A DNA stretch of 64,000 nucleotides from a virus, in the IMG/VR virus record IMGVR_UViG_3300032431_000001, positions 64,001 to 128,000 of that record; one strand, 5' to 3'. This document shows positions 1 through 64,000 of this stretch, one piece after another; position 1 is the first letter of the stretch; the number at the start of each line of letters is the position of its first letter. A model generated the notes under the pieces. The model was given only the letters and a program-made list of their open reading frames with translations, was not told the DNA's origin and did no database searches. The position numbers and the translations under genes were made by a program.

Positions 1-171
1 TCTGGGGTCGCCCCGATGTCGGGTGCAACTACCGTTCAATTAGAACTGGCGTCGCTCAACGGTCAAATTCTGGAAATGGAGAAAAACCCGTATGCCGAAT
101 CCGCCAAGCTGTTTGAGTTGATAGATCGCCGCAAGACGCTAGAAAGTCAAATCGGTCAAGTCCGCGAATAA
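1..171 (+). CDS. C-terminal end of an upstream gene (partial)
   Basis: An open frame enters from the left edge and stops with TAA at 169-171, giving 56 residues. The visible part is hydrophilic and charged (LNGQILEMEKNPYAESAKLF, then ELIDRRKTLESQIGQVRE) and probably alpha-helical or coiled-coil. It lies 37 bp upstream of the major-capsid-like gene, where scaffold or head-maturation genes usually sit, so a scaffold role is possible. That is inference from position only. Confidence 0.6.
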   Translation, partial: SGVAPMSGATTVQLELASLNGQILEMEKNPYAESAKLFELIDRRKTLESQIGQVRE

Positions 172-208
172 TCGATCTCCGTACCATCAGTAAATACAGA
201 AAAAGTCA

Positions 209-1291
209 ATGTCAACAGCCCCTACAAACACTTCGGTGTTCGGCTTTCAGTCCGAACAAATTCAAGCAGAAGCGACCGCTTACGACGGCTTCTATATTCG
301 GAACGACTTCGATCCTATTATTGGCAGATATCTTCGGAACGCAGACGACATCCTGTTATGGCCTTTGCTCCGCAAACTGCCAGCAGAGTCTGACGTGATC
401 CGAGAATTGGTTGAAAACGACGATCCTGCGGTTGGCTTCATGCAGAAAAACACGTTGGTTGCGGTCGAAAACCCAACAACCTACAACGTGCTCCGACCAC
501 TTGACGAAGGTCAGCAAATTAAGAGCTTGGGCGGCGTGATCAATATCGGTTACTACATTCAATCTTTATGGGAACAACTTGATCGCCCTTACGGCCCACA
601 GTTGGCAATGAAAACCGAAAAAGGCATGAGCGCTACATTGAAAGCGCTAGAAAGGTGCTTGTTTCGTGGCAACGCCACATTAAACCCTTTAGAATTCAAC
701 GGGTTAGAGTCGTTGATCGCCCCGGATCACTCGTTTGAAATCGATATCGCAGACGGCAAAAAAATTGCGTCCTTGTTGCGGGCGGTTGTTCGGATAGCGA
801 TCACCGACGAGCAAATTTTGCGTGGAGTAACCCACATTTTTACTTCTGCGCTTGGCATAGAACTGATCGAAGATCAGACTGACTCCCAGATGCAATACAT
901 GAATCTGGAACGAGTTACGCCTGGATTGAAAGTGCCATCTGTTATTACCCAGCGCGGGCAAACGCCTTTAATGAGTTCCCCGTTCATTCGTGACACTCCG
1001 GCGGATGCAGCATTAGGTCGCGACTACGATCTTGTTCACTACTGGCTACTGGACTTGAATCAGTTGTCGTGGAGAGGCGTGATCCCGAAAGGCGGGATGC
1101 CTGACAATTTCAATCCTCAAATTTTTGACGTTGCCAAGTACGCATACCACGCTGGGCTAGAACATTACATGGTTGACAAGCGGTTTATTTTACAGTTTGG
1201 TACTTTGTTCGCAGGTAACGGCGGCGAATCGATTTGGAAGCTTTCGATCAAGGTTCCTGCCGGTACGATCGGCTCTATCGGGACTTTGTAA
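209..1291 (+). CDS. putative major capsid protein
   Basis: A 360-residue soluble protein with no signal peptide or membrane segment. Its size, its place just before small head-completion-type genes and just after a helical scaffold-like end, and its two-domain alpha/beta look (starts MSTAPTNTSVFGFQ, ends SIKVPAGTIGSIGTL) fit a major capsid or encapsidation protein. I see no diagnostic motif, so the call rests on context. It is followed 1 bp later by the next ATG, which suggests an operon. Confidence 0.5.
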   Translation: MSTAPTNTSVFGFQSEQIQAEATAYDGFYIRNDFDPIIGRYLRNADDILLWPLLRKLPAESDVIRELVENDDPAVGFMQKNTLVAVENPTTYNVLRPLDEGQQIKSLGGVINIGYYIQSLWEQLDRPYGPQLAMKTEKGMSATLKALERCLFRGNATLNPLEFNGLESLIAPDHSFEIDIADGKKIASLLRAVVRIAITDEQILRGVTHIFTSALGIELIEDQTDSQMQYMNLERVTPGLKVPSVITQRGQTPLMSSPFIRDTPADAALGRDYDLVHYWLLDLNQLSWRGVIPKGGMPDNFNPQIFDVAKYAYHAGLEHYMVDKRFILQFGTLFAGNGGESIWKLSIKVPAGTIGSIGTL

Positions 1292-1292
1292 A

Positions 1293-1556
1293 ATGCGCGT
1301 TCAACCTACAGATAAATGGATCAATTCGATCGCCGTCCCAAACTGTGGAATTATCCGCAAGCCATTCAACTCCGAAGTCGCCGACGTTCCAGATGATGTT
1401 GGCGAATGGTTGATTGAAGCAGGTTTTGCAGTACCGATTGAGGCACCTTCGGCGCAAGCTGAAGTAATTCTGGAACTGCCACTGCCAGAAACGCCCGCAG
1501 AGCCAGTCAAGCCCAAAAAGTCTTCTAAGTCAATTGTAAATCCCGAAGAAAGCTGA
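1293..1556 (+). CDS. small acidic head-region protein
   Basis: 87 residues. The frame is open further upstream, but ATG 1293 lies one base after the capsid-like stop and is the natural start. The C-terminal third is Pro/Glu/Lys rich (LPETPAEPVKPKKSSKS) and likely disordered; the N-terminal part contains the phrase VPDDVGEWLIEAGFAVPI. Unrecognised; by position a head accessory or decoration protein. Confidence 0.6.
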   Translation: MRVQPTDKWINSIAVPNCGIIRKPFNSEVADVPDDVGEWLIEAGFAVPIEAPSAQAEVILELPLPETPAEPVKPKKSSKSIVNPEES

Positions 1557-1623
1557 TCGAGCGGGGCTTTAAAACCCCAATCGCATTTATGTCTAAACAC
1601 ACCTTCGCAGTAGAATTTTCAAA

Positions 1624-2190
1624 ATGGTTAATCCTTTGCCAGTAGGTCTTGCTCTGAGCAAGATGGCCGACGAGATGAAGAACCACGCACCGAAATCGGT
1701 AGTGTGTTCGTTCATTCGACCTGCAAACGCGACAGCTTATACTGTTGGCGACATCATTTATCCTGCTGTTCCAGCGGGTCCGCTCGTTCAAGTGAAAGCG
1801 CTGCATTTTAAAGACGCACTTCCTTTCGGTAGTTCCGGCTTTATCGTAGAAGCACAGCTCAAACTGTTTTCGGATCAAGGTACGAATCTCGGTGCTGATC
1901 TACATTTATTTTCCGTCCCACTGATAGCCACGTCCGTCGATAACGAGCCGTTCGTAATTAGTGCGAACGATATGGTAAACCATGTCAATACAATTTCATT
2001 CCCAGATACCGCAGCGGAATCTATGGGTGGCTTTACGCGATACGCGATCGCGCCAAGCAAGGTAGTGAGTACATCCAGCGGTTCTACAAGTTTGTACGGT
2101 ATTTTAGTTGCTAAAAACGCTTATGTACCGATCGCCAGCGAAAGAATAGTCATCCAGTTAGGCATTGTTCCGCGAGTTGTAATTCCCTAA
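1624..2190 (+). CDS. putative virion structural protein
   Basis: 188 residues, predicted mostly beta, soluble (DIIYPAVPAGPLVQVKALHF; VIQLGIVPRVVIP at the C-terminus). It sits between the capsid-like gene and a connector-like gene. I do not recognise the family. A GC-rich hairpin with stem GGGG/CCCC lies in its leader at about 1562-1577. The short spacing to the next ORF (2195) suggests co-translation. Confidence 0.55.
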   Translation: MVNPLPVGLALSKMADEMKNHAPKSVVCSFIRPANATAYTVGDIIYPAVPAGPLVQVKALHFKDALPFGSSGFIVEAQLKLFSDQGTNLGADLHLFSVPLIATSVDNEPFVISANDMVNHVNTISFPDTAAESMGGFTRYAIAPSKVVSTSSGSTSLYGILVAKNAYVPIASERIVIQLGIVPRVVIP

Positions 2191-2194
2191 ACTT

Positions 2195-2836
2195 ATGTAT
2201 CTGACGCCCTTAGAAGTACGGCAACGATTAATCTCGATCGGAACTTATACGGTCGAGACGGCTCCCTCTTTGGAGCAGTTGACTTATGTACTCGAAGGAA
2301 TTGAGGAACGCCTCGATATTTGGCTCGGCTATCATCCAGGTAGAAAGACTTACATAGAGGATTACCGTAGTTCATGCTCCGGGACAGTAACCCTCGCAAA
2401 GTACCCAGTAATCCTGGTAAGGCGGGTCGAAATTTACAACAATATCGACCCCTCTTACCCTCCCGTGTACGCAACCGAAAATATTATGTCAAATTGGTTG
2501 CAAGGCACAATCTTGAAAGTTGGTTATCCGGGGTGGATGGTAAAAGTCAGTTATGACGCTGGCTATGATCCGTTACCTAAGCGGTTCCAACGAGCCGCTT
2601 TTTCTTTACTGAGGAAAAGCCTAGAAACGAGTGGTCTGACTGGAGATTTGAGCTTTCTCGAAGAGCCAATCCGCGACGTAAGCTCAATCTCAGTGCCGGG
2701 AATTTCCAAGTCATTTCGACTGGGTGACAGTAAAAGTGGAAAAAGTGGTGGCGGAGGTGGCTCCACTCTTGATCGTGAACTCGCATCATTACAGGAAGCT
2801 GGCGATCGTCGGAGCTTTATTTTCCCAAGAACATAA
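2195..2836 (+). CDS. head-tail connector-like protein
   Basis: 213 residues. It opens with YLTPLEVRQRLISIGT, then a helical segment, an aromatic/Pro patch (KVGYPGWMVKVSYDAGYDPLP) and helices FQRAAFSLLRKSL. This helix-rich layout, with the motif yDaGyd-lP near residue 120, resembles head-tail adaptor proteins of the gp6/gp15 type. The C-terminus has a flexible GKSGGGGGS linker followed by a short charged tail. The call is by resemblance and position. Confidence 0.5.
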   Translation: MYLTPLEVRQRLISIGTYTVETAPSLEQLTYVLEGIEERLDIWLGYHPGRKTYIEDYRSSCSGTVTLAKYPVILVRRVEIYNNIDPSYPPVYATENIMSNWLQGTILKVGYPGWMVKVSYDAGYDPLPKRFQRAAFSLLRKSLETSGLTGDLSFLEEPIRDVSSISVPGISKSFRLGDSKSGKSGGGGGSTLDRELASLQEAGDRRSFIFPRT

Positions 2837-2840
2837 ATAT

Positions 2841-5405
2841 ATGTCGTTAGAAGATAGCTATATTCAGACTCAAATTAATCTTTTAGAGCTGCACCTCGCC
2901 TTAGCTGGTGAGATTCCTAAGCGGTCTGGCGACTTTGAAAGCATCTACACAACCGAAAGCGGAAAAGAAGTAACTGTCAAACGATCGCCCGACGGAAAGT
3001 TCGCGTCGAAAAGCAGCACTCCAGGTACGGCTACTTCCGAAATAAAAGCGCCTCCAGCATTAGACCCGAAGGTTGCTCGTGAAAACGGTCAGGTAGTTAG
3101 AGAGGTTTTGACAGGTAAAGTCGGGGACGATCTGAAGAAAGATTTGGCGACTGATTTTAAACATAGACCCGATATTCAGCAGGCGATCGAGAAAGTTGAT
3201 TTTGCACAAATTCTCAAGGGCGATAAAGATGCCCTGAGCAATCTCAGTGATTTCACTAAGATTGCTTTTGAGCAAGCTGTGAACGCCACATCACAAGGCG
3301 CACAAGAAGTTTTGCGCGTTGCGATAAGTGTTGCTCAATTTACAGCAAGTGTTATTTTGCGGCAAATAGCTTTTGGGGGGACTTTGATCTTAGGATCTGC
3401 TGGAATTGTTGTTTTCAAAAAGGGAATGCGACCAGACAAGGCGATCACGCAGCAAGCCGCAGGTATCGCCCCAGGAACGATTAAGAAGATATTTTCATCA
3501 CCAAATATAACTCGAATTGCAAGCATCAGTCTTATCTTTAATGTCGTAGGTAAAGCTATCGAACTCGCAGCAAATGCTGTCCGCAAAGAAAAGCCACCAC
3601 TTGTCGAACCTTCTGCGGATGAGCAAATTAGAGAGACGCTTCGCTCTATCGGTGGCGATCGAATTAAATCAGGATTGATTGCTGGTGCGGCTAATTCTCC
3701 GAGTATCGTAGAAGGTATTGAAAATACAAAGATCGAAGATGTAGTTAAGGGTGATAAGGACACTATTGGTAACGCAATTGACTTCATGCAAGACCGTATG
3801 GATGATGCGATAAAAGCGGTATCTGAACACAAAAAAGAACTGGCGATCGGTGCGGTCGCAGTCGCCTGTATAACTGTAGGGACTGCGTTTGGCTTTGCGG
3901 CGGGTGTTGCTGGTCAGATGCTAATTGTCGATCTTATTGGAGAACTTATTGCAGGCAAAGGTATTCAAGAGGCTGCGAAAGTCGCGATAAAACAAGCTTC
4001 ACTCACAAGGGTCAAAGTTGTGGTAACTAATCCTATACTTGGATCTGTAATCGCACTTAATTTTTTGTTAAATATAAAAAACGTAATCAGCAAGCAAGTA
4101 AATATCGCAAATGGTTCTTTAGGTGAGGGTAGCTTTGGCGAAAACGAAGAAATGGTGAAAAAAATAGTTGCGGACGAGGGTTTGGATTATACAGAGGTAT
4201 TGGAGACGATCGCCCGCCGTAATGAGCAACAACCCAATCCCAAAAAAGCAGAGCAAGTTCAAAAACAAACATTAGAACTCCAAGGAAGAATCCAGGAAGG
4301 CGTCGCCAAAGTCCAGAAAATTGCTGCCGGGAAGTTGTCGTTAACTGCTTCTGATATTAGTCAAATCAGCAATATCGCCAAAAAAGAGGTTGAGATAAGA
4401 AATATACTTATAGAGAAAAAGGGCGCGCTAGAGCAAGCTGAGGGTCGAGGGTTTTCGCTCACCAAAAGGTTGAATGAGTTAGCGGAGATAGCTCAGAAAA
4501 AAGGAAAGGAGTCGCCTAGTTACAAGTGGCGAGTTAATGTTGTTAAAGCAGAGTTAAAATATGGAGAAAAGCTAGATAATCTCGGAGGGTTTGGTGGATA
4601 TGGCAAACTACTAAATTCGATGAAACAAACAAACCCCGCACCTGGTAAATACGAATTACCCGATAGTGAAGACGACCGCAAAATAACAAACTTATTCAAC
4701 CAGGGAGGTGCGGGGTCACGAACATCGACAAATGATAGATCCAAGGTAGTGGCTGGAGCTCAAAAGGCGGGGCAAGACCTTCAACAGTATTTAGCGACAC
4801 CAATCAATGCAAAAGTTGGTTTAGCGGGCGGTATTACTTGTGCTTTCCCAGGCGGAAACAACAAGTATTCACAAATGACTAAAGACGCCGCCGAGATAGA
4901 CCCAGGGATGAAATCATTTACAGAAACGGAATTGTTTAACGACAAGAGTGTAGATGGCTACATCAATATTGGAGATGTCTTATTGGCAAATGCGGGGCTT
5001 AAATTACAGGGCTATAACTCACTTGCCTCAACAAAGGAGCATACTAGAGAAATGATGTGGCACGAAAGCGGACACCTTCTTGAGGTTAAACTAGGGAAAG
5101 TAGAAGAATCTGTCGCGTTTCGAGAAGAGCGGGCTTCGGAAGTCCCTAATGATAGGAAGGAAATTCCCCCAACGGGATTAAGCCTTGGCTCCCAAGACTA
5201 TGCGCTAGGCGAGTTTTACTCACCCTATATCGGACTTAGGATGAGAGGTCTAGGGAAACACGCCCGCACCGAAAGGGCTACCGAAGTTTTATCGTCTGGC
5301 ATGGAACTACTCTCTAGTCCAACTATGGCAGAACGTGGTGCAAAAGCAGATAGAGAAACCATGCTCTACGCACTTTCCGCGATGAATGAAAAAGTATCAG
5401 ATTGA
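2841..5405 (+). CDS. large virion-associated protein with HEXXH metallopeptidase domain
   Basis: 854 residues from ATG 2841, four bases after the previous stop. Three parts are visible. An N-terminal region carries the motif RSPDGKFASKS (about residues 50-60), shared with the gene at 5789. A long helical middle holds two copies of a roughly 60-residue module (IREtL...GIENTKIEDVVKGDKD) and Ala/Gly-rich hydrophobic stretches (near residues 165-190 and 335-365) that could insert in membrane. The C-terminal domain has HESGH at residues 741-745 (bases 5061-5075) and a downstream ATEVLSSGMELL, whose Glu (about 815) is the likely third zinc ligand, as in gluzincin-type phage peptidases. A role as an internal or injected protein is inference. 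Confidence 0.6.
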   Translation: MSLEDSYIQTQINLLELHLALAGEIPKRSGDFESIYTTESGKEVTVKRSPDGKFASKSSTPGTATSEIKAPPALDPKVARENGQVVREVLTGKVGDDLKKDLATDFKHRPDIQQAIEKVDFAQILKGDKDALSNLSDFTKIAFEQAVNATSQGAQEVLRVAISVAQFTASVILRQIAFGGTLILGSAGIVVFKKGMRPDKAITQQAAGIAPGTIKKIFSSPNITRIASISLIFNVVGKAIELAANAVRKEKPPLVEPSADEQIRETLRSIGGDRIKSGLIAGAANSPSIVEGIENTKIEDVVKGDKDTIGNAIDFMQDRMDDAIKAVSEHKKELAIGAVAVACITVGTAFGFAAGVAGQMLIVDLIGELIAGKGIQEAAKVAIKQASLTRVKVVVTNPILGSVIALNFLLNIKNVISKQVNIANGSLGEGSFGENEEMVKKIVADEGLDYTEVLETIARRNEQQPNPKKAEQVQKQTLELQGRIQEGVAKVQKIAAGKLSLTASDISQISNIAKKEVEIRNILIEKKGALEQAEGRGFSLTKRLNELAEIAQKKGKESPSYKWRVNVVKAELKYGEKLDNLGGFGGYGKLLNSMKQTNPAPGKYELPDSEDDRKITNLFNQGGAGSRTSTNDRSKVVAGAQKAGQDLQQYLATPINAKVGLAGGITCAFPGGNNKYSQMTKDAAEIDPGMKSFTETELFNDKSVDGYINIGDVLLANAGLKLQGYNSLASTKEHTREMMWHESGHLLEVKLGKVEESVAFREERASEVPNDRKEIPPTGLSLGSQDYALGEFYSPYIGLRMRGLGKHARTERATEVLSSGMELLSSPTMAERGAKADRETMLYALSAMNEKVSD

Positions 5406-5410
5406 ATACT

Positions 5411-5749
5411 ATGGCAAACCCAGCATTTGGAATCGTGATTGGTGAAGAGATGACGCTATGGCTTTTAGAGATAGACTTAGGTAAGCAAAAGCCCACACAA
5501 TTAGCGCGAGGTGAAATCAAAGTTAAATTTCTTGTGGCAAATACAGAGGCATTGTATGAGGAGTTCTCAAGTCAATTCTTGAGTGTGCCGGGCGTACATT
5601 TTTCCACCTTAAAAGGTGGTTTTGGTTCCTACGCTGAAGTTAGGCATATTCTGGAAAGTATGTCTGGTGGAATGTGGGCGTTCAGCGAACGAAATGTCCC
5701 CAAAGAAAGAGGCGAATTGGGCGTCCCAGATAATCTTGCGCTTCTCTAA
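5411..5749 (+). CDS. small protein paired with the HEXXH gene
   Basis: 112 residues from ATG 5411; a TTG at 5402 that overlaps the upstream stop is an alternative start. Soluble and without recognised motifs (FGIVIGEEMTLWLLEIDLG at the N-terminus). Its tight coupling to the metallopeptidase gene suggests a chaperone, inhibitor or structural partner, but there is no direct evidence. Confidence 0.55.
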   Translation: MANPAFGIVIGEEMTLWLLEIDLGKQKPTQLARGEIKVKFLVANTEALYEEFSSQFLSVPGVHFSTLKGGFGSYAEVRHILESMSGGMWAFSERNVPKERGELGVPDNLALL

Positions 5750-5788
5750 TTGTTAACCGCTAATTAAAGTGATTCACAGAAAAAAACC

Positions 5789-7348
5789 ATGAACAATACA
5801 GCTTTCGACGCCAGTGAACTTCGTATTCAAAAGCTACTCTCAGACCTTCGATTCGACCTATTCGCGATCGAGCATTTGCAACTTGCCGAAGACGAAGCCA
5901 AGCCTAAACAATCGGGCAACTTCGAGACAACTACCAAAACAGAAGGCGGAAAAGAAATTAAAGTCACCCGATCGCCCGATGGAAAGTTCGCATCTAAAAG
6001 CGGTGGCGGTTCCGCGTCATCGGAATCAAAGTCTTCCACCAAGGGAGGTGCTGAACCGCCTGTATCTGCTGCGGACAGTTCAAAAGCTATTAGAGAAGGT
6101 CTTACTAAGGTTGCTGACGATCTTAAGGCTGGCTTGGCAAAGCTGGTTGACGATGATCCTGATGTCAGAGCTGGTGTTCAAAAAGCCATTATGGCCGACA
6201 TAGTTGGAAAGACTGGAGACGCGCTTACAAACGCTCGGCAATACATAGAGAACAAATTAAACGAAGCGGTTGCGGCGACAACTAAACAAAGTCGCGGAAT
6301 AGCGATCGGCGAGACGCTATTTGCTGGTTTGGCTGTCGCGGCGGTGGCTGGGGCTGCGACGATGGCTTTGGGTGCGAGTGTACCAATCACTGCCGGGGTA
6401 GCGGTTGGGTTCGGTGTGGCGACATTACAAATGGGTTCCCAAATATTGGGTGATGCAGCGAAAAAACGTACTAAAGAAGAATTAAAGAAATTCCAAGAAA
6501 GTACGCCGTGGGTAAAAGGCACTAATCCGAAATTACAGCAGATGGTTAAACGGCTAACAGAAGAAAATACCAAGGAGTCTAAACAGTTACTCGCAGACAT
6601 CAAGACTTCAGTTGATGCGGAAAGAGCGTCAATGGAAGAATTAGCCCCAAAGCTCGTACCACCAAAGTCTAACGAAGCGGCAAAAAAAGAGATAACAGGT
6701 GAAACTGGATCGGCTATCAAAAATGGTCTGATCGCCGGTGCAGCCGAAAATACAAACGTCGCCGCTGGAATCAAAACTACAGACATGGCGGATGTAGCAA
6801 AAGGAGAAGGTGACGCTTTTAGTAATGCTATGGACTTTATGAAAAATGCGATCTTTGATGCTGCCAAAGCTACTTCGACAGCAATTAAGGATTCTGCAAT
6901 TGGTAAGGCGATCATTGGGGTTCTGACAGCAGCTTACACAATGGGCGAAACATCCGGCGAAGCTGTGGGTAAATTTGCGCGGGAAAAAATAAGCGAGGCT
7001 TTGGATTCAACGCTGGTTGACGAAGAGATAGCAGAGACTTTGGCAGGCCTGACCCCAGAGAAGGTATCTGAAAACTTTGAGAAAGCTAAAGCATTTATGG
7101 CGGTAAAAGAAAATCAAGAGCAAGTAATAGCGACGATCAAGGAAAATATCGATGCTGCTGTTGCGGATATAAAATCAGGCAAGACGGCGGGCGATCTTAA
7201 GGCTAGAGTGAAAGATTTGGGCGATCGGATGAATAAAGCCGTCGAGACCTTGCAAGGTGAAATGAAAGCACAACGCGACAAGAAAGAATCCTTGAAACAA
7301 GAAAACAAGATAAGAGAAGAATTGAATTTCCAGAAAAGAGAGTTCTAG
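5789..7348 (+). CDS. paralogous internal-type virion protein
   Basis: 519 residues. Residues 40-75 closely match the N-terminal region of the 2841 gene, including GKEIKVTRSPDGKFASKS. Two copies of the same roughly 60-residue module follow (IREGLTKVADDLKAGL; IKNGLIAGAAENTNVAAG). A strongly hydrophobic Ala/Gly segment near residues 170-215 (GLAVAAVAGAATMALGASV) could form a membrane hairpin, and the C-terminus is a long charged coiled coil. There is no HEXXH site. It ends before a bidirectional terminator. Probably a shortened relative of the neighbour, packaged in the capsid or used in DNA delivery (inference). Confidence 0.6.
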   Translation: MNNTAFDASELRIQKLLSDLRFDLFAIEHLQLAEDEAKPKQSGNFETTTKTEGGKEIKVTRSPDGKFASKSGGGSASSESKSSTKGGAEPPVSAADSSKAIREGLTKVADDLKAGLAKLVDDDPDVRAGVQKAIMADIVGKTGDALTNARQYIENKLNEAVAATTKQSRGIAIGETLFAGLAVAAVAGAATMALGASVPITAGVAVGFGVATLQMGSQILGDAAKKRTKEELKKFQESTPWVKGTNPKLQQMVKRLTEENTKESKQLLADIKTSVDAERASMEELAPKLVPPKSNEAAKKEITGETGSAIKNGLIAGAAENTNVAAGIKTTDMADVAKGEGDAFSNAMDFMKNAIFDAAKATSTAIKDSAIGKAIIGVLTAAYTMGETSGEAVGKFAREKISEALDSTLVDEEIAETLAGLTPEKVSENFEKAKAFMAVKENQEQVIATIKENIDAAVADIKSGKTAGDLKARVKDLGDRMNKAVETLQGEMKAQRDKKESLKQENKIREELNFQKREF

Positions 7349-7375
7349 TGACTCGGATGGGAAGACAAAAAAATT

Positions 7376-7411
7376 GAAGCGGGCGATCACCACAAAGAGA
7401 TCGCCCGCTTC
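7376..7411. terminator. bidirectional terminator
   Basis: Stem GAAGCGGGCGATC / GATCGCCCGCTTC with A- and T-rich flanks, between the converging genes at 5789 (plus) and 7433 (minus). The stem contains the HIP1 core. Confidence 0.8.
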
Positions 7412-7432
7412 GATTTTCGCCCGCAAGAAATT

Positions 7433-7912
7433 CTACTTGCGATCGCCGTACATATCGGAAATATCGTCGCGGTTGAATTGTAATCCGCGTTGATATTCGT
7501 CTTGAGTCCAGCGCAAAACGTGCGGGTTAACTGTGCCTAGCGTCATCATTTCATAAATCCAAACATTGATATCCGCTTGAAATTCTGGATTAGACATAGC
7601 ATAGGACATAGCCAACGCGGGATGCACCCAGATTTTTTGCCCGCGCCCTGGAACGTAGTCTATCAGGGGGATTACGTTAGATACGATTTTATGCGTACCT
7701 AAATTTTGTCGGTCAATAGGAAGGTTTAGTCGTTCAGAAAGTCGAGAGAGTAACCTTGTCGCAAACTGAGTCCTTTTCCAGTCCGAGAAAGTCTTCTCAA
7801 GAACTTCGCTCATGTCTGAAGCGCAAAAATATCCGTCTTTGCCGCGAATCTCAATTTTGCGTCCGTTGTATTCAGGGAATTGATCGAAAAAGGATAGCAT
7901 TAGCTTAGCCAT
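7433..7912 (-). CDS. KilA-N domain regulator
   Basis: 159 residues from the ATG at 7912; the frame stays open upstream to 8002, but that part does not look coding. The pattern GKDGYFCASDM, then F-DW-RT----LLSRLS and KIWVHPALAMSYAMSNPEFQ, is that of KilA-N, a DNA-binding domain of phage and large-DNA-virus regulators. The C-terminus (WTQDEYQRGLQFNRDDI) recurs in the pseudogene at 9127-9407. Likely a transcriptional regulator or antirepressor. Confidence 0.8.
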   Translation of the reverse strand: MAKLMLSFFDQFPEYNGRKIEIRGKDGYFCASDMSEVLEKTFSDWKRTQFATRLLSRLSERLNLPIDRQNLGTHKIVSNVIPLIDYVPGRGQKIWVHPALAMSYAMSNPEFQADINVWIYEMMTLGTVNPHVLRWTQDEYQRGLQFNRDDISDMYGDRK

Positions 7913-8051
7913 GATTTGTACCTTTAATACAGAACTGGTCAGTGTCGATCGCCCTTTCGTAAGAAGGTTGATCGCCACGCTCAAAAATTGAGATGCCAAC
8001 ATTCTACCAAAATCTACCCTGTGATCGTAGGTTGCGGTTAATTCAAAAATT

Positions 8052-8090
8052 GAAGCGGGCGATCGAGATTAATAATCGATCGCCCGCTTC
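8052..8090. terminator. terminator after the C39 gene
   Basis: Long perfect stem GAAGCGGGCGATCGA / TCGATCGCCCGCTTC. It lies downstream of the minus gene 8125-8940 and upstream of KilA-N. Confidence 0.75.
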
Positions 8091-8124
8091 AACTTTTAAA
8101 TGCAATATTCACCTATCGGACTTC

Positions 8125-8940
8125 CTATCTGTACTTACCCTCAATCAAAACTTTAGCTACAGCAGAGTTGATCACTAAAACTCCTGACAGCGGTTGAAAA
8201 CTAAGCACGAAATTCTCCCATGCCTTCTGCGTAATCGGGCCCCAGATACCGTCCGGCGTCCCTGGCTGGAAGTGTGGAAACCGCGTCAAGCAAATTTGAA
8301 TCTGCTTAACCAAGCCACGGTCTTTCTTAACCTCATCGACAGAGACTGTCAGGTTCTTTTCAAAAATATCTTGCAAGCGTAACCCGCCAAATTCCCCGGG
8401 CTTCCAAACTCGTTTGTCGTTTGATGGGCCGTCAAAAAAGTGTATCCAAAGCTCTTGATTTGAGTCTGGGCCACACAGTCTTTCCATCATCCCGTAACTG
8501 TATGTCAATCCTTCCCCGCTGGCACTGGTATCGTATCCGCTTGCATACCATTCGCCGTAAGGGTCATGGACTATCCAGCCTTTCTCGTTGTAGCCGATGA
8601 TTACAAGGATATGACCAAACGCAGTGAACCAGCCGTGAACTATGCAGGGCTTCCCACCATCAAGCCACGCTTTCACTTGATCCCATTTAGCGCGACTGTC
8701 AAATCGAGGGCGGTAGCCATGCTTTTGAGCAAGAATTACCAAGTCGCCGGGAGAATGGCGAGACAAGCCATTGGCGAGACAATACTTGGTAAGATAGTCT
8801 TCTAACTGTTGCCCATTAGGTCTGAGAAGTGGCTCTCCAAAGAAGCCAAAACACATAGCAACAGACGTTGTGTTGCAGGTTCCTGTCGGACGAACTAAGT
8901 TATTAAGCTGAGATAAATATGGAACTTTTAGAATTTTCAT
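8125..8940 (-). CDS. C39-like peptidase with peptidoglycan-binding domain
   Basis: 271 residues. Residues 1-150 form a papain-like C39 fold with Cys22 in PTGTCNTTSVAM, His110 in FGHILVIIGY and Asp126 in VHDPYGE as the catalytic triad. Residues about 215-255 (LTRFPHFQPGTPDGIWGPIT) fit a PG-binding-1 domain. The combination suggests a cell-wall amidase or peptidase, i.e. a lysis or entry enzyme. The same C39 domain is fused to a GH19 lysozyme in the 22521 gene. No signal peptide, so release would need a holin or virion delivery. Confidence 0.8.
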   Translation of the reverse strand: MKILKVPYLSQLNNLVRPTGTCNTTSVAMCFGFFGEPLLRPNGQQLEDYLTKYCLANGLSRHSPGDLVILAQKHGYRPRFDSRAKWDQVKAWLDGGKPCIVHGWFTAFGHILVIIGYNEKGWIVHDPYGEWYASGYDTSASGEGLTYSYGMMERLCGPDSNQELWIHFFDGPSNDKRVWKPGEFGGLRLQDIFEKNLTVSVDEVKKDRGLVKQIQICLTRFPHFQPGTPDGIWGPITQKAWENFVLSFQPLSGVLVINSAVAKVLIEGKYR

Positions 8941-9126
8941 CGGAAATCTGGGTTAAAAACCCAGCCCTTCTAGGACGGCTTTAATTGGTTCTGAACAAGG
9001 TGGGTGATCTCGTTGTGGCGATCGCCCTCTTTTTCCTTTTTATTGTAAAATTAGCGTTAAGCGCGATCGATCCAAACGATTCACACTTAACTAAACAGTT
9101 AACTCTACATCCGAGGGTCAAACGCC

Positions 9127-9407
9127 TAAAGTCATTATATCGTGGTTCGATCAATTGCCTAAGTACAACGACCAGAAAATTGGGATTCGTGGCAAAGATG
9201 TTCTGGACGAACTTTCGATACAGACGAGGTTGCCGATTACCCACGAAGACAGCGAAAAAGCGACTCCTCATTTGCGAGGAGTCGCTCTCAAACCCTTTGA
9301 TAGACTACGTTAGGCGTGTTAAATCCCATATCCGAAATTGGACGGAAGAAAAGTTTCAGCGGGGGTTGCAATTTAATCGCGACGACATCGACGAACTATA
9401 TAGTTGA
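9127..9407 (+). pseudogene. decayed KilA-N gene copy
   Basis: One frame from 9127 reads KVIISWFDQLPKYNDQKIGI then RGKD, matching the start of the 7433-7912 protein. It then loses about 30 residues of the domain core and hits a stop. A second frame gives SNPLIDYV and then NWTEEKFQRGLQFNRDDIDE, matching that protein's C-terminus. So this is an inverted, deleted and frameshifted copy. A short hairpin, GCGACTCCT / AGGAGTCGC (9260-9285), lies at the break and may mark an inserted palindrome. Otherwise 8941-9503 holds no gene. Confidence 0.75.
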
Positions 9408-9460
9408 TCGATCGCCCGTCCCGATCGCCAGCAATTCAATTTCACCGAGCAACGCACAAA

Positions 9461-9494
9461 AAAACGGGTGATCTAAATTAGATCACCCGTTTTT
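9461..9494. terminator. bidirectional terminator
   Basis: Near-perfect palindrome AAAACGGGTGATCTAA / TTAGATCACCCGTTTT, downstream of the minus gene at 9504 and of the KilA-N remnant on the plus strand. Confidence 0.75.
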
Positions 9495-9503
9495 TACGAC
9501 TTT

Positions 9504-9914
9504 TTACTCCAGTATGTAGAGCGCTCCTGTGGAGTCCTCTTTTATTTCAGACTTCCAGATTATTCTTGTTCTTTTTTCATTGAGGTAGAATTCCCCTGGC
9601 GTGGGTTGTTCTTTCTCTCGAAGGCACCCGTTGTACCATTTACCGATAAAAGGCCTGGCCTTTTCTTCTGAGACTTCTTCGCAGAAAAAATGACCTCTAC
9701 TGTTTGTGTAAGCCCAGTAGTAGAGTCCTTCGTTGGACACTAGCCTGTCTGTGTAGAAGACTTGAGGATGCCAGCGATCTTGCCCGCCGGCATCGTTGTC
9801 ACGAAAACATTCGGCACCATCGCGAGTGCCGAGCACTTTATAGACAGTTTCTGAGACTTCTACAATCCCAAAAATAGTGTTAAAAAACGAAGCGGATCTG
9901 CGAACTACTTGCAT
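9504..9914 (-). CDS. hypothetical protein
   Basis: 136 residues from ATG 9914; an upstream in-frame ATG at 9962 would add 16. Soluble, rich in aromatic and acidic residues (GLYYWAYTNSRGHFFCEEV; YNGCLREKEQPTPGEFYL). No family recognised. Flanked by its own terminator, so probably a single-gene unit. Confidence 0.55.
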   Translation of the reverse strand: MQVVRRSASFFNTIFGIVEVSETVYKVLGTRDGAECFRDNDAGGQDRWHPQVFYTDRLVSNEGLYYWAYTNSRGHFFCEEVSEEKARPFIGKWYNGCLREKEQPTPGEFYLNEKRTRIIWKSEIKEDSTGALYILE

Positions 9915-10067
9915 TTGTTTTATCTTTGAATTACTTATTTGTCTGTAGTTACATTGTATCATTTTAATAATTAAAACACAAGCGCGTTGTATCTAGTCAG
10001 ATTACAATTACATAGTTGATAACATTTGTGTTAAAACTATTCATGTGGTTCCTGGAATTTAACACCA

Positions 10068-11597
10068 ATGAGATACAGTCCAGTTTGCAAGCCAAATCAA
10101 TTGATCTGCGGCGAGGGGCAAATAGTAGTAGTCAGCGGTTGGACGCAATCTAAATTTATAGCGCAACACATAGACGCTAGGGATTATGCTGCTATCGGGC
10201 AACTATATTCACCTACTCGCGGTATTAGTTTTTTGCTCCGAAATTTGCTAGCTAACCCGCACGTACACGCTTTGATCACCATTAATGCTACGAGCGCAGA
10301 CACTAACGCTGGTTCTGTTAAAGCACTTGTGGATTTTTTCAACAACGGATTTGAGCTTGGTAAGAGTGACACAGGACGCGAGTGCTGGGTCATAAAATCC
10401 GAGAAAGTTGGATACATAGACATAGAGATTAAAGAATCCGCTTTGGAATTGCTAAGAAAATCGATCGCCTACTGGGAGGTATCTTCAGTTGCCGACGCGA
10501 TCGAAAAGGTGAATTTACTGGCAAGCTCGATCGCCAGCGCTGAAAGTTTTTCTGAAGGTACGGCGATAAAGTCGTGGGCTGAACCGATGACTTTCCCCGT
10601 ATCGGAAATTGAATCAATTGTGTTTCCGGGACAGAGATATGGACACAGAATTGAAGGTGTCACCATTGCTGAAACCTGGGTAAAACTGCTGCACCGTATC
10701 AGGACAACAGGAACCATGCGCCCTACGAGATATGACGGGCAGTGGCAAGAACTGATCGACTTAATGGCGATCGTCACCGACGAACCACCTGACTTTTACT
10801 TTCCCGATCCCAACTTTCTTCCGCTCGATCGCCAGTTCCTCGACAGTTACATTCCTCAAATTCTTGATGACGCAACTTACACGGAGGGTGTGAAGTACAC
10901 CTACGGGCAGCGGATGAGATCGTGGTTTAGTAACGACCAGATCGAAGAAGTCATATCTAAGCTTGTCAATGAAATTGATACTGCCAGTGCGGTAATCAGC
11001 CTGTGGGATGCCGGAGGCAACTGGAAACGAAATCCTGACGGGTATTCAGATCATAAACACGGTGCCAGTCCTTGTTTGAACCACATCTGGTTCCGCGTTG
11101 TAGACAGTGTGTTTTCGATGACGGCAACTTTCCGCAGCAACGATATGTTTTCGGCGTGGCCTTCTAATGCAATGGGTCTACGGGCATTGCAACAGTACGT
11201 CCGAAACGAGATTTACAGGCGATCGGATTGCAATCTCGTAATGGGGCCATTAATCACAATTAGTCAGAGCGCGCACATCTACGATGATACTTTTGAGAAC
11301 GTGGATATGTTAATCCAGCAGCAATACGCAAAAATCGCCAAAGTCCAAAACTTCAGTGATCCTGTTGGTAACTTTTTGATCGAAATTGAGGGCGATCGAA
11401 TTCAAATTTCCCGTACAACTCCGGGCAGCGGTGAAGTGATCGGCTGCTATTCAGATAAACACGCACTCGGTTTAATTCGACAGATTTGTGCAGATGTTCC
11501 GGCGATCGATCCAGAACATATTGGCTACCTTGGGATTGAGTTGGAAAAAGCGAGACGGGCGATCGAAAGTAATTCAATCTACATTCAGGATAGATAA
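10068..11597 (+). CDS. thyA: thymidylate synthase with extra N-terminal domain
   Basis: 509 residues, far longer than ordinary ThyA (about 264). The C-terminal half has the thymidylate synthase signature in a divergent form: active-site Cys336 in GASPCLNHIW (usual LPPCH), RSNDM at 355-359 in place of RSxD, and SQSAHIYDD near residue 408 in place of GD-H-Y. The N-terminal part (about 15-130: VVVSGW, IGQLYSPTRGISFLLRNLLA, NPHVHALI, FFNNGFELG) resembles the DUF4346/MtrA-type domain fused to TS in cyanobacteria and methanogens. It would make dTMP for viral DNA synthesis. Single-gene unit with its own terminator. Confidence 0.8.
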   Translation: MRYSPVCKPNQLICGEGQIVVVSGWTQSKFIAQHIDARDYAAIGQLYSPTRGISFLLRNLLANPHVHALITINATSADTNAGSVKALVDFFNNGFELGKSDTGRECWVIKSEKVGYIDIEIKESALELLRKSIAYWEVSSVADAIEKVNLLASSIASAESFSEGTAIKSWAEPMTFPVSEIESIVFPGQRYGHRIEGVTIAETWVKLLHRIRTTGTMRPTRYDGQWQELIDLMAIVTDEPPDFYFPDPNFLPLDRQFLDSYIPQILDDATYTEGVKYTYGQRMRSWFSNDQIEEVISKLVNEIDTASAVISLWDAGGNWKRNPDGYSDHKHGASPCLNHIWFRVVDSVFSMTATFRSNDMFSAWPSNAMGLRALQQYVRNEIYRRSDCNLVMGPLITISQSAHIYDDTFENVDMLIQQQYAKIAKVQNFSDPVGNFLIEIEGDRIQISRTTPGSGEVIGCYSDKHALGLIRQICADVPAIDPEHIGYLGIELEKARRAIESNSIYIQDR

Positions 11598-11601
11598 AAA
11601 G

Positions 11602-11629
11602 CGGGCGATCGGTTAATTTAAATCGCCCG
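11602..11629 (+). terminator. terminator after thymidylate synthase
   Basis: Stem CGGGCGAT / ATCGCCCG followed by TTTTTT; begins 4 bases after the stop codon. Confidence 0.75.
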
Positions 11630-11682
11630 TTTTTTATTGCTTATGATGTTTTTCCAACCCAGATCCGACAGAAATCACAACA

Positions 11683-11865
11683 ATGCCTAAAAGAAAAAGC
11701 CTGCTCAGAGACGAACCTAAGCCAGTTGACAAAACTTCGATTCATAAAAACATTCGTCTTCCAGTCGAATTGTTTAAACAACTAGAAGCATTTGCTGAAC
11801 AAAACAGGCTTCACATATCAGACGTGGTTGTGACCGCATTGCAAGAATACTTCGGCAGGTTTTGA
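11683..11865 (+). CDS. ribbon-helix-helix DNA-binding protein
   Basis: 60 residues. A basic start (MPKRKSLLRD) is followed by a beta strand HKNIRLPVELFKQLEAFAEQ and two helices ending VTALQEYFGRF, the CopG/Arc pattern. Likely a small transcriptional regulator or plasmid-type antitoxin-like repressor. No toxin partner is adjacent. Confidence 0.7.
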   Translation: MPKRKSLLRDEPKPVDKTSIHKNIRLPVELFKQLEAFAEQNRLHISDVVVTALQEYFGRF

Positions 11866-11930
11866 AGATAATTGTCTTTTCTCTCGGAAAATTTGGGGAT
11901 GTTTTATTATCACCTGAGCCAAATAAATAA

Positions 11931-11969
11931 AAAAGGGGGCGATCGGAATAATATCCGATCGCCCCCTTT
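11931..11969. terminator. bidirectional terminator
   Basis: Stem GGGGGCGATCGGA / TCCGATCGCCCCC with A-run and T-run flanks, between the RHH gene (plus) and the gp10-like gene (minus). Confidence 0.8.
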
Positions 11970-11985
11970 TTTTGTTTAAATTTCG

Positions 11986-12513
11986 TTAAACAAACAGTTC
12001 ATCCATAAACCGTGCTAATTCTTTTTTGGCTTCAGATTGTGCTTGCTTTACGGATTCACCCCAAAAGTTACGTCCCGGAACGATGATATGCGAAGTCTCC
12101 GCTCTTAAGTAAATACCAAAATTTGCAGCCATGAAACCGCGCATCTTTTGAGTAACTGGTATTACCGCACCCTCGTCTTGTACTTTGGCGATCATGGTTT
12201 GCTTACCTTCAGGGATGCCGACACCCGCGATAAAAACATTTCCTTCTTGTCTGAAATATTGTTCTAGCGTGTTATGAATCCCGCTGCCGTCCGGTTCTCC
12301 AGCGACTTGATAGATATGCTTAGTCATATCGGAAAGCGGTGGCGGATAACCGCTGCGCCCCTGCCCGGCTAAATGCTGGCGGATAATTTCATCGAGACGC
12401 TTTGCTGACAATATAGTCCACTGCGCGCCCTTGGCATTGACGCGCGCCTTTGCATTCTTCAGCTTCGCTAAAAGCTGACCGTAGGTGCTGCTATTCTTGA
12501 GATTTGATTCCAT
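11986..12513 (-). CDS. HK97 gp10-like head/tail completion protein
   Basis: 175 residues. The central segment DEGAVIPVTQKMRGFMAANF, then IIVPGRNFW, is the signature of phage virion-morphogenesis or gp10-like neck/tail-completion proteins (G--ipVT-kMRgfl ... I-iP-RpF). The N-terminal helix is basic and amphipathic. Encoded divergently from the terminase operon. It would join head and tail in the cytoplasm. Confidence 0.65.
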   Translation of the reverse strand: MESNLKNSSTYGQLLAKLKNAKARVNAKGAQWTILSAKRLDEIIRQHLAGQGRSGYPPPLSDMTKHIYQVAGEPDGSGIHNTLEQYFRQEGNVFIAGVGIPEGKQTMIAKVQDEGAVIPVTQKMRGFMAANFGIYLRAETSHIIVPGRNFWGESVKQAQSEAKKELARFMDELFV

Positions 12514-12550
12514 TTTTTGGTATAGTTTTCATCAAAGTCTAACGAAAAAA

Positions 12551-12979
12551 ATGAAAGTTCCTCAGAATTTAACAATTGAATGTGGCGAACGACAAACTCC
12601 AGAACGGTCTACAAGTCTCGATCATCTGGAAGCGCGATCGCCCGAACGAATAGCCTTGATTCGAGATATAGCCCAAAAGCTGGATAGAAACGCAGAAGAT
12701 ATAGAACGGAAAGCTTACAGTTCCTGGGTAAAGCATCACAAACCATTCGACCGACAAACGTTAGAAATTCTGGCAGAAGTAGAGAAGATTGGAAGTTACT
12801 CGATCGCCCAAATGGAATTAATTGGTGATTGTATCAGAGGAAGCTCCGAAGATTTTAAGCATTTATCGGTGTGTGCGTTAAAAGTGAAAGGTATGATCAC
12901 TGCGGGTGATGAATTTCACAATATTATAAGGAAACTAGCGGAATGCGGAAAGCTCAGCGACTTTAGTCCTGAGATGTAA
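12551..12979 (+). CDS. hypothetical protein, possible small terminase subunit
   Basis: 142 residues from ATG 12551. Helix-rich and charged (ERIALIRDIAQKLDRNAEDI; KKIGSYSIAQ-like segments). It sits 38 bp upstream of the large terminase, the usual place for TerS, and has TerS-like size. No HTH can be named with confidence. Confidence 0.5.
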   Translation: MKVPQNLTIECGERQTPERSTSLDHLEARSPERIALIRDIAQKLDRNAEDIERKAYSSWVKHHKPFDRQTLEILAEVEKIGSYSIAQMELIGDCIRGSSEDFKHLSVCALKVKGMITAGDEFHNIIRKLAECGKLSDFSPEM

Positions 12980-13017
12980 GCGAGCGAGGACTTCAGTTCC
13001 CTTCAATCTTTTTTTTC

Positions 13018-15060
13018 ATGCGCCATCAGCAACGCCTCACAGCTACCAACCACAAAAGTATTGCCAAAGGTCGAGATCCAGCGGGCTTGGTCGGCCGACA
13101 ATTATTTTCAGAACAGACGCAGGCTCAAAAACAAAAGGCGATCGCCCGCTTCTGGTACGGCGACGGACACCTTTACTGTCAGGAATGGATCGCAGAGAAC
13201 TACAGGACTCATGCAGGTCTGCCATTGCGCTGGGACGAACCATTCTTTTTCGGTTTTTTGTCTGTGATGGCTAACCCGTGGTTGGTTCGGGTGACAGTGA
13301 TCAAAGGCGCTCAGATGGGTTTTTCCGAAACTTTGATCGCCCTTGTCGCGTTCTCTTTGGTCGAGTTGCGAAGCTCTACTATTTATTGTGTAGATGAAAA
13401 ATTAAAATTGATGGACATCGTGGCTCCACGAGTTCAGCCGGCATTCGACAGTATTAAGTCTATCCAGTTGCTTCGACAATTATCTATTAAGTTGCGTGGG
13501 CGTAAAGATACCGACACAAAACAACGAAACGTAGACGTGGGGGGTGTTCCAGTGTACTTTGCATTCGCCAGTCGTGCCGGTGCAAGTAGTCAAGGACGAC
13601 AGGTTTCAAGCTCTCTCAGTTCTGTGCCTGTTGAGTTTTGGGTAATAGCCGATGAAGTTGAAGCATTCCCGCCAGGAGCCGTGAATATTTTATTAGAACG
13701 GACTTCGGCTTCGACACTACCAACTTGTCCGTTGCGGTGTGGATCTACCCCCGGCGCTGAAGGGGGTGTCGTCGATGTCCAGGTCAAAACATCGAAGTAT
13801 TTTTTTGACTGGTATGTAACGTGCCCGCATTGTCAGATCGGGCAGTTCCTATCGCCTAAAGGCAATTTATTTCGACCGTTGCACATTGAAGGGCGATCGG
13901 ATCTGCAATATTTTGATACCGTCGGCAACCCTCTGGACTGGTTCTGCACTGATTCCAGCAATTTAGAGAAAAGGATTACCACAGCGTATCTCGGCTGCCG
14001 ACACTGTTCTGGTGAACTTACACGGGAGACAATTACTAAAGGTCAATATCGCTGTCATCACACTGGCGAAATTCTGAACGAATTTACCGAGAAAACACAA
14101 AAAGCCAAAAAACCAGTCCGTGACGGCGTGGCGCTGAGGCTACCAAGACTCGCTTCTAAACTGTTCAACTTGCAGGAGCGATTATCGAGATTGACGCAAG
14201 CCCGAAACATTAGCGATCGCGCTGACTCACTCCAGCAAGGTTTCGGAGAAGTCAGTTCTTTCGGTGCTGGCCGAATTGACAAATCGTTGTTACTCGAATG
14301 TATTGGCAAACCTTTACCGGCAACTTGCACTGTTCCGGATCTAATCGTTGTGGGTGCTGACCAGGGGCTCGGACATCAGATATCGGTAATAACTTACTGG
14401 TATTGGGGGGAAGGAGTGAACGAGCGTGAAAAATGGGAGACAGCGCACGTCGAAGTGAAATGGTTTGGGGCGGCGTATCGGATGGAAGGAATAGAAGAAC
14501 TCGCCTCTACCTGGAAAGCCGACTTTGTGGGGATTGACATGAATCCAGAGGCTTACTCTGCTGGGCAATTCGCAAGTAAATTCCGACCAGAACGAGAAAC
14601 GAAAGGAACACGGGCGATCGAGTTAGGTCGCGGTCGGAATGTCGATCGCCCGCAGAATTATTTTGAACAAACAGGAATCGTGTTCCTTTTCTATCAAACA
14701 GCGCTCAAAGGCGAGGAATTCCGAAGTTCGACACGCACAGTGCAGGGTGAAGATTATCCAGCGTTCGCGCTCGATCGCACATTCGGATTGGATTCAGTGC
14801 TAGAAATGGTACATTCTGGGCGACTTCATTTACCCGCAGACTGGGTGTACGATCCTCGCGATAAAGATGCGTTTCTTTACCAAATGCTGACCTCGGAGCG
14901 TACCTCAAAGGCACAGTGGATTGAAGGAAATGAGCCCGACCACGCATTTCATGCGCTTAATTTTGCGACGGTGACGGCGATGTGTTGGTCTTACTTACCG
15001 AAACCAACACCATTTGTATTTGGTGGTGTTGGTAAACCAAAACCGACACCGTATTACTAA
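13018..15060 (+). CDS. terminase large subunit, GpA family
   Basis: 680 residues. The ATPase part has a Walker-A-like KGAQMGFSE at 96-104 and Walker B VIADEVEAF at 209-217. Zn-binding CPHC (about 268) and CRHC (about 332) pairs follow, typical of lambda GpA-type terminases. The nuclease domain starts around VVGADQGLGH (residue 445). It cuts and packages concatemeric DNA into proheads. A strong hairpin terminator follows. It is separated from the capsid gene by 11.7 kb of regulators and metabolic genes, an unusual order. Confidence 0.88.
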   Translation: MRHQQRLTATNHKSIAKGRDPAGLVGRQLFSEQTQAQKQKAIARFWYGDGHLYCQEWIAENYRTHAGLPLRWDEPFFFGFLSVMANPWLVRVTVIKGAQMGFSETLIALVAFSLVELRSSTIYCVDEKLKLMDIVAPRVQPAFDSIKSIQLLRQLSIKLRGRKDTDTKQRNVDVGGVPVYFAFASRAGASSQGRQVSSSLSSVPVEFWVIADEVEAFPPGAVNILLERTSASTLPTCPLRCGSTPGAEGGVVDVQVKTSKYFFDWYVTCPHCQIGQFLSPKGNLFRPLHIEGRSDLQYFDTVGNPLDWFCTDSSNLEKRITTAYLGCRHCSGELTRETITKGQYRCHHTGEILNEFTEKTQKAKKPVRDGVALRLPRLASKLFNLQERLSRLTQARNISDRADSLQQGFGEVSSFGAGRIDKSLLLECIGKPLPATCTVPDLIVVGADQGLGHQISVITYWYWGEGVNEREKWETAHVEVKWFGAAYRMEGIEELASTWKADFVGIDMNPEAYSAGQFASKFRPERETKGTRAIELGRGRNVDRPQNYFEQTGIVFLFYQTALKGEEFRSSTRTVQGEDYPAFALDRTFGLDSVLEMVHSGRLHLPADWVYDPRDKDAFLYQMLTSERTSKAQWIEGNEPDHAFHALNFATVTAMCWSYLPKPTPFVFGGVGKPKPTPYY

Positions 15061-15080
15061 GCAAGAAGCACCGGTTATAA

Positions 15081-15124
15081 AAAAGGGGGCGATCGGATTA
15101 ATTTAATCCGATCGCCCCCCTTTT
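15081..15124. terminator. bidirectional terminator
   Basis: Very strong stem GGGGGCGATCGGATTA / TAATCCGATCGCCCCC with an 8-T tail, between terminase (plus) and the 15136 gene (minus). Confidence 0.85.
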
Positions 15125-15135
15125 TTTTATTAACC

Positions 15136-15483
15136 TCAGTAAATACTTAAAGAGCAACCCATTCTTACAAACCGTGCATTTTGCCGATACACCTTTGCTT
15201 GTTTCGTATAATCAGCAATTGTCTCAGCAATGGTTGTTGCGTCCACATCATCAGGTGGAGTTGTAGACAAAACCTCCGCTCTCTCTATATACCGTTCAGC
15301 ATCAAACAACCAAGAATCTGCTAGCATATCGTCTGTTTGGTTGTACCAAATGTTAGGTACAGACACAGTTTCCCCTGTGTCTGTATATTCATACTCTAAT
15401 CGGAATGTTCTTAGTGGGTTAGTCGTCAACAGGCGTCTAGGACGACGACGATCAACTACTTCTTGAAAATTATTTTTCTTCAT
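15136..15483 (-). CDS. hypothetical protein
   Basis: 115 residues, basic N-terminus (DRRRPRRLLTTNPLRTFRL) then an acidic, helical C-terminal half. Unrecognised. Its N-terminal phrase LEYEYTDTGETVSVPNIWYN suggests a beta-sheet start. Confidence 0.55.
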   Translation of the reverse strand: MKKNNFQEVVDRRRPRRLLTTNPLRTFRLEYEYTDTGETVSVPNIWYNQTDDMLADSWLFDAERYIERAEVLSTTPPDDVDATTIAETIADYTKQAKVYRQNARFVRMGCSLSIY

Positions 15484-15759
15484 CAGTTACTTGCCTTTTA
15501 CTAGCGTTTTGGTTTGTAAGCCGTCTTACATTGAATATTCTTATTATAAACGGTTAACTGCTCAAAAGTCAACTCAACTATCGAACATGAGCGACAGTGT
15601 TATCGAGTCTTTTCGTGTCGTTCGTGATAGTCTTACAGTCTTGAATTCCTGAATTAATTATTATCTTTCATTAATGTCTAACAGGATGACGGAAAACGAG
15701 ACACGAAGGCTACACTATACCGTAAGATTAGTGTTAGGTATTTCACATAGGAGTTAATC

Positions 15760-15909
15760 ATGCCTTTAACCAGTTCTGATGTTCGCTGGATCGAAACATA
15801 CGATCGACGTGGTGAAAGAATACAATGCCCGGACACAACAACCCCTCCATCGTCTAATACCCCACAACAACCGCAAACAACCAAACCCAAACCCAAGCAA
15901 GTGAATTAA
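15760..15909 (+). CDS. small Pro/Thr-tailed protein
   Basis: 49 residues, preceded by a clear AGGAG ribosome site at 15749-15753. Starts MPLTSSDVRWIETYDRRGER and ends in a Pro/Gln/Thr/Lys tail. A hairpin terminator begins 10 bp after the stop, so it looks like a complete transcription unit. Function unknown. Confidence 0.55.
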   Translation: MPLTSSDVRWIETYDRRGERIQCPDTTTPPSSNTPQQPQTTKPKPKQVN

Positions 15910-15918
15910 CACAAATCA

Positions 15919-15955
15919 AAAGCCCTGCACTCCTTAATCAAGTGCGGGGGCTTTT
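15919..15955 (+). terminator. terminator after the 15760 gene
   Basis: Stem AAAGCCCTGCACT / AGTGCGGGGGCTTT followed by a T-run. Confidence 0.75.
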
Positions 15956-16045
15956 TGCGATCAAGTTGTCTTTGGGTTGAAATACTCACCGTCCTAAAGG
16001 AGCGGTGATTCTTGATACTTCACTGACTGATGCTACCGAAGTGTC

Positions 16046-16393
16046 TTACTCTATCTCTTGTTTGTTTAGAGTCTCCCAATTCCCTATCGTGTTTATCAGC
16101 CACTTGCGAAAAACTTCAATACCAGGTTCGCGACTTGCCAGTGCAAGGATAAACATCCCAGATTTTGAAATTATTGACGTTACCTCTTCTCGCCCGACCG
16201 TATCGGTTAAACTTATAAGTTTTACTCTGCCTTCATCAAGATGACGCCCTTCATCAAGATGACGCAACGCTTGCATAAAGTTCGCAATATCCAAAATGGC
16301 ACAAACATCCTTGGCTGCAAACCAAGGCTCCCCATCAACAGTAATTACGCGGACTTGTTGATCATTGAAGTCGTATCGTGTTAGATTGGTCAT
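16046..16393 (-). CDS. BRO-N antirepressor
   Basis: 115 residues from ATG 16393 (MTNLTRYDFNDQQVRVI). The BRO-N signature is clear: GEPWFAAKDVCAIL, alrhLDEG, SGMFILALASR, VFRKWL. A tandem 15-bp duplication repeats HLDEGR in the loop after helix 2. These proteins act as phage antirepressors or regulators by binding DNA or repressors. First of at least four related genes or fragments in the window. Confidence 0.8.
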   Translation of the reverse strand: MTNLTRYDFNDQQVRVITVDGEPWFAAKDVCAILDIANFMQALRHLDEGRHLDEGRVKLISLTDTVGREEVTSIISKSGMFILALASREPGIEVFRKWLINTIGNWETLNKQEIE

Positions 16394-16424
16394 GTTCGCC
16401 TGTTGTATAGGTGGACTGCCGATG

Positions 16425-16466
16425 ATAAAGGGTGTTTCTGCACCCTGTCGGCTCAATATTAAATTA
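16425..16466 (-). promoter_or_regulatory. promoter and leader dyad of BRO-N gene
   Basis: On the minus strand a TATAAT box at about 16461-16466 is followed by a leader with inverted repeat AGGGTG N6 CACCCT. The dyad resembles the one at 28159-28175. Confidence 0.45.
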
Positions 16467-16579
16467 TATCACACAGCCCCGCACTCTCGCACCAGAAAAT
16501 CGCTACATATTCAGCCATCCATACTCAGAAGTAGCCCGATCGCCCGCAACTATCACCTAATCTGTACCCAGGCTTGCAT

Positions 16580-16918
16580 TTAATCAAGCCACTCAATCGA
16601 ATAACTGTCAGTTCGGAATACGGCAGGAAAGACTACAGATGCCACCCACTTGCGGAACTCTTTAGCCTCTGGTTTTTCGTTTGAGGAAACTAGAACAAGC
16701 ATTCCAGACTCTGAAATTACCGACATATCTTGATTACCGCCATTGGTGTACATAGAAGCAATACTTTTCTTGTCTTCATCTAAGAGGCGCAACGCTTCAC
16801 TGACGTTCGCAATGCCAAGAATGACACAAACATCCTTAGCCACAAACCAAGGCAGTCCTTCAATAGTAATTACTCGAACTTGTTGAGTATTGAAGTCAAA
16901 CTCTGTTAGATCAGTCAT
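16580..16918 (-). CDS. BRO-N antirepressor
   Basis: 112 residues. Signature: FNTQQVRVITIEGLPWFVAK then DVCVILGIANVSEALRLLDE, ESGMLVLV and EFRKWV. The C-terminus diverges into VFRTDSYSIEWLD with no second domain. It is a paralog of 16046-16393 and 25153-25815, shorter than most BRO-N proteins, so possibly a DNA-binding domain alone. Confidence 0.8.
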   Translation of the reverse strand: MTDLTEFDFNTQQVRVITIEGLPWFVAKDVCVILGIANVSEALRLLDEDKKSIASMYTNGGNQDMSVISESGMLVLVSSNEKPEAKEFRKWVASVVFPAVFRTDSYSIEWLD

Positions 16919-16952
16919 ATAAACAATCTCAATTACAAAATTTTACTTTTAA

Positions 16953-17204
16953 TTAATCAATAGCCACTAAGATAGTTGATAGATAGAACTTGCTATCAGG
17001 GGAAAGTATCATAAGATGTTGTACTTCTTTTACTAAGTATAATTCTACTCCAGTAGGTATAGCATCTTTTAGACATTTGATATAAGCAGATACAATTTTA
17101 GCAAACAATTTCTCGTCTGTTTCTGTTTCCTTCTTTTTTTTACAAGCTATCGAGTGAAAATGGATATTATCAGAATAAAGTCGTTCATTTGTCCCCCCTC
17201 TCAT
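16953..17204 (-). CDS. hypothetical small protein
   Basis: 83 residues. Hydrophilic N-terminus with a basic KKKKETETDEK stretch, then a helical C-terminal part. The start overlaps the end of the 17185-17340 gene by 20 bp, suggesting translational coupling. Function unknown. Confidence 0.45.
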   Translation of the reverse strand: MRGGTNERLYSDNIHFHSIACKKKKETETDEKLFAKIVSAYIKCLKDAIPTGVELYLVKEVQHLMILSPDSKFYLSTILVAID

Positions 17205-17340
17205 AACATTTTCGTAGTACGTTGTTATGTAATTGTTGAGGAGTAACTATCTTCACAGGGTTATGGACAATATTAGCCGCATCAATACCTTCTACTAGAT
17301 ATTTAAATAAAACTTCACTTCGCTCATTTGTAAAAGTCAT
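17185..17340 (-). CDS. hypothetical 51-residue protein
   Basis: Starts MTFTNERSEVLFKYLVEGID and continues IVHNPVKIVTPQQLHNNVLR. Overlapping coupled arrangement with the next gene. It resembles a small regulator-like helical protein; not recognised. Confidence 0.45.
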   Translation of the reverse strand: MTFTNERSEVLFKYLVEGIDAANIVHNPVKIVTPQQLHNNVLRKCYERGDK

Positions 17341-17380
17341 AATTTTTCCTATTTTTGTTTTAAAGTTGTTGGTAGCTTAA

Positions 17381-17545
17381 TTAACCATTGAATAGCTTTC
17401 GCTTTATAGAGTCTGTGATAATGTCTTCTGAAATCAGTGCAACACGTTGTAACCCGCCAGGTGTAATGAGTTCAGTCTCTTTTATCCGAATCAATTCAAC
17501 ACCTTTTAATCGACAAGAAATCGTAGAAACGTCCCGACTGCTCAA
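17381..17545 (-). pseudogene. possible antirepressor fragment
   Basis: A frame without an ATG (TTG at 17545 at best) reads SSRDVSTISCRLKGVELIRI, then ITPGGLQRVALISED. The TPGG-Q-V phrase resembles the middle of phage antirepressors. Probably a remnant. The rest of 17546-17615 holds only the hairpin listed next. Confidence 0.35.
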
Positions 17546-17559
17546 CAGTTTTGTTTAGT

Positions 17560-17594
17560 CTTTTAATAGCTTTCGGAGGCGAAAGCTATTAAAA
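17560..17594. terminator. AT-rich hairpin
   Basis: Palindrome TTTTAATAGCTTTCG / CGAAAGCTATTAAAA, downstream of the minus gene 17616-18047; likely its terminator. Confidence 0.6.
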
Positions 17595-17615
17595 GTAAAA
17601 ATAGAGTTCTACGAT

Positions 17616-18047
17616 TTACTCTAAATTTAACTCCCTTTTTAACATCTTTAAGCTACCATCAACCAATGCTTCTTGGTTGTCGATCCATTCACGCGCCTGA
17701 GTCTTAGACTGTCCCATAGTAAAGCAGGAATCACCACCCTCGCACAACAATATATCACCAAAATATATTGAGTGTATGCACGTGTAACTTTCGTTTCGGA
17801 TCGCTTCAACCTTAATTGTACACAATTTGTATTGCGACATAGACACTTCGTTCTCCGTGTCACAAAGAGACAAACAACCTCTTCTCTTGAGGTTTTCAAT
17901 TGCAGCGTTATACACTTGGACAAGTATAACTGTTGGTAATAACCGAAACATTTCAGATAGCATAGATTTAAGTTGACCCTCACTAAAGGTTAATGTCTTT
18001 GGATCTGCGGTGCTGAAGTAGCCTGCTCCGACCATACCATCGCCCAA
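17616..18047 (-). CDS. hypothetical protein
   Basis: 143 residues, start MGDGMVGAGYFSTADPKTLT. The middle helix SEMFRLLPTVILVQVYNAA and several cysteines (CLSLCDTENE, CIHSIYFG) stand out, but there is no CxxC pair. Not recognised. Lies between antirepressor remnants and the IS200/IS605 element. Confidence 0.5.
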   Translation of the reverse strand: MGDGMVGAGYFSTADPKTLTFSEGQLKSMLSEMFRLLPTVILVQVYNAAIENLKRRGCLSLCDTENEVSMSQYKLCTIKVEAIRNESYTCIHSIYFGDILLCEGGDSCFTMGQSKTQAREWIDNQEALVDGSLKMLKRELNLE

Positions 18048-18062
18048 CTCGGTACGCCAACC

Positions 18063-18171
18063 CCGTCGTCACTAAATCTTTAGGTATTCCTCAAAAGTCT
18101 TTCTTTTTTGTCAAAATTTTCTAAAAATTAGAAATTTGGAGTTACTAACTCTAAAGGTTTAGTGACGACGG
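18063..18171. repeat. long inverted repeat beside the IS element
   Basis: Arms CCGTCGTCACTAAATCTTTAG (18063-18083) and CTAAAGGTTTAGTGACGACGG (18151-18171) pair with one mismatch around a 67-bp AT-rich centre. It could fold into a cruciform or be a small MITE. No coding frame spans it. Confidence 0.65.
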
Positions 18172-18210
18172 TATGTTTTTGCGAGGTTTGAGGCGGGCTG
18201 GAATATTCGT

Positions 18211-18330
18211 TTGATACTCCCCATGCCTAAAGGCGAGGGGATTCTTGAAGAGTCCAGAGTCGGATTTTCAAAGGCGCTATCAAGTCGCCACTACTGATTC
18301 CACTAAGATTCAATCCCAGTTTTACCGCTA
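18211..18330 (-). ncRNA. candidate omega-RNA of the first tnpB
   Basis: TnpB guide RNAs derive from the 3' end of tnpB and the IS right end. Here the scaffold would end in the CCCCTCGCCTTTAGGCATGG hairpin, and the guide would start with flanking bases ACGAATATTCCAGC. Inferred from family knowledge, not from expression. Confidence 0.4.
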
Positions 18331-19495
18331 CTTTTTTGATAATATTGGCTGCGCCGTTGCAATCGGCATTGATTTTTGTACCATCTGCTGAACGATACAG
18401 TCCGCGAGTTACTCTTTTCCCTGATTCTTTCCACCCTTCAGGTTTTTCACCGAACTTAGGTAGTGAATCATTATCGAGAAAACTGGCTTTTGAAGTATAT
18501 GCTTCTTCGGTTTCTACAAACTTAATTCCATACTGTTGGCATAACTGAGATATCCTGTCTTTCAGTCTACCCGTGGGAATTTGTACGAATTTTTGATTAG
18601 TCTTTTTACCCATATTTGCACGTTGTTTCTGATCTTTATTCCACCCGAAAACTACTGTCTCTATTTGATTTTTAAGGCAGTGGTTAATTACAATTCTCGC
18701 TGCTTTGTTTACTGCATCTCTAATTTGTCTATTCCTTTTCTCGGTAATCCTGGCTAATTGATTTGACCAGAAACCTTGGGGTTGATTCTTTTTCAAGACA
18801 GAGATTCGCTTGTTGTACCATTGATTCAAGGACTTTAGGTGTAGCCCATCAATAATGAAAGAAGTTCCCACATTGGATACTCCTGTCAACCAGTTATTAA
18901 TTCCGTGGTCTAATCCCAGTACACGACCTGGACTAACATCTACAGCCGATTCCTCTGTTCGATACACAAATTCGGCATAAAAACAGCGATTCCTGGGGAG
19001 AATCCGAATTTCAATCAATTTCTTGTAATCCAAATTTGATGGCATCGGCAAAAAGAATTCCCCAACTCCAAACCAAAGCTTGACCTTGCTACCCAACGGA
19101 AAGCGTAGTAGTCCGTTTTTGAATTTGACATCAGCTTTGGGGAATGTTACTAATTTCAGAGAATCTTTTCTGTATCCCGGCAATCTTGGATGCTGTGTGA
19201 CAGTCCCAGATTTAATTCCTTTTAGTAGCCCAATGTACGAACTAAAAGATTCGGCGACGCTGGTTAAAGTTTGCTGCGCGACATGAGAATACAGAGCTTT
19301 AAAATGCAAATTTGATTTGAACATTTTATGGAAATCATATTTTCCAGGAATCTTACCAGTCTTGAAATACAACTGACGACCATAGTACAGCGCACAATTC
19401 GCCAACTTATTTGATTCACCACATACAAACTCTAAAATCGCCTTCAGACTAGAATCGGGACTAATTAAGTTTTGCTGGCATCCGTAATTAGACAT
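18227..19495 (-). CDS. tnpB: TnpB, RNA-guided nuclease of IS200/IS605
   Basis: 422 residues from ATG 19495. RuvC-I Asp is in VLGLDHGINNWLTG and RuvC-III Asp in DGTKINADCNGAANI. The segment ETVVFGWNKDQKQRANMG, then KTNQKFVQIP and EEAYTSKASFLD, marks the subfamily in which the second acidic residue is displaced and the CxxC zinc finger is absent. It would cut DNA next to the element's target motif using the omega-RNA. Overlaps tnpA by 8 bp. Confidence 0.85.
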   Translation of the reverse strand: MSNYGCQQNLISPDSSLKAILEFVCGESNKLANCALYYGRQLYFKTGKIPGKYDFHKMFKSNLHFKALYSHVAQQTLTSVAESFSSYIGLLKGIKSGTVTQHPRLPGYRKDSLKLVTFPKADVKFKNGLLRFPLGSKVKLWFGVGEFFLPMPSNLDYKKLIEIRILPRNRCFYAEFVYRTEESAVDVSPGRVLGLDHGINNWLTGVSNVGTSFIIDGLHLKSLNQWYNKRISVLKKNQPQGFWSNQLARITEKRNRQIRDAVNKAARIVINHCLKNQIETVVFGWNKDQKQRANMGKKTNQKFVQIPTGRLKDRISQLCQQYGIKFVETEEAYTSKASFLDNDSLPKFGEKPEGWKESGKRVTRGLYRSADGTKINADCNGAANIIKKVAVKLGLNLSGISSGDLIAPLKIRLWTLQESPRL

Positions 19496-19886
19496 TTTTT
19501 TGATTCTCGATATACTGCTTAACGACGGATAACGGTGCACCACCAACCGTTGCAACGAAATAACTATTTGTCCAAAGAGTTGGTAGTCGGCTTTTTAACC
19601 AAGGAAATTCTTGTCTCAACAGTCGAGATGAACGCCCTTTCAGGTATCTGATTAATTTTGCGATTCCGAATTGTGGGTCTACTCCTACCAAAATGTGGAC
19701 GTGATCTGACATGACTTCCATTTCTAGTAACTCGGCATTGAATTCAGCACAGACTTCTTGTAGAATCGATTTCAGGCGAATATCTACACCGTTAATCAAC
19801 ACAGACCTACGATACTTAGGACACCAAACAATATGGTAGTTACAAGAGTATATTACATTGGCATTGGATCTGAGTTTTACTTTCAT
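19488..19886 (-). CDS. tnpA: TnpA, Y1 HUH transposase
   Basis: 132 residues from ATG 19886. Contains YHIVWCPKYRR, the HUH motif in SDHVHILVGV and the catalytic Tyr in VVKQYIENQ, all typical of IS200/IS605 single-strand transposases. Full length, so this element could be autonomous. Its stop overlaps the tnpB start. Confidence 0.92.
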   Translation of the reverse strand: MKVKLRSNANVIYSCNYHIVWCPKYRRSVLINGVDIRLKSILQEVCAEFNAELLEMEVMSDHVHILVGVDPQFGIAKLIRYLKGRSSRLLRQEFPWLKSRLPTLWTNSYFVATVGGAPLSVVKQYIENQKNV

Positions 19887-20011
19887 ACCCACAGTATACA
19901 CGAACGAATCTGTATATTGCGTATTGAAATGTAAAGAAATATTCAAGGCGGTTGAAACCGCTGCCGACTTTTCCCCGTATCTAAAGCCAGGGGCTTGCGT
20001 CTCGCTCTTCG

Positions 20012-20071
20012 GTCAATGGTAATTACTCGGACTTGCCGAGTATTAAACTGAAATTCTGTTAAATTAGTCAT
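20012..20071 (-). pseudogene. BRO-N gene truncated by the IS
   Basis: From ATG 20071 the frame reads MTNLTEFQFNTRQVRVITID, clearly the BRO-N start seen at 16393, 16918 and 25153, and then enters the IS left end. The remainder of the gene is not found beyond the IS right end, so a deletion accompanied or followed the insertion. Confidence 0.8.
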
Positions 20072-20095
20072 TGTGATCTGTTCGTAAAGGTCACT

Positions 20096-20150
20096 ATCCC
20101 TGGGGCTTCGATGTTTACAGCATCAACCCACGAGGGATTTTTTTATTATA
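20096..20150 (-). promoter_or_regulatory. structured leader and promoter of the truncated BRO-N gene
   Basis: Minus-strand TATAAT at 20145-20150, an A-run, then a hairpin whose arms TCCCT / AGGGA enclose GGGTTGATGCT-GTAAAC-ATCG. A clear homolog stands before the 38885 gene (39466-39521). Confidence 0.6.
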
Positions 20151-20204
20151 CCCGATCGCGCAAGCTCCCGACGTACTTGCACAAATAACTTACTCGCACA
20201 AAAA

Positions 20205-20249
20205 GGGGCGGACTAAAAACAAACAATCCGCCCCATTCCTAGCATTAGT
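20205..20249 (-). repeat. dispersed terminator repeat, inverted copy
   Basis: Hairpin GGGGCGGACT / AATCCGCCCC plus flank CATTCCTAGCATTAGTC. Read on the minus strand it matches 25819-25862, which follows an intact BRO-N gene, so it marks the end of a lost BRO-N copy. Confidence 0.7.
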
Positions 20250-20307
20250 CTTTTTATCCTGGCCTTGCTATTTTGACCGGGTATCCCAATCCACTATCTC
20301 CCGCCTT

Positions 20308-20541
20308 GTGCTTAACAAACGCATCGAAGCACTGTCAACCAGTTGTTGTCCAGAATTCTTAAACTCGTTACAGTGTGTGGATTTGGGACTGTCAACCAGT
20401 TTTAAACAATTTCACAATGTAACATCAGTGTCCACGAGTAAGTGTCCAGAATTCTTAAAACAGTTACAGGGTAAGGAGTTGGTACTGTCCACGAGTTTTA
20501 AACAATGTTGTTCATTGCGTATTTTTTTCACCATGCTGTAG
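20308..20541 (+). CDS. possible repeat-containing small protein
   Basis: 77 residues from a GTG, no good ribosome site. The DNA has two copies of a 96-bp imperfect tandem repeat (about 20331-20426 and 20427-20522), exactly 32 codons, each with two sub-copies of ACTGTC-AC-AGT. The translated repeats are STSCCPEFLNSLQ and STSKCPEFLKQLQ, each followed by LSTSFKQ. Preservation of phase hints at coding, but a structured noncoding repeat is equally possible. Confidence 0.35.
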   Translation: MLNKRIEALSTSCCPEFLNSLQCVDLGLSTSFKQFHNVTSVSTSKCPEFLKQLQGKELVLSTSFKQCCSLRIFFTML

Positions 20542-20661
20542 GCGATCGGTTGTTGATTCAGGTACAAACTAGAGCGTTGGGCGGGCGATCGGAGTAGAAT
20601 TTAGTCAGCGGGCCGATCGCCCGCAACCTCAAGTTTCTTTAGATGCACCCTCAACAGGCGT

Positions 20662-20689
20662 CCACATTAATCAGTGGGCGTCTTTTTTA
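20662..20689 (+). terminator. terminator-like hairpin just upstream of the hub gene
   Basis: Imperfect stem GGCGTCCAC / GTGGGCGTC followed by TTTTTT, only a few bases before ATG 20695. It may act as an attenuator. Confidence 0.5.
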
Positions 20690-20694
20690 TTCGT

Positions 20695-22521
20695 ATGGCA
20701 GACCCTACAGTAAAGCCCCCTATTCCAATTGTTACCGCTAAAACCGAGCCTATCAAGCCAGGTGAGGAACCAGCAAAGAAGCCAAATCCCGGAGTTGAGT
20801 TGGCAAATCCCAAAGTAGGGAAAGCGGATCGCTTCGCGTCGATGACACCGGAACAACTCAAGGCTGTACAGAGCGACAACGCGATCTATCTCGGCAAGCT
20901 GGAGATGTCAGAATCTACAGGCACGGCTGTAGGCGCTAGTAACGATCCGCCTCCAGGGCCTCGATATAAAACTTACATCGAAGTAAAAATCGCCAACAAA
21001 ACCTACACAAACTTAGACGGCGATTTTCTTGGAAGCCCCAAGGTAGTTTCGGCAACGCGACAGTATTCTCATGCTCGCATTTTACTTAACGACCTCGACG
21101 AAGAAATCTTGAAAAATACGAGCGATCAGTCAGATTGTGAAGTGATTATCGGATTCGCTGACGGTGAAAAACGCACAAAATTAAAAGGAAAGATTTGGTC
21201 GATCGGGCGCATTCCGCCGGACACCACAGTAATAATGATTGTCGATCCTTCTGCCAGTCTTAAAGGGAGTACGAATGCTACAAATTCAGCAGCAGAAAAA
21301 CCTTCGGAATTAGAGCGTCCAGAATCAGAAAAGATAGACCCACACAAACTGGCGCTTGCGCTTAAGAAAGGGAAGACAGACCCAAAGAAAGTAGCGGAAG
21401 CACTGGCAGATCCGAAAAAAGCCGCAGGCGAGAAGAAAACATTAAAATTTGGAAGCGGTTCGTCAACGAAACCTGAAGAAGAGAAGCCGGATCTTTCTCC
21501 AGTTAAGCCACAAGAAAAGACAACTGCGGAACCAAAAGAAGAAGGAAAATTTCAGGCAACCTTCAAAGGTCAGTCTCCTAGTTTTGACAAGTTGATGGAC
21601 AAAGTGAAGGAGACGAGCGCACTTGCTGCGGGCGATAAATTAAACTATTCCACAGCAGAACGGTTGTCATTTACCGGAGGCGCTGGTGATTCTCGACTAA
21701 AATTCCAAAACATTACGGATTTTAACGGATCTAAGGGTGGTGAAGTGCTTCTTGGCGCTGGAAAGGGTCACGCAGCAGCGCTCGAAGCGATCCTCCAAGG
21801 AGATGTGATTGTCGTTCCAAATGGGGACACGATGAAACAAGTTGGGCCTGGTCAAGGAGAACCTTCGGGAGTGATCCTAGATTACGCCAACAACCGCGCA
21901 GTGTTTATCGGGCGACCGGAAATTACCAAGAGATCGCCGTTGCAACTTTCTTCTGGGCAGGGTGCAATAACAGTCGTGTCACCTAACATCGAGCAAAAAA
22001 CGGTAAATGGTGCGACGGTCGCCACCACAGGAAAGCCGGCACAGCATCCTACTGGCATCGTAAAAATCCCCAGTAAAGGAGATATCAAATTAGCAGATCC
22101 ACTCTCTCCAGGCTGTCCTTATACTTGGGGCGATATGACTAGGCAAGGTAAGTTTGTGCCTGAGTTGAAGCCAGAACACATAGAAGGCGCGGTCAAGATG
22201 TCGCAGTACCTCACTCAATGGACAGCGGAAACCGGAGGGACAAGGTGGGAAATAACTTCTTGGTTTAGACCGAGCTGGTATAACATACAAGTCGCCAGCA
22301 GTGGGGCGGACGGCCCGCACACACATGGCTCTGCCGTTGACTGCTGGTTTGAAGGATATATGAAATTCTATGACAAGTTAGACGCTTCTTGGGATCACGG
22401 CGTTGCTATTAGTCCGGCAGGTAGCCCTACAGGTGAATTTATGCACGTCGATTTGATACCTCCACCAAAACGACGTTGGCCGTACAGTCACCTCAGCTAC
22501 ACTTCTACGGGGTTGTTCTGA
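20695..22521 (+). CDS. baseplate hub-like protein with M15 peptidase domain
   Basis: 608 residues from ATG 20695. A Pro/Lys-rich start leads into a segment SPKVVSATRQYSHARILLND and DCEVIIGFADG (about 120-175) resembling hub proteins of the gpD/gp27 type. A charged linker follows. The last 70 residues have HTHGSAVDCW (from about 542), then FMHVDL (from about 583), giving the H...D...H zinc site of M15 D-Ala-D-Ala carboxypeptidases. The tail tip would thus cut peptidoglycan on entry. Stop overlaps the next start (TGATG). Confidence 0.7.
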   Translation: MADPTVKPPIPIVTAKTEPIKPGEEPAKKPNPGVELANPKVGKADRFASMTPEQLKAVQSDNAIYLGKLEMSESTGTAVGASNDPPPGPRYKTYIEVKIANKTYTNLDGDFLGSPKVVSATRQYSHARILLNDLDEEILKNTSDQSDCEVIIGFADGEKRTKLKGKIWSIGRIPPDTTVIMIVDPSASLKGSTNATNSAAEKPSELERPESEKIDPHKLALALKKGKTDPKKVAEALADPKKAAGEKKTLKFGSGSSTKPEEEKPDLSPVKPQEKTTAEPKEEGKFQATFKGQSPSFDKLMDKVKETSALAAGDKLNYSTAERLSFTGGAGDSRLKFQNITDFNGSKGGEVLLGAGKGHAAALEAILQGDVIVVPNGDTMKQVGPGQGEPSGVILDYANNRAVFIGRPEITKRSPLQLSSGQGAITVVSPNIEQKTVNGATVATTGKPAQHPTGIVKIPSKGDIKLADPLSPGCPYTWGDMTRQGKFVPELKPEHIEGAVKMSQYLTQWTAETGGTRWEITSWFRPSWYNIQVASSGADGPHTHGSAVDCWFEGYMKFYDKLDASWDHGVAISPAGSPTGEFMHVDLIPPPKRRWPYSHLSYTSTGLF

Positions 22522-24185
22522 TGGCTGAAACAAAACCGACAACTAGCAACCCGATCGCCCCTCAAACAACGATCGCAGATCCAACAAAGCCGACGACAAC
22601 GCCTGCTGCGGGAACTACTGCCACACCAGGTGCGCCCACTACTGGAAGCACAGCAACCGCACCCGCGAAACCAGAGGAAAAACAGTATCCATCGGTTGAG
22701 GACTGCCTTTTTGTCTGTCCTACCGCAAAAAGGGATATGGTTGCGAAGAACTTGCCAAATATTATTGAGGAGCTGGCAAAAGCTGGATTAACTTCAAAAA
22801 ATGTTTTAATCAGCATACTTGCAACGATTCACGTCGAGACAGAAATAGATCCGTTCAATCCAATTGAAGAAATAGACGGGAGAAACAACGCAAGCGGAGC
22901 TAACGGTGGCCGACCGTATGGTGGCGGCGCAAATTATTTTGGCAGAGGTTATATCCAGTTAACGCACGACTACAATTATCGGGATGCGGGAAAAGGTATA
23001 GGGATGGGTGATCAGTTGGTTAATAAACCAGAGCTGGTTTTGCAACCGGAGATTGCTTCAAAAACGATGACATGGTTCTGGAAGCACAACGCAGTCGATA
23101 AGGCAGCCGATGCTGGAGACTGGGACAAGGTTCGCCGAATAGTCAACGGAGGCACTCACGGTTACGCGGTTTATATGGCCGCCGTACAAAGAGGCTTGCA
23201 ACGAATCACGCAAGGTGTTAAAAGCACTGGGGCGATCAACATGGGCGTGTCCTACGGTGCGAGCGACGCTGACACTGGTGGTGGGCAGTCAAGAACTGTA
23301 GTTGCAACAGGCGTTCAAGGTCAGGCCGACATTCTTGCCTACGCATTAAACCTTCATGCGCGCGATCGCATGAATTCACATGAGTTTTATGCTGTACTCG
23401 ACTGCGCGGCAGATCCGAAAATATTAGACTTAGAAGCACAAAAAACCTTTGAATTGAAAGGTGTGTCTAAGGAACTCGACGGTGTTTATACAGTCGATGA
23501 AGTGACGTTTTTACCGTTAACTGAGACTGTGCAGGCGATCGTGAAAGCCAAGCGTCCAGATCCGAAAGCCGCCGAAGCAAGAGCATTTTTATTTGACGCG
23601 CAGGGTTTATCCCCTAAAGCGGGTGATAGCAACGCAACAGTAGGTCAACCCGGACAAGTCACGAAAATTGCCGGCGAAGTTAGATTAGGGGTTCCTTATA
23701 AATCTCAACTAGACAACGCTTTTAATCCTACTGGCGCTTGCAACGCGACAAGTTTGGCGATGGCATTAGAATTTTTAGGTGTCAAACACACGGGTTCTGG
23801 TCAGTTTGAAGATGCGATTTATGAACAATTACTAGCGTCCGGGCAGCATCCGGGAACAATGTCGGTAATGGTGACGATCGTAGAGAAGTACGGAAAAAAA
23901 GATAACCACAACGGAGTGGCGACCGACGATGAAATAAGGAAGCATCTTGACAAAGGTAAACCCGTTGTAATTCACGGTGATTTCACGGGAAGTGGGCATA
24001 TTCTTTGCGTAATTGGATATAACGCTCAAGGATTTATCGTCAACGATCCTTACGGTAAGTTTTTGGGTGTGTTTGGTAGTTATGATAACAATGCTTCTGG
24101 CGCAGGGAATCTTCACGAATATGCGACAGTCGTTAATACGTTCTGGCATCAAAACGGCACTAACTCAGCTCACTTTATAGAATAG
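22521..24185 (+). CDS. GH19 lysozyme/chitinase fused to a C39 peptidase domain
   Basis: 554 residues from ATG 22521, overlapping the hub stop by 1 bp. After a Thr/Pro/Ala linker (1-50), residues 60-230 form a GH19-like domain: HVETEIDPF at 104-112 with the catalytic Glu, GGANYFGRGYIQLTH at 135-149, and RRIVNGGTHG at 205-214. Residues 385-554 are a C39-like domain with Cys407 (PTGACNATSLAM), His493 (SGHILCVIGY) and Asp509 (VNDPYGKF). A two-headed wall hydrolase for tail entry or host lysis; its C39 part is paralogous to 8125-8940. Confidence 0.8.
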   Translation: MAETKPTTSNPIAPQTTIADPTKPTTTPAAGTTATPGAPTTGSTATAPAKPEEKQYPSVEDCLFVCPTAKRDMVAKNLPNIIEELAKAGLTSKNVLISILATIHVETEIDPFNPIEEIDGRNNASGANGGRPYGGGANYFGRGYIQLTHDYNYRDAGKGIGMGDQLVNKPELVLQPEIASKTMTWFWKHNAVDKAADAGDWDKVRRIVNGGTHGYAVYMAAVQRGLQRITQGVKSTGAINMGVSYGASDADTGGGQSRTVVATGVQGQADILAYALNLHARDRMNSHEFYAVLDCAADPKILDLEAQKTFELKGVSKELDGVYTVDEVTFLPLTETVQAIVKAKRPDPKAAEARAFLFDAQGLSPKAGDSNATVGQPGQVTKIAGEVRLGVPYKSQLDNAFNPTGACNATSLAMALEFLGVKHTGSGQFEDAIYEQLLASGQHPGTMSVMVTIVEKYGKKDNHNGVATDDEIRKHLDKGKPVVIHGDFTGSGHILCVIGYNAQGFIVNDPYGKFLGVFGSYDNNASGAGNLHEYATVVNTFWHQNGTNSAHFIE

Positions 24186-24187
24186 CT

Positions 24188-24634
24188 ATGCTGCATCCAA
24201 CTTTTTTTCAGATGCCTTTGTTTGACGATTCACGTCGCAAAAAAAGACCCGATCCAGCAGAGGTCGGGTGGCGAATTATTGGATACTCAGTTTACAGTAA
24301 TTATACTTTAGTTCGCTGGCGAGTTAAAACATTGAAACCTATTAGACCACCCAACCCTAATGCTAAATTTTCCCGTCGTGACATAGAGGGCGATATGAAC
24401 GACGGAGAAACGCTGTACCGAGGACAACCACCAAACCACGAGATTGTCGGCTCGGCTTGGTGGCGAATTTCGTTTTACGACGAAAACCTCAAGCTCGAAG
24501 CTGTCCCTCGTGGTGGTATGGAAAACCCTTCTGTATGGAACCGTGCCGCCTGGAAAGCTGGCAGTTTTGGTCTGTCTTCTGCGACAGCCAAGGCACTGCG
24601 AGATCCACTTAACTACGTTACTTTTGAATACTAA
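24188..24634 (+). CDS. hypothetical protein
   Basis: 148 residues, three bases after the lysozyme stop. Rich in Trp, Arg and Pro (EVGWRIIGYSVYSNYTLVRW; KPIRPPNPNAKF). Likely beta-rich. Unknown; by position a tail or lysis accessory protein. Confidence 0.55.
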   Translation: MLHPTFFQMPLFDDSRRKKRPDPAEVGWRIIGYSVYSNYTLVRWRVKTLKPIRPPNPNAKFSRRDIEGDMNDGETLYRGQPPNHEIVGSAWWRISFYDENLKLEAVPRGGMENPSVWNRAAWKAGSFGLSSATAKALRDPLNYVTFEY

Positions 24635-24639
24635 ATACC

Positions 24640-24867
24640 ATGTCTGAAAACACGATTCGTGCGCTTACTCCTCTTTGGCTGTCTACGATCGGACTGTTGA
24701 TTTTTGCGATCGCCGCTTTCGCCAAACTAGATTCGACTTCTTTCTCGATCGCCGCAACTCTAGCATCAACGGCGATCGGTGCTGCTGGAGGGGCTGCTGT
24801 ACAACCAGACCACGAGAAAGTTGGAGCCCGCAACATAGAAAATATCGAGATAAATCCCCCTAATTAA
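24640..24867 (+). CDS. holin-like small membrane protein
   Basis: 75 residues with two hydrophobic helices (LWLSTIGLLIFAIAAFA at 12-28 and FSIAATLASTAIGAAGG at 35-51) and a charged C-terminal tail. Size, topology and position right after the lysozyme genes fit a class II-type holin that would let the hydrolases reach the wall. A terminator follows at once. Confidence 0.55.
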   Translation: MSENTIRALTPLWLSTIGLLIFAIAAFAKLDSTSFSIAATLASTAIGAAGGAAVQPDHEKVGARNIENIEINPPN

Positions 24868-24990
24868 AAAACAAAAGCCCCAGCCAAAATTAATCGGTTG
24901 TGGCTTTTGTTTTAAAATTTACCGTCCTCTGCCGTCCCCTCTGTTTATGGGGCCTTCACCTGTCGTATCGGGAATCGTTTGAAATTTCAT
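24866..24990. repeat. 125-bp dispersed repeat, copy 1
   Basis: Nearly identical to 27623-27747. Contains a terminator hairpin (ACAAAAGCC / GGCTTTTGT, 24868-24913) and a mini-frame on the minus strand. The terminator serves the holin-like gene. Confidence 0.85.
24919..24990 (-). CDS. 23-codon mini-frame within repeat copy 1
   Basis: ATG 24990 reads MKFQTIPDTTGEGPINRG and then DGRGR, stop. The same residues form the C-terminus of the 27676-27891 protein. Here it stands alone, so it is probably a duplicated gene end rather than a functional gene. Confidence 0.25.
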   Translation of the reverse strand: MKFQTIPDTTGEGPINRGDGRGR

Positions 24991-25010
24991 TTTACTAATT
25001 GATTAACGAG

Positions 25011-25079
25011 ATGTATCGCTTTATTGTAATAGGCGTTGCGCTTGCAATGTCAATATTTCTGATACTTTTTAGGTTATAA
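25011..25079 (+). CDS. possible 22-residue membrane peptide
   Basis: MYRFIVIGVALAMSIFLILF then RL, a single hydrophobic helix, between the holin-like gene and the next promoter. Could be a lysis-associated peptide. No strong ribosome site; may be chance. Confidence 0.25.
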   Translation: MYRFIVIGVALAMSIFLILFRL

Positions 25080-25135
25080 TAAAAAGGCGATCGGGTTCAC
25101 TCGACATGAACCCATCTGCGATCGCAGTCAACCTA
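25074..25135 (+). promoter_or_regulatory. promoter and leader hairpin of the BRO-N/MUG113 gene
   Basis: TATAAT at 25075-25080, an A-run, then a nested hairpin GCGATCGGGTTC / GAACCCATCTGCGATCGC. Same layout (minus-10 box, A-run, 5' stem-loop) as at 20096 and 39466. Confidence 0.55.
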
Positions 25136-25152
25136 ATTCACAGGCCGACATA

Positions 25153-25815
25153 ATGAATAATCTAACACGATACGACTTCAACGATCAACAGGTTCGAGTA
25201 ATTACTGAAGATGGGAAGCCTTGGTTTGTAGCTAAAGACGTTTGTGCCATTCTGAATCTTACTGATGTTACCCAATCGGTGCGTCGTCTTGACGAAGACG
25301 AAAAAAATACTGTTATCCTACATGATGGAAACCGGGGAAACCCAACTACAGTAATAATCTCAGAGTCTGGAATGCTTACTCTCGTGCTGTCAAGTCGCAA
25401 ACCGGAAACTAAAGTTTTTCGCAAGTGGCTGATAAGTACGTTGAAAACTTTTAAATCATCGTCTGCTTTTTTCGATTACACCGCCAGCAATCCAGCAGTA
25501 ACTGATAATACTGGCTTTGTCTATTTAGCTATGTCCGTTAAGGGCTGGTATAAAATCGGGATGTCAAAAGAGCCATACAAGCGGATGTCTAGCCTTCAAG
25601 TTGGATCTCCCATAGAGATCAAGCTAGTGCATCGCATCTTTACTTTTGACTGTATCGCCCTAGAAAAGGCTTTGCACGACTACTACCAAGCTTATTGGTT
25701 GCGAGGTGAGTGGTTTGAGTTATCAGATGTGATGATTGCCGAATTTCCGACTGTAGCCAACAAACTAGACATGACGCTAGAGCAAGCTCACTTAAACGCA
25801 TCCCCTGACGAATAG
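25153..25815 (+). CDS. BRO-N protein with C-terminal MUG113/T5orf172 domain
   Basis: 220 residues. N-terminus MNNLTRYDFNDQQVRVITED then GKPWFVAKDVCAIL and ESGMLTLVLSSRK is BRO-N (1-105). The C-terminal part has GFVYLAMSVKGWYKIGMSKE and PYKRMSSLQVGSP, then LEKALHDYYQAYWLRGEWFE, the GIY-YIG-related MUG113/T5orf172 pattern. Such fusions are phage regulators with a possible nuclease-derived domain. The only full two-domain member of the family in this window. Confidence 0.85.
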   Translation: MNNLTRYDFNDQQVRVITEDGKPWFVAKDVCAILNLTDVTQSVRRLDEDEKNTVILHDGNRGNPTTVIISESGMLTLVLSSRKPETKVFRKWLISTLKTFKSSSAFFDYTASNPAVTDNTGFVYLAMSVKGWYKIGMSKEPYKRMSSLQVGSPIEIKLVHRIFTFDCIALEKALHDYYQAYWLRGEWFELSDVMIAEFPTVANKLDMTLEQAHLNASPDE

Positions 25816-25818
25816 AAA

Positions 25819-25862
25819 GACTAATGCTAGGAATGGGTGGACTGTTTGTTTTCAGTCCGCCC
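25819..25862 (+). terminator. terminator of the BRO-N/MUG113 gene
   Basis: Hairpin GGGTGGACT / AGTCCGCCC within GACTAATGCTAGGAAT, the plus copy of the repeat at 20205-20249. Confidence 0.7.
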
Positions 25863-25947
25863 AATTAATTTGTACAGGGTAAGTCAACATCTTGACAAGG
25901 TGATCAATGACTACTTTTGTAATAACTGAACTTCCTAATTGACATTA

Positions 25948-25971
25948 AAAACCCGCAGTGACAGCGGGTTT
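25948..25971 (+). terminator. short terminator-like hairpin
   Basis: AAACCCGC / GCGGGTTT with a T-rich tail. Confidence 0.5.
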
Positions 25972-26520
25972 GGTTTTGACCAGATGCGACGAGATTTAAT
26001 CAATCCGCATAGCAACGCGCAAGAATTGGTTATTACTCAAAACTGCATTTAGGACAGCGATGGTTAAACTCAAATTCGTCTGGATCTATCTACTTGTTAG
26101 GTGATTCTCGCTTGTTATTGTCGTTCTCCGATTCTTCTAACTCGTGCAATCGCGGACTAACCATCAACATTTCAAGAGCATTTTTATCACTTAAACTAAC
26201 AGGGTGATTCCCCGTTACTTACAAACTCGTCCAACTCAGATTTAAGTATTTTATTGTCAAAGCGACTGGTATCGTAACGTCGCGCTCAAGTACAAAAGCG
26301 AGACAGAGCAAGCGTTTGGAATACTTCGTTTTGAAAGCGAAGAAATAAAAGGGCGTGGGCAACCGGAAAAGTATTGCCTTTGACCAGATGCGGCGACATT
26401 TCTTGATAAATGGAAAAGCTAAAAGCACTATTTCGGAAAGGATGCAAGGTGTTCGGCGTGACGAATATCTAGACGCTGAAATCCTTACGCAGGGTGGAAT
26501 GTAACGTGTTCGGTTGGTTA
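25972..26520. pseudogene. degenerate region with repeated gene scraps
   Basis: No intact gene in about 550 bp. Two places read FDQMRR followed by diverging text (25977 and 26380). Others read DWYRNVALKYKSETEQAFGI and, in another frame, STISERMQGVRRDEYLDAEI. They look like broken phage regulatory genes. On the minus strand a short piece reads SLSDKNALEMLMVSPRLHEL without a start. Confidence 0.45.
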
Positions 26521-26527
26521 ATAAAAG

Positions 26528-26567
26528 TTGAAATACTTCCCAGACTTAAGGTCGGGGAGTATTTCAA
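26528..26567 (+). repeat. solo IS200/IS605-like end
   Basis: Inverted repeat TTGAAATACTTCCC / GGGGAGTATTTCAA with an internal CTTAAG loop, the form of a cyanobacterial IS605 right end. No transposase is attached. Confidence 0.5.
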
Positions 26568-26623
26568 GAGGCCTTCACTTTAGGGAATGCCGGGAATTGC
26601 CGGGTCAAATGTATCTGTTGGAA

Positions 26624-27589
26624 TTAAATGGGCATAGTCCTCAGAAGTGAGGCATAAAATAGCGGGGGGACACTGTACCCGAATCCAGCACCCACTATCG
26701 GTGTATTGAGATATCTAAAAGTGTCTGGAAAACCTGATAACCGTGCGTAAGCCTCTAAGTTAAGGTTTAACCAATCTCCGGTAGAGGGGAGGTACAGGCA
26801 TGATACTTTCGATCGCCCGTTATTAGAACCGTCTCTAAATTTTGACTTCATTAAAGTCGGGATCAATTCCATCTGTCCCCGTGCTCTAGGTTTTTTGTCA
26901 CAAGTCACCCGCTCGACATAGAGGGGCATTTCAAGTTTATCGGGATTTCTCGCTTGCCAATCGATCACCGCTTGTTGCTGTCTTGGGGTAGGCGCGATCG
27001 GGTCAAGCGCGGGTATAAACTCCTTAATCGCATCGTACCAACTATGGATCTCAGGCTGTATGGGTGACTCCCAGTTAGCATTTAGCGCGGCAGTAACAAT
27101 TAAGCGCTGTCTAAATTGCCCAAAAGCCGCGCCTATATTTAAGACGGTGCTATTGACAGTGTACCCGATCGCCACCGCCCGATCTCTCATGTACGCAAAC
27201 TCTGGAGACTTTCGGTACATAGGTACTTGTTCTAGTGTGAAGCAACGCGGCATCCCTATCTCGATCGCATCCATAGACGCACGGATCATTGCCTGATTCT
27301 CGTTTCTTCTGTGCGTTCCGTTTGTCGCCACTGAGTAGTCAGCGCACACTGGGGATATGTGTGCTATATCGGCATTTCGAGGTAAAACAGGGCATCCACA
27401 GTCCGCGAATTCTTGTACAGTCTCTAACCTTGTGCCTTTCCAGCCGTTCATCAGATGAATCTCAATAAAGGCTTCTGAGAGTTTACGATCACGGGGATCT
27501 AGCTCGACACCTAACACTGGCTTAATACCAGCTAACGCCATCCCACATTTGATCCCACCAATTCCCGAAAACAAATCCCAGCCTATCAT
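26624..27589 (-). CDS. C5-cytosine DNA methyltransferase
   Basis: 321 residues from ATG 27589. Motif I WDLFSGIGGIKCGM at the N-terminus, motif IV HISPVCADYS (usual PPC replaced by SPVC, catalytic Cys kept), motif VI LEQVP in place of ENV, motif VIII FGQFRQRLIV, and motif X GAGFGYSVPP near the end. It would transfer a methyl group from SAM to cytosine, guarding viral DNA from restriction. The target is not readable from sequence. No cognate nuclease is adjacent. Confidence 0.85.
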   Translation of the reverse strand: MIGWDLFSGIGGIKCGMALAGIKPVLGVELDPRDRKLSEAFIEIHLMNGWKGTRLETVQEFADCGCPVLPRNADIAHISPVCADYSVATNGTHRRNENQAMIRASMDAIEIGMPRCFTLEQVPMYRKSPEFAYMRDRAVAIGYTVNSTVLNIGAAFGQFRQRLIVTAALNANWESPIQPEIHSWYDAIKEFIPALDPIAPTPRQQQAVIDWQARNPDKLEMPLYVERVTCDKKPRARGQMELIPTLMKSKFRDGSNNGRSKVSCLYLPSTGDWLNLNLEAYARLSGFPDTFRYLNTPIVGAGFGYSVPPLFYASLLRTMPI

Positions 27590-27622
27590 CTGTTTTGCTT
27601 TTTTTTGAGTGTGTTGTGATGT

Positions 27623-27747
27623 TAAAAACAAAAGCCCCAACCAAAATTAATCGGTTAGGGCTTTTGTTTTAAAATTTACCGTCCTCTACCGTCCCCTCTA
27701 TTTATGGGGCCTTCACCTGTCGTATCGGGAATCGTTTGAAATTTCAT
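27623..27747. repeat. 125-bp dispersed repeat, copy 2
   Basis: Second copy of 24866-24990, with hairpin ACAAAAGCCC / GGGCTTTTGT at 27627-27667 and the end of the 27676-27891 gene. It terminates the minus-strand small-gene unit upstream of the methyltransferase. Confidence 0.85.
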
Positions 27748-27891
27748 CTGTTTTTTTTGAGTGGGAAAGGTGTGAGGTTCTGTTCGGACATACCGCAGGT
27801 TGGCGGCGACATCAGCTATTGCCTTTTCGATTGCGTTAGACCGATTTTTTGCTGATGTGTGAAATAGCTTGATGCGCTGCGCCTTCGCCAT
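27676..27891 (-). CDS. small basic protein
   Basis: 71 residues from ATG 27891 (MAKAQRIKLFHTSAKNRSNA), ending GEGPINRGDGRGR. Overlaps the end of 27836-28123, so likely translationally coupled. Unknown. Confidence 0.55.
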   Translation of the reverse strand: MAKAQRIKLFHTSAKNRSNAIEKAIADVAANLRYVRTEPHTFPTQKKQMKFQTIPDTTGEGPINRGDGRGR

Positions 27892-28123
27892 TGTCCCGAT
27901 CGTACCCCCATGTGTCAAGGGTGTCGGAACTTAGATCGATTTTCATCACGCGACCCATTAAATAATCAAAGGAGGTATCTTCCTGTAGTATTACAGATGC
28001 CTCCTGAACGGTCATCAACCTAGATTGATAATGAAAGACGCCCTTACCCAGCGGCTTTGAATTGTTGTAGAGAGCTGCCAAGATTTCAGCTTTATCCAGT
28101 CCAGTAATATCGATGGTTCTCAT
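27836..28123 (-). CDS. small phage protein of unknown function
   Basis: 95 residues from ATG 28123. DITGLDKAEILAALYNNSKP, FDYLMGRVMKIDLS and YDRDNGEGAAHQAI match a widespread small phage protein family with no known role. The start lies about 35 bp downstream of the dyad-bearing promoter. Confidence 0.65.
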   Translation of the reverse strand: MRTIDITGLDKAEILAALYNNSKPLGKGVFHYQSRLMTVQEASVILQEDTSFDYLMGRVMKIDLSSDTLDTWGYDRDNGEGAAHQAISHISKKSV

Positions 28124-28153
28124 ATTTTTGCTTCGCTTTTGCACGTTATCTCT

Positions 28154-28183
28154 TATAATGCACCCTGTGGGTGCAGGTGTCAA
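28154..28183 (-). promoter_or_regulatory. promoter with operator dyad
   Basis: Minus-strand TTGACA (28183-28178), a 17-bp spacer and CATTAT (28160-28155). The spacer contains the perfect dyad TGCACCC N3 GGGTGCA (28159-28175). The XRE-type gene ends here, so it may bind this site. On the plus strand a TATAAT overlaps the same spot. Confidence 0.6.
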
Positions 28184-28473
28184 GGTCTTTCTGAAAAATC
28201 TTTTGGGTTTCGTATTGTCTGGACTTGCAGAAAGTCTTCTATCGAGATAGAAAGCGCCCCACACAAGGATTGTAGGGCTTTCCATCCAACGACGGGAGAC
28301 TTCCTTGACTTGGTAGTGGAACTAGCCTGGTTTCTCTCTAATCTTTCGATAAACTGCCTAGACAGTCCGGCGCGAGAGCTTAATGACTGGGGAGATTCCT
28401 CTCCCCGTAGCGCTTTCAGCCGCAATCCCTTCGATGAACTCCAGTAAATGCTGGCAATATGATCAGTGAGCAT
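28180..28473 (-). CDS. XRE-family HTH regulator
   Basis: 97 residues. LRLKALRGEESPQSLSSRAG then LSRQFIERLERN is a helix-turn-helix; WKALQSLCGALSISIEDFL closes a Cro/C1-type fold. Likely repressor of the downstream unit through the dyad at 28159-28175 (inference). Confidence 0.75.
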   Translation of the reverse strand: MLTDHIASIYWSSSKGLRLKALRGEESPQSLSSRAGLSRQFIERLERNQASSTTKSRKSPVVGWKALQSLCGALSISIEDFLQVQTIRNPKDFSERP

Positions 28474-28572
28474 AGGAAAAATTTATAGTGTCAATCAAGA
28501 TCAATTTTATATTACGCTACCGCAGGGTCTCAAGAAGAGCGATCCCGATCGGGCGATCGCCCATAAACAAAA

Positions 28573-28602
28573 AAAACCAGTTACCTTGTTGGTAGCTGGT
28601 TT
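28573..28602. terminator. bidirectional terminator
   Basis: AAACCAGTTACC / GGTAGCTGGTTT with A/T runs, downstream of the minus gene at 28623. Confidence 0.7.
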
Positions 28603-28622
28603 TTTGTTTTACGAGATGCGGT

Positions 28623-29108
28623 CTAATGCGACTCGCGCTCGTGATTTGTTAGTTTGACGAGGACATCGTATGCCTCACCATAAGGACTCTCAAAGTTCCC
28701 TACGTCTGGGCGACTGGACTGTCCAAAATCTTCGGGGTCGTAATCGTCCCAAAACGAAACTCCATGCCCTACGCAGCGCAGGACTTCTCTATGAGCAGCC
28801 GACTTATCAGTCTCCCACATTTCTTCAAATGTGAAATCTTTTAAGCCAGTATCGATCACCAGTATCATTTTTTTGATACTTTCTTCGACAGATTTTACCT
28901 CAACATCTATGTCGATTCCCGACTCAGATATCTCATATGCGAATAGATCACAAATGTCTTGTTGCGGTTGGCAGAACCTTTCGCGCAGTGAACGAAACTC
29001 AGAGTCTTCCGAGTTTTCGGTTTCAGACACCACTGCGTCGGCTAGAAGCATCGTTGCTATCGACCGAAAGTCGATTGCAGTTTCTTCGTATTGTTCGATT
29101 GATAGCAT
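28623..29108 (-). CDS. hypothetical acidic protein
   Basis: 161 residues, acidic and helical at the N-terminus (MLSIEQYEETAIDFRSIATM); C-terminal part HGVSFWDDYDPEDFGQSSRP. It fits a group of small phage early proteins of unknown function. Expressed alone between hairpin and promoter. Confidence 0.55.
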   Translation of the reverse strand: MLSIEQYEETAIDFRSIATMLLADAVVSETENSEDSEFRSLRERFCQPQQDICDLFAYEISESGIDIDVEVKSVEESIKKMILVIDTGLKDFTFEEMWETDKSAAHREVLRCVGHGVSFWDDYDPEDFGQSSRPDVGNFESPYGEAYDVLVKLTNHERESH

Positions 29109-29305
29109 ATGAGTTGTTATTTCTTTAGTACAAATCTATTATATCAAACAATACTTTAAATTGAAACAAAAATAGCGGTGTTCTAACACTATTATTACGA
29201 CTACTTATTCGCCTAACGAATGAGATGACTTGTACGTTCAATTCGAGCAGTTCTTGTACCTAGAAGAAAGGAAAGATTACATCTGCTTGCGAACGGAAGT
29301 GTATC
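29109..29305. other. intergenic stretch
   Basis: No complete gene. The plus strand has an open frame without a start reading LYVQFEQFLYLEERKDYICL, possibly a remnant. Confidence 0.3.
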
Positions 29306-29347
29306 AAAAAAGAATTCTAGATAAATATTTATCTAGAATTCTTTTTT
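29306..29347. terminator. perfect palindromic terminator
   Basis: AAAAAAGAATTCTAGATAAA / TTTATCTAGAATTCTTTTTT, AT-rich, isolated between units. Confidence 0.7.
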
Positions 29348-29378
29348 ACGATCGCCCGCAACTGTCCAAACCTCGACT

Positions 29379-29449
29379 ACAATAATAAAAACAACAGATA
29401 TCTTCGCTTAACCATCCTCGGCAGCCCACAAAGCTGTCGGGGATTTTTT
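29379..29449 (+). promoter_or_regulatory. promoter followed by terminator-like leader hairpin
   Basis: TACAAT near 29379, then a stem CCTCGGCAGC / GCTGTCGGGG (29415-29442) with ATTTTTT, ending 13 bp before ATG 29462. Looks like an attenuator in front of the spike gene. Confidence 0.5.
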
Positions 29450-29461
29450 ATTGCAAAAAAT

Positions 29462-32400
29462 ATGGATCTCAACCAATTTATAAATCCCGAACTCCCCGAA
29501 GCGCACTTTCCCAATTTGCAGTCAGGGCAAGTTATCGGGTGGGTGCCAGCAACCGTAACCGACTTAGACGACCCAAAAGGGCTGGGTCGAATTCGAGTCA
29601 AAATCGACTTAATTGATCCAAATACTTCAATCAGTAATGTTGAAGACGGCTGGTGCTGGGTGGGCGAAAGATACACCGTCAATGAAAAAGCTGGAGGCAG
29701 TCATCGGCTACTGCAAACCGGAACTCAGATCGCGGCGATTCCGATGCTGGGCGATATGCGCCAATTGCTGCTGCTAGACTGCTTGCCTAATGTATACGAT
29801 CGCCCAAATCCCGATTTCAATCGAGCTCAGGGTCGGCACGGCGAAACGACTCCGGGCGGGGTAACGATCGCCAATGACGACACGAATCAAAGCAAGATTG
29901 AAGCATATCCGCACGGTGTGGTTAAATCGATTTCGGGTGAGGGAGACGTACAAACAGCTACCGCTGGCGGCGCGCGATCACAGCTCACGAGAAATGGTGA
30001 CGCGCGAATCGAATCACCGAAAGCGTTTTTACACGCCCTAGAAAATGGAGATTTGTCGGTAGCTAACGGTAGCGGGGCTGGACTCGACTTACAGGCAAGT
30101 GGAAAAGTCGGAATAAAATCGGCGTTTGGCTCCGGTGTCACTCTCGGTGAAAAAGGCGCTGTTTATGCAGGGCCTTTGAGCGAAGCTTCTGAAGCGGTAA
30201 AGAAGGCTCGTAACCTATTACTGGGGAATATTGGGCGCGGACTAAAGATAATGGATCTGCTTGAAGAGATTATCGGGGCGCTCAAAGGTGAAGAAGCCGA
30301 CCCACAGCTAGCTAGTTCGGCAATTAACAATTTGCTTGATCGCCTCGAAAAATACTTCTCGAAAGATTTTGAACACGGGATCGAAACGATGATCGAGCTA
30401 TCAAAACTTTCAGAGAAAGAACTCGGTCGCACAATTGGCGATCAGATCGGTCAGGCTTATGATATCGATCTTGCTTCGATCTTGGGTGAGGTAGAAAAGA
30501 TTGTTGGTGGTGGTTTTGACGAAAGTTCCCTAGTAGCTATCCGTGAAAATGCAGCGAAGGAAATCGCAAAAAGTCTGGAGAAAATGTTTAAATTTTTCCC
30601 CTCTCGCCTCACTCGCGTAAGCGCAGAAATGTACCTTGGTGCGATAACCCGCGAAGAAGCCGATAAGTGGGCTGACGAAGTTCTTAGTGGCAATCCTGGT
30701 CAAAACGCTATGGACTTTATTACTCGACTGATGGAAGGAGAACCTGGTTATGGAACGGTTATGTCGGCGATCGAGCAAATCAAGGAAGGAGATCCTGGTT
30801 ATGACGATCGCCTCAAGAAATTAGGCAAAGCAATTAAACCAGCAATAAGTGCGGCGTTCGGAGTTGACGTGGATGTTGACGAAGAGATTAAACTATCCGA
30901 CGTACTGTCAAAATTGGCTGAAGACGAAGAGGTTGTCAAAGAATTAGCCGCTTCTCTTAATATTGAGAAGAAAGATTTAGAAAGTCAATTAAGTCGCGGT
31001 GTTGCACTGTCTAACTTAAGAGCGAGGCTCAAAGAAGTCGTACCTGCTCAACTCGTAGAAACAGGTATTTTCCCGTCAAAAGAACTGCGAGACAAGTTAA
31101 AACCAACACTCGAAGGATTGAAACATGACCCGGAAAAACAAGTCGAGCTACTTTTGTCTGAGTGCGTTCCCAAAGGTTTCGAGTCGGTTAAAAATTTGTT
31201 GGGATTGCGAGTTGCAAGTTCCATCAAGGTGACTAAAAAACCGTGGGCGATCAACCGTCCTGGTGAAATCGAATCGACCAAAGATAAGGAAGAAATTATC
31301 GAAGAAATCGGAGAGCAGCAGAAAAAACTCTGCGAAAAAGCTGTCGGACCTTTGGAGGCTTGCAAGGTGTTTGTGCAACTCATTCCAACGGCTAGGCAAG
31401 CGATACAGTCAGTAATTAGATCCGACGTAGAACAACTCGACTGGTCGATGGAGCAAATTAAAAAACTGCTTCCAGACAACGAAATTAAAATTGATTCAGT
31501 TTTAGCGATCGCCGAGAGTGCTTGCCGACCCTTGATTTCTCAAATGCGTCCGAAGCTGAAAGAAGCGCTCGAAGTTTTACAACCACTGATCAACGCAATT
31601 CCCGATAACTTCCATGCCACCTCGTTTGAGATATCGGAAGCCTCCGGCGAGATCGTAGCTGCCGGAAAAAACGTGGGGGGTCGCTTGGTTCTCAATGCAA
31701 CGCAAGGAGCGATGTTTTCTCCCAATGGTAAAAGCTCAGTGTTTACGTCGCCCAAAGATATGGGCATGAAGTTGGGCAAAGAAAACGCATTTAATGTGCA
31801 CCACGACGCCGATAAGAAAGACGATGACGGACTGGAAGAGGCTTGGCAGACAAACTTTAACAAAGGATCGATCGCCACACGAAATTCCGAAACCAGTGTT
31901 AAATCCGCCGGCTGGGTGATGGATCGCAAAGGTGAGTACAAAGTTGCGTCTTATCCGGCGATCGACAAGGAAGAAAAACACAAGTTCGACTTGCATGAAC
32001 CAGGTCTCGGTTGGACTGGTCAAACATCTGAGATGGGTGTTTCTGAAAAGAAAATGGGAGCCAAAACCTTTATTGATGAAGTTGCTCAATCTGCGTTTGG
32101 CATGGAATCAAGCGACGCTCTCAAAGGTGGAATTACATCGCTGGAAACATTTAAAGAAGGTCTACCGCAGACAATGATGCGGTTCGCGGCTAACGAAGCG
32201 CTTGGCGCTGGTGGTCTAGCTACATTCCAGTCGATCCGCGATGGTAAACCGGAAGCGGTACTGGATCTGATTGGTGGTAAAGCCGGTGAAGCAGCCAAAG
32301 CCGCATTTCAGACGCTTAAAGATGGGAATCTTGAAGCCGGTCTGGAATTCGTGTCTGGGCTATTAGGTGATGGCGGCGCGTCTCAAGGCGCAAAAGCCTT

Positions 32401-33364
32401 AATGCAAACACTTAAAGACGGTAAACCAGAAACATTAATGCAGTTTGCCGCAAGTCAATTAGGTGTCGGTGATGCGGCGTCTCAAGGCGCAAAAGCCTTA
32501 ATGCAAACCCTCAAAGATGGCAAACCAGAAGCTCTTTTAGAATTCTTGGCGGGTGACAATAAAGAAGATGGCAAATCAGCTTCTACATCCATGCAAACGC
32601 TTAAAGATGGTAAACCGGAAACTAAGCTGGATTTTGGAGCCAGTAAACCGGGTGAACCATCTACAGCAGCAATGCAAACGCTTAAAGATGGTGTGCCTGA
32701 AACCAATCTTGCCTTCAAATCTGGCAAGACGGGTGAACCTGCTGGTGCCACAATGCAAACATTGAAAGACGGGGAACTCGAAACCAACTTAGAATTTAGC
32801 GCCAGCAAAACGGGACAAGCTTCAAAGGCGTCCATGCAAACTCTTAAAGATGGTGTACCTGAGACGCAGCTTGATCTCGCGAGTGGTGAAGGTGCAAACA
32901 AAGCGATAGCTGGTTTGCAGACTTTCAAGGCTGGTTTACCAGAGACTTTCTCTGGTATTAAAGGTGGTGTGGCAATGTTCCAATCATTCATTGAAGATCC
33001 GCTTGCAAAACTCAGTTTTTCAGGCATTGCTGGGATGGCGATGGATGCTTATCTCGGTGCTAATCCACAGGCGGCTTTGGCGATCCAGGGAGGTCGGATG
33101 TTGATGAAATCTCTTGATGGAGGTTCATTTGAACTCGGAGATAAACTAAAATTTGGGGGTTTTGGCGGTGGTGTAATTGAAGTCGGGAACGAAATCAAAC
33201 TCCAGAATACACTAGGCGCGCTAGTAAAGGTCGGAGCGACCTTGCAAATGATCAGTGCTGATGGCGGTAACTTAGAGGTGAGTAATATTGTGAGAATTGG
33301 TGGTCGTGATATAGTTAGCGATATTTTGGCTATACTAGATAGATTGAGCAACGCAGGCCTGTAA
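29462..33364 (+). CDS. baseplate/spike protein with gpV-like OB domain and tandem-repeat tail
   Basis: 1300 residues. N-terminal 120: QVIGWVPATVTDLDDPKGLG then RIRVKI, GWCWVGE and GTQIAAIPMLGDMRQLLLLD, the gp5/gpV/VgrG-type OB fold. Next come beta-like and long helical segments. Residues about 885-1170 hold roughly a dozen copies of a 22-28-residue unit with core MQTLKDGKPE. The end (GGGVIEVGNEIKL, QMISADGGNLEVSN) is again beta, probably a triple-stranded helix. Likely central tail spike. The repeat number may vary by recombination. Confidence 0.7.
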   Translation: MDLNQFINPELPEAHFPNLQSGQVIGWVPATVTDLDDPKGLGRIRVKIDLIDPNTSISNVEDGWCWVGERYTVNEKAGGSHRLLQTGTQIAAIPMLGDMRQLLLLDCLPNVYDRPNPDFNRAQGRHGETTPGGVTIANDDTNQSKIEAYPHGVVKSISGEGDVQTATAGGARSQLTRNGDARIESPKAFLHALENGDLSVANGSGAGLDLQASGKVGIKSAFGSGVTLGEKGAVYAGPLSEASEAVKKARNLLLGNIGRGLKIMDLLEEIIGALKGEEADPQLASSAINNLLDRLEKYFSKDFEHGIETMIELSKLSEKELGRTIGDQIGQAYDIDLASILGEVEKIVGGGFDESSLVAIRENAAKEIAKSLEKMFKFFPSRLTRVSAEMYLGAITREEADKWADEVLSGNPGQNAMDFITRLMEGEPGYGTVMSAIEQIKEGDPGYDDRLKKLGKAIKPAISAAFGVDVDVDEEIKLSDVLSKLAEDEEVVKELAASLNIEKKDLESQLSRGVALSNLRARLKEVVPAQLVETGIFPSKELRDKLKPTLEGLKHDPEKQVELLLSECVPKGFESVKNLLGLRVASSIKVTKKPWAINRPGEIESTKDKEEIIEEIGEQQKKLCEKAVGPLEACKVFVQLIPTARQAIQSVIRSDVEQLDWSMEQIKKLLPDNEIKIDSVLAIAESACRPLISQMRPKLKEALEVLQPLINAIPDNFHATSFEISEASGEIVAAGKNVGGRLVLNATQGAMFSPNGKSSVFTSPKDMGMKLGKENAFNVHHDADKKDDDGLEEAWQTNFNKGSIATRNSETSVKSAGWVMDRKGEYKVASYPAIDKEEKHKFDLHEPGLGWTGQTSEMGVSEKKMGAKTFIDEVAQSAFGMESSDALKGGITSLETFKEGLPQTMMRFAANEALGAGGLATFQSIRDGKPEAVLDLIGGKAGEAAKAAFQTLKDGNLEAGLEFVSGLLGDGGASQGAKALMQTLKDGKPETLMQFAASQLGVGDAASQGAKALMQTLKDGKPEALLEFLAGDNKEDGKSASTSMQTLKDGKPETKLDFGASKPGEPSTAAMQTLKDGVPETNLAFKSGKTGEPAGATMQTLKDGELETNLEFSASKTGQASKASMQTLKDGVPETQLDLASGEGANKAIAGLQTFKAGLPETFSGIKGGVAMFQSFIEDPLAKLSFSGIAGMAMDAYLGANPQAALAIQGGRMLMKSLDGGSFELGDKLKFGGFGGGVIEVGNEIKLQNTLGALVKVGATLQMISADGGNLEVSNIVRIGGRDIVSDILAILDRLSNAGL
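32120..32990 (+). repeat. tandem repeats inside the spike gene
   Basis: Recurring DNA close to ATGCAAAC-CT-AAAGATGG encodes MQTLKDG; at least seven copies are near-perfect, with degenerate copies (FQSIRDGKPE, LQTFKAGLPE, LETFKEGLPQ) at both edges. Confidence 0.85.
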
Positions 33365-33378
33365 TTAAAGAGGTGTAA

Positions 33379-33621
33379 ATGGATTCACAAGAAGATAGAT
33401 GTGCTGATGATCATGCGTGGGACTTTATAGTAACGCAGCTCACGAAAAACGTTGACGACTTTGGTATTATCAAGACACAAGACAAATTTGAATGCGATCG
33501 ATACTACTGGAAATGCAGAGACGATAGTGGTCGGCGCAAAACATCCAGCAATCTATACGAAACTCCGAAAGACTGCTTGATAGATTTTTTCCGTAGAATA
33601 GAAGGTTTCTGGTTTGGGTGA
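33379..33621 (+). CDS. hypothetical protein
   Basis: 80 residues with ribosome site AAAGAGGTG 4 bp before ATG. CDRYYWKCRDDSGRRKTSSN in the middle. Follows the spike by 14 bp, so co-transcribed; may be a spike chaperone or unrelated. Confidence 0.55.
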   Translation: MDSQEDRCADDHAWDFIVTQLTKNVDDFGIIKTQDKFECDRYYWKCRDDSGRRKTSSNLYETPKDCLIDFFRRIEGFWFG

Positions 33622-33623
33622 AT

Positions 33624-33673
33624 AAACAGAAAAGCGGGCGATCTCATAATTCCGATCGCCCGCTTTTCTGTTT
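33624..33673. terminator. terminator of the spike operon
   Basis: Long stem AAACAGAAAAGCGGGCGATC / GATCGCCCGCTTTTCTGTTT. Confidence 0.85.
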
Positions 33674-33726
33674 ACTAATAAATACAATGGTGGTAAACTT
33701 AATATACAAACATACGGAGAGTCCTT

Positions 33727-34077
33727 ATGCCATCTTACACAAAGTCACAATTCGTTTCCGCATACGATCGGGAATATCCAGACGACTTTTCTCGGGAGGC
33801 TTTAGAGCTTCTCTACGACTATCTTAATACTTCAAGCGTTGAATACTTCAACACTGTTGAATTTGGGACAATCAACGATAGTTACTGTGAGCAAAGTTTA
33901 GAGGAATGCCTGAAGGACTATGACTTAGAGAACGATGTTGACTTCGAGGAGGATTCCGACGACGAATCGGAAAAAGAAGAAAAAATCCAAGAGGCTATTA
34001 AAGCCTACTTGGAGAATAGAACGGACTTGATTGGGTTTACATCACAAGGTGTGGTGTACGCTTTCAATTTTGAATAA
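33727..34077 (+). CDS. small acidic protein, family member 1
   Basis: 116 residues, GGAGAG ribosome site. REALELLYDYL, then EFGTINDSYCEQSLEECLKD, a very acidic run DFEEDSDDESEKEEK and the end DLIGFTSQGVVYAF. Shares layout with the proteins at 35139 and 35606 (EALkLiY, sy-eqS--DCvkD, GFTS--vVYA). Unknown function; the acidic, compact form is reminiscent of small phage host-takeover or DNA-mimic proteins, but that is speculation. Confidence 0.6.
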   Translation: MPSYTKSQFVSAYDREYPDDFSREALELLYDYLNTSSVEYFNTVEFGTINDSYCEQSLEECLKDYDLENDVDFEEDSDDESEKEEKIQEAIKAYLENRTDLIGFTSQGVVYAFNFE

Positions 34078-34129
34078 ATAACTAAAAACCCGCAAAATAT
34101 AATCTATATTTTGCGGGTTTTTAGTTATT
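34077..34129. terminator. bidirectional terminator
   Basis: AATAACTAAAAACCCGCAAA / TTTGCGGGTTTTTAGTTATT between converging genes. Confidence 0.8.
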
Positions 34130-34565
34130 TGGTAGACAGTGTTTCGATCGCTCCGATCAGGCAGTCACTAGGTACGGCGTTCGTAAGTAGGATTTGCTTA
34201 ATACACTCAATGTAGGCGAGTTTACTGCAATCGCTTTGCCGTATTAGTTCGATCGCTATCTTTTTAAGGGCTTCGACTGAGATGTCATCAACCTTTTTTA
34301 GAGATTGTAAGATAGCTGACGCACCTTCGTCCCTGTTCCAGCACTCTTGCATCTCCGACGTAATAATAGATATTTCGCTGTCATAATCCTCTTTATTGGT
34401 TGTCAAGCCAGATGCTTTCCAGAATTTTGTACCTGGGTCGCAATCTATGACGATGCAGCGGGATGTCACTGATGCAACTTTTACCTTGTGCCACTTTTTA
34501 GAGTGAAACTGCCGATACGCTACAGTATCACCAGGAATTAAGTCAGTTAATTTTTGATCGTTCAT
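34125..34565 (-). CDS. hypothetical protein with SH3-like start
   Basis: 146 residues from ATG 34565. KLTDLIPGDTVAYRQFHSKK then KVKVASVTSRCIVID looks like a small beta-barrel (KOW/SH3-like) followed by a helical bundle with cysteines. Not recognised. Confidence 0.5.
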   Translation of the reverse strand: MNDQKLTDLIPGDTVAYRQFHSKKWHKVKVASVTSRCIVIDCDPGTKFWKASGLTTNKEDYDSEISIITSEMQECWNRDEGASAILQSLKKVDDISVEALKKIAIELIRQSDCSKLAYIECIKQILLTNAVPSDCLIGAIETLSTK

Positions 34566-34657
34566 TAGGCAGAGATCGTAAACGTACATATATATTGTAC
34601 ACGTTGCTAGCACTGAACGCAATCAGTTACAATACTTGAGTACATATCAAAAACAGC

Positions 34658-34906
34658 ATGATGCAATATCAAGAGTACAAAATGCTACCAATAAAAGGAG
34701 CGCATTCTCCTTCGACTGGGGATAATCACCAAAATTGTCAAAGTTCGCTAAAAGACTACGCTTCGCAGTTAAAGGCTTCAGCCTTGCTATTAAACTGTAT
34801 AGCAAGATTAATCGCACTATACGAAATACCAGGAGGAATGGAAGAAGCGGTTAAGTCCCTGGAATCGATCGCCACCTTCTACAGCGAAAACACCGATCAA
34901 AAATAA
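34658..34906 (+). CDS. hypothetical protein, possibly truncated by TAA
   Basis: 82 residues (a second ATG at 34682). Helical core LKASALLLNCIARLIALYEI. The same frame continues beyond the TAA for 37 more plausible codons (34907-35020), so the gene may be interrupted. Confidence 0.5.
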   Translation: MMQYQEYKMLPIKGAHSPSTGDNHQNCQSSLKDYASQLKASALLLNCIARLIALYEIPGGMEEAVKSLESIATFYSENTDQK

Positions 34907-35020
34907 GCGCTTTACAGGGCGATCGCAACAGAAGCTTACTTCTACAAGCAGAGAAAAGCTGGCGCAAAAATACTACTTCACACTGACCAAAGTGGAGTAA
35001 AAGAAGCGTTCTGGCGGTAA
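34907..35020 (+). pseudogene. in-frame extension after TAA
   Basis: Directly after the stop, in the same frame: ALYRAIATEAYFYKQRKAGA then KILLHTDQSGVKEAFWR, stop. No start codon of its own. Either a nonsense-mutated gene tail or, less likely, readthrough. Confidence 0.45.
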
Positions 35021-35023
35021 TAT

Positions 35024-35093
35024 TTGTAATTACAGTTAAAACAATGGCGATCGCGTTATATTGCGATCTCCATTGTTTTAGCTTGAATTACAA
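35024..35093. terminator. terminator overlapping a promoter
   Basis: Imperfect inverted repeat TTGTAATTACAGTTAAAACA / TGTTTTAGCTTGAATTACAA with a HIP1-bearing core. It overlaps the minus-35 box of the next gene. Confidence 0.6.
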
Positions 35094-35111
35094 ATAAACA
35101 TATTGTATACT
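35083..35111 (+). promoter_or_regulatory. sigma70-type promoter
   Basis: TTGAAT, 17 bp, TATACT; nearly repeated at 35550-35578. Confidence 0.7.
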
Positions 35112-35138
35112 TGAGAAGTATTTTAACAGGAAGCAATC

Positions 35139-35492
35139 ATGTCAAGATTAACAGAGCTAATGCTCGCGCGAATAATATTCGCGCGAACAATGTCCAATTA
35201 TTCGCCGCTTTTATTTTCAAGTGAAGCCTTGAAACTCATATACAAGCATTACAGCGAACGTGGAATAGATATAGATTTCCGCGAAATGGACATTGAGTTA
35301 GGTTTTTGTGAACAGTCGTATTTCGACTGTGTGAAAGACAACGATATCCCGGTAGAAGGGTTGGTCGAATCAGATAGCGAATACGAAAAGATGGAGATCG
35401 CAAAGTCCGCAATATCGGATTTCCTGGGTGCTAAGACTGACGTGATGGGATTCACATCGCATCACACGGTAGTCTACGCGAAGAACTATTAG
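35139..35492 (+). CDS. small acidic protein, family member 2
   Basis: 117 residues, AGGAAG ribosome site. NYSPLLFSSEALKLIYKHYS, then GFCEQSYFDCVKDNDIPVEG and DVMGFTSHHTVVYAKNY. Closest relative is the next gene, from a local duplication. Near the start it carries CGCGCGAATA-A-TATTCGCGCG, a 21-bp inverted repeat absent from its twin. Function unknown. Confidence 0.65.
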   Translation: MSRLTELMLARIIFARTMSNYSPLLFSSEALKLIYKHYSERGIDIDFREMDIELGFCEQSYFDCVKDNDIPVEGLVESDSEYEKMEIAKSAISDFLGAKTDVMGFTSHHTVVYAKNY

Positions 35493-35496
35493 TTTC

Positions 35497-35537
35497 AAAA
35501 AGCCCGCAACAATTAATATTAATTGTTGCGGGCTTTT
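35497..35537 (+). terminator. terminator of family member 2
   Basis: AAAAGCCCGCAACAATTAAT / ATTAATTGTTGCGGGCTTTT; same as 35952-35992. Confidence 0.85.
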
Positions 35538-35549
35538 ACTTGTTTTAGC

Positions 35550-35578
35550 TTGAATTACAAATAAATATATTGTATAAT
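35550..35578 (+). promoter_or_regulatory. sigma70-type promoter
   Basis: TTGAAT, 17 bp, TATAAT; duplicate of the promoter at 35083. Confidence 0.75.
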
Positions 35579-35605
35579 CAAGAAGTAGTTCAACAGTAAG
35601 CAATC

Positions 35606-35947
35606 ATGTTAATCTTAACCGAAGCAATGTTCGCGCAAATAATGTTCAATTATTCGCCTCTTTTGTTTTCAAGGGAAGCGTTGAAACTCATATATGAGTA
35701 TTGCCGCCAACAAGATACCGAACCCACTGAATTCTATGAAATGGACGTCGAAATATCGTTTACAGAAGAATCGTTCTTCGATTGTGTGGAAGACAACAAT
35801 ATCGCTGTCGCCGACTTGACGAAAGCTGATAGTGAAAAGCAAAAAATTGAAATCACAAAGTCCGCAATATCGGATTTCCTGGGTGGTAAGACTAACGTGC
35901 TGGGATTCACATCCCATCACACGGTAGTGTACGCGAAGAACTATTAG
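35606..35947 (+). CDS. small acidic protein, family member 3
   Basis: 113 residues. NYSPLLFSREALKLIYEYCR, SFTEESFFDCVEDNNI and VLGFTSHHTVVYAKNY. The last about 30 codons are nearly identical in DNA to those of 35139-35492, while the centre has diverged, suggesting recent exchange at the 3' end and selection or drift in the middle. Confidence 0.65.
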   Translation: MLILTEAMFAQIMFNYSPLLFSREALKLIYEYCRQQDTEPTEFYEMDVEISFTEESFFDCVEDNNIAVADLTKADSEKQKIEITKSAISDFLGGKTNVLGFTSHHTVVYAKNY

Positions 35948-35951
35948 TTTC

Positions 35952-35992
35952 AAAAAGCCCGCAACAATTAATATTAATTGTTGCGGGCTTTT
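35952..35992 (+). terminator. terminator of family member 3
   Basis: Identical stem to 35497-35537. Confidence 0.85.
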
Positions 35993-36051
35993 ACTTGTGT
36001 GTCTACTTTGCCAATGATAAAATAGTTACACAAACATTAAAACACAAAGTA

Positions 36052-36285
36052 ATGATTTTAGATTATATTCGAGTGATCCCTAGAAACTTATTTAATGAAG
36101 GAAAGCTTCTAACGGAACTTGGGTTTCTTTCATTGGCGATCCATGACAATAAAGACAATATTGCTACCGTCTTGGAAATGGTAGTGACATACTCCCACAT
36201 CAAACCGAGTACGGTTATAATGTGCGCTTCTTTGCAGCCCGATGAAGGGTGTGCAAAATTTCCTTCGTGGTACTTTCATCCATAG
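36052..36285 (+). CDS. small gene with IS-derived end
   Basis: ATG 36052 gives MILDYIRVIPRNLFNEGKLL and continues to VLEMV at 36183, where the tnpB element begins; the rest of the frame is IS sequence. Across the insertion the uninterrupted gene probably ended with a TAA just before the terminator at 37844. So the native protein is about 44 residues. Confidence 0.5.
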   Translation: MILDYIRVIPRNLFNEGKLLTELGFLSLAIHDNKDNIATVLEMVVTYSHIKPSTVIMCASLQPDEGCAKFPSWYFHP

Positions 36286-36300
36286 TTCCTACTACAGAAA
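36184..36300 (-). ncRNA. candidate omega-RNA, copy A
   Basis: 3' end of tnpB plus right-end hairpin; the guide would be the flank TACCATTTCCAAGACGGTAG. Inferred. Confidence 0.4.
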
Positions 36301-37597
36301 TCTTTCCACTACGGCGTTTTATACTGGGGAAGATGCCCACCCCCAGTCTCTTTAAGTTAATCGCAGCATTAATGTCGCGGTCAACTATCAAAGATTCCGA
36401 CTCATCCCAATAGTCTCTGATACTGCAATCGGTGAAAATTATTTCATCTCGATAGCTGAGAACCATTGATGTGTAAGCAGGATTTTTAGAAACAACAACT
36501 GCTCCAGCTTTTGAGGCTATGTAGTCCAGCGTTTTGAAAAAGTTACCAAATGCAGCATCAGACCAAGACTTATTTAGCCCTGACTTTGCCGATTGACCAT
36601 TTGGCAAAAATGTTCCATCTTCAGCCTGTTTAGATTTGTTCCGCTTGGTTAAACCTTTTAGGTTCAAATCCTCGTGGATGAAGACTTTCTTTCCAGTTTT
36701 TACCAGCTTGTGTGCTGTCTTGTAGTGGAAGTCTTTTCTTGATCTGGCAATACGTTGATGCTGTCTAGCTTCACGTTTTGCTAGTTTGCGACGAGATTTG
36801 CTACCTCGTTTCCGCTTATTTCGCTTGGTTGAAATCCGGTTTAATTTAGTTTGGTTTTTGCGAAGAGGCTTAAGAGACGGTAGTTTTCCACCTTCAGAGG
36901 TTGCCAAGTACACGTCTTCATGCAGCACAGCATCCATACCTAACGAATTGTCCCAGGTCGGTACAATTGCGTCCTGACTTTGGGTTGGTACACGCACGTC
37001 TTCCAAGACGAATTGAACAAACCAACCATCAGCTTTTTTGGTGACACTGACTTGCTTGATCATGAATCCGTCTGGGATGCGACGGTGCATTCTGACTTTG
37101 ACGATTCCCAGTTTTGGGAGTCGTAAGTACAGCCAGTTCTTGCGAATCAGCTTGATCCAGTTATTACTCGCCGTCGCGAAAGTCATAGTTCTGAAGCTAG
37201 CTTCAGATTTAAACCGTGGTTTGCCCGACTTACCACCGTTGCTGTCGCCAACGATAAATCGCTCAAACGCTTTATCAACACGCTTTGATACGTCTTGTAA
37301 AACGGTTGCGTCCACTCTTGAAAAGTTCAGCAATTCACCGCTATGAAAAACTTTTACCAAATCTTTCTTGATAATTGGTAACTGTTTTTTCTGGCTATAA
37401 TAGTTGGGCTTTTCTCGAACAGGGGCGATACTACTAATTAACGGACAAGCATTTATGCTTGAACGATTCATCGACCACCAATCAAACCTGTCTCCCAGTT
37501 GCCGATTGTACCAATAACGACAAATTCTCAGCCACTCGTTTAATATGAGTTTCTGATTAGTGTCGGGATCTAGTTTGTATTGGTACGTTGTTTGCAC
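36215..37597 (-). CDS. tnpB: TnpB, zinc-finger-less cyanobacterial type
   Basis: 460 residues. RuvC-I is NSLGMDAVLHEDVYL, RuvC-II Glu is in VFIHEDLNLKGL, RuvC-III is LIVDRDINAAINL. Where most TnpB have CxxC...CxxC, this has YTSMVLSYRDEIIFTDCSIR, so the zinc finger is replaced. Identical in protein sequence to 40222-41604. Confidence 0.9.
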   Translation of the reverse strand: MQTTYQYKLDPDTNQKLILNEWLRICRYWYNRQLGDRFDWWSMNRSSINACPLISSIAPVREKPNYYSQKKQLPIIKKDLVKVFHSGELLNFSRVDATVLQDVSKRVDKAFERFIVGDSNGGKSGKPRFKSEASFRTMTFATASNNWIKLIRKNWLYLRLPKLGIVKVRMHRRIPDGFMIKQVSVTKKADGWFVQFVLEDVRVPTQSQDAIVPTWDNSLGMDAVLHEDVYLATSEGGKLPSLKPLRKNQTKLNRISTKRNKRKRGSKSRRKLAKREARQHQRIARSRKDFHYKTAHKLVKTGKKVFIHEDLNLKGLTKRNKSKQAEDGTFLPNGQSAKSGLNKSWSDAAFGNFFKTLDYIASKAGAVVVSKNPAYTSMVLSYRDEIIFTDCSIRDYWDESESLIVDRDINAAINLKRLGVGIFPSIKRRSGKISVVGTMDESTTKEILHTLHRAAKKRTL

Positions 37598-37843
37598 GAT
37601 TGTTTTGGGATTTTAGCTTCACTTGGTGTTATGATAGCACATCGTTTGGCTTTGATACGGCAATCATTATTAATATATATATCAAGAATTAAGAATTTGT
37701 TCACCTCGTCATCCACCCGTTCACTGCTCAATGCTTTAAGCATATAAGGTTGCTCTTCGGGTGGAATCCTCGTCTTACCGCGTCTTTCATCCCACACTAA
37801 ATCGAAGCGATTATAGTGTGGGGATTCCCGTCTGCTTAGCTAA
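37598..37843 (-). other. left-end region of copy A
   Basis: Noncoding IS left end. A 75-codon frame (37570-37797) reads through it but varies between the copies and is probably not a gene. Confidence 0.5.
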
Positions 37844-37891
37844 GCAACAAAAAGCCCCGCAGATTAATTAATCTGCGGGGCTTTTTGTTGC
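37844..37891. terminator. strong palindromic terminator
   Basis: GCAACAAAAAGCCCCGCAGA / TCTGCGGGGCTTTTTGTTGC; perfect. Probably the terminator of the gene at 36052 before the IS landed, and of the minus gene at 37907. Confidence 0.85.
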
Positions 37892-37906
37892 CCGATCGCC
37901 CGCCAG

Positions 37907-38080
37907 TTAACAATCAATCTCAGATTTCCGATTGGTAAGCTCACTGATTGTGGGTTTGACTTTACGACTGAGGGGTAAAATCCTTGGAAGACCTTTGACA
38001 AGCTGCGTTTCGTCTGGTTTAGGCTTTCGGGATAGACGTGTGGTTGTTACTACAGGTTTTTGCTTTCTAGATCGCGACAT
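37907..38080 (-). CDS. small basic protein coupled to the HNH gene
   Basis: 57 residues, MSRSRKQKPVVTTTRLSRKP, Lys/Arg/Pro rich and likely disordered or nucleic-acid binding. Its ATG overlaps the HNH stop as TGATG, with AAGAGG just upstream, so it is translationally coupled. Confidence 0.6.
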   Translation of the reverse strand: MSRSRKQKPVVTTTRLSRKPKPDETQLVKGLPRILPLSRKVKPTISELTNRKSEIDC

Positions 38081-38421
38081 CAGTACCTCTTTTTCGGATG
38101 AGTTCTCCCCAATCTAGTATAGATCGAGAGTAATTGTGCGATCGCCCGCAGATAGAAATTAAGCAACTTTCGCAACCAGAGAATCTTGCGATCGTAAATC
38201 CAATGGACGAAGTTGTGGCATTTTGAATTAAGTGGTACGCAGTCGCGGACGAACTCTTCGGATTGTAGATTCTGATAATGTAAATGGTGAGTGTGGTTCG
38301 CTTTTAACCACGGTAAGAGCGCACACCTGTTTCCGGTTATCGCTTTGAATGAATTAGACTTGGATCTCCATTCGGGCGATCGGATGTATTGCGTATATTG
38401 TGGTGAAAATGTTTTGCTCAT
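38080..38421 (-). CDS. HNH-like nuclease
   Basis: 113 residues. YIRSPEWRSKSNSF, then NRCALLPWLKANHTHHLHYQ, DCVPLNSKCHNFVHW follow the HNH pattern (L-s--W, C, HHL-Y, D-vpL---CH--iH). The first CxxC pair is reduced to one Cys, so metal binding by the structural zinc may be lost. May be a phage DNA nickase or packaging helper. Confidence 0.65.
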   Translation of the reverse strand: MSKTFSPQYTQYIRSPEWRSKSNSFKAITGNRCALLPWLKANHTHHLHYQNLQSEEFVRDCVPLNSKCHNFVHWIYDRKILWLRKLLNFYLRAIAQLLSIYTRLGRTHPKKRY

Positions 38422-38489
38422 GATACCAGGCGTTGTAAAAATTCAATATTGTTATCATAGTAGCAGATACCAATTGATGTGGGAGTATG

Positions 38490-38765
38490 TCACTGTTCCT
38501 TCTCTCCCAAATGAATATAAAAATTCTCTTTGCTGTTGAAGACCGACATTAATCGCCTACGATCGTACTTGTCGTCCCATACGATTGTAGCTGTACCCAT
38601 TACGCGATCGACTACTACAGATTCGATCGTCGCGCCGCCTTGAGAAATCCCAACAAATACTCGATCGCCCGGCTTTAATTCCCACGATTTGCGCTCTTGA
38701 AGGTATTCAGTGGGATTACTAGGGGCGATCGGCTGAAACCAATTAAACCAATTTACTGATAACAT
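38490..38765 (-). CDS. hypothetical protein
   Basis: 91 residues. Trp-rich start (NWFNWFQPIAPSNPTEYLQE), then ELKPGDRVFVGISQGGATIE and TIVWDD, a probable small SH3/KOW-like barrel. Upstream of the HNH unit in the cargo between the two IS copies. Confidence 0.5.
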   Translation of the reverse strand: MLSVNWFNWFQPIAPSNPTEYLQERKSWELKPGDRVFVGISQGGATIESVVVDRVMGTATIVWDDKYDRRRLMSVFNSKENFYIHLGEKEQ

Positions 38766-38845
38766 GAGTTATGTCCTGCAATTGAATTGAATTTTGTGTC
38801 GGAGATATTACGCACCGTGATATTAACTATACCAGAAAACAAAGA

Positions 38846-38881
38846 AGAGGGGCGATCGTGTATTCCGATCGCCCCTCTTTC
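38846..38881. terminator. terminator after the 38885 gene
   Basis: GAGGGGCGATCG / CGATCGCCCCTC, HIP1-containing. Confidence 0.8.
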
Positions 38882-38884
38882 TAT

Positions 38885-39436
38885 CTATTCTTCCTTACTT
38901 TCGATCGCCCGCTGTTGCAATTGCTCTCGGAAGCGGATCACCGCATCAGCAGCTCGTCCATAACCTGTTTTACGCTTAATCGCTTCTTGCGAAACCGGGC
39001 GTCCCATCATTTCCGCTCTTTCCCAAGCTCGCGACCGCATATAGTCGAGTTCTATTTGCGTGGGCATAACGATCGGAAGCTCTGGCACCGCAGTTTGAGT
39101 TTGCAGGGCGATCGCCTGCTTTGCAATCTTCTCGCATTTCAAAAAATATTTGCGAACTTCCTTCCCTTTTGAGGTTCCCGCCATCATCCCGAAAGCTTTA
39201 AAAGTATCAATCGTCAAAAATATTTGTTCTGTTCGAGAAGCGGTAGAACCATTGCTGTGAGCGACACTCCGCCATATGGCGGAATAGTCCAAGTCTTTCT
39301 CGAAGTTCCGAATCAGCTTTTCTTTTGCTGAATCTTTGCGCGTATATCCGATCCATTGCCATGCGAGATCGAAATCGATCGGGAACTCTTCACCGCAATC
39401 GATCAGACTTTTTGCCAGTTCAATGCTAAAATCCAT
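38885..39436 (-). CDS. MSV199-like phage regulator/antirepressor
   Basis: 183 residues. FPIDFDLAWQWIGYTRKDSA, NFEKDLDYSAIWRSV, LTIDTFKAFGMMAGTSKG and EVRKYFLKCEKIA follow the MSV199/AntA-type antirepressor domain. A C-terminal helical domain (about 120-183) holds RKTGYGRAADAVIRFREQL, likely DNA-binding. Expressed from the structured leader at 39466-39521. A fragment of a relative lies at 39785. Confidence 0.7.
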   Translation of the reverse strand: MDFSIELAKSLIDCGEEFPIDFDLAWQWIGYTRKDSAKEKLIRNFEKDLDYSAIWRSVAHSNGSTASRTEQIFLTIDTFKAFGMMAGTSKGKEVRKYFLKCEKIAKQAIALQTQTAVPELPIVMPTQIELDYMRSRAWERAEMMGRPVSQEAIKRKTGYGRAADAVIRFREQLQQRAIESKEE

Positions 39437-39465
39437 AATGTTGACCTTCCTAAGAGGTTAATTTT

Positions 39466-39521
39466 GTCCCTGGAGCCCCGGTGTTAATAGCACCAACTCG
39501 CGAGGGACTTTTTTAATTATA
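39466..39521 (-). promoter_or_regulatory. structured leader and promoter of the MSV199-like gene
   Basis: Minus TATAAT at 39516-39521, A-run, then GTCCCT / AGGGAC hairpin enclosing GAGTTGGTGCT-ATTAA-CACCG. Homolog of 20096-20150. Confidence 0.65.
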
Positions 39522-39568
39522 CCGTTTTAGGTTCCCACCATCAGTCCTAACGACTTAAATCCTCAATC

Positions 39569-39600
39569 TTGACATCCACCCCACTGATAGATCAGGGGAT
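39569..39600 (-). repeat. solo IS200/IS605-like end
   Basis: Minus strand: CCCCTGATCTATCAGTGGGG then TGGATGTCAA, the form of an IS605 right end. No transposase nearby. Confidence 0.5.
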
Positions 39601-39718
39601 CGTGTATCGCTTTTCGGTCAGCCTAATCTGCTCAGACGGACGACCACCCTGAAACCCTTGCAAGTCGGAGTTTGCACGCGTCTGCGTGATAACGTAATTG
39701 TACTACATCACAAGCAAA

Positions 39719-39755
39719 GAGCGGGCGATCACCGATGTGCCGATCGCCCACTCTT
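39719..39755. terminator. HIP1-type hairpin
   Basis: GAGCGGGCGATC / GATCGCCCACTC; belongs to no intact gene. Confidence 0.6.
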
Positions 39756-39778
39756 AAATAAACAAAAAAAAGATGGTG

Positions 39779-39876
39779 ATCGGAGATTCGAGAAAAACTT
39801 ACGACACTTCGCTATATGGCGGAGCGTCTTTTGCAACAAGACTTGCAGGCTTTTTGATCAACTCTTTCCCTTTTAA
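39779..39876 (+). pseudogene. fragment of an MSV199-like regulator
   Basis: Plus-strand reading RFEKNLRHFAIWRSV matches NFEKDLDYSAIWRSV of the 38885 protein, then diverges to FCNKTCRLFDQLFPF and stops. An inverted remnant. Other sequence from 39601 to 40014 contains no gene. Confidence 0.6.
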
Positions 39877-39951
39877 AAGAGGGAGGGGTGATCCGATCGC
39901 CCACTCCCGCAATTTCCGCAAGTCCAACTTTCTCGCCGCTTCGTTTCTATA

Positions 39952-39990
39952 AAAAAGCGGGCGATCAAATTAATTCGATCGCCCCTTTTT
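39952..39990. terminator. terminator after the 40015 gene
   Basis: AAAAAAGCGGGCGATC / GATCGCCCCTTTTTT. Confidence 0.75.
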
Positions 39991-40014
39991 TATCTGTACT
40001 TTTGATCACCCTTG

Positions 40015-40167
40015 TCAGTATCCTAATTCTTCTAGCCAGCGGTACAAGCTGTCCAAATCTTCGTCATTTGGCGCTACGCCTTGAGCGATTCGGATTGTTA
40101 CGCTTCGAGGCACTCCTGATAGCAGTTGTACTTGTCGCCAAGATAGTCGGTATTCTTTTCGCGCCAT
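40015..40167 (-). CDS. small HTH protein
   Basis: 50 residues from ATG 40167: LSWRQVQLLSGVPRSVTIRI AQ-G is a helix-turn-helix of XRE type, cut short. IS copy B inserted 23 bp upstream of the start and probably separated it from its promoter. Confidence 0.6.
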   Translation of the reverse strand: MARKEYRLSWRQVQLLSGVPRSVTIRIAQGVAPNDEDLDSLYRWLEELGY

Positions 40168-40190
40168 TTCTAGTTTACAGTGAAGGAACT

Positions 40191-40307
40191 GTGACATACT
40201 CCCACATCAAACCGAGTACGGTTATAATGTGCGCTTCTTTGCAGCCCGATGAAGGGTGTGCAAAATTTCCTTCGTGGTACTTTCATCCATAGTTCCTACT
40301 ACAGAAA
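40191..40307 (-). ncRNA. candidate omega-RNA, copy B
   Basis: Same scaffold as copy A; the guide would be AGTTCCTTCACTGTAAACTA, i.e. the leader of the HTH gene. Inferred. Confidence 0.4.
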
Positions 40308-41604
40308 TCTTTCCACTACGGCGTTTTATACTGGGGAAGATGCCCACCCCCAGTCTCTTTAAGTTAATCGCAGCATTAATGTCGCGGTCAACTATCAAAG
40401 ATTCCGACTCATCCCAATAGTCTCTGATACTGCAATCGGTGAAAATTATTTCATCTCGATAGCTGAGAACCATTGATGTGTAAGCAGGATTTTTAGAAAC
40501 AACAACTGCTCCAGCTTTTGAGGCTATGTAGTCCAGCGTTTTGAAAAAGTTACCAAATGCAGCATCAGACCAAGACTTATTTAGCCCTGACTTTGCCGAT
40601 TGACCATTTGGCAAAAATGTTCCATCTTCAGCCTGTTTAGATTTGTTCCGCTTGGTTAAACCTTTTAGGTTCAAATCCTCGTGGATGAAGACTTTCTTTC
40701 CAGTTTTTACCAGCTTGTGTGCTGTCTTGTAGTGGAAGTCTTTTCTTGATCTGGCAATACGTTGATGCTGTCTAGCTTCACGTTTTGCTAGTTTGCGACG
40801 AGATTTGCTACCTCGTTTCCGCTTATTTCGCTTGGTTGAAATCCGGTTTAATTTAGTTTGGTTTTTGCGAAGAGGCTTAAGAGACGGTAGTTTTCCACCT
40901 TCAGAGGTTGCCAAGTACACGTCTTCATGCAGCACAGCATCCATACCTAACGAATTGTCCCAGGTCGGTACAATTGCGTCCTGACTTTGGGTTGGTACAC
41001 GCACGTCTTCCAAGACGAATTGAACAAACCAACCATCAGCTTTTTTGGTGACACTGACTTGCTTGATCATGAATCCGTCTGGGATGCGACGGTGCATTCT
41101 GACTTTGACGATTCCCAGTTTTGGGAGTCGTAAGTACAGCCAGTTCTTGCGAATCAGCTTGATCCAGTTATTACTCGCCGTCGCGAAAGTCATAGTTCTG
41201 AAGCTAGCTTCAGATTTAAACCGTGGTTTGCCCGACTTACCACCGTTGCTGTCGCCAACGATAAATCGCTCAAACGCTTTATCAACACGCTTTGATACGT
41301 CTTGTAAAACGGTTGCGTCCACTCTTGAAAAGTTCAGCAATTCACCGCTATGAAAAACTTTTACCAAATCTTTCTTGATAATTGGTAACTGTTTTTTCTG
41401 GCTATAATAGTTGGGCTTTTCTCGAACAGGGGCGATACTACTAATTAACGGACAAGCATTTATGCTTGAACGATTCATCGACCACCAATCAAACCTGTCT
41501 CCCAGTTGCCGATTGTACCAATAACGACAAATTCTCAGCCACTCGTTTAATATGAGTTTCTGATTAGTGTCGGGATCTAGTTTGTATTGGTACGTTGTTT
41601 GCAC
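40222..41604 (-). CDS. tnpB: TnpB, second identical copy
   Basis: 460 residues, the same protein as 36215-37597: RuvC-I Asp in LGMDAVL, RuvC-II Glu in IHEDLNLKG, RuvC-III Asp in VDRDINAA, no zinc-finger cysteine pairs. Intact. The complete identity points to recent transposition or gene conversion. The left-end sequence from 41605 to 41850 is noncoding. Confidence 0.9.
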   Translation of the reverse strand: MQTTYQYKLDPDTNQKLILNEWLRICRYWYNRQLGDRFDWWSMNRSSINACPLISSIAPVREKPNYYSQKKQLPIIKKDLVKVFHSGELLNFSRVDATVLQDVSKRVDKAFERFIVGDSNGGKSGKPRFKSEASFRTMTFATASNNWIKLIRKNWLYLRLPKLGIVKVRMHRRIPDGFMIKQVSVTKKADGWFVQFVLEDVRVPTQSQDAIVPTWDNSLGMDAVLHEDVYLATSEGGKLPSLKPLRKNQTKLNRISTKRNKRKRGSKSRRKLAKREARQHQRIARSRKDFHYKTAHKLVKTGKKVFIHEDLNLKGLTKRNKSKQAEDGTFLPNGQSAKSGLNKSWSDAAFGNFFKTLDYIASKAGAVVVSKNPAYTSMVLSYRDEIIFTDCSIRDYWDESESLIVDRDINAAINLKRLGVGIFPSIKRRSGKISVVGTMDESTTKEILHTLHRAAKKRTL

Positions 41605-41865
41605 GATTGTTTTGGGATTTTAGCTTCACTTGGTGTTATGATAGCACATCGTTTGGCTTTGATACGGCAATCATTATTAATATATATATCAAGAATTAAG
41701 AATTTGTTCACCTCGTCATCCACCCGTTCACTGCTCAATGCTTTAAATGCATGAGGTTGCTCTTCGGGTGGAATCCTCGTCTTACCGCGTCTTTCATCCC
41801 ACACTAAGTCGAAGCGATTATAATGTGGGGATTCCCGTCTGCTTAGCTAAACTTAATTTATCCAT

Positions 41866-42195
41866 ATGATACCCACAAAAGTTGAATATTCTTTGGAATA
41901 CAAACGGGCGATCGCCACTTTAGCGGAACACTTGAAAGACTCTGATTTTATTAGTATTGTCGATTTGCCACAACTTCTGGAGAGCAATGTATTTCCTTGG
42001 GATACTTTGGTTGAAAGGTTTCCGCAAGCTCAAGAAATTGTCCGCGCGGTTCAATCGGAACTTAATTACGAACTCAGTATTAATCAATGCTGCAACGCCC
42101 TCAATTGGTTAGACAAATGCGATCCAAGCGAATGGCAATATCTACTGACCGAAAAGTCAAAAAGCCCGATAAATTTTAACTATCGGGCTTTTTGA
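41866..42195 (+). CDS. hypothetical protein
   Basis: 109 residues, helical (LAEHLKDSDFISIVDLPQLL; CNALNWLDKCDPSEW). Its start lies 15 bp beyond IS copy B, so the IS displaced or became its promoter. The coding frame runs through the terminator hairpin, so the last residues (SPINFNYRAF) are encoded by it. Confidence 0.55.
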   Translation: MIPTKVEYSLEYKRAIATLAEHLKDSDFISIVDLPQLLESNVFPWDTLVERFPQAQEIVRAVQSELNYELSINQCCNALNWLDKCDPSEWQYLLTEKSKSPINFNYRAF

Positions 42196-42200
42196 CTTTT
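42152..42200 (+). terminator. terminator overlapping the 41866 gene end
   Basis: AAAAGTCAAAAAGCCCGATA / TATCGGGCTTTTTGACTTTT. Confidence 0.8.
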
Positions 42201-42324
42201 TCATTATTTTTTTTAGCGGATGAAGTTTTGCGTTGCACAACCTGTATGTCACTTAAATATACTAAAATGACAGAGGTAGGTGCAGAAATGCCCCTATCGA
42301 CTCTAACAAATTAGCAGCAAAAAA

Positions 42325-42645
42325 ATGGATAATCTCGAAAGCCAATTAACAGAACATCACAAGGACAACGAGTTCACAGTGAAACCCGTTGATCTCGAAG
42401 AGATGATAGACAGTGCAGAAAGAGAAGAGCAGGTCTTTTTCGGCAAGGCAATGATTGTCTGCTATCAATTACGATCCGGTTTTACTGTAATGGGCATAAG
42501 TTCAGTAGTCAATCCTAAAAAATTCGACATCGAACTTGGACGACAGGTTTGCAGAAAACACGCATTACAGCAGCTCTGGCCGTTAGAAGGTTATGTAGTC
42601 CAACAGAAATTATTTAATCATCTACGCGCAGAGGAATCAGCTTAA
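42325..42645 (+). CDS. Gp49/66-family phage protein
   Basis: 106 residues. The C-terminal half VCYQLRSGFTVMGISSVVNP then KFDIELGRQVCRKHALQQLW and PLEGYVVQQKL follows the N4 gp49/Sf6 gene 66 family, whose function is unknown. N-terminus acidic. Confidence 0.75.
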   Translation: MDNLESQLTEHHKDNEFTVKPVDLEEMIDSAEREEQVFFGKAMIVCYQLRSGFTVMGISSVVNPKKFDIELGRQVCRKHALQQLWPLEGYVVQQKLFNHLRAEESA

Positions 42646-42673
42646 TTTAAAGCGATTTGATTCTTCAACTAGG

Positions 42674-42710
42674 ACTCCTACACCAACTGAGTACAGTATG
42701 GTGTAGGAGT
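42674..42710 (+). terminator. terminator after the gp49-like gene
   Basis: ACTCCTACACCA / TGGTGTAGGAGT. Confidence 0.65.
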
Positions 42711-42713
42711 ATA

Positions 42714-42761
42714 TCACCGGATAAAGTTTTGAAGTTCTGCACTACACAACCGGCGAGTTAA
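42714..42761 (-). pseudogene. fragment of a 57768-type gene
   Basis: Minus frame LTRRLCSAELQNFIR then stop, matching LTYLLCSAELKNFVR at the end of the 57768-58094 protein. Only the last about 15 codons remain. A fainter trace is near 42218-42245. Confidence 0.6.
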
Positions 42762-42785
42762 CCTATGTGCGCGGATCGGAGTAAT

Positions 42786-43073
42786 CTAATGGCTCGTCAG
42801 ATTCTGCTCCAGGCTGAAGCGCGCTCTACCAATCCGATCGTTCCAGGCTGTAGATCGCTCTACAAGAATTCGACCTTCCAGTATCGCGACTTGACGCTCA
42901 CTCAATCCATATTCTTTTGCCGTACCTGGTGGTAAAGTGTTATAGCAACCCGACAATCCTTTTGGAACCCAATAAGTCTTACCTAAAGCGACGGCGATGT
43001 ACCGCCAGTCTTGTGGCTTTGGGCACTCTCTAAATTCGTACAACGTGCAAGTGAATCTTTGGTATTTATTCAT
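42786..43073 (-). CDS. hypothetical protein
   Basis: 95 residues from ATG 43073. YQRFTCTLYEFRECPKPQDW, GKTYWVPKGLSGCYNTLPPG, basic, beta-rich start. Unknown. Downstream of 43105-43458 by 31 bp; same unit. Confidence 0.55.
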   Translation of the reverse strand: MNKYQRFTCTLYEFRECPKPQDWRYIAVALGKTYWVPKGLSGCYNTLPPGTAKEYGLSERQVAILEGRILVERSTAWNDRIGRARFSLEQNLTSH

Positions 43074-43104
43074 GCTTTTTGAGCGATTGTGAGTTGGATT
43101 GATA

Positions 43105-43458
43105 TTAAGATTCTTCGTTGTCGTCCCAGAAGTCTGGGTGCATTGTTTCATCGGCTTGAGCGAACGATACTATTTGGCGAATTAACGCTAATTCACCTTT
43201 GCCTATTACAAGCATTTTTCCAGAAAAACCAACAATTCTTTCCAATTCTTGAAGGCATTTAATCGCAAATTCGGCGATCGAAAAAGTTGCGACGTGCCGA
43301 CCACTATCCTTGTGCAGGATCTGATAGGCTTCGCAATCTTCAAAAATTATTCCTTGAGGGCGGATAACGATTGCAAAGTTCTCAAGGGCGATCGCGGGAA
43401 GATACAAAACATTAATTTCGACTTTCTGTGCGACAAGTTGTTGCTCTATGTATGCCAT
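43105..43458 (-). CDS. hypothetical protein
   Basis: 117 residues from ATG 43458. INVLYLPAIALENFAIVIRP, then a helical end RQIVSFAQADETMHPDFWDD. Unknown; may form an operon with 42786-43073. Confidence 0.5.
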   Translation of the reverse strand: MAYIEQQLVAQKVEINVLYLPAIALENFAIVIRPQGIIFEDCEAYQILHKDSGRHVATFSIAEFAIKCLQELERIVGFSGKMLVIGKGELALIRQIVSFAQADETMHPDFWDDNEES

Positions 43459-43493
43459 ATTTTTGCGGTGTTTAGAGTGGGTTAGTATGGCGA

Positions 43494-43514
43494 GCGATCG
43501 GGACAATCGATCGC
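43494..43514 (-). terminator. short HIP1-type hairpin
   Basis: GCGATCG / CGATCGC just downstream of the 43534 gene. Confidence 0.4.
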
Positions 43515-43533
43515 CCGCTTTTGTCGTTAACTA

Positions 43534-44088
43534 TTAATCGTTCGGAAATTCTTCATCGAAAATGTTAGTGTCTTGTATTGCCGAAATCGACGCTTTTTGA
43601 GTATCTGGCTTACCATTCTTTGCCTCTTTTTTTTGTGCTTGCTTCGCCAAGGCAGTGGCGCGTATTTTTTGTTTTCTCTCTATTTCTAGTTGTTGTCGCT
43701 CGATCGCTTTCTTTTTTTCACCGCGCGAACACTTGCGGGACTTTTCGATTAGGGGAGCCTTTGTGTAGCACCGATCGCACCAGTGATCAAAAGGTTGTGG
43801 TGGGAAACTTGGGAGCGATTTAGACTTCTTGTGGCACTTACTGCACTTACCAATCTTGTTGTACGAGCAAATTAGATCACCATTTTCAATGGTATAGTAG
43901 TCCTTGAATATAAAGACTTGCGATCCGTGCGTATACGATCGGGGGATATGGCTAATCTCTGAGGACTCGACTTCATAAACCAAGCGCTTGCGACCATCCG
44001 CTTTAGTCGTCCACATTTTTAAAGTAGCAACTATCGGAGTATATGATACTTCCTCTACTTGTGGGCATACTGCATTTACATCGTCCAT
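43534..44088 (-). CDS. zinc-ribbon-like protein
   Basis: 184 residues from ATG 44088. N-terminal beta part, then CSKCHKKSKSLPSFPPQPFD and CDRCYTKAP, two CxxC pairs that would bind zinc, then a long Lys/Glu/Gln helix and an acidic tail IFDEEFPND. Possibly nucleic-acid binding. Shares a divergent promoter region with 44188. Confidence 0.6.
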   Translation of the reverse strand: MDDVNAVCPQVEEVSYTPIVATLKMWTTKADGRKRLVYEVESSEISHIPRSYTHGSQVFIFKDYYTIENGDLICSYNKIGKCSKCHKKSKSLPSFPPQPFDHWCDRCYTKAPLIEKSRKCSRGEKKKAIERQQLEIERKQKIRATALAKQAQKKEAKNGKPDTQKASISAIQDTNIFDEEFPND

Positions 44089-44112
44089 GATTGTTTCTTT
44101 GATTACAACTAC

Positions 44113-44163
44113 TTTTGAAGTATAACACAATATACTTTAAGTGCAATCTTATAATGATATAAT
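44113..44163. promoter_or_regulatory. divergent promoter region
   Basis: Plus-strand TATAAT at 44150-44155 and 44158-44163; minus-strand TATACT at 44124-44119. AT-rich. Confidence 0.55.
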
Positions 44164-44187
44164 AGAAATTAATTTACAAAGGTTAAA

Positions 44188-44529
44188 ATGATGCGACCAA
44201 CATACAATATTAAGATGACTAATTGGCAGTCCCGATGCGTGGAAACCATCGAAGCTGGGTTACTAGAGTATAAGGCTCAGCAAGCTTCTTTAGATGTAGA
44301 TGTCGATCACCAGCAATGCAAAAAATGGATTTCTGTAAACAAGTATCCATTTGGGCTTAGACAAAATCATCCTTACGACGTTTGGAGGCAGGAAATAAAA
44401 ATACTCGACGAGTTCTTTATGCTTAGTATTACATTTGAAAGCTATAAGGCGTGGCGTAATGCTTACAAGAAGCCTCGCAAATCAAAGCAGAAAAACACCT
44501 GTGACAAAAATCAGCTAACATTGTTTTAG
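44188..44529 (+). CDS. hypothetical protein
   Basis: 113 residues. NWQSRCVETIEAGLLEYKAQ and VWRQEIKILDEFFMLSITFE, ending in a basic tail with KNQLTLF, a C-terminal QLTLF-like peptide that resembles a sliding-clamp (beta-clamp) binding motif. Unknown role; clamp binding is a guess. Confidence 0.5.
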   Translation: MMRPTYNIKMTNWQSRCVETIEAGLLEYKAQQASLDVDVDHQQCKKWISVNKYPFGLRQNHPYDVWRQEIKILDEFFMLSITFESYKAWRNAYKKPRKSKQKNTCDKNQLTLF

Positions 44530-44540
44530 ATGCAAAAAAG

Positions 44541-44566
44541 GGGCGATCGGAATTAACCGATCGCCC
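44541..44566. terminator. bidirectional terminator
   Basis: GGGCGATCGG / CCGATCGCCC with A/T runs between converging genes. Confidence 0.8.
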
Positions 44567-44574
44567 TTTCTTTT

Positions 44575-44943
44575 TTAATCAACTACAACAGATGTTTCTT
44601 TCTCCCGATGTAACCTGATTATCTTTGAAAACAACTTGTCAGCCGTCTCAATTGCTGAAAGCTTTAGCAAATTGCGAGCGATATATCGATCTTGCGGTGA
44701 TAATCTGTGCTTGCGATCGATCGCCACGAGTTCCGCAACTCTATCTTCATAATTCGTACAAGAGTGCCGCAAATGAGCTTTCATCATTTCTGGTGTCACC
44801 TGTTCTACAGAGGTGTCCCAGTAAATCGCGGTAGCTTGCAAAAAATCGACGAGTTGTGGGATGCGCCGGATCGTGGATCGAATCCGCACTTTCTGAGCCC
44901 AATCGACAGCAAGTTTAGTTCTTTTCTTCCACGTTTTTCCCAT
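44575..44943 (-). CDS. hypothetical helical protein
   Basis: 122 residues, basic start (GKTWKKRTKLAVDWAQKVRI) and leucine-rich helices. Last gene of the minus unit that begins with the ribonucleotide reductase. Confidence 0.55.
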   Translation of the reverse strand: MGKTWKKRTKLAVDWAQKVRIRSTIRRIPQLVDFLQATAIYWDTSVEQVTPEMMKAHLRHSCTNYEDRVAELVAIDRKHRLSPQDRYIARNLLKLSAIETADKLFSKIIRLHREKETSVVVD

Positions 44944-44947
44944 AATG

Positions 44948-45127
44948 CTACTTTTGCTGTTTCCGTCTTTGCCCCTTACCTTGTCTAGTGTGAGTGCGAG
45001 GGACTGTTACCTCAATTTCTTTAACTGAGCCCCCAAGCTTGTCTTTTTTTGCGACGCGATCGAGCAAGCGCAATACGCTGGCGGCTTCTTCGTGGGTCCT
45101 GTATCCAAGGATTTTATAATTTGGCAT
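44948..45127 (-). CDS. hypothetical small basic protein
   Basis: 59 residues from ATG 45127 (MPNYKILGYRTHEEAASVLR), basic C-terminus RQGKGQRRKQQK. Overlaps the end of 45114-45503 by 14 bp, four bases before 44575-44943: tightly packed operon. Confidence 0.5.
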   Translation of the reverse strand: MPNYKILGYRTHEEAASVLRLLDRVAKKDKLGGSVKEIEVTVPRTHTRQGKGQRRKQQK

Positions 45128-45503
45128 TACTTCTTGACCATTCCCCGTATTTGGTTTTGATTTCTCTAGAATACTTCGCAAACAGTCGCGGATCACGTTG
45201 CGTCCATTCAAATTCGCGCCCTGTGGTATACCCTCGGAGTAGATAAGAAGGGTATTTGCCAAGTCCTGGGTCTTTCTCGTCGCTTCTGCCCTGGTATAGG
45301 TGCAGATGTACAACACCCTTCTCGTCGATGTAATCGCGATCGATCCGTCGTATTACAATTCCAATTGTTTCACCGGAAGTGTGATGCCGCACAGTATCTC
45401 CTTCTTTGTAGAGATATTCTGGATCTGGTTCTGGTGGGACTGTGTTCGCTTGACAGCCCCACATTTGGCATTCTGGTGTGCCACAAGATTGCTTACAGTT
45501 CAC
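45114..45503 (-). CDS. hypothetical Cys-rich-start protein
   Basis: 129 residues. CKQSCGTPECQMWGCQANTV at the N-terminus holds four cysteines; EGDTVRHHTSGETIGIVIRR suggests an SH3-like fold. Its start overlaps the reductase end by 11 bp, so co-translated with it. Confidence 0.55.
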   Translation of the reverse strand: MNCKQSCGTPECQMWGCQANTVPPEPDPEYLYKEGDTVRHHTSGETIGIVIRRIDRDYIDEKGVVHLHLYQGRSDEKDPGLGKYPSYLLRGYTTGREFEWTQRDPRLFAKYSREIKTKYGEWSRSNAKL

Positions 45504-47850
45504 GATCGTTGGCGACAGGCATCAAGCATTTATCGGAGTCACACGCGGCAGGTCCGTCAGCTTCTTCGGAAGAAGTGTACTTAGATATTGCTTCGTAGAA
45601 ATCAGTGCAAATGCGACGCGATTCTACTTCTTTGCAAAGTTGGTTGTAGGTTTCGCGGGAGATCGGCTCGAATGGCATTCGCGGGAAAGTTTCGTATTCG
45701 TCGAATCGTGCTAAGATTGCCGCCGAGACATAACCTTCATTTTTTTGAATCGCTTCATAAATAAGTACCCCCAAGTCTTCGGTTTCGTGGTCTCGCACTT
45801 CGATTGTCGCCGATGTGTTGTGCCTCGTGTAAAACTTCTGCACCTGCATATAGAAGTCAAACTGAGTCGAAGCCGAAAACTTACTGATGTCGATATCTTG
45901 AACGCCGGCGCACATGGCCCAAGCAGTCTGGGTTGGGACTTCGATTAACCATTCCGTACAACCCTCGTCAAACGGATCGTTGAGCAGTTGTCCGTTTTTA
46001 TCTTTGTCTGATTGTGCGGGTACGACAGAATAGCCACAGTCGATCGCCGCAAGCGCGATCGGGTGATTTTTGCCGACGGTAATTCTCCGAATAAACAGTG
46101 CACCTTTTGGTGGATGCCAACCAGGGGACGCCCCGGTAAGCAAGCTCTTTGTTCCAGCAGGTTGAACCGTAGTGCAGCGGTTCGGGCATTTTAAGTTGTG
46201 TTTTTCACAGTAATCTTGTACCGTTTTTTCGACAATTTCGCGCCAACTTTCCAGAAAAATCCGCTCTAGATCACGGTATAGTGTTCCGAAATTCCACCCG
46301 GTTTCTTGTTCGTAATCGTCAATTTCAACATTAAACTGCGCGCAGATTGCTTCGATCACCGAGTCTATGCGTTTGATCTTATAAAAGTTGGGGCGACCTG
46401 CTTGCCACCACCGAAGCCAATCTACTCCAAAACCCTGGACAAAAAAGTCGAACAACCCTGTGAAAGATACGCCGATGATCGGATCTAATTCCCGACTTTT
46501 TTGCAACCTTGGGTGATCAAATTCGTGCTGTAAAAAAGCTGCGACGATTAATGCCCCAGCTTTGAATGCGTTGATTTGTTCTTCTAGATTTTGTGCGTCT
46601 ATTCTGTTGAGATGTACTTCAGATAAGTTGCACATAAAGTCAGCACCTATTATTTCTCCGCAGGGGTTTAAACCCATACGATTGAGACGATGGTTCCGCT
46701 CTTCTCCACTCATATCTGGCAGATATTCCTTGAACCAAGTTTCTTGTTCTCCTTTTTTACAAGCTTCTAGAAATTCGGTTCTGGAGAGTTGATTCCATAG
46801 ATCGCTATTCGCACGCGCCAAAGCTTCTCCAGCCCACTGGATCGCCCCTTCTCCCGATTTGTGCTGCTTTTTTACAGCGGTAATGCACTCTTCTAGCGTT
46901 GGTGCGCGATCGAAAATTCGGGTGTGGTTTGCCATCCGAAGCGCGTCTCGCTTCTGGTCTATTTTCCAGTTTCCGCTTTCATCTTGATCCCATAGGTTGT
47001 CTTTCGCTTCCGAAGCTTTTTGATCGTTACGAGAAAATTGACGAATTCCGGCCGTTCTTCGTATGTTCCCAGCCACGACCACGATCGCCGCTTCATCAAT
47101 CAGTAGGCAACATTCGATCGAGTCGAGCTGGCGATCGGTCGCGTGGTTGAGAATTTCTGCAATGCGGTAAAACAGATCGGGTAGCTTAACGGGATTTGAC
47201 ACCCCTCCAAAACCTTTGAGTTTTTCACCGGCAGGACGTACTGAACTTAGATCGACGTAAACTTTGACTCGCTTTGTGATGAAACTTGTATCAAACGCTA
47301 AGTCGATCAATGCTTGATAAGCTGTCGCCCAACCCTTGCGACTGTCGCCGACCCAGATGATGGTAGAGTAATTATTTTGCGTCGTCTTCGTTTTTTCTTG
47401 ACGCAAGTGCGACAGCATATCTCCGATTTCAGCGCATATCTCAATGTCTAGCTTATTTCTGACTTTCGGTAGATGTTTGATACACTCTTGCGATAGTACC
47501 GCCCCAGTTCCGCAGCCCATCATTGCCAAATCCATCAACAACCCAAAAGTGTCGAGATGGTTTACTTGCAAACTGGTGCAGTTGTAAGCACCGGGAAAAT
47601 TTACTTGTTCCTCGATCCACGGTCTACCGCTCGTCCACAAGCTGCGACCGGACGCTAGGCACTTAAAGCTGTAGTGCTGCTCGATAATTAATTCTGTCTC
47701 TTTATCGGTAAGCTTTCCCAGCTTTTTGATTCCGGACACTGTTCTTTCGGTGACCTGCTCCCAGGTTTCTCGCTGTCCACTCTGATTGTGGCTATACGAT
47801 CGAAAAAAGACTAATTCGGCATTGGGCGCATTTTCTGGAAACATTGACAT
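45493..47850 (-). CDS. nrdJ: class II (adenosylcobalamin) ribonucleotide reductase
   Basis: 785 residues, the length of monomeric class II enzymes. Active-site pieces: YNCTSLQVN, MGCGTGAVL, GNIRRTAGI, NPCGEI (radical cysteine), CTTVQPAGTKSLLTG for substrate phosphate, and a C-terminal CDSDKC redox pair with four-residue spacing. It reduces ribonucleoside triphosphates with B12, without oxygen, supplying dNTPs. No intein visible. Heads the minus operon 44575-47850. Confidence 0.93.
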   Translation of the reverse strand: MSMFPENAPNAELVFFRSYSHNQSGQRETWEQVTERTVSGIKKLGKLTDKETELIIEQHYSFKCLASGRSLWTSGRPWIEEQVNFPGAYNCTSLQVNHLDTFGLLMDLAMMGCGTGAVLSQECIKHLPKVRNKLDIEICAEIGDMLSHLRQEKTKTTQNNYSTIIWVGDSRKGWATAYQALIDLAFDTSFITKRVKVYVDLSSVRPAGEKLKGFGGVSNPVKLPDLFYRIAEILNHATDRQLDSIECCLLIDEAAIVVVAGNIRRTAGIRQFSRNDQKASEAKDNLWDQDESGNWKIDQKRDALRMANHTRIFDRAPTLEECITAVKKQHKSGEGAIQWAGEALARANSDLWNQLSRTEFLEACKKGEQETWFKEYLPDMSGEERNHRLNRMGLNPCGEIIGADFMCNLSEVHLNRIDAQNLEEQINAFKAGALIVAAFLQHEFDHPRLQKSRELDPIIGVSFTGLFDFFVQGFGVDWLRWWQAGRPNFYKIKRIDSVIEAICAQFNVEIDDYEQETGWNFGTLYRDLERIFLESWREIVEKTVQDYCEKHNLKCPNRCTTVQPAGTKSLLTGASPGWHPPKGALFIRRITVGKNHPIALAAIDCGYSVVPAQSDKDKNGQLLNDPFDEGCTEWLIEVPTQTAWAMCAGVQDIDISKFSASTQFDFYMQVQKFYTRHNTSATIEVRDHETEDLGVLIYEAIQKNEGYVSAAILARFDEYETFPRMPFEPISRETYNQLCKEVESRRICTDFYEAISKYTSSEEADGPAACDSDKCLMPVANDREL

Positions 47851-47878
47851 ATTACTTTTTCCTTTTATCTAAATCCAG

Positions 47879-48427
47879 TTAAAACGGTAGCTCTAACTGG
47901 GTGTAATTGGATTTAAACCGCTTTCTACGCGAAGGATTCTGCTTGATATCTTCCCATCGCTTGTTGCTAAGAATTGCGGAAATATTCGGACGCGAAACTT
48001 GAAATTTGTTGGCGATCGCTTGATGCGTATATTCTCCGGTTTGCCCCATTTTTTTGATTTGCAGAATCTGCTTTTTATTCAGCTTTGTGCCTCTAGCTCC
48101 TATTTTTTTCTTGTGTGTACCGTGCCTGATTTTGTCTGCTATATTTTCCGCTTTTGTCCCCCATCTGAGATTGGTTAAGCAGTTGTTAAGTCGGTTTCCG
48201 TCGCGGTGACACGCTTCGTAGTCGAGACTTGGAGGATCGCCAATAAAAGCTAAAAGTACCAATCGATGTAGCGCTTTCGGCTTTGTTCTTATTTTCGCAT
48301 AGAAATAACCATCACTTAGAATAGCGCTAGGTTGTGGATTTCCGTGCAAGAAAACATTTCCAAATATATCGATCTCGTATTCGGGAGCGTATGGAATTGG
48401 TTTCTGGAATAAAGAGGGCTGTAGCAT
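47879..48427 (-). CDS. HNH homing-type endonuclease
   Basis: 182 residues. Early YEIDIFGNVFLHGN is NUMOD4-like. ALHRLVLLAFIGDPPSLDYE, then CHRDGNRLNNCLTNLRWGT is HNH_3; the C-terminal TGEYTHQAIANKFQVSRPNI is a helix-turn-helix for DNA recognition. Free-standing, next to the reductase gene, a common homing site. Confidence 0.85.
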   Translation of the reverse strand: MLQPSLFQKPIPYAPEYEIDIFGNVFLHGNPQPSAILSDGYFYAKIRTKPKALHRLVLLAFIGDPPSLDYEACHRDGNRLNNCLTNLRWGTKAENIADKIRHGTHKKKIGARGTKLNKKQILQIKKMGQTGEYTHQAIANKFQVSRPNISAILSNKRWEDIKQNPSRRKRFKSNYTQLELPF

Positions 48428-48458
48428 CTTTTAAATTGAGCGACTACGCGTTAAAAGA

Positions 48459-49745
48459 TTAACGTATTTCGGAATCCGATCGCACCTGATTTTCTTGGCG
48501 ATCGCCAGCAGCACCTTCGACACAGATCGCCAGATCCATGTCTAGCGGCGGTGGAGCAATTCGCGATCTTACGTTAGCGAAGCCCTCGAAGAGGATCGCC
48601 TGTTTTGTAGAGGGCATTATCGTGAACGCCGCAACGAACACTTCTGGCTGGACTTCACTCAAACAGCTAGCCGCGAAAATCTGACCGTCTTTGTAGCTAG
48701 TTTCGGCAATAGCTTGCAAGTCGTTAATTCGCTTAAACAACGGGTTTTCTGCGTGTTCGACCGCAAGTTTAATTTTATCGAGATGTCCTTTTTCTGAGAC
48801 AAGCTGCAACAAGTCTCCGACTACCTTGGAATCTTTAGGCTTAGCGCGTACCAAATCCTTTGCAGGAACCTTCACACTTGTACCGTCAAGGCAAAGCACT
48901 TCGACAAGTTCCAAATCCCCTGGTTCGTAGCCCTGCACAACTACCGTATGTCCGTACAGCGCTTGATGATCGCCTCTGACAATTGCAGCTTCGTGGAGAC
49001 GGGCGATCGGTTCGTCTGTGAATTTTTTCTGCCCTCGGAGTAGCAGTTTTTCTTCCCCAGAACCGTCTATCCGCACAATTACGCCGTCAAGCGCTTCGTC
49101 CTCTCCGTCAATGTGTTCGACGACCACGCCTCGCATGGTTTTATCAAATTCTACGCGATCGTCAACCTCTGGCAGTGTAAATCTTTTAACCAAATTCCCA
49201 ATCCTTGCGGGGACGAGATCGTTCTTGGGATCTGTTTCGTTCGCTACCTGTACGTCAGATACTACTTCCTCCAAGATGGCGATCGCGACCTGTCGGCGAC
49301 GTTCTACTTCTGTCGCTCGGACGTTCGGCTTGGAGTAGGAATCAGGCAATTTTGTTATCAGTCCAAATCCGACGCCCAAACCAACCTCCGAGAAGATGGT
49401 GCGTAGTGCGTTTTCCGTTTCCACTGGGCGATCGAGTTTTCGCTCCCATTCGACCAATCGAATACCAATTTCGATATCGGCTCGAAAACTCTTTTTCAGT
49501 TCCCGGCGCATAAATGACTGGAGTTTTTTTTCTTCTCCCGATGCGGCCGCTTGCTCCTTGATTTCGCTGTAGAGATGTCCGATATTTAGGAAATACTGGC
49601 GAACCTCGTCTATTATATTTGGAGCCTTCTCCAGCATATGGACATTGAGACTGTCGATCGCCAGCTCCCAATCTTTGCCCATATCGATCTCTTTTGTGCC
49701 GTCAACAGAGGGGGGTTCTTGAATATCCAGTCTTTCGTCGCTCAT
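48459..49745 (-). CDS. hypothetical phage protein
   Basis: 428 residues. Helical N-terminal half (KAPNIIDEVRQYFLNIGHLY; FRADIEIGIRLVEWERKLDR), then a beta-rich part with repeated V-V/I-G-D patterns (VVVQGYEPGDLELVEVLCLD). Could be a structural or DNA-metabolism protein. I do not recognise it. Confidence 0.5.
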   Translation of the reverse strand: MSDERLDIQEPPSVDGTKEIDMGKDWELAIDSLNVHMLEKAPNIIDEVRQYFLNIGHLYSEIKEQAAASGEEKKLQSFMRRELKKSFRADIEIGIRLVEWERKLDRPVETENALRTIFSEVGLGVGFGLITKLPDSYSKPNVRATEVERRRQVAIAILEEVVSDVQVANETDPKNDLVPARIGNLVKRFTLPEVDDRVEFDKTMRGVVVEHIDGEDEALDGVIVRIDGSGEEKLLLRGQKKFTDEPIARLHEAAIVRGDHQALYGHTVVVQGYEPGDLELVEVLCLDGTSVKVPAKDLVRAKPKDSKVVGDLLQLVSEKGHLDKIKLAVEHAENPLFKRINDLQAIAETSYKDGQIFAASCLSEVQPEVFVAAFTIMPSTKQAILFEGFANVRSRIAPPPLDMDLAICVEGAAGDRQENQVRSDSEIR

Positions 49746-49751
49746 AAAAAA

Positions 49752-49795
49752 AACTCGGTAAGTGGGAAACTCGGTGGCTTAAACCGAGAGGGAAC
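49752..49795 (+). repeat. IS200/IS605-like left-end scrap
   Basis: AACTCGGTAAGTGGGAAACT followed by CGGTGGCTTAAACCGAG, a near match to the inverted sequence at 56796-56830. No transposase. Confidence 0.5.
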
Positions 49796-49809
49796 CATGT
49801 GTGCGTTTA

Positions 49810-50031
49810 TTACAGCTTTACAGCAGATGCGCGATCTCTAGGAGGTCTCGCATCTTTTGTCCGCCGCGATTGATTTCGCTTGCGCCCTAAATCTTCATTG
49901 AGAATCTGGCTAATCAGCGCAGCAATCGTCAAATCACGTCGCTCAGCTTCTGCCGCTAAAAACGGATACAGCATCTCCATGATCTCGACTGTTACTTTGG
50001 TTGCTATGTATTTAATTTCTTGTTGAGGCAT
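49810..50031 (-). CDS. RHH-type DNA-binding protein
   Basis: 73 residues. EIKYIATKVTVEIMEMLYPF then ERRDLTIAALISQILNEDL fits ribbon-helix-helix. The C-terminus is very basic (GRKRNQSRRTKDARPPRDR). Confidence 0.6.
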   Translation of the reverse strand: MPQQEIKYIATKVTVEIMEMLYPFLAAEAERRDLTIAALISQILNEDLGRKRNQSRRTKDARPPRDRASAVKL

Positions 50032-50178
50032 CGCGTTACTCCAAACTTTACGACATTTTGATATCTACCAAGATAGCGCTTATTCCGGTTAAGTGCTATT
50101 TCGTAACAAAACTTAACAAATTGTCCTGTTTTGTTCGCTTTGCGACGGATTAATGGTCGGGGCACGACTCAAACGTCC

Positions 50179-50207
50179 TTGCCGACAACAGGATACTTGA
50201 TTATAAT
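50179..50207 (+). promoter_or_regulatory. sigma70-type promoter
   Basis: TTGCCG, 17 bp, TATAAT, about 75 bp before ATG 50284. The rest of 50032-50283 is noncoding. Confidence 0.6.
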
Positions 50208-50283
50208 AATGTCAGCGAGGTTAGCTATTTTGTTTTGCAACTTGAGAGACGGCGTGTAAAGGCTTAGAAGGGTTTAGCTTAAA

Positions 50284-50697
50284 ATGTTTGGAAATTATAA
50301 TGACTTAATCTTGGTTCTGCTTATTCTGGGGCAAGTTGCAACAATTTACTTGATTGTTTTAAGTCGATCGGAATCGGATAGTAAAAAAAATAAAATATTA
50401 ATAACGAACAATACAAAGCTCAAAAAAGAAAATAATACGCTTCGATTTTCAATTCCTCGACTAATACAACTCGCGGAACAAATTGTTGACAATGATAAAG
50501 AGCGAAAAATACAAGTACAACAGATTCAAGGATATTTAGGCGAGGTTCTTGAGATTAGTAATCTAATAGGATTCGACAACAAAGATTTAAGTGCTGCGGA
50601 CGTTATTGAAGAATTAAAAACGAAAATTAAATGGGCTGAAGAAACAAGAAAATACCAAACGAATCAAAATGAACGCGATTACTATAACCCAGAATAA
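50284..50697 (+). CDS. membrane-anchored coiled-coil protein
   Basis: 137 residues. N-terminal helix LILVLLILGQVATIYLIVLS anchors it; the rest is Lys/Glu/Gln-rich coiled coil. The layout resembles an inner-membrane spanin (Rz) or a membrane-tethered exclusion factor. Overlaps the next gene (TAATG). Confidence 0.55.
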   Translation: MFGNYNDLILVLLILGQVATIYLIVLSRSESDSKKNKILITNNTKLKKENNTLRFSIPRLIQLAEQIVDNDKERKIQVQQIQGYLGEVLEISNLIGFDNKDLSAADVIEELKTKIKWAEETRKYQTNQNERDYYNPE

Positions 50698-51119
50698 TGA
50701 AAGCACATTTTTTAGCGAATTTTGTAATTGTGTGTGTTGCTTTTTCGGCAATACTTTCAATCTTAAGTCACATAGGACTAACTTGGACTGACAAGGTTAT
50801 CCCGATTGGTATGTACACGTTGTGGAGTTCTCTCGCGGTAGGCACTGTTGCCTCCGGGTTGCTAGCAAGAAATTTAGATCAAAATTTATTAATTCCTAAA
50901 ACGTATTTAAATTACGTCTTAATGGGACTTGCTACTACTCAAGTCGTTTTTACTGTAAATTACCATCTGCTTATTTGGAGTGACAGATTGTTTCACGAAG
51001 GGCTTGTACCGGCTATTGTAGGACTTTCTACGACGGTGCTAACTTTGACGAATTTTGGGAATTCAAGAACTCAAAAATCAGCGAGTTCTTCACAAGTTAC
51101 CGAAAAAATAGACACGTGA
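50697..51119 (+). CDS. multi-pass membrane protein
   Basis: 140 residues with four hydrophobic helices (ANFVIVCVAFSAILSIL; WSSLAVGTVASGLLA; YLNYVLMGLATTQVVFTV; GLVPAIVGLSTTVLTLT). Coupled to the coiled-coil gene. Its TGA is formed at the junction with the IS (GTGAAC), so the native end may be lost. Function unknown. Confidence 0.55.
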   Translation: MKAHFLANFVIVCVAFSAILSILSHIGLTWTDKVIPIGMYTLWSSLAVGTVASGLLARNLDQNLLIPKTYLNYVLMGLATTQVVFTVNYHLLIWSDRLFHEGLVPAIVGLSTTVLTLTNFGNSRTQKSASSSQVTEKIDT

Positions 51120-51230
51120 ACTACCAGACACTGACCGCTTAGGCGGTACAGTGCTGGCTTCTTGTCTCAACGGGAACAGCGTCTAACAAGACCGAAATCT
51201 TACTCTTGGCGACTTACATCCCCTCCACAA
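51116..51230 (-). ncRNA. candidate omega-RNA
   Basis: Right-end hairpin plus flank; the guide would be GTGTCTATTTTTTCGGTAAC, the end of the membrane-protein gene. Inferred. Confidence 0.4.
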
Positions 51231-52333
51231 GCAGAAGCGCTAGTTCCTAACGTCAGAATCCGCAAGGCTTCATTTCTTATATTGATTGCCGCGTTTATAT
51301 CACGGTCATGATGCGTACCACAATGCTTACAAGTCCATGCTCTAACATCAAGAGGCAAAGTATCGACTCGATTTAGACAAACATGACAAGTCTTGGATGA
51401 AGGAAACCATCGATCGATCTCGATATATATCTTTCCTTCACTCTCAGCCTTGTACTTAAGCATTGTTAGAAACATTCCCCAGCCAACATCACTTATCGCT
51501 TTGGCTAGATTGTGATTCCGTACCATACCTTTGATATTTAGATTTTCTACGGCAATAACTTGGTTTTCGTTTACTACCTTGCGGGATAGTTTGTGCAGAA
51601 AATCTTCACGGCATCTAGCAATTTTAGAATGGACTTTCGCCACTTTTAATTTTGCTTTAATGCGATTGTTGCTACCTTTCTTTTTCTTTGAGAGCTTTTG
51701 CTGTTTCCGTTTTAGGTTTCTTTGATGCTTGATAAAGAATCTGGGATTGTCGAACTTTGAACCGTCACTGGTAATCACAAAGTGAGTTAGCCCAACATCA
51801 AGGCCAACTGATTTATCAATTGGCACTGCTTCGGCTTGAGCTTTGCCATCATCAATCAAAACAGAAACAAAGTATTTGCCATCAGGGTTACGAGACACTG
51901 TGACAGTTTTAATAGTTCCGTCAAAAGTTCTATGTAGTTTGCAATACACTAAACCAATCTTAGGTAGATTGATATAGTCATCTTCAAACTTAACATTTTG
52001 GGGATAACTAATCGACTGTCTACCATGCTTAGATTTGAATTTTGGCGGCATGGCACGTTTATCGAAAAAGTTTTTGTAGGCTGTCGATAGATTCAATGCT
52101 ACGACTTGCAGGCATTGAGAATAAGGTTCTTTCAGCCATTCAAATTCTTTCTTGAGATTCGGTAATAAGCCTTGTATGTACCCCCTAGTTAGTCCCTTAC
52201 CAGTATTCTTATATGTCTCTTGGCAAAGATTCAAGGCATAATTCCAGAACCATCTACAACACCCAAAAGACTTCGCAAGCAACGTTTCTTGCCCGCTTGT
52301 TGGATATATTCTGTACTTATACGCTTTATACAT
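51200..52333 (-). CDS. tnpB: TnpB, canonical with zinc finger
   Basis: 377 residues. RuvC-I Asp in SVGLDVGLTHFV, RuvC-II Glu in VIAVENLNIKGM, zinc finger CHVC...CKHCG, RuvC-III in HDRDINAAINI. All catalytic residues kept, so probably active. N-terminus YKAYKYRIYPT typical. Confidence 0.93.
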   Translation of the reverse strand: MYKAYKYRIYPTSGQETLLAKSFGCCRWFWNYALNLCQETYKNTGKGLTRGYIQGLLPNLKKEFEWLKEPYSQCLQVVALNLSTAYKNFFDKRAMPPKFKSKHGRQSISYPQNVKFEDDYINLPKIGLVYCKLHRTFDGTIKTVTVSRNPDGKYFVSVLIDDGKAQAEAVPIDKSVGLDVGLTHFVITSDGSKFDNPRFFIKHQRNLKRKQQKLSKKKKGSNNRIKAKLKVAKVHSKIARCREDFLHKLSRKVVNENQVIAVENLNIKGMVRNHNLAKAISDVGWGMFLTMLKYKAESEGKIYIEIDRWFPSSKTCHVCLNRVDTLPLDVRAWTCKHCGTHHDRDINAAINIRNEALRILTLGTSASACGGDVSRQE

Positions 52334-52483
52334 TTATCGAGAATATCGAATACTGATAAGATTGTAACATATACAGAGAAGTATTGATTCGCTGTCGCTC
52401 AATTTTATTTTCTGGCTCGTTTTCATCCTGTCGCTCACCTGAGTACAGGTAGAGCGCGGGACTTCCCACTCACGTTAGGAATG

Positions 52484-52593
52484 AGAATTAAATAACTTCC
52501 ACAAGTTTGTGGGATGGGCGTCCCGCCCGTCCTTTTTAGACGGGCGGGACGCCCATCCCACAATAACAATTAAAATTGTAAGTTATTTAATTC
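52484..52593. mobile_element. MITE-like palindromic element
   Basis: Perfect 14-bp terminal repeats GAATTAAATAACTT / AAGTTATTTAATTC enclose a perfect 24-bp inverted repeat (52508-52531 and 52539-52562) built on TGGGATGGGCGTCCCGCCC with a 7-bp loop. 110 bp, noncoding. Directly beside the IS left end. Confidence 0.75.
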
Positions 52594-52679
52594 GAGATCC
52601 TTAGTTAAAATCGTTGAATTTGATTGAGTTTTAAGGGGCTTTTGATTATACTACAACTGTAGTCAATCACAGGTTCAAC

Positions 52680-53276
52680 ATGGACTTTAGTGCCGTTCTT
52701 TTTCATTATCGGGAATCCCAGGATGCTTTTTGGCAAACGTGGGGGTTTCTGTGTAGAAGCTATTTGCTTTTACGAAAATTCAACCCCTTGCTGGGCGACG
52801 GTATCGCCGTCCTGGGAGGGATCGTCGGCTTACTGGCCGCACTCGAACTTTTCAGCTTGATATCAAAGCTATTTAGCGAAAAATATGTCACGGCGGTCTG
52901 CAATCTCCAAAAGGGAATATGCAAGATTTTGAAGTGGCTTTTTCGCCAAATCAAGACAATCATGAAGCACCTCGCGACACTGTGGGGCGTTTTGAGAAGA
53001 TCGATCGCCCCTGATGCTATTACCCAAACGGTTGACCGACAACAGTTGGCGATCGAGTCACGAACACTCTTACTTAAAGTGTTGGACACCGATGCCCGTC
53101 ACCGCGCAGAGATGCGAAGACTACTCAGAGAAGCAGATATAAAGCTGCAACTTTTAGGTTGTAGCGCACAGGATTGTTTGATCGCGAAAGCGATGACTCA
53201 ATCGAAAGGTAGGACTATCAAAAAGTACGCTCAATCTATTCTAGAAATGAGTAGTAGTCTGTCGATATCTGGTTGA
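52680..53276 (+). CDS. hypothetical membrane-associated protein
   Basis: 198 residues. One hydrophobic segment GIAVLGGIVGLLAALELFSL (about 41-60), then a basic, helical cytoplasmic part (IKTIMKHLATLWGVLRRS; RAEMRRLLREADIKLQLL). Unknown. Confidence 0.5.
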   Translation: MDFSAVLFHYRESQDAFWQTWGFLCRSYLLLRKFNPLLGDGIAVLGGIVGLLAALELFSLISKLFSEKYVTAVCNLQKGICKILKWLFRQIKTIMKHLATLWGVLRRSIAPDAITQTVDRQQLAIESRTLLLKVLDTDARHRAEMRRLLREADIKLQLLGCSAQDCLIAKAMTQSKGRTIKKYAQSILEMSSSLSISG

Positions 53277-53283
53277 TAGCTAA

Positions 53284-53331
53284 TACAAAGAAACCGCCGG
53301 ATCTAAATTTAGATCCGGCGGTTTCTTTGTA
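53284..53331. terminator. perfect bidirectional terminator
   Basis: TACAAAGAAACCGCCGGATC / GATCCGGCGGTTTCTTTGTA between converging genes. Confidence 0.85.
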
Positions 53332-53332
53332 T

Positions 53333-54511
53333 TCAACTCCCCAAAACTCTTCCAGCCGCTCCTCGAACCAGTCCACCCAATACAATCCGAAAAGACTGTA
53401 CGTTCAGCCCAGGTAGCACTTTTAACTTAGTCCCAGAATTGATACCTCCTGCGATCGATATCGGGATTTTTTTACCCCAAGGGTGCATTTCTAGGAACGC
53501 GGTTTCGGGATTATTGATTATGTTGAGCAGGCTGTCGCAGATCGCCCGTACATCTTTACCCTCTTGGGCGATCACAGTCACCTCAACAACTTGATCAAAC
53601 GTGTACACCGCGTCCCATTTAAATTCGTGGCGGTTCGCAGCCTTTACCCATTCTGGTGCGACCACGTACTGACGATTCTGTTCTTCGATCGCCATCAACG
53701 CAATTGAAGGTATGGAGCTAACTTGAAAAATTTCACCCGCAGATTCCACTTCTGGCGCGAACGAGAAAATCAAAACACCTCTAGTATTTGGAATGTTCGG
53801 GGAGTTTAAAAGAATTCTCGATTCTTGTACTGTCGCGGTCACTACGAGCGCATCAGGAGCCAGGAAGAGTGGATTCATGATTTTGTCTTTAGCAATCCCT
53901 GGTGGTAAAGCTAAGCTGATACCGTCGTCGGCTACGATTACCGTGCGAGTGAGCTTCACCGGTTCCTTCAGGCGATCGGGGAGTGCGAAGGTTAATGCGT
54001 AATCTACAATATCCGAAATTGCAACACTGTAGCCGAGCTTGATTTCGGATACGAATGGACTGCCCAATAAGGCGTCAGGAGTGTCGATCGCCAGCAGTGT
54101 TGTTGTAGTTTCCACAGGCGTCGTGACAATTACTGGCAAGCTGTAGTGATCGGGAATCTGTTCAATTTTTAGTCGAAATTTAACAGACCCGCTCCACATC
54201 GGCAGCGTTTCTCGAATTTCTTCGCAGCTAACAAACGTAGGTGTCTCTGTTTCAATCCACTCACCTAAGTGGAAAGTCATAAATCGATCTGGCGGTTTGA
54301 TAACGGCGACACTCACCCAGCCTTCGCTCGGTACAACTTGAAAACCCCGAAAATTGTATCCGAGCCTCGCTTTGAGTTCCGGTGAAGTTAGATAGCCAAC
54401 TAGAGATTCAGGTGTTAAGCTCCAACAGAAAAACCCGCCGGGTGCCACCCAAGGCTTTAGGTTTGCCGTGGCCGTGGACTTTTCTAAATTTAGGACGTGT
54501 ACCAGTTCCAT
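53333..54511 (-). CDS. putative virion protein
   Basis: 392 residues from ATG 54511, overlapping no promoter: its start follows the replication gene by a few bases. Beta-rich (PGGFFCWSLTPESLVGYLTS; DLVKVLPG-like C-terminus IPISIAGGINSGTKLKVLPG). Size and style fit a tail or baseplate protein, yet it is downstream of a replication gene. Not recognised. Confidence 0.45.
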   Translation of the reverse strand: MELVHVLNLEKSTATANLKPWVAPGGFFCWSLTPESLVGYLTSPELKARLGYNFRGFQVVPSEGWVSVAVIKPPDRFMTFHLGEWIETETPTFVSCEEIRETLPMWSGSVKFRLKIEQIPDHYSLPVIVTTPVETTTTLLAIDTPDALLGSPFVSEIKLGYSVAISDIVDYALTFALPDRLKEPVKLTRTVIVADDGISLALPPGIAKDKIMNPLFLAPDALVVTATVQESRILLNSPNIPNTRGVLIFSFAPEVESAGEIFQVSSIPSIALMAIEEQNRQYVVAPEWVKAANRHEFKWDAVYTFDQVVEVTVIAQEGKDVRAICDSLLNIINNPETAFLEMHPWGKKIPISIAGGINSGTKLKVLPGLNVQSFRIVLGGLVRGAAGRVLGS

Positions 54512-54519
54512 CAAAAACA

Positions 54520-56067
54520 CTACCAAATTTCTTCTGCTTCGTCGAATTCGCGCAGATACTCGGGCACGCCGCTACCTACTGGTTCAAGGACTTCGGGTTT
54601 GACAACAAGTGAGACTTGCGCTTCAACCTCTTGTTGATTGGCTTCTAGGATGCGTTGCTTGGGGGTTTTTCGTTGAAACTTGTTCAGGATTTCACCGATC
54701 TTAGCGCGGGCGATCGCCATTGTGTTCGTCGCGTCTACATTCTCGTCTATGCTATCTGCCTCGACCGCAGACGCAATCAAATTCTGCGACTCTGCCTCAA
54801 CAAAGGAACCAACAGGCGCAACCGCCGTGGCATAGCTTGGCAAACAGTTGGCGATCGCCTGTTCTCTGGGAATTCCCATCTCCACTTGTTTTTGAGCATC
54901 TTCGCTCGATCTTGTTAGCTGCTGCCGTATCGCATCTGCAACAGCTCGAACTATAGGTGCTTTTGCCATGTTCCGAGCAGCACTCGCCGCTGCTTCCGTG
55001 CCAGTAGTCCCGACTTTCCCGCGCTGGTCTTGTACCATCGCCTCTTTGATGATTTGCTCCGGCACACCGCGCAGCTTATGCCCGAAAGGAGCGAAACGAG
55101 AGCCAAGCTCCTCACCCGATAAATACTCTTCCCACAAGAGCTGGGCGATCGGGTCGGGGTCGCTCGATTTCAATTCGCGGATTGTAGACTTAACATATCC
55201 CTCTGGCGAATTAATATTAACGCACTGTTGAGCATACATTATTAGTTTATAAAAGAAATCTCGTTGTTGAGGCTGGTTAACCGAACTGAACTGCACGGAA
55301 GGTTGAGCCTGGTTAACCGAACTCAACCGCGCGGAAAATTGATCTAAACCTTCAATCTCTGTAGTTGAACCAACAATCTCTTCTTTGTTTACAGGTGTGA
55401 GGAAAATCTCTTCAACAACAACCTCTGTTGCTTCTTGTTCTGAATCATGGGCGATCCGATCTTCTTTCTGATTTTCTAAAGGGGTCACACCCTCTTTTCT
55501 TATTGTTGGCTTTGGTTTATGTGCGCGCGCGTCTTGAGGGTGTTGATCTTGAAAAACTTCTTTTGAATATGTATTTTGATATGATTTGTCCGCAGTCAGC
55601 AAATCGATTTGTTCACTCTCGACAAATCGATTTGTTGGATATGAACAAATCGGTAGCGGCGGGCGTTCCAGCACCTCAGCCAGCTTTTGGTAATTAATCG
55701 CGTAATATTTGCATTGGTCGTGCTTGTTGGCTCGAAGCTTTTTAACAATGATGAGTCCGATCGCCTCAAGTTTGGCGAAAATTCGGCGAAGTACCCCGCG
55801 AGTGGCCCAGACGAAGTTCGACAACCAGTCGATATATTTTCCGTGAGTTTCAGCGCTGATAATTTTGTCCGCGTCTGTGCAGGTGATCGGGTTGCGGATA
55901 TATTTCACACCGTCTATCACCGTACCTTCCATCTTGGTATTCTCGATACACCACTGAAGCTTAGAAAAGACAACCGACATCTCTAGACCGAGAACCGACG
56001 AAAGGTCGTCCTGGTAAAAAGAAACTTTTTCGGTTTCGCGCACATTTCCCGCTAACTGTAGTATCAT
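54520..56067 (-). CDS. replication initiator-like winged-helix protein
   Basis: 515 residues. The first 135 resemble phage replication protein N-termini: VSFYQDDLSSVLGLEMSVVF, then YIDWLSNFVWATRGVLRRIF, AKLEAIGLIIVKKLRANKHD, a winged helix-turn-helix. The middle (155-260) is low-complexity, with SSVNQAQPSVQFSSVNQPQQ. After that, helical DnaD/DnaB-loader-like text. The AAATCGATTT iterons at 55577-55659 lie inside the gene, as ori lies inside lambda O. Likely origin-binding initiator. Confidence 0.6.
   Translation of the reverse strand: MILQLAGNVRETEKVSFYQDDLSSVLGLEMSVVFSKLQWCIENTKMEGTVIDGVKYIRNPITCTDADKIISAETHGKYIDWLSNFVWATRGVLRRIFAKLEAIGLIIVKKLRANKHDQCKYYAINYQKLAEVLERPPLPICSYPTNRFVESEQIDLLTADKSYQNTYSKEVFQDQHPQDARAHKPKPTIRKEGVTPLENQKEDRIAHDSEQEATEVVVEEIFLTPVNKEEIVGSTTEIEGLDQFSARLSSVNQAQPSVQFSSVNQPQQRDFFYKLIMYAQQCVNINSPEGYVKSTIRELKSSDPDPIAQLLWEEYLSGEELGSRFAPFGHKLRGVPEQIIKEAMVQDQRGKVGTTGTEAAASAARNMAKAPIVRAVADAIRQQLTRSSEDAQKQVEMGIPREQAIANCLPSYATAVAPVGSFVEAESQNLIASAVEADSIDENVDATNTMAIARAKIGEILNKFQRKTPKQRILEANQQEVEAQVSLVVKPEVLEPVGSGVPEYLREFDEAEEIW
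55577..55659. repeat. iteron-like palindromes, possible origin
   Basis: CAAATCGATTTGTT at 55600-55613 and again at 55623-55636; left half CAAATCG at 55646 and right half GATTTGT at 55583. All four are spaced exactly 23 bp. The two full copies fall in different codon phases, so protein constraint does not explain them. Confidence 0.6.
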
Positions 56068-56093
56068 GGGGGTAAGTATTTAAATTGGTTTAC

Positions 56094-56139
56094 ATAGGAA
56101 GTACGACTTGCGGGTCGGCTTCCTATTTTTTTGAGTATA
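56094..56139 (-). promoter_or_regulatory. promoter and 5' hairpin of the initiator gene
   Basis: Minus TATACT at 56139-56134, A-run, then ATAGGAAG / CTTCCTAT hairpin. Same layout as the antirepressor leaders. Confidence 0.55.
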
Positions 56140-56370
56140 TACGACAATCCAGATTTGTGCTACCGTCCCACACAAATCGCAACAGGGGCGGGCCGAGGCG
56201 CAAAACCCAAGAGATATGGCTCGAACGCTTGGTTTTTTTCGATAAAATATTAGTGATCGATCAATGCGTCGCGCGATTAGATATAATGTGCGTATCGTTT
56301 TGAGATGCTACCTGCATCGCTTATGTTTTACATCAAAAAAGATAAAGCATTCGCGAAGTCGTGGGCTTTT
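56140..56370. other. intergenic stretch
   Basis: No gene supported. Contains TATAAT near 56281-56286 on the plus strand and HIP1-poor sequence. Confidence 0.4.
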
Positions 56371-56374
56371 GATC

Positions 56375-56830
56375 GCTACCGAGAAGTCAGGAACTCAGGG
56401 CTAAAGCCACTGAGCTTGTAAGACGAAAGTTGAAGCAAGCTATTCTGACCAGCCTAAGTCTTAACTGACTACGTTTTTTGAGTCACGACACCCTGGGATC
56501 TTGCTAGTCCCCTGCCTTGTCATTTGCAGTTAAACAGTTTTAAAGTCACTGAAACAGTGCTGCAAATCTAAAAAGCTTTTAAAACATTGGCGTTCGCTTC
56601 GATTTAAAGCGAACATTACCCCGAAAGGGAGGCTCCAAAAGAGCAAACATTATGCGTACAGGGTTGTGAGATTTGAGGTGGTAACTGTCCTGCCGAAAGT
56701 ACATTACAAAAGTACACCAAGTCAAGCAACTCCAAGGCGGTAATGGAAAGATTCAAGGCGGGCGGTTGAAACCGCCGAGTTGTTTTCCTCTCAGGGTTCA
56801 AGCCACTGAGTTTCCCACTTACCGAGTTTT
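56375..56830 (-). mobile_element. tnpB-less IS200/IS605 remnant
   Basis: Both sides carry hairpins with the core CTCAGGG-T-AAGCCACTGAG (about 56393-56414 and 56790-56812). The right side also has GGCGGTTGAAACCGCC, as in the left end of the 18211 element. No transposase frame remains in 455 bp. Possibly a non-autonomous element or a domesticated guide-RNA locus. Confidence 0.5.
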
Positions 56831-56832
56831 TT

Positions 56833-57039
56833 GTGAACACTCAGCTAGTGGCTTCGACTTTACTAAGTCAACCGATATCCGATATCTTTTTGGAAGATTT
56901 TGTCGCGCTTGGCACTCTTATCATTTGCTTCGCTTTTAACGGAAAGAACCTAACGTGGGCTGAGTTTGACGTTAAGACTAAAAGTGCGCGCAAACAAATG
57001 TCGTCCTGCGTATTCCTAGAACCGTCACGCGTAATTTAA
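56833..57039 (+). CDS. doubtful small protein
   Basis: 68 residues from GTG 56833. IFLEDFVALGTLIICFAFNG looks like a hydrophobic helix. It begins inside or at the edge of the IS remnant. It ends before a good terminator, which slightly favours a real gene. Confidence 0.35.
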   Translation: MNTQLVASTLLSQPISDIFLEDFVALGTLIICFAFNGKNLTWAEFDVKTKSARKQMSSCVFLEPSRVI

Positions 57040-57050
57040 ACGCAGTCATT

Positions 57051-57091
57051 AAAAAGCACCCGCACAATTATATATTGTGCGGGTGCTTTTT
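57051..57091. terminator. bidirectional terminator
   Basis: AAAAAGCACCCGCACAATTA / TATATTGTGCGGGTGCTTTT. Confidence 0.8.
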
Positions 57092-57160
57092 ATTATACCA
57101 TTACAAACAATTGACGCAAATTAAAAGCGGGCGGGCGATCGCTTTTTAGATGTTAACCTT

Positions 57161-57556
57161 TTACTCTACTTCTGGCGATCCGTAACCGTAACACTTGGTG
57201 TATTTCCCTTTACTTGCTCGAAGGCGATCGCTTTCAAGCAAAAAGGTTTCAACGTCATACGGCGATTCGAGTGTACCCCTTTTGCGGGCGACTACATAAT
57301 CTTGACTCGCCCAGTAGTCAGCCATTGCTTCGGCTACGAGGGTTAAGTCGTAGTTTTCGTTAGGGTGAATGTGCAGACAGGTATCAAAATCAGTGGGTTC
57401 GAGTCCTATGTACCCGCTTTCAGCAACATCTTGCTTTACTTTCTCCAATAATTTCTTGGTTGTTGCGTTTACTTTTAACAAGTAAGGCGAGCCTTCAACT
57501 TTTTCGTACAAACGAAAAGAAATGTCTGACAATCGAACGTGCGCTAATAATAACAT
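57161..57556 (-). CDS. hypothetical protein
   Basis: 131 residues. LRLYEKVEG-like beta start (DISFRLYEKVEGSPYLLKVN), then DTCLHIHPNENYDLTLVAEA and KYTKCYGYGSPEVE. First of three small minus-strand cassettes. Unknown. Confidence 0.55.
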   Translation of the reverse strand: MLLLAHVRLSDISFRLYEKVEGSPYLLKVNATTKKLLEKVKQDVAESGYIGLEPTDFDTCLHIHPNENYDLTLVAEAMADYWASQDYVVARKRGTLESPYDVETFLLESDRLRASKGKYTKCYGYGSPEVE

Positions 57557-57702
57557 ATCGGTTCCTAAGAGTAACTACTTCTATAATATACTCTAACTAG
57601 GTACAACCGTCAAGCAGTAGTGTAAAGCCAAATATTGTCTGAATCCGATCGCCCGCTCTTAAATAAAAGCTACGCTATCTGTATACCAATTTTAAATAAA
57701 AA

Positions 57703-57740
57703 AGCGGGCGATCTAATTAATTTAATTAGATCGCCCGCTC
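57703..57740. terminator. terminator of the 57768 cassette
   Basis: AGCGGGCGATCTAATTAA / TTAATTAGATCGCCCGCT. Confidence 0.85.
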
Positions 57741-57767
57741 TCAAATAAACCCCAATCTATATGTCAG

Positions 57768-58094
57768 TCACCGGACGAAGTTTTTAAGTTCTGCACTACA
57801 CAATAGGTAAGTTAGGTTATCCGCCTGTTCTTGCAGGTAAGAACTTCTTGAAAGTTTGTAGATGTCTACATCAATTTCAATGAAGTCCGTTGCCTGTTTT
57901 ACGTGATTCATTCCGCAGACAAGACTACCCTTCTTTATCACATGGTATTCAAATTCTCCCCCAGAAATCTCTTTCACGAGAACTTTCCATGAGATTTTAC
58001 AGATTTTTTCATCTGTTTCGCAAAAAGGTCGGCTTTGCTCTTCGTAAAGCTGTTTGATCGCTTGACGATAAACCGCGTCGTAGTAATCAGGCAT
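57768..58094 (-). CDS. hypothetical protein, cassette gene 1
   Basis: 108 residues from ATG 58094, AGGAGA ribosome site. YYDAVYRQAIKQLYEEQSRP then ISWKVLVKEISGGEFEYHVI and LLCSAELKNFVR. A 3' fragment of a relative is at 42714-42761. Confidence 0.6.
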   Translation of the reverse strand: MPDYYDAVYRQAIKQLYEEQSRPFCETDEKICKISWKVLVKEISGGEFEYHVIKKGSLVCGMNHVKQATDFIEIDVDIYKLSRSSYLQEQADNLTYLLCSAELKNFVR

Positions 58095-58123
58095 TGTTTT
58101 CTCCTTTGTATTTTTGTACTGCA

Positions 58124-58132
58124 ATTATACCA
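58124..58132 (-). promoter_or_regulatory. extended minus-10 promoter
   Basis: TGGTATAAT on the minus strand, within a stretch closely similar to that at 58589-58597. Confidence 0.6.
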
Positions 58133-58193
58133 CAAGCGTAACACAAAAACAATATGAATTAATTTAATGTGTGCTACATTTTATTTCGTAATA

Positions 58194-58237
58194 AAAAGCG
58201 GGCGATCTAATTAAATTAATTAGATCGCCCGCTTTTT
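58194..58237. terminator. terminator of the 58242 cassette
   Basis: AAAAAGCGGGCGATCTAATT / AATTAGATCGCCCGCTTTTT. Confidence 0.85.
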
Positions 58238-58241
58238 TTGT

Positions 58242-58559
58242 TTACCATTGATTCTGCATAGTTGCTTCTGCATATTCGCTCTCAGAGAATAGGTCTCCTT
58301 TATTTTGGAGGTCGTCTACCCAGATTTGGATGAGCGATGACCCATATTCCTCGGCGTCTTCATCGCTTTCCTCGATTGCATACGACCACTCTGTACCGAT
58401 AGCGGCACTAGGACCGTGAATCGAGCAGTACCGGGTTTCTGACCCGATGATTCGTTCAAATCCATCCTTGGATTTGAAAGTATACACAGATATCTTGTCT
58501 CCATTTTCCGCAGTCACCTGATAGAAGGCAAACTGTTTCGTCATTGCTTGTGAGTTCAT
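58242..58559 (-). CDS. hypothetical acidic protein, cassette gene 2
   Basis: 105 residues; ATG 58544 is an alternative start. FAFYQVTAENGDKISVYTFK then WSYAIEESDEDAEEYGSSLI. Acidic C-terminal half. Promoter and terminator look like those of cassette gene 1, yet the protein is unrelated. Confidence 0.6.
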   Translation of the reverse strand: MNSQAMTKQFAFYQVTAENGDKISVYTFKSKDGFERIIGSETRYCSIHGPSAAIGTEWSYAIEESDEDAEEYGSSLIQIWVDDLQNKGDLFSESEYAEATMQNQW

Positions 58560-58588
58560 GTCGTTACCTTTGGTTTGTTTGTACTACA

Positions 58589-58597
58589 ATTATAACA
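58589..58597 (-). promoter_or_regulatory. extended minus-10 promoter
   Basis: TGTTATAAT on the minus strand, followed by TTGTAGTACAAA as in the neighbouring cassette (TTGCAGTACAAA). Confidence 0.6.
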
Positions 58598-58659
58598 TAA
58601 AGTAACACAAGACAACATAAATTAATTTAATTTGCGTTATATTTTACTTCTTAATAATA

Positions 58660-58698
58660 AAGCGGGCGATCGAATTACTTTAATTCGATCGCCCGCTT
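58660..58698. terminator. terminator of the 58735 gene
   Basis: AAGCGGGCGATCGAATTA / TAATTCGATCGCCCGCTT. Confidence 0.85.
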
Positions 58699-58734
58699 TT
58701 TACTAACCTTTCGATAGACTTGTAGTTTTTGATT

Positions 58735-59001
58735 TTAATTAATTGGATTATTCCGATCGCCCTCTAATTCTAAACGACGTTTCTCGACAAGCTGTTTATA
58801 CTCTTTCGTTAACCTACGTTCTTCGCTGGCAGCAACAAATGCGATACTTCCCGCCGAGGTCAAGGCTATTACTTCCGGTGAAGGCTTACCCCCTGTTATT
58901 ACTAGCATTGCGCCAATCCCGATCGCCACTTGTGTTGATTGTGTTAACAGAGAGTGCAGTCCAGATTCCGCTACTTTTTCGATATTTTCTCGATCGCGCA
59001 T
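58735..59001 (-). CDS. small membrane protein
   Basis: 88 residues. VAIGIGAMLVITGG and VIALTSAGSIAFVAA are two short hydrophobic segments, with charged ends. Holin-like topology, but in the early block next to RusA; compare 63437-63772. Unknown. Confidence 0.5.
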   Translation of the reverse strand: MRDRENIEKVAESGLHSLLTQSTQVAIGIGAMLVITGGKPSPEVIALTSAGSIAFVAASEERRLTKEYKQLVEKRRLELEGDRNNPIN

Positions 59002-59014
59002 AATTTCTCCTATT

Positions 59015-59503
59015 TTAATATTTGATCGGTTCTGGGTCTTTCATTATTTGTCGATTGCTGACCGTGATAATCAACTTGATATCTTTTCCTTTCAGGGGAG
59101 GTCGCCGATCGCACGTCTGTTTTAGCCATTTGGGGCTGTCGTCCACGATCAACTTAGATTCCACCAATCCATCGAGCAACATTTTTCGAGACGCTTCTAA
59201 ATTGTCGTCGTCCGTGCGATCGTCTACAAAAAATAAGAAATTAATCCAAACGCGCTCACGATACTTGATTAAGTTTTTATTTTCTACGAGACAGATCATT
59301 CTGCTAGCCCATACTCGCTGCTGCTTGTCGAATTCACTTGTTCTGTTGGTTCCCTTGAAACCTCCGGGCGATCGGCACTTAAAAAGTGAGCGCATTTTCA
59401 GCATTTCGTTCATAGTCGGAGGAATTTCGCTCAGCGTGAAATTCTGGACTAAGTGCGGGATGTTGACGATTTGGAAATCTTTTTTACTTGTTCTTTTTGC
59501 CAT
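59015..59503 (-). CDS. RusA-like Holliday junction resolvase
   Basis: 162 residues. IPPTMNEMLKMR near 27, then DRTDDDNLEASRKMLLDGLV and KLIVDDSPKWL supply the catalytic aspartates of RusA. It cuts branched DNA during phage replication and packaging. Follows the NblA-like gene in the minus block. Confidence 0.8.
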   Translation of the reverse strand: MAKRTSKKDFQIVNIPHLVQNFTLSEIPPTMNEMLKMRSLFKCRSPGGFKGTNRTSEFDKQQRVWASRMICLVENKNLIKYRERVWINFLFFVDDRTDDDNLEASRKMLLDGLVESKLIVDDSPKWLKQTCDRRPPLKGKDIKLIITVSNRQIMKDPEPIKY

Positions 59504-59511
59504 TTTTTAAA

Positions 59512-59549
59512 AGGAAGCGCAGGCTTGCCTGTCGGAGAGCAAGACTGCG
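59512..59549 (-). terminator. hairpin after the NblA-like gene
   Basis: AAGCGCAGGCTTGC / GCAAGACTGCGCTT; terminator of the upstream gene or leader of RusA. Confidence 0.5.
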
Positions 59550-59558
59550 CTTGTTTGT

Positions 59559-59810
59559 TTATTGTTGCTGGGCGATCGACCGCCTGTAAGCTTCGTACTC
59601 TTTTTCGACTTTGTTGAGCTGGTAGTGGCAGTCTTTTTCGCTAGTAAACGCTTCTTTTAAAAAGCCCTTGTAAGCGTGTTCTTGCTGAGCTTTTTGTGTC
59701 GCTTGTTGGATGAACAAAACACGTAAATCTTCAACACCGAGATTTGAGATTTGGTGCTCCAAGACTGTGAGATATAGTTGAGACTCTAGTGAAAGGTGTT
59801 GTTCAGTCAT
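59559..59810 (-). CDS. nblA: NblA-like phycobilisome degradation protein
   Basis: 83 residues. LSLESQLYLTVLEHQISNLG then VEDLRVLFIQQATQK, HAYKGFLKEA reproduces the NblA layout (LSLEq-f-----E-Q---ms-E-l---Li-l--q-------Y--llk). NblA links phycobilisomes to Clp protease so antenna proteins are broken down. A C-terminal coiled-coil tail of about 25 residues extends beyond the usual 55-65. NblA genes are known in phages of bloom-forming cyanobacteria. Between CAP and RusA genes. Confidence 0.65.
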   Translation of the reverse strand: MTEQHLSLESQLYLTVLEHQISNLGVEDLRVLFIQQATQKAQQEHAYKGFLKEAFTSEKDCHYQLNKVEKEYEAYRRSIAQQQ

Positions 59811-59816
59811 TTTTAC

Positions 59817-60368
59817 CTACCGTGATCTTGCGAAAAGTTGGGTCACGTAAATCACGAATCCGCTATCACCATCTTCGTCGCGCGCTGGATGCGACACAAC
59901 TCCAATTCCGGTATGGGTTGATTCGACCTCTTCTATTGCTTCTCGATGTCCTTGGGTGCTAGCGATCCACTTTGCGAGCATTAACTCTGTTATCGATCGC
60001 CTGCTTTGGACTGTTTTGTAGTGATACGCAAGAACCTGAGCTGTTCCTAAGTTTTCCCTTATTTCTTTAAACCCAAGTTCTCGCACTTGTTCCGCTCGTT
60101 CGATGAAGCCAGAATGACCTATTGTGCCACCCCAGTAATCGGTGTCGCACAACCACTGACTGTGTTTTCTGGCTATACCACTAATCCCAGACACCAACTT
60201 CAATGGGGGTAGTCTTAAGCCGGTTCGGTGTTGGTTTACAACATCGAAGACTTCAGTCTCAAAGCTAATGTCTGGTTCTGGAACTTTGATTTCCAGCGGG
60301 CGATCTGTTACAGGCTCAGGAACTGGAACTGGAAACGGATTAAAGAAATTGAGAAGTGTGTTCGTCAT
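59817..60368 (-). CDS. CAP (SCP/PR-1) domain protein
   Basis: 183 residues. A Pro-rich start (NPFPVPVPEPV) leads to FDVVNQHRTGLRLPPL, IGHSGFIERAEQ, RENLGTAQV, WIASTQGHREAI, GIGVVSHP and YVTQLF, the CAP fold with its two His and ENxG signature. No signal peptide. Bacterial CAP proteins are often secreted, but here it could act in the cytoplasm. A partial copy follows at 60817-60995. Confidence 0.8.
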   Translation of the reverse strand: MTNTLLNFFNPFPVPVPEPVTDRPLEIKVPEPDISFETEVFDVVNQHRTGLRLPPLKLVSGISGIARKHSQWLCDTDYWGGTIGHSGFIERAEQVRELGFKEIRENLGTAQVLAYHYKTVQSRRSITELMLAKWIASTQGHREAIEEVESTHTGIGVVSHPARDEDGDSGFVIYVTQLFARSR

Positions 60369-60465
60369 GACTTTGATGTTTCTATCAATTGTTGTGGTTT
60401 ACAAAAAATCCCGTTTGCAGCGACGATCACGATTCGATCGCCTGCTTTGCGTTGAGAGGCTGGGT

Positions 60466-60750
60466 TCAGAAAAAAAACCCGTTGTTTGTGCTCGCAAAAT
60501 CAAATTGAACGTTCAACTGTTTTGCGATTCTATTTCCTTGCTGCTCCGCCAGCAAAACCTTTCTCAGAATGTTTGAGTCGTCTATGGTTATTCCGGGTTC
60601 GGCTGTAAAAGAAACTGTTTCTTCTGACGTGTTGGTTGTTACGACAAATCCCAGTTTTTCAACTTCGTCTTGGATTTGACGAAGAACTGTCTTGACTAAA
60701 TTGGGATCTTTTGTCTGAACTGGATATCGTAATCTGCCGAGATATTGCAT
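60466..60750 (-). CDS. hypothetical protein
   Basis: 94 residues from ATG 60750. RLRYPVQTKDPNLVKTVLRQ then LGFVVTTNTSEETVSFTAEP and AKQLNVQFDFASTNNGFFF. Looks like a small alpha/beta domain. Unknown. Located between CAP gene and its truncated copy. Confidence 0.5.
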   Translation of the reverse strand: MQYLGRLRYPVQTKDPNLVKTVLRQIQDEVEKLGFVVTTNTSEETVSFTAEPGITIDDSNILRKVLLAEQQGNRIAKQLNVQFDFASTNNGFFF

Positions 60751-60816
60751 TGTATTTTTCCTCTTAGTGCTTGTCATTATTTTTTTCCATCTTTTTCCGC
60801 TTCCTCTCTAGAACCG

Positions 60817-60995
60817 CTATCCCATTGAGGAGTGGAATAGCCTGGGAGGGCATGGATGGCTATCAGCAAAATCGTAAAGGTGATTATCAGAAGTCTTGAC
60901 ATCGAAGATATTCCTCTCAAAATTAAAGTCTGGTTCTGGAACTTTGATTTCCAGCGGGCGATCTATTGCAGACTCAGGGGTTGCAAACAGATTAT
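60817..60995 (-). pseudogene. truncated copy of the CAP gene start
   Basis: Minus frame FATPESAIDRPLEIKVPEPD then FNFERNIFDV matches PVTDRPLEIKVPEPDISFET of the CAP protein, then diverges (KTSDNHLYDFADSHPCPPR) and stops. No start codon. Confidence 0.65.
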
Positions 60996-61001
60996 AGAAA
61001 G

Positions 61002-61694
61002 CTATTTGATGACACGATCGCCACGTCCAGCTTCCACTAAAGAAAAAGCCTCTGGTTCTGAAATTCCAACACGGACGGGTTCGCCGTAGAAGTCTTTAAC
61101 AAGCGTATAGCTTGTCGAGTATCTCAATATCGCCCCATCGTCGGGTCGGATGAGATTGTATTCGTAGTTTGGCGCTTCTTCTTCGTCGTACAACAGGCGG
61201 ATTAATGCCCCGTATTCGTCGCTAAGGTTAGTCCCATCCAATTTCCAAGACTGGCGGTAGTCGTACCCAGTCCAGTTAGGTGCTTGGCGCAACCCTCTTT
61301 TGGGTGGTACGTTACTGTGCTTGCACCGGTCGTTGATCATACTTACTATCGTCACAAGCTTACCTTCGCTCGCTTCGATCGCCATTGGTTCGAGCGATCG
61401 CGCCAGCCTCGGATTTGACCTTCCGATCTCGTTCAGTCTGACTTCCGAAAACAGAGAGAAGCTCGGCGGCGTCGCCAATATCTGGTACGGCTTACCTCCG
61501 CCACGACGGATTTCTGCTCTTTGTAGTCCACGTCGCAGACATTCTGAAATAATAAAGTTCCGCGCCGATTCAGAGCTGTTGATATGCGACGACACCCACT
61601 CTGCATGAGAGCGTGGGTCTATAAACAGCGTTTCGCCGTCGTCATATACCTCGCAGTGTGGGATCAATGTGTCCTTTACATCATCTAAAAACAT
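61002..61694 (-). CDS. protein with a PAS-like C-terminal domain
   Basis: 230 residues from ATG 61694, overlapping the upstream gene by 14 bp. N-terminal part DTLIPHCEVYDDGETLFIDP; C-terminal third WKLDGTNLSDEYGALIRLLY then NYEYNLIRPDDGAILRYSTS and EPVRVGISEPEAFSL resembles a PAS/PAC end (yeyRl-rpDGs-rw ... G-pv-v-g). Could sense a ligand or mediate binding. Low-to-medium certainty. Confidence 0.5.
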   Translation of the reverse strand: MFLDDVKDTLIPHCEVYDDGETLFIDPRSHAEWVSSHINSSESARNFIISECLRRGLQRAEIRRGGGKPYQILATPPSFSLFSEVRLNEIGRSNPRLARSLEPMAIEASEGKLVTIVSMINDRCKHSNVPPKRGLRQAPNWTGYDYRQSWKLDGTNLSDEYGALIRLLYDEEEAPNYEYNLIRPDDGAILRYSTSYTLVKDFYGEPVRVGISEPEAFSLVEAGRGDRVIK

Positions 61695-62148
61695 TCTTTT
61701 TCTCCGGTGAATCAAGATCGAATTGCAGATTGCGGCTTTGGTACAACTGTTCCAGGCTGTAATCTACACAGTCAGCCGCGACTAGGAATGATAAGTCAGA
61801 GTCTGTTGGGCGATCGCCCGAAACAAGGGCTTCGAGTCGTTCTACAGGGATTTTGATCTCCTGCGCCAGATCGCTTAGTTGGATATTTTTCAATATCTGG
61901 GCGATCGGTGGCGCCGGATTCAAAAACGGATCTTCTGTGATGTGTCGCCCGTGATGCTTAAAGTAATTGTTGGCGATGATCACCAACTCCTCTATGTACT
62001 TTGGCATCGTCACGCGCGCCATTGTTGCCAGAACTTTAAGAGCCGTTTTAATTCGCTCTGGCATCCGCACTTTAATTTCTGATTGCTTTTCTGTTGGATG
62101 TTTCACGAAGTTGTCCTTGTCCTTGTTCTTGTATCTGTAAGGCGGCAT
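61681..62148 (-). CDS. DNA-binding protein, RHH plus HTH
   Basis: 155 residues. EIKVRMPERIKTALKVLATM then MPKYIEELVIIANNY is ribbon-helix-helix; LKNIQLSDLAQEIKIPVERL then EALVSGDRPTDSDLSFLVAA is an XRE-like helix-turn-helix. Likely a regulator of the early block. Confidence 0.65.
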   Translation of the reverse strand: MPPYRYKNKDKDNFVKHPTEKQSEIKVRMPERIKTALKVLATMARVTMPKYIEELVIIANNYFKHHGRHITEDPFLNPAPPIAQILKNIQLSDLAQEIKIPVERLEALVSGDRPTDSDLSFLVAADCVDYSLEQLYQSRNLQFDLDSPEKKNVFR

Positions 62149-62452
62149 CCATTATATAGGCGTACCGACGAGCCATATCAGTCGCCTTTTCCCAGCAAGT
62201 ACCCCAATTCCGAGCGGAGTCGAAGCTTATGCCCCAATGTTGAATTTCTCGGAGACACGCTTGTCGCCACGTTAGAGCGACGCGATCGCCAGTTCTAAAA
62301 TCCCGCCCCCACTGGGCTAGTCGATCATACTTATGGATTCCGTAGAGCTTTGGAACCCATCTGTCGAAGAAATCTTGCAGATCCATTCGAGATCCCGGCT
62401 CCAATATTAGACTCATCAACGGACTCCGATCTTGCTTTGGTGTGGTTAGCAT
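62072..62452 (-). CDS. hypothetical protein, first of the early block
   Basis: 126 residues; ATG 62416 is an alternative start. DLQDFFDRWVPKLYGIHKYD, Trp-rich (AQWGRDFRTGD; REIQHWGIS). Overlaps 61681-62148 by 77 bp. Unknown. Confidence 0.5.
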   Translation of the reverse strand: MLTTPKQDRSPLMSLILEPGSRMDLQDFFDRWVPKLYGIHKYDRLAQWGRDFRTGDRVALTWRQACLREIQHWGISFDSARNWGTCWEKATDMARRYAYIMDAALQIQEQGQGQLRETSNRKAIRN

Positions 62453-62481
62453 GGTGTTATCAGCTTTATGTCTTTTTCTCG

Positions 62482-62510
62482 CCCTTGGTTTAGTTGTGAT
62501 AAACCAAGGG
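62482..62510 (+). terminator. terminator-like hairpin
   Basis: CCCTTGGTTTA / TAAACCAAGGG followed by TGATTTTTTT, between divergent genes; it points in the plus direction with no plus gene before it. Confidence 0.6.
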
Positions 62511-62552
62511 TGATTTTTTTATGGTAGTTGCTGGGAACAATAGTGTCAAGTG

Positions 62553-62611
62553 GGGTAGATTAGGGTAAATTTGGGTAGACAGGGTTGACAAGGGTGAAAG
62601 TCGCATATACA
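62553..62611 (+). promoter_or_regulatory. promoter with phased GGGT repeats
   Basis: GGGT at 62553, 62563, 62573, 62582 and 62592, i.e. on one helical face. TTGACA at 62585-62590 lies within it, with TATACA at 62606-62611 (15-bp spacer). Likely operator or activator array for 62641 onward. Confidence 0.6.
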
Positions 62612-62640
62612 GTAGTAACTATCGACGTTTTGGTTTTCAC

Positions 62641-63099
62641 ATGATCGATAAAATTGTTTCAGGAATGGTTTCCAATTTCCGCGCTCAGATGGGAGCCGTT
62701 TTTACCGAAGGCAAGGGTCTTGCGATAAATCGGATTTCGCAAGAAGACGCCGTTCGCTTGCAAGCTCAAGCCCAAGAGGCTAAATCGGCAGTCGATCCTA
62801 CAGTTGCCGGATTGACTGCTATGGCTGAGCGTATTCAGGCCGAGTCTACAATGACCGTCGCCGGCTTGAAATATATAGGCTCTGGCGCCGAAGCGTTTAC
62901 TCGGCAGGTTGAGGCGGTAGCCGAACTTTCGGATGTGATGGTGGAAACTTCTCCAAGAGTTCAAGCCGCACTGTCTCGATTGAATGAAAATGTACAGGCT
63001 TTGGGGTCAGAGTACGAAGGGATCATGTCCGGTACTACTGACACGCAACAGGCGATCGCCCCCGCGCAGTCACAAAAAATGCTATTTGCCGTCCGCTAG
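62641..63099 (+). CDS. hypothetical helical protein
   Basis: 152 residues, Ala/Gln/Glu-rich, likely coiled coil (QAQAQEAKSAVDPTVAGLTA; QVEAVAELSDVMVETSPRVQ). Starts the plus operon. May be structural or a scaffold. Confidence 0.5.
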   Translation: MIDKIVSGMVSNFRAQMGAVFTEGKGLAINRISQEDAVRLQAQAQEAKSAVDPTVAGLTAMAERIQAESTMTVAGLKYIGSGAEAFTRQVEAVAELSDVMVETSPRVQAALSRLNENVQALGSEYEGIMSGTTDTQQAIAPAQSQKMLFAVR

Positions 63100-63156
63100 G
63101 CTTAGCTTTCCTTTTTTCGGTTCGACCAGTAGTCAATTATCGAGGATTCAATTGCC

Positions 63157-63435
63157 ATGAAAATGAAATATATAGATTTTGCACCAGTCACAGCGTCCGC
63201 CGTAGTAATCGGCATTTTAGCTTCACTCGCAAAGTGCGCCGTGAATCCGATCGCCTTGTATGCCGCAAGCGGTATCGCGGTGATAATTATTTCTCAAGCT
63301 TTGGGATTGAAATACGTCGGAAGTGTCTCCGAGTTGACTGGGGTGCGTCCTGCTGCGCTCAACTTTCATTTTTGTGCAAATCTATTAGTCGCAGCATTTG
63401 TACTAGCCGTCACATATGGAGGCACTGGTAACTAA
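63157..63435 (+). CDS. small membrane protein
   Basis: 92 residues with three hydrophobic segments (ASAVVIGILASLAKCAV; LYAASGIAVIIISQALG; ANLLVAAFVLAVTYGG). Holin-like size. Upstream of a second membrane protein. Confidence 0.5.
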   Translation: MKMKYIDFAPVTASAVVIGILASLAKCAVNPIALYAASGIAVIIISQALGLKYVGSVSELTGVRPAALNFHFCANLLVAAFVLAVTYGGTGN

Positions 63436-63436
63436 T

Positions 63437-63772
63437 ATGTACGACCAAAAAAAACACGTTCAAAAAGAATGGCAAGTGATCGCCTGTGGCGCTCTCACGA
63501 TAGCGACGATTGGTGTAAGTCTTTCAATCCCTGTAAAGCCTGGTGAAATTCCGATCGCCCGCTTACTTGCTTTCGCCACTTCAGGTGCATTCTTTGTCGC
63601 TGGTGCAGTCATAGAGAAAAGCAAAGAACCACTTGATCGCCAGAAAGCGGTAATCTCCGTAAAACAAAATAAACTATTCGTCAACTCTCAGGCGATCGAG
63701 ACGGCGATTTTATTGGAAGAGCAGCGATGCGCGGGTGACAAAATTGTTGCAAAAACAGTTGGAGGTTCCTGA
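63437..63772 (+). CDS. small membrane protein
   Basis: 111 residues from ATG 63437, one base after the previous stop; ATG 63416 is an alternative. VIACGALTIATIGVSLSIP and LLAFATSGAFFVAGAVI are two hydrophobic helices, then a charged helical tail. Partner of 63157-63435; possible holin/antiholin pair (inference). TGATG overlap with the next gene. Confidence 0.5.
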   Translation: MYDQKKHVQKEWQVIACGALTIATIGVSLSIPVKPGEIPIARLLAFATSGAFFVAGAVIEKSKEPLDRQKAVISVKQNKLFVNSQAIETAILLEEQRCAGDKIVAKTVGGS

Positions 63773-64000
63773 TGTCTAGGAAGCGAGAGCCAACCGCAGC
63801 GGAAGCTAAAAAAATTCTCAAGTTGCTTGAGAAAGAAGATCCGTTCAAAGAAAATGGAGGCGTCGTCTACTTGGACGGAACCGTAACTTCAGAGCATAAT
63901 CACGCGCTCTGTAGAAGCGCTATTTTGCTAGACCTCCAGTCTTACGATTGGAAAAAGGTTAAATTTTTGTGGATCTGCGCCGAACTTCCTGCGCCACCAG
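63772..64000 (+). CDS. 5' end of a hypothetical gene (partial)
   Basis: 76 codons from ATG 63772, open at the window edge. MSRKREPTAAEAKKILKLLE, then FKENGGVVYLDGTVTSEHNH and LLDLQSYDWKKVKFLWI. Alpha/beta, unknown. Confidence 0.55.
   Translation, partial: MSRKREPTAAEAKKILKLLEKEDPFKENGGVVYLDGTVTSEHNHALCRSAILLDLQSYDWKKVKFLWICAELPAPP

What the first reader, a model, noticed from the sequence alone, without database searches (positions are those of the whole stretch)
2841..7348. Paralogous pair of putative ejected proteins, one a zinc peptidase
Two neighbouring virion-region genes share an N-terminal RSPDGKFASKS tag, 60-residue modules and Ala/Gly hydrophobic stretches. One adds a HESGH domain with a downstream Glu. 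The shared N-terminus may be a capsid-targeting or ejection tag; the hydrophobic parts suggest membrane crossing; the peptidase would act in the host after entry.
Basis: partly seen in the sequence, partly recalled or inferred. Interest (0 to 1): 0.75.

Follow-up and report, generated by a model that had tools for sequence, protein, structure and literature searches.

The report
Leader-tagged phage cargo with zinc peptidase
A virus of cyanobacteria carries a small family of proteins that share one short front end but have different bodies, one of them ending in a protein-cutting (zinc peptidase) domain; this looks like a shipping label that loads varied proteins into the virus head for delivery into the host, although no experiment yet shows that they are in the particle.

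Summary
Gene A (2841-5405, 854 aa) and gene B (5789-7348, 519 aa) are paralogues (E 3e-34) with a common leader ending in RSPDGKFASKS. The leader is a separable unit: 13 proteins in six related phage contigs carry it, on bodies of at least two unrelated families. A's C-terminus is a real HExxH...E domain. A profile built only from other phages finds it at E 5e-10, and the same domain occurs in 44 viral loci, about half of the carriers fused to MuF virion domains. So the peptidase is a known kind of phage cargo (MuF toxins, polyvalent proteins). The phage has no MuF protein; the carrier here is the leader plus hydrophobic modules. The same genome has a second leader-like HETGH protein beside the portal gene. 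A 112-aa ORF follows A directly, is kept in three phages, and fits a general pattern (27 of 36 such peptidase genes versus 29 of 142 control genes), so it is a candidate inhibitor. Structure prediction puts HExxH and the third ligand in confident helices, but no fold match was found. Virion presence, ejection and proteolysis are inferred, not shown. New variant of a known kind.

The parts
2841..5405 (+). Gene A: 854-aa leader protein with C-terminal HExxH peptidase domain
   Evidence: ORF; 91% identical orthologue in IMGVR_UViG_3300022839_001510, 42% over most of its length in a Richelia MAG contig
2841..3020 (+). Leader of A: N-terminal helix, predicted hairpin, tag RSPDGKFASKS at 2982-3014
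   Evidence: alignment A7 of 11 leaders; leader 61% versus body 28% identical between A and B
3051..3311 (+). Module 1 of A (residues 71-157)
   Evidence: BLASTP to Y3 module, E 7.6e-9
3582..3842 (+). Module 2 of A (residues 248-334)
   Evidence: BLASTP to Y3 module, 46%, E 1.5e-23
3516..4076 (+). Hydrophobic Ala/Gly-rich segments of A (residues 226-244, 334-352, 394-412)
   Evidence: Kyte-Doolittle scan with shuffles
4455..4583 (+). Segment shared with protein C (A 539-581)
   Evidence: BLASTP 42% over 43 aa, E 6e-6; also G000:C1:3808-3939
4737..5402 (+). HExxH metallopeptidase-like domain of A: HESGH 5061-5075, invariant Y796, G798, third-ligand E815 at 5283-5285
   Evidence: independent phage profile E 5e-10; A4 conservation; AlphaFold2 pLDDT about 70-90 over most of residues 734-848
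5411..5749 (+). 112-aa partner ORF directly after A; candidate inhibitor or chaperone of the peptidase
   Evidence: conserved at the same place in L006:7520-7858 and L081:12952-13290; general pattern
5789..7348 (+). Gene B: 519-aa leader protein without peptidase domain
   Evidence: ORF; paralogue of A; all-helical low-confidence model
5789..6007 (+). Leader of B, tag RSPDGKFASKS at 5969-6001
6056..6301 (+). Module 1 of B (residues 90-171)
6299..6418 (+). Hydrophobic segments of B (171-189, 192-210)
6614..6877 (+). Module 2 of B (residues 276-363)

Best explanation
A and B belong to a tandem, recombining family of virion cargo proteins of cyanobacterial phages. A constant leader of about 60 residues (amphipathic helix, predicted beta-hairpin, then [D/G]G[K/Q]FAxK/G) loads them into the prohead, as the T4 capsid targeting sequence does. 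The bodies, helical modules with Ala/Gly-rich hydrophobic segments, leave with the DNA and probably contact or cross the host membrane. A additionally delivers a zinc-peptidase domain of the type found on MuF phage proteins; it cuts either itself and its fellow cargo, or a host target. The 112-aa ORF after A probably keeps the peptidase inactive in the producing cell. Shown here: paralogy, separable leader, domain homology, gene order, partner linkage. Inferred: packaging, ejection, membrane contact, activity and inhibition.
For: Leader 61% versus body 28% identical between A and B. Leader present on X1/Y1-type bodies with no detectable similarity to A/B bodies and on a Richelia-contig protein of that type encoded before the putative protease/scaffold gene. 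In the Richelia A orthologue, homology to A resumes at A residue 252, so the leader joins almost directly to module 2. The domain is homologous to those of phage minor head and MuF proteins; 15 of 32 architectures carry PF04233. Protein C in the same genome has a leader-like N-terminus and HETGH, beside the portal gene. No PF04233 was found in three carrier records. Partner ORF pattern: 27/36 versus 29/142, p 1.6e-9. A parallel case is cyanophage PaV-LD: five genes share a Cys tag, with an ART domain (PF01129) in one and HExxH in two. T4 CTS: the first 10 residues of IPIII suffice for incorporation, and CTS fusions package foreign proteins (PMC9026906).
Against: No proteomics. The putative prohead protease is not recognised by any profile. 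Hydrophobicity is only moderately above shuffled. A near-identical contig (L003) has a stop at codon 241 of A and C' in L020 is frameshifted just before HETGH, so the peptidases may be dispensable, or these are sequencing errors. No fold match in PDB.
Confidence: 0.6

Rival explanations
1. Processing peptidase: the domain acts during head assembly or after entry on A itself and on sister leader proteins, releasing bodies from leaders; it has no host target.
For: Iyer et al. propose self-processing for zincin domains of P1 DdrB and N4 vRNAP (PMC5512222). The leader proteins in one genome would be natural substrates.
Against: Y-type and D-type leader proteins occur in loci where no peptidase is fused at that position. 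The domain is spread over unrelated carriers in many phages. A linked small partner suggests control of a harmful activity.
Confidence: 0.25
2. Ejectosome or membrane-channel proteins: A and B mainly build a conduit like T7 gp14-16 or P22 gp7/16/20, and the peptidase domain is a local envelope-opening tool.
For: Hydrophobic Ala/Gly segments and long helices in A, B and relatives.
Against: Copy number and body type vary freely between close relatives; D is absent from the window phage. The phage has its own giant tape-measure-like ORF, so it probably has a long tail.
Confidence: 0.15
3. Ordinary scaffold or head-completion proteins; the leader is conserved only because the genes are recent duplicates, and HExxH is structural or inactive.
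For: They sit between head-tail adaptor and terminase; the AlphaFold model of B has low confidence.
Against: The leader sits on unrelated bodies. Catalytic H, E, H and E are invariant in 35 diverse sequences.
Confidence: 0.1

Closest known systems
MuF polymorphic toxins of phages (Jamet et al. 2017, PMC5576092)
   Same: Virion-region gene; homologous C-terminal HExxH domain; small ORF directly downstream. That paper reports metallopeptidase domains in 20% of 191 MuF toxins and a small ORF after 89.4% of them.
   Different: No MuF domain in A, C or the genome; carried instead by a leader and hydrophobic modules; tandem paralogues; C is divergent from the portal gene, with its small ORF upstream.
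Zincin-like peptidase domains of phage polyvalent proteins (Iyer et al. 2017, PMC5512222)
   Same: HExxH helix followed by a helix with the third-ligand Glu; encoded among late virion genes; predicted to enter the host or process its carrier.
   Different: One recognisable enzymatic domain only. Whether it falls in one of that paper's 12 clades was not tested.
T4 internal proteins IPI-III and Alt with capsid targeting sequence (PMC9026906)
   Same: Constant short N-terminus on divergent bodies; variable gene content between close relatives.
   Different: No sequence similarity shown; the leader is about 60 residues rather than about 10; no cleavage site or protease established.
Planktothrix phage PaV-LD ORF078-081 and 085
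   Same: Cyanophage; cluster of genes with one shared tag and swapped cargo, including the same HExxH domain.
   Different: An unrelated Cys-rich tag; cargo includes ADP-ribosyltransferase; no hydrophobic modules noted.

Membership tests
MuF polymorphic toxins | MuF domain (PF04233 or related) | tested here: not met
   No Pfam MuF hit in A, B or C; PF04233 absent from G000, G001 and the Richelia genome at E 0.1, controls positive
MuF polymorphic toxins | C-terminal toxin domain shared with MuF toxins | tested here: met
   Profile from phage minor head and MuF proteins finds A at 5e-10 and C at 1.5e-15 among 919 ORFs; 15/32 homologues carry PF04233
MuF polymorphic toxins | Small immunity-type ORF next to the toxin gene | tested here: met
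   Window 5411-5749, conserved in L006 and L081; function untested
Zincin metallopeptidases | HExxH plus a downstream Glu ligand | tested here: met
   H741, E742, H745 and E815 invariant in A4
Zincin metallopeptidases | Zincin fold with the three ligands around one metal | tested here: inconclusive
   Ligands in confident helices; no coordinates available; no PDB fold match, model dominated by a helical part
T4-type capsid-targeted internal proteins | Constant N-terminal leader on divergent bodies | tested here: met
T4-type capsid-targeted internal proteins | Found inside the virion and ejected | not testable with these tools
   Needs virion mass spectrometry and infection assays
T4-type capsid-targeted internal proteins | Leader removed by the prohead protease | not tested
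   No protease identified by profile
Tail tape-measure protein | Sole long helical tail-length protein of the genome | tested here: not met
   Separate giant ORF at G000 40.0-50.2 kb (with an open frame at 35.6-40.0 kb before it) hits tape-measure phrog_58, 1.6e-6; B's Tape_meas_lam_C hit is E 0.04, below the cut-off

The most novel reading that the evidence does not exclude
A lineage of cyanobacterial phages has replaced the MuF carrier by its own modular delivery label. One leader is recombined onto interchangeable bodies to load a changing set of proteins into the head, and the zinc-peptidase cargo is made together with a dedicated small inhibitor. In a subset of such phage pairs the partner protein ends in a hydrophobic-aromatic C-terminal tail that may plug the active site.
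Probability: 0.4. Interest if true: 0.75.

Novelty: new variant of a known kind. Interest (0 to 1): 0.58.

Why it matters
If right, it gives a second, MuF-independent label for loading cargo into phage heads, testable by simple fusion, and links a phage-delivered zinc peptidase to a candidate cognate inhibitor. It also suggests that shared tags on swapped cargo recur in cyanophages, since PaV-LD uses an unrelated tag in the same way. Virion proteins are a main source of early host-takeover activities, and most remain unnamed.

Tried and rejected
Pfam, NCBIfam and PDB sequence searches with the peptidase domain gave no significant family or solved relative. Foldseek and VIA-align of the A 470-854 model matched only helical parts; the best BFVD match was one unnamed phage protein (E 0.17, prob 1.00, 134 columns, 3.6 A). 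The model of B was too poor to search. tblastn of A in the phage collection found nothing, and the leader query gave only weak chance-like hits. I first suspected that the window's twin 460-aa ORFs were portal copies; they are identical transposases. Pairwise comparison of the small ORFs beside A and C was not significant; profiles make them mutual best hits outside their own groups at E 0.04 and 0.11, hhalign P 0.001: suggestive only. The tape-measure idea was rejected.

Full report
What is there. The window is bases 64001-128000 of a 188,399-base virus record. The host is probably a cyanobacterium: the palindrome GCGATCGC (HIP1, a cyanobacterial signature from general knowledge) occurs 28 times against 0.6 expected; a thymidylate synthase with a C-terminal DUF4346 domain lies at 10068-11597; and the only relative found in the genome collection is a contig of a Richelia MAG. 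The head genes run major head protein, adaptor, A, small ORF, B; a terminase gene follows. A starts at ATG 2841, just after the adaptor gene (stop at 2836). The stop of A (5403-5405) is followed by the small ORF at ATG 5411; a TTG at 5402 would overlap the end of A. B starts at 5789.

The leader. A, B and relatives share roughly the first 60 residues. Between A and B the leader segment is 61% identical and the bodies 28%. Bodies fall into two families by BLASTP: the A/B/D/X2/Y2/Y3 family with one or two modules of about 85 residues, and the X1/Y1/Richelia-5183 family, with no significant similarity to the first. In the Richelia A orthologue the leader is followed almost at once by the part homologous to A from residue 252. 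So the leader behaves as a unit of recombination. Copy number varies: phage 3300022839 has a third tandem member D (L006:9504-10334) that the window phage lacks, and 3300018890 has three leader genes at this place, none with a peptidase domain. Protein C (L011:2911-4668) and its relative in L020 have a similar start (FQIQ...LALAE...GGQFA.GKK), seen by eye and not scored as significant.

The peptidase domain. The C-terminal part of A recurs in C of the same genome. tblastn with C and C' reached phage proteins annotated as minor head protein, head morphogenesis, structural protein or metallopeptidase. A profile from eight of those sequences alone, searched against 919 ORFs from the window and related loci, returned C, C', A' and A at E 1.5e-15 to 5e-10, and nothing else better than E 2.5. 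A scan of viral contigs gave 44 loci. Across 35 sequences the residues H741, E742, H745, Y796, G798, E815, S818 and G820 of A are invariant, and R633, E748, R764, T814 and D837 nearly so. In 32 full-length carriers, 15 match PF04233 and one matches a portal domain; no Pfam family covers the peptidase domain itself. AlphaFold2 gives pLDDT of roughly 70-90 for most of the catalytic region, with dips to about 50-60, HExxH within helix 267-281 and the third ligand at the start of helix 345-354 of the model.

The partner ORF. Among 36 non-redundant HExxH genes, 27 are directly followed by an ORF of 60-130 aa, against 29 of 142 control genes in the same loci (Fisher p 1.6e-9). Jamet et al. reported the like for MuF toxins in general, so the link itself is known. 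What I have not found described is that 11 of the 27 end in a hydrophobic residue followed by a terminal aromatic one, against 1 of 29 controls (p 8e-4); the motif was chosen after looking at the sequences, so this needs independent data, and at least one control is itself a member of the partner family. The ORF after A does not end that way (NLALL); the one beside C does (NGAMY).

How it probably works. Leader-guided loading into the prohead, ejection with DNA, membrane contact through Ala/Gly segments, and then cleavage of a host or phage protein, with the partner guarding the producing cell. Only the first element has comparative support; the rest follows from the MuF, polyvalent-protein and T4 internal-protein literature (PMC5576092, PMC5512222, PMC9026906; SPN3US ejection proteins in PMC5694885). 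PaV-LD offers an independent parallel: a Cys-rich tag shared by five genes whose bodies are an ADP-ribosyltransferase in 079 (PF01129, with 085 homologous to it), the HExxH domain in 080 and 081, and an unknown body in 078. ORF081 is annotated as a virion structural protein; I could not establish whether by mass spectrometry.

Weak points. Two near relatives carry disruptions: a stop at codon 241 of A in L003 (a contig 99.88% identical to the window over 14.5 kb) and a frameshift before HETGH in L020. Either these are sequencing errors or the peptidase is dispensable. The viral contigs here are few and closely related, and several statistics rest on alignments made after seeing the pattern.

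Verdict. Observation confirmed; interpretation partly supported. The peptidase is a new member of a known class of phage cargo domains. The carrier, a shuffled constant leader without MuF, is a new variant of head-loading labels if packaging is confirmed.

Noticed in passing
L011:2911-4668 (G000:C1) and L011:2549-2911: Second HETGH protein (C, 585 aa) with leader-like start beside the portal gene; a 110-120 aa ORF overlaps its start and may be homologous to the ORF after A.
   Followed up: partly
L031 (Planktothrix phage PaV-LD) 4575-12639: Five genes share a Cys-rich tag (KPQCVKPTxYNCGxACIN) with swapped cargo: ADP-ribosyltransferase in one with a homologue, HExxH in two. L033 has a similar tag on an HExxH protein.
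   Followed up: partly
L027-L029, L031-L075, ORFs right after the HExxH genes: Small downstream proteins often end in a hydrophobic residue plus Y or F at the very C-terminus (11 of 27 versus 1 of 29 controls); possible active-site plug.
   Followed up: partly
L006:9504-10334 versus window 7302-10024: A third tandem leader gene (D) in a 93% identical relative is missing here; the window instead has a block of minus-strand genes, including a C39-like peptidase gene at 8125-8940.
   Followed up: partly
window 36215-37597 and 40222-41604: Two identical (100% DNA) 460-codon transposase genes (phrog_506) 4 kb apart.
   Followed up: no
L014:6456-8171 (G000:C1:62456-64171): 571-aa protein before the major head protein looks like a prohead protease fused to a coiled-coil scaffold, but no profile recognises it.
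   Followed up: partly
L003 codon 241 of A; L020 near 9375: Nonsense codon in A of a near-identical contig, and a frameshift just before HETGH in the C relative.
   Followed up: partly
window 10068-11597: Thymidylate synthase with a C-terminal DUF4346 domain.
   Followed up: no
L076:2853-6269: HExxH carrier of 1139 aa with the tag GAGSGHFAHEGRPGKVGGSAP twice, also on a neighbouring ORF: another repeated short tag on phage cargo.
   Followed up: no

Follow-up and report, generated by a model that had tools for sequence, protein, structure and literature searches.

NblA, about 60 residues long, serves as an adaptor for ClpC, and its helix-loop-helix mimics parts of phycobiliproteins (PMC7966870). 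ClpC binding has been attributed to its N-terminal motif and phycobiliprotein binding to a C-terminal one (PMC4103541). A heterodimer of NblA1 and NblA2 is required in Synechocystis, according to the title of a study cited in PMC7966870. Phycobilisomes are given in the account of PMC9602691 as up to half of the cyanobacterial soluble protein, so a phage that orders their destruction would gain both amino acids and control over the light input. The same account describes phage NblAs as expressed during infection and those from freshwater and marine metagenomes as causing the loss of phycobilins when expressed in model strains.

Phage nblA is, therefore, already known, including, in the account of PMC9602691, strongly diverged marine forms that were found only by a distant-homology search. 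What is new here is the lineage of the NblA-like protein described below, together with its CAP/RusA locus and its conserved, coiled-coil-like C-terminal extension.

Results

The phage and its probable host

The window, i.e., the whole stretch of 64,000 nucleotides that was analysed, comprises bases 64001–128000 of a 188,399-bp virus record that carries an 84-bp direct terminal repeat. Genes for a terminase, a major head protein, an endolysin, a tail fibre, and a DNA helicase mark the record as that of a tailed phage. The class II ribonucleotide reductase is closest to those of Cylindrospermopsis phages (54.6%), and the cyanobacterial HIP1 octamer GCGATCGC occurs at 84 sites compared with the 1.8 expected from base composition. 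Furthermore, the window contains two identical copies of a TnpB-type insertion element, which is most closely related to those of the filamentous cyanobacterium Phorm 6 and of Lyngbya sp. CCAP 1446/10 (87–89% protein identity), followed by Argonema and Microcoleus. The reductase relatives, the HIP1 excess, and the TnpB relatives point to a host that is probably a filamentous cyanobacterium of the Oscillatoriales type; a bloom-forming host is not indicated. Host nblA was present in all eight genomes tested among the TnpB-relative cyanobacteria. Neither this phage nor the related phage described below carries psbA-family (PF00124) or phycobiliprotein (PF00502) genes.

Several other features of the record were observed. 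The two identical TnpB-type genes encode 460 aa each and lie on the minus strand (window 36215–37597 and 40222–41604). Counting these, the 188-kb record holds 11 TnpB/OrfB-like ORFs of 330 aa or more that resemble one another; window 18227–19555 belongs to a further pair, distinct from the 11. For a phage, this load of IS200/IS605-type elements is unusually heavy. A single ORF of 4,834 codons occupies record positions 35650–50154, outside the window. Three paralogous large proteins (~31% identity) are encoded at window 2724–5405 and 5789–7348 and at record 2911–4668; the two in the window lie a short distance apart, near the head genes. Terminases 99–100% identical to that of this phage also occur in two viral contigs of different metagenomic origin (3300022839 and 3300007517), which shows that it, or near-identical phages, recur across datasets.

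The NblA-like gene and its locus

The NblA-like gene encodes the protein P0001 and, reading along the minus strand, begins 6 bp after the end of the CAP gene and is followed after 55 bp by the start of the RusA-like gene (Table 1). Both neighbours had been named in a preliminary description of this DNA, and the profile matches bear them out. The three genes belong to a block of small genes, several of which are kept in order in a related phage, IMGVR_UViG_3300018890_000001. That this is an early block, as the preliminary description called it, is something that we infer from the gene content; the helicase and ribonucleotide reductase genes are located elsewhere in the record, away from the block.

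Table 1. Features of the NblA-like locus (window coordinates).
Feature	Position	Strand	Evidence
NblA-like gene P0001, 83 aa, ATG start, TAA stop	59559–59810	−	ORF call and homology searches
NblA-homologous core, residues 5–53 (HLSLESQLYLTVLEHQISNLGVEDLRVLFIQQATQKAQQEHAYKGFLKE)	59652–59798	−	PF04485 positions 2–49; ungapped hhalign, 52 columns, probability 91%
C-terminal extension, residues 55–83, heptads compatible with a coiled coil	59562–59648	−	Tail survey, heptad test, homologue model (helix 25–81)
Strong RNA hairpin just 3′ of the NblA-like stop	59515–59552	−	−21.3 kcal/mol, z −4.6
CAP-superfamily gene, 183 aa, directly upstream of the NblA-like gene	59817–60368	−	PF00188, 36.2 bits, E 1.2e-8, above cut-off
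RusA-like Holliday junction resolvase gene, 162 aa, directly downstream	59015–59503	−	phrog_34, E 2.6e-7; phrog_1682, E 8.8e-7
Block of about eleven small same-strand genes containing the CAP/NblA-like/RusA trio	57161–62452	−	ORFs; synteny with IMGVR_UViG_3300018890_000001

The hairpin behind the NblA-like stop has a counterpart at the same place in the related phage, of unrelated sequence (z −3.4, compared with −4.6 in the window). The presence of a strong hairpin 3′ of the stop in both phages suggests that the NblA-like gene ends its transcript, and the hairpin likely marks the 3′ end, though it was absent from the listing of a consensus terminator scan. Separately, a long, near-identical hairpin (GCGGGCGATCTAATTAAATTAATTAGATCGCCCGC) occurs twice, about 500 bp apart, between small genes of the block (window 57700–57742 and 58193–58237).

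P0001 is homologous to NblA

Among 24,736 Pfam families, the top match to P0001 was NblA (PF04485; residues 6–53, 22.1 bits, E 2.1e-4). A sequence search of the PDB returned only three NblA chains, the best being 3cs5 (E 7.9e-4). Similarly, NblA (NF045916) was the sole match in NCBIfam (E 4.5e-4), with 20.3 bits against a strict cut-off of 100 bits. When 386 cyanobacterial genomes were searched with P0001, six places were found at E ≤ 0.01, five of which are host nblA genes. We then used a custom profile built from 42 other NblAs, leaving out these five host matches. P0001 scored 24.5 bits against this profile, compared with a maximum of 15.5 bits for 20,000 shuffled sequences of the same composition and 4.8 bits for the best of the other ORFs of the phage genome. 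Finally, in a profile–profile comparison, the two phage proteins aligned with six NblAs ungapped over 52 columns at a probability of 91%.

These results give statistical support over the whole 50-residue NblA core, and the homology of residues 5–53 to NblA is, on the sequence comparisons, well supported. The original recognition of an NblA layout in this protein was thus upheld, and the profile search proposed for it did return NblA, but with a score that falls short of the curated Pfam cut-off of 25 bits. As the Pfam and NCBIfam scores both stay under the curated cut-offs and the LSLEQQF motif has lost two residues that are otherwise invariant, we call P0001 a diverged NblA-like protein and not NblA proper. 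Weak matches to PADLOC LmuC (E 0.004) and Pfam CdiI_3 (E 0.03) were set aside as coiled-coil/helix noise.

In P0001, the LSLEQQF motif reads LSLESQL; L6, S7, L8, E9, and Q11 are kept, and the Gln and Phe that are invariant in 46 of 46 aligned NblAs are replaced by Ser and Leu. The homologue in the related phage has Val and Ala at these positions. At the end of helix 2, in the region reported to bind phycobilisomes, NblAs carry a near-invariant Lys (Lys-53 in the host form of 65 residues); P0001 has it as K52, and the relative’s homologue has Asn instead. The C-terminal FLK triplet, common in host NblAs, is present in P0001. Because two invariant residues of the N-terminal motif are replaced, NblA activity is not to be assumed. 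Furthermore, since the changed residues fall in the two reported binding regions, the retargeting of the protein and the antagonism of host NblA stay candidates. In an NblA tree, the two long phage proteins group together as a separate clade (support 100/95); a very long branch sets them off from the NblAs of Microcystis and Planktothrix phages, although the placement is unsure given the few columns.

A fast-changing homologue in a related phage

The related phage is a metagenomic record of 199,763 bp, the terminase of which is 90% identical to that of the window phage. Its homologue of P0001, 34% identical over the full length, sits at the same place between CAP and RusA, inside a long syntenic stretch. 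Searched alone, this homologue gave no PF04485 match at E ≤ 1; it was detected only via the synteny and the window’s own sequence. The NblA-like protein is 34–37% identical between the two phages, compared with 68% for RusA and mostly 50–74% for the neighbouring proteins, and its gene is among the fastest changing in the stretch. This divergence may reflect an arms race or a relaxed function. The two genes differ at 43, 28, and 47 of 82 first, second, and third codon positions, respectively, a pattern that fits a maintained reading frame.

At about positions 5542–6000 of the relative (L115), the CAP gene stops after 122 codons and is followed by coding remnants, and the NblA-like gene is intact. 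A CAP–nblA operon as a conserved, intact unit is ruled out, as CAP is broken there.

Exact-pattern searches for P0001, CAP, and RusA in viral contigs gave no match, nor did a tblastn search of P0001 against annotated phages or a search of viral and genome contigs with patterns from the two-sequence alignment. The lineage, with its 28-residue tail in two related phages, was not found elsewhere in these searches.

The C-terminal extension and the predicted fold

We compared how far 117 distinct sequences, taken from hosts, known phages, and viral contigs, extend beyond the NblA core. P0001 and its homologue in the related phage both have a tail of 28 residues, and the other 115 have one of at most 16; P0001 has 83 residues, compared with 54–72 in the host NblAs examined. 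The two phage tails are of equal length and share the same heptad register, and their joint enrichment of hydrophobic residues at a/d positions was reached by 0.02% of column permutations (p = 0.05 for P0001 alone). The extension is, therefore, as unusual as first described, and its heptads are compatible with the coiled coil then proposed.

The AlphaFold2 model of the relative’s homologue, folded as a single chain with P0001 as the second alignment row, had a mean pLDDT of 92 and consisted of a helix (7–21), a turn, and a second helix (25–81) that runs unbroken through the tail. This is how NblA is laid out, apart from the longer helix 2, and the model of the homologue thus shows, for a single chain, the helix-turn-helix that the preliminary description had set as a check. 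When P0001 was folded by itself, the model was poor (pLDDT 68); these elements were again present, with helix 2 broken. For P0001, the predicted fold is helix 1, a tight turn, and one long helix 2 spanning the extension. Foldseek searches with both models gave no useful match, which is unsurprising for a two-helix protein of elongated shape; consequently, the fold was assigned from the layout only.

Discussion

Could a phage use such a protein to dismantle the light-harvesting antenna of its host? On balance, the sequence evidence leads us to think that P0001, a phage-borne, strongly diverged NblA homologue, would probably act as a phage ClpC adaptor for phycobilisome breakdown, with its dimer or target altered by the coiled-coil extension. 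The degradation of phycobilisomes is a function that we infer by analogy with known NblAs. In such a mechanism, the NblA-like protein would be made during infection together with the CAP protein and would dimerise via the NblA helix hairpin; a coiled coil formed by the extended helices would make this dimer longer. The dimer would dock on the host phycobilisome and the ClpC chaperone, and the host Clp protease would then dismantle the antenna. Amino acids would thereby be released and the light input lowered, both of which have been reported for other phage NblAs. The extension might change the stability of the dimer, the choice between a homodimer and a heterodimer with host NblA, or the preferred phycobiliprotein.

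A more speculative proposal, which we put forward tentatively, is that NblA has evolved in this phage lineage into a Clp adaptor of a new kind or a modulator of NblA, in which the hairpin would be the dimer platform and the long coiled-coil arm would redirect the host Clp protease to another target or override host NblA. In one form of this idea, the NblA-derived scaffold would present something to ClpC or another host protein, phycobilisomes would no longer be the target, and the extension would be a new recognition arm. We consider such retargeting unlikely: it would fit the loss of the invariant residues in both phages and of the Lys in one, the gain of a long arm, the separate long branch in the tree, and the fast divergence of the gene beside slower neighbours, but P0001 retains the near-invariant Lys, the FLK triplet, and most of the N-terminal motif.

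NblA acts as a dimer, and the phage protein might instead pair with host NblA via the hairpin and block its action, thereby keeping the antenna and photosynthetic energy available during infection. Although the heterodimer requirement in Synechocystis (known here from the cited title) and the altered motif assigned to ClpC binding are compatible with such antagonism, the phage NblAs reported as tested in the account of PMC9602691 degrade phycobilisomes, and the psbA-family gene that would fit keeping photosynthesis going is absent, which makes this quite improbable in our judgement. Finally, it is very hard to believe that P0001 is a generic small helical hairpin or coiled-coil phage protein that scores as NblA by convergence, since, even though its fold is simple, Foldseek was of no use, and the syntenic homologue alone matches no NblA model, three libraries and the 386-genome search single out NblA, far above shuffles, in the setting of a cyanobacterial phage.

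As a diverged NblA homologue, P0001 widens the range of phage nblA to include large phages whose hosts are probably filamentous cyanobacteria of the Oscillatoriales type. P0001 also provides a naturally occurring variant that is simple to test: its added helix arm may alter what a very small protease adaptor recognises. Because such NblAs can score below standard cut-offs, phage NblAs are possibly under-counted.

Compared with the known systems, P0001 resembles host NblA (PF04485; e.g., 3cs5 of Synechococcus elongatus and 2q8v/2qdo of Thermosynechococcus vulcanus) in its helix-turn-helix layout and near-invariant Lys, and 3cs5 matches residues 5–53 ungapped. It differs from host NblA in its 28-residue helical tail, its length of 83 aa, the replaced Gln and Phe of LSLEQQF, and scores below the curated cut-offs. 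The marine cyanophage NblAs (S-SCSM1, S-TIM5, and cyanopodoviruses; PMC9602691, and Nadel et al. 2019 cited there) are likewise described as diverged and as found by distant-homology search, and a marine metagenomic NblA is described in the same sources as active. In our profile search, S-TIM5, P60, Syn5, and S-CBP2 gave no PF04485 match. These marine proteins are set beside P0001 by description only, and the part of PMC9602691 that describes them reports no C-terminal extension. The Microcystis phages Ma-LMM01 and MaMV-DC and the Planktothrix phage PaV-LD likewise carry nblA on phages of phycobilisome-bearing freshwater cyanobacteria. However, their NblAs score 45–52 bits against PF04485 and have tails of at most 10 residues, whereas P0001 scores 22.1 bits and has a tail of 28. 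The loci differ as well: nblA of PaV-LD adjoins a thymidylate kinase gene, whereas the NblA-like gene described here adjoins CAP and RusA.
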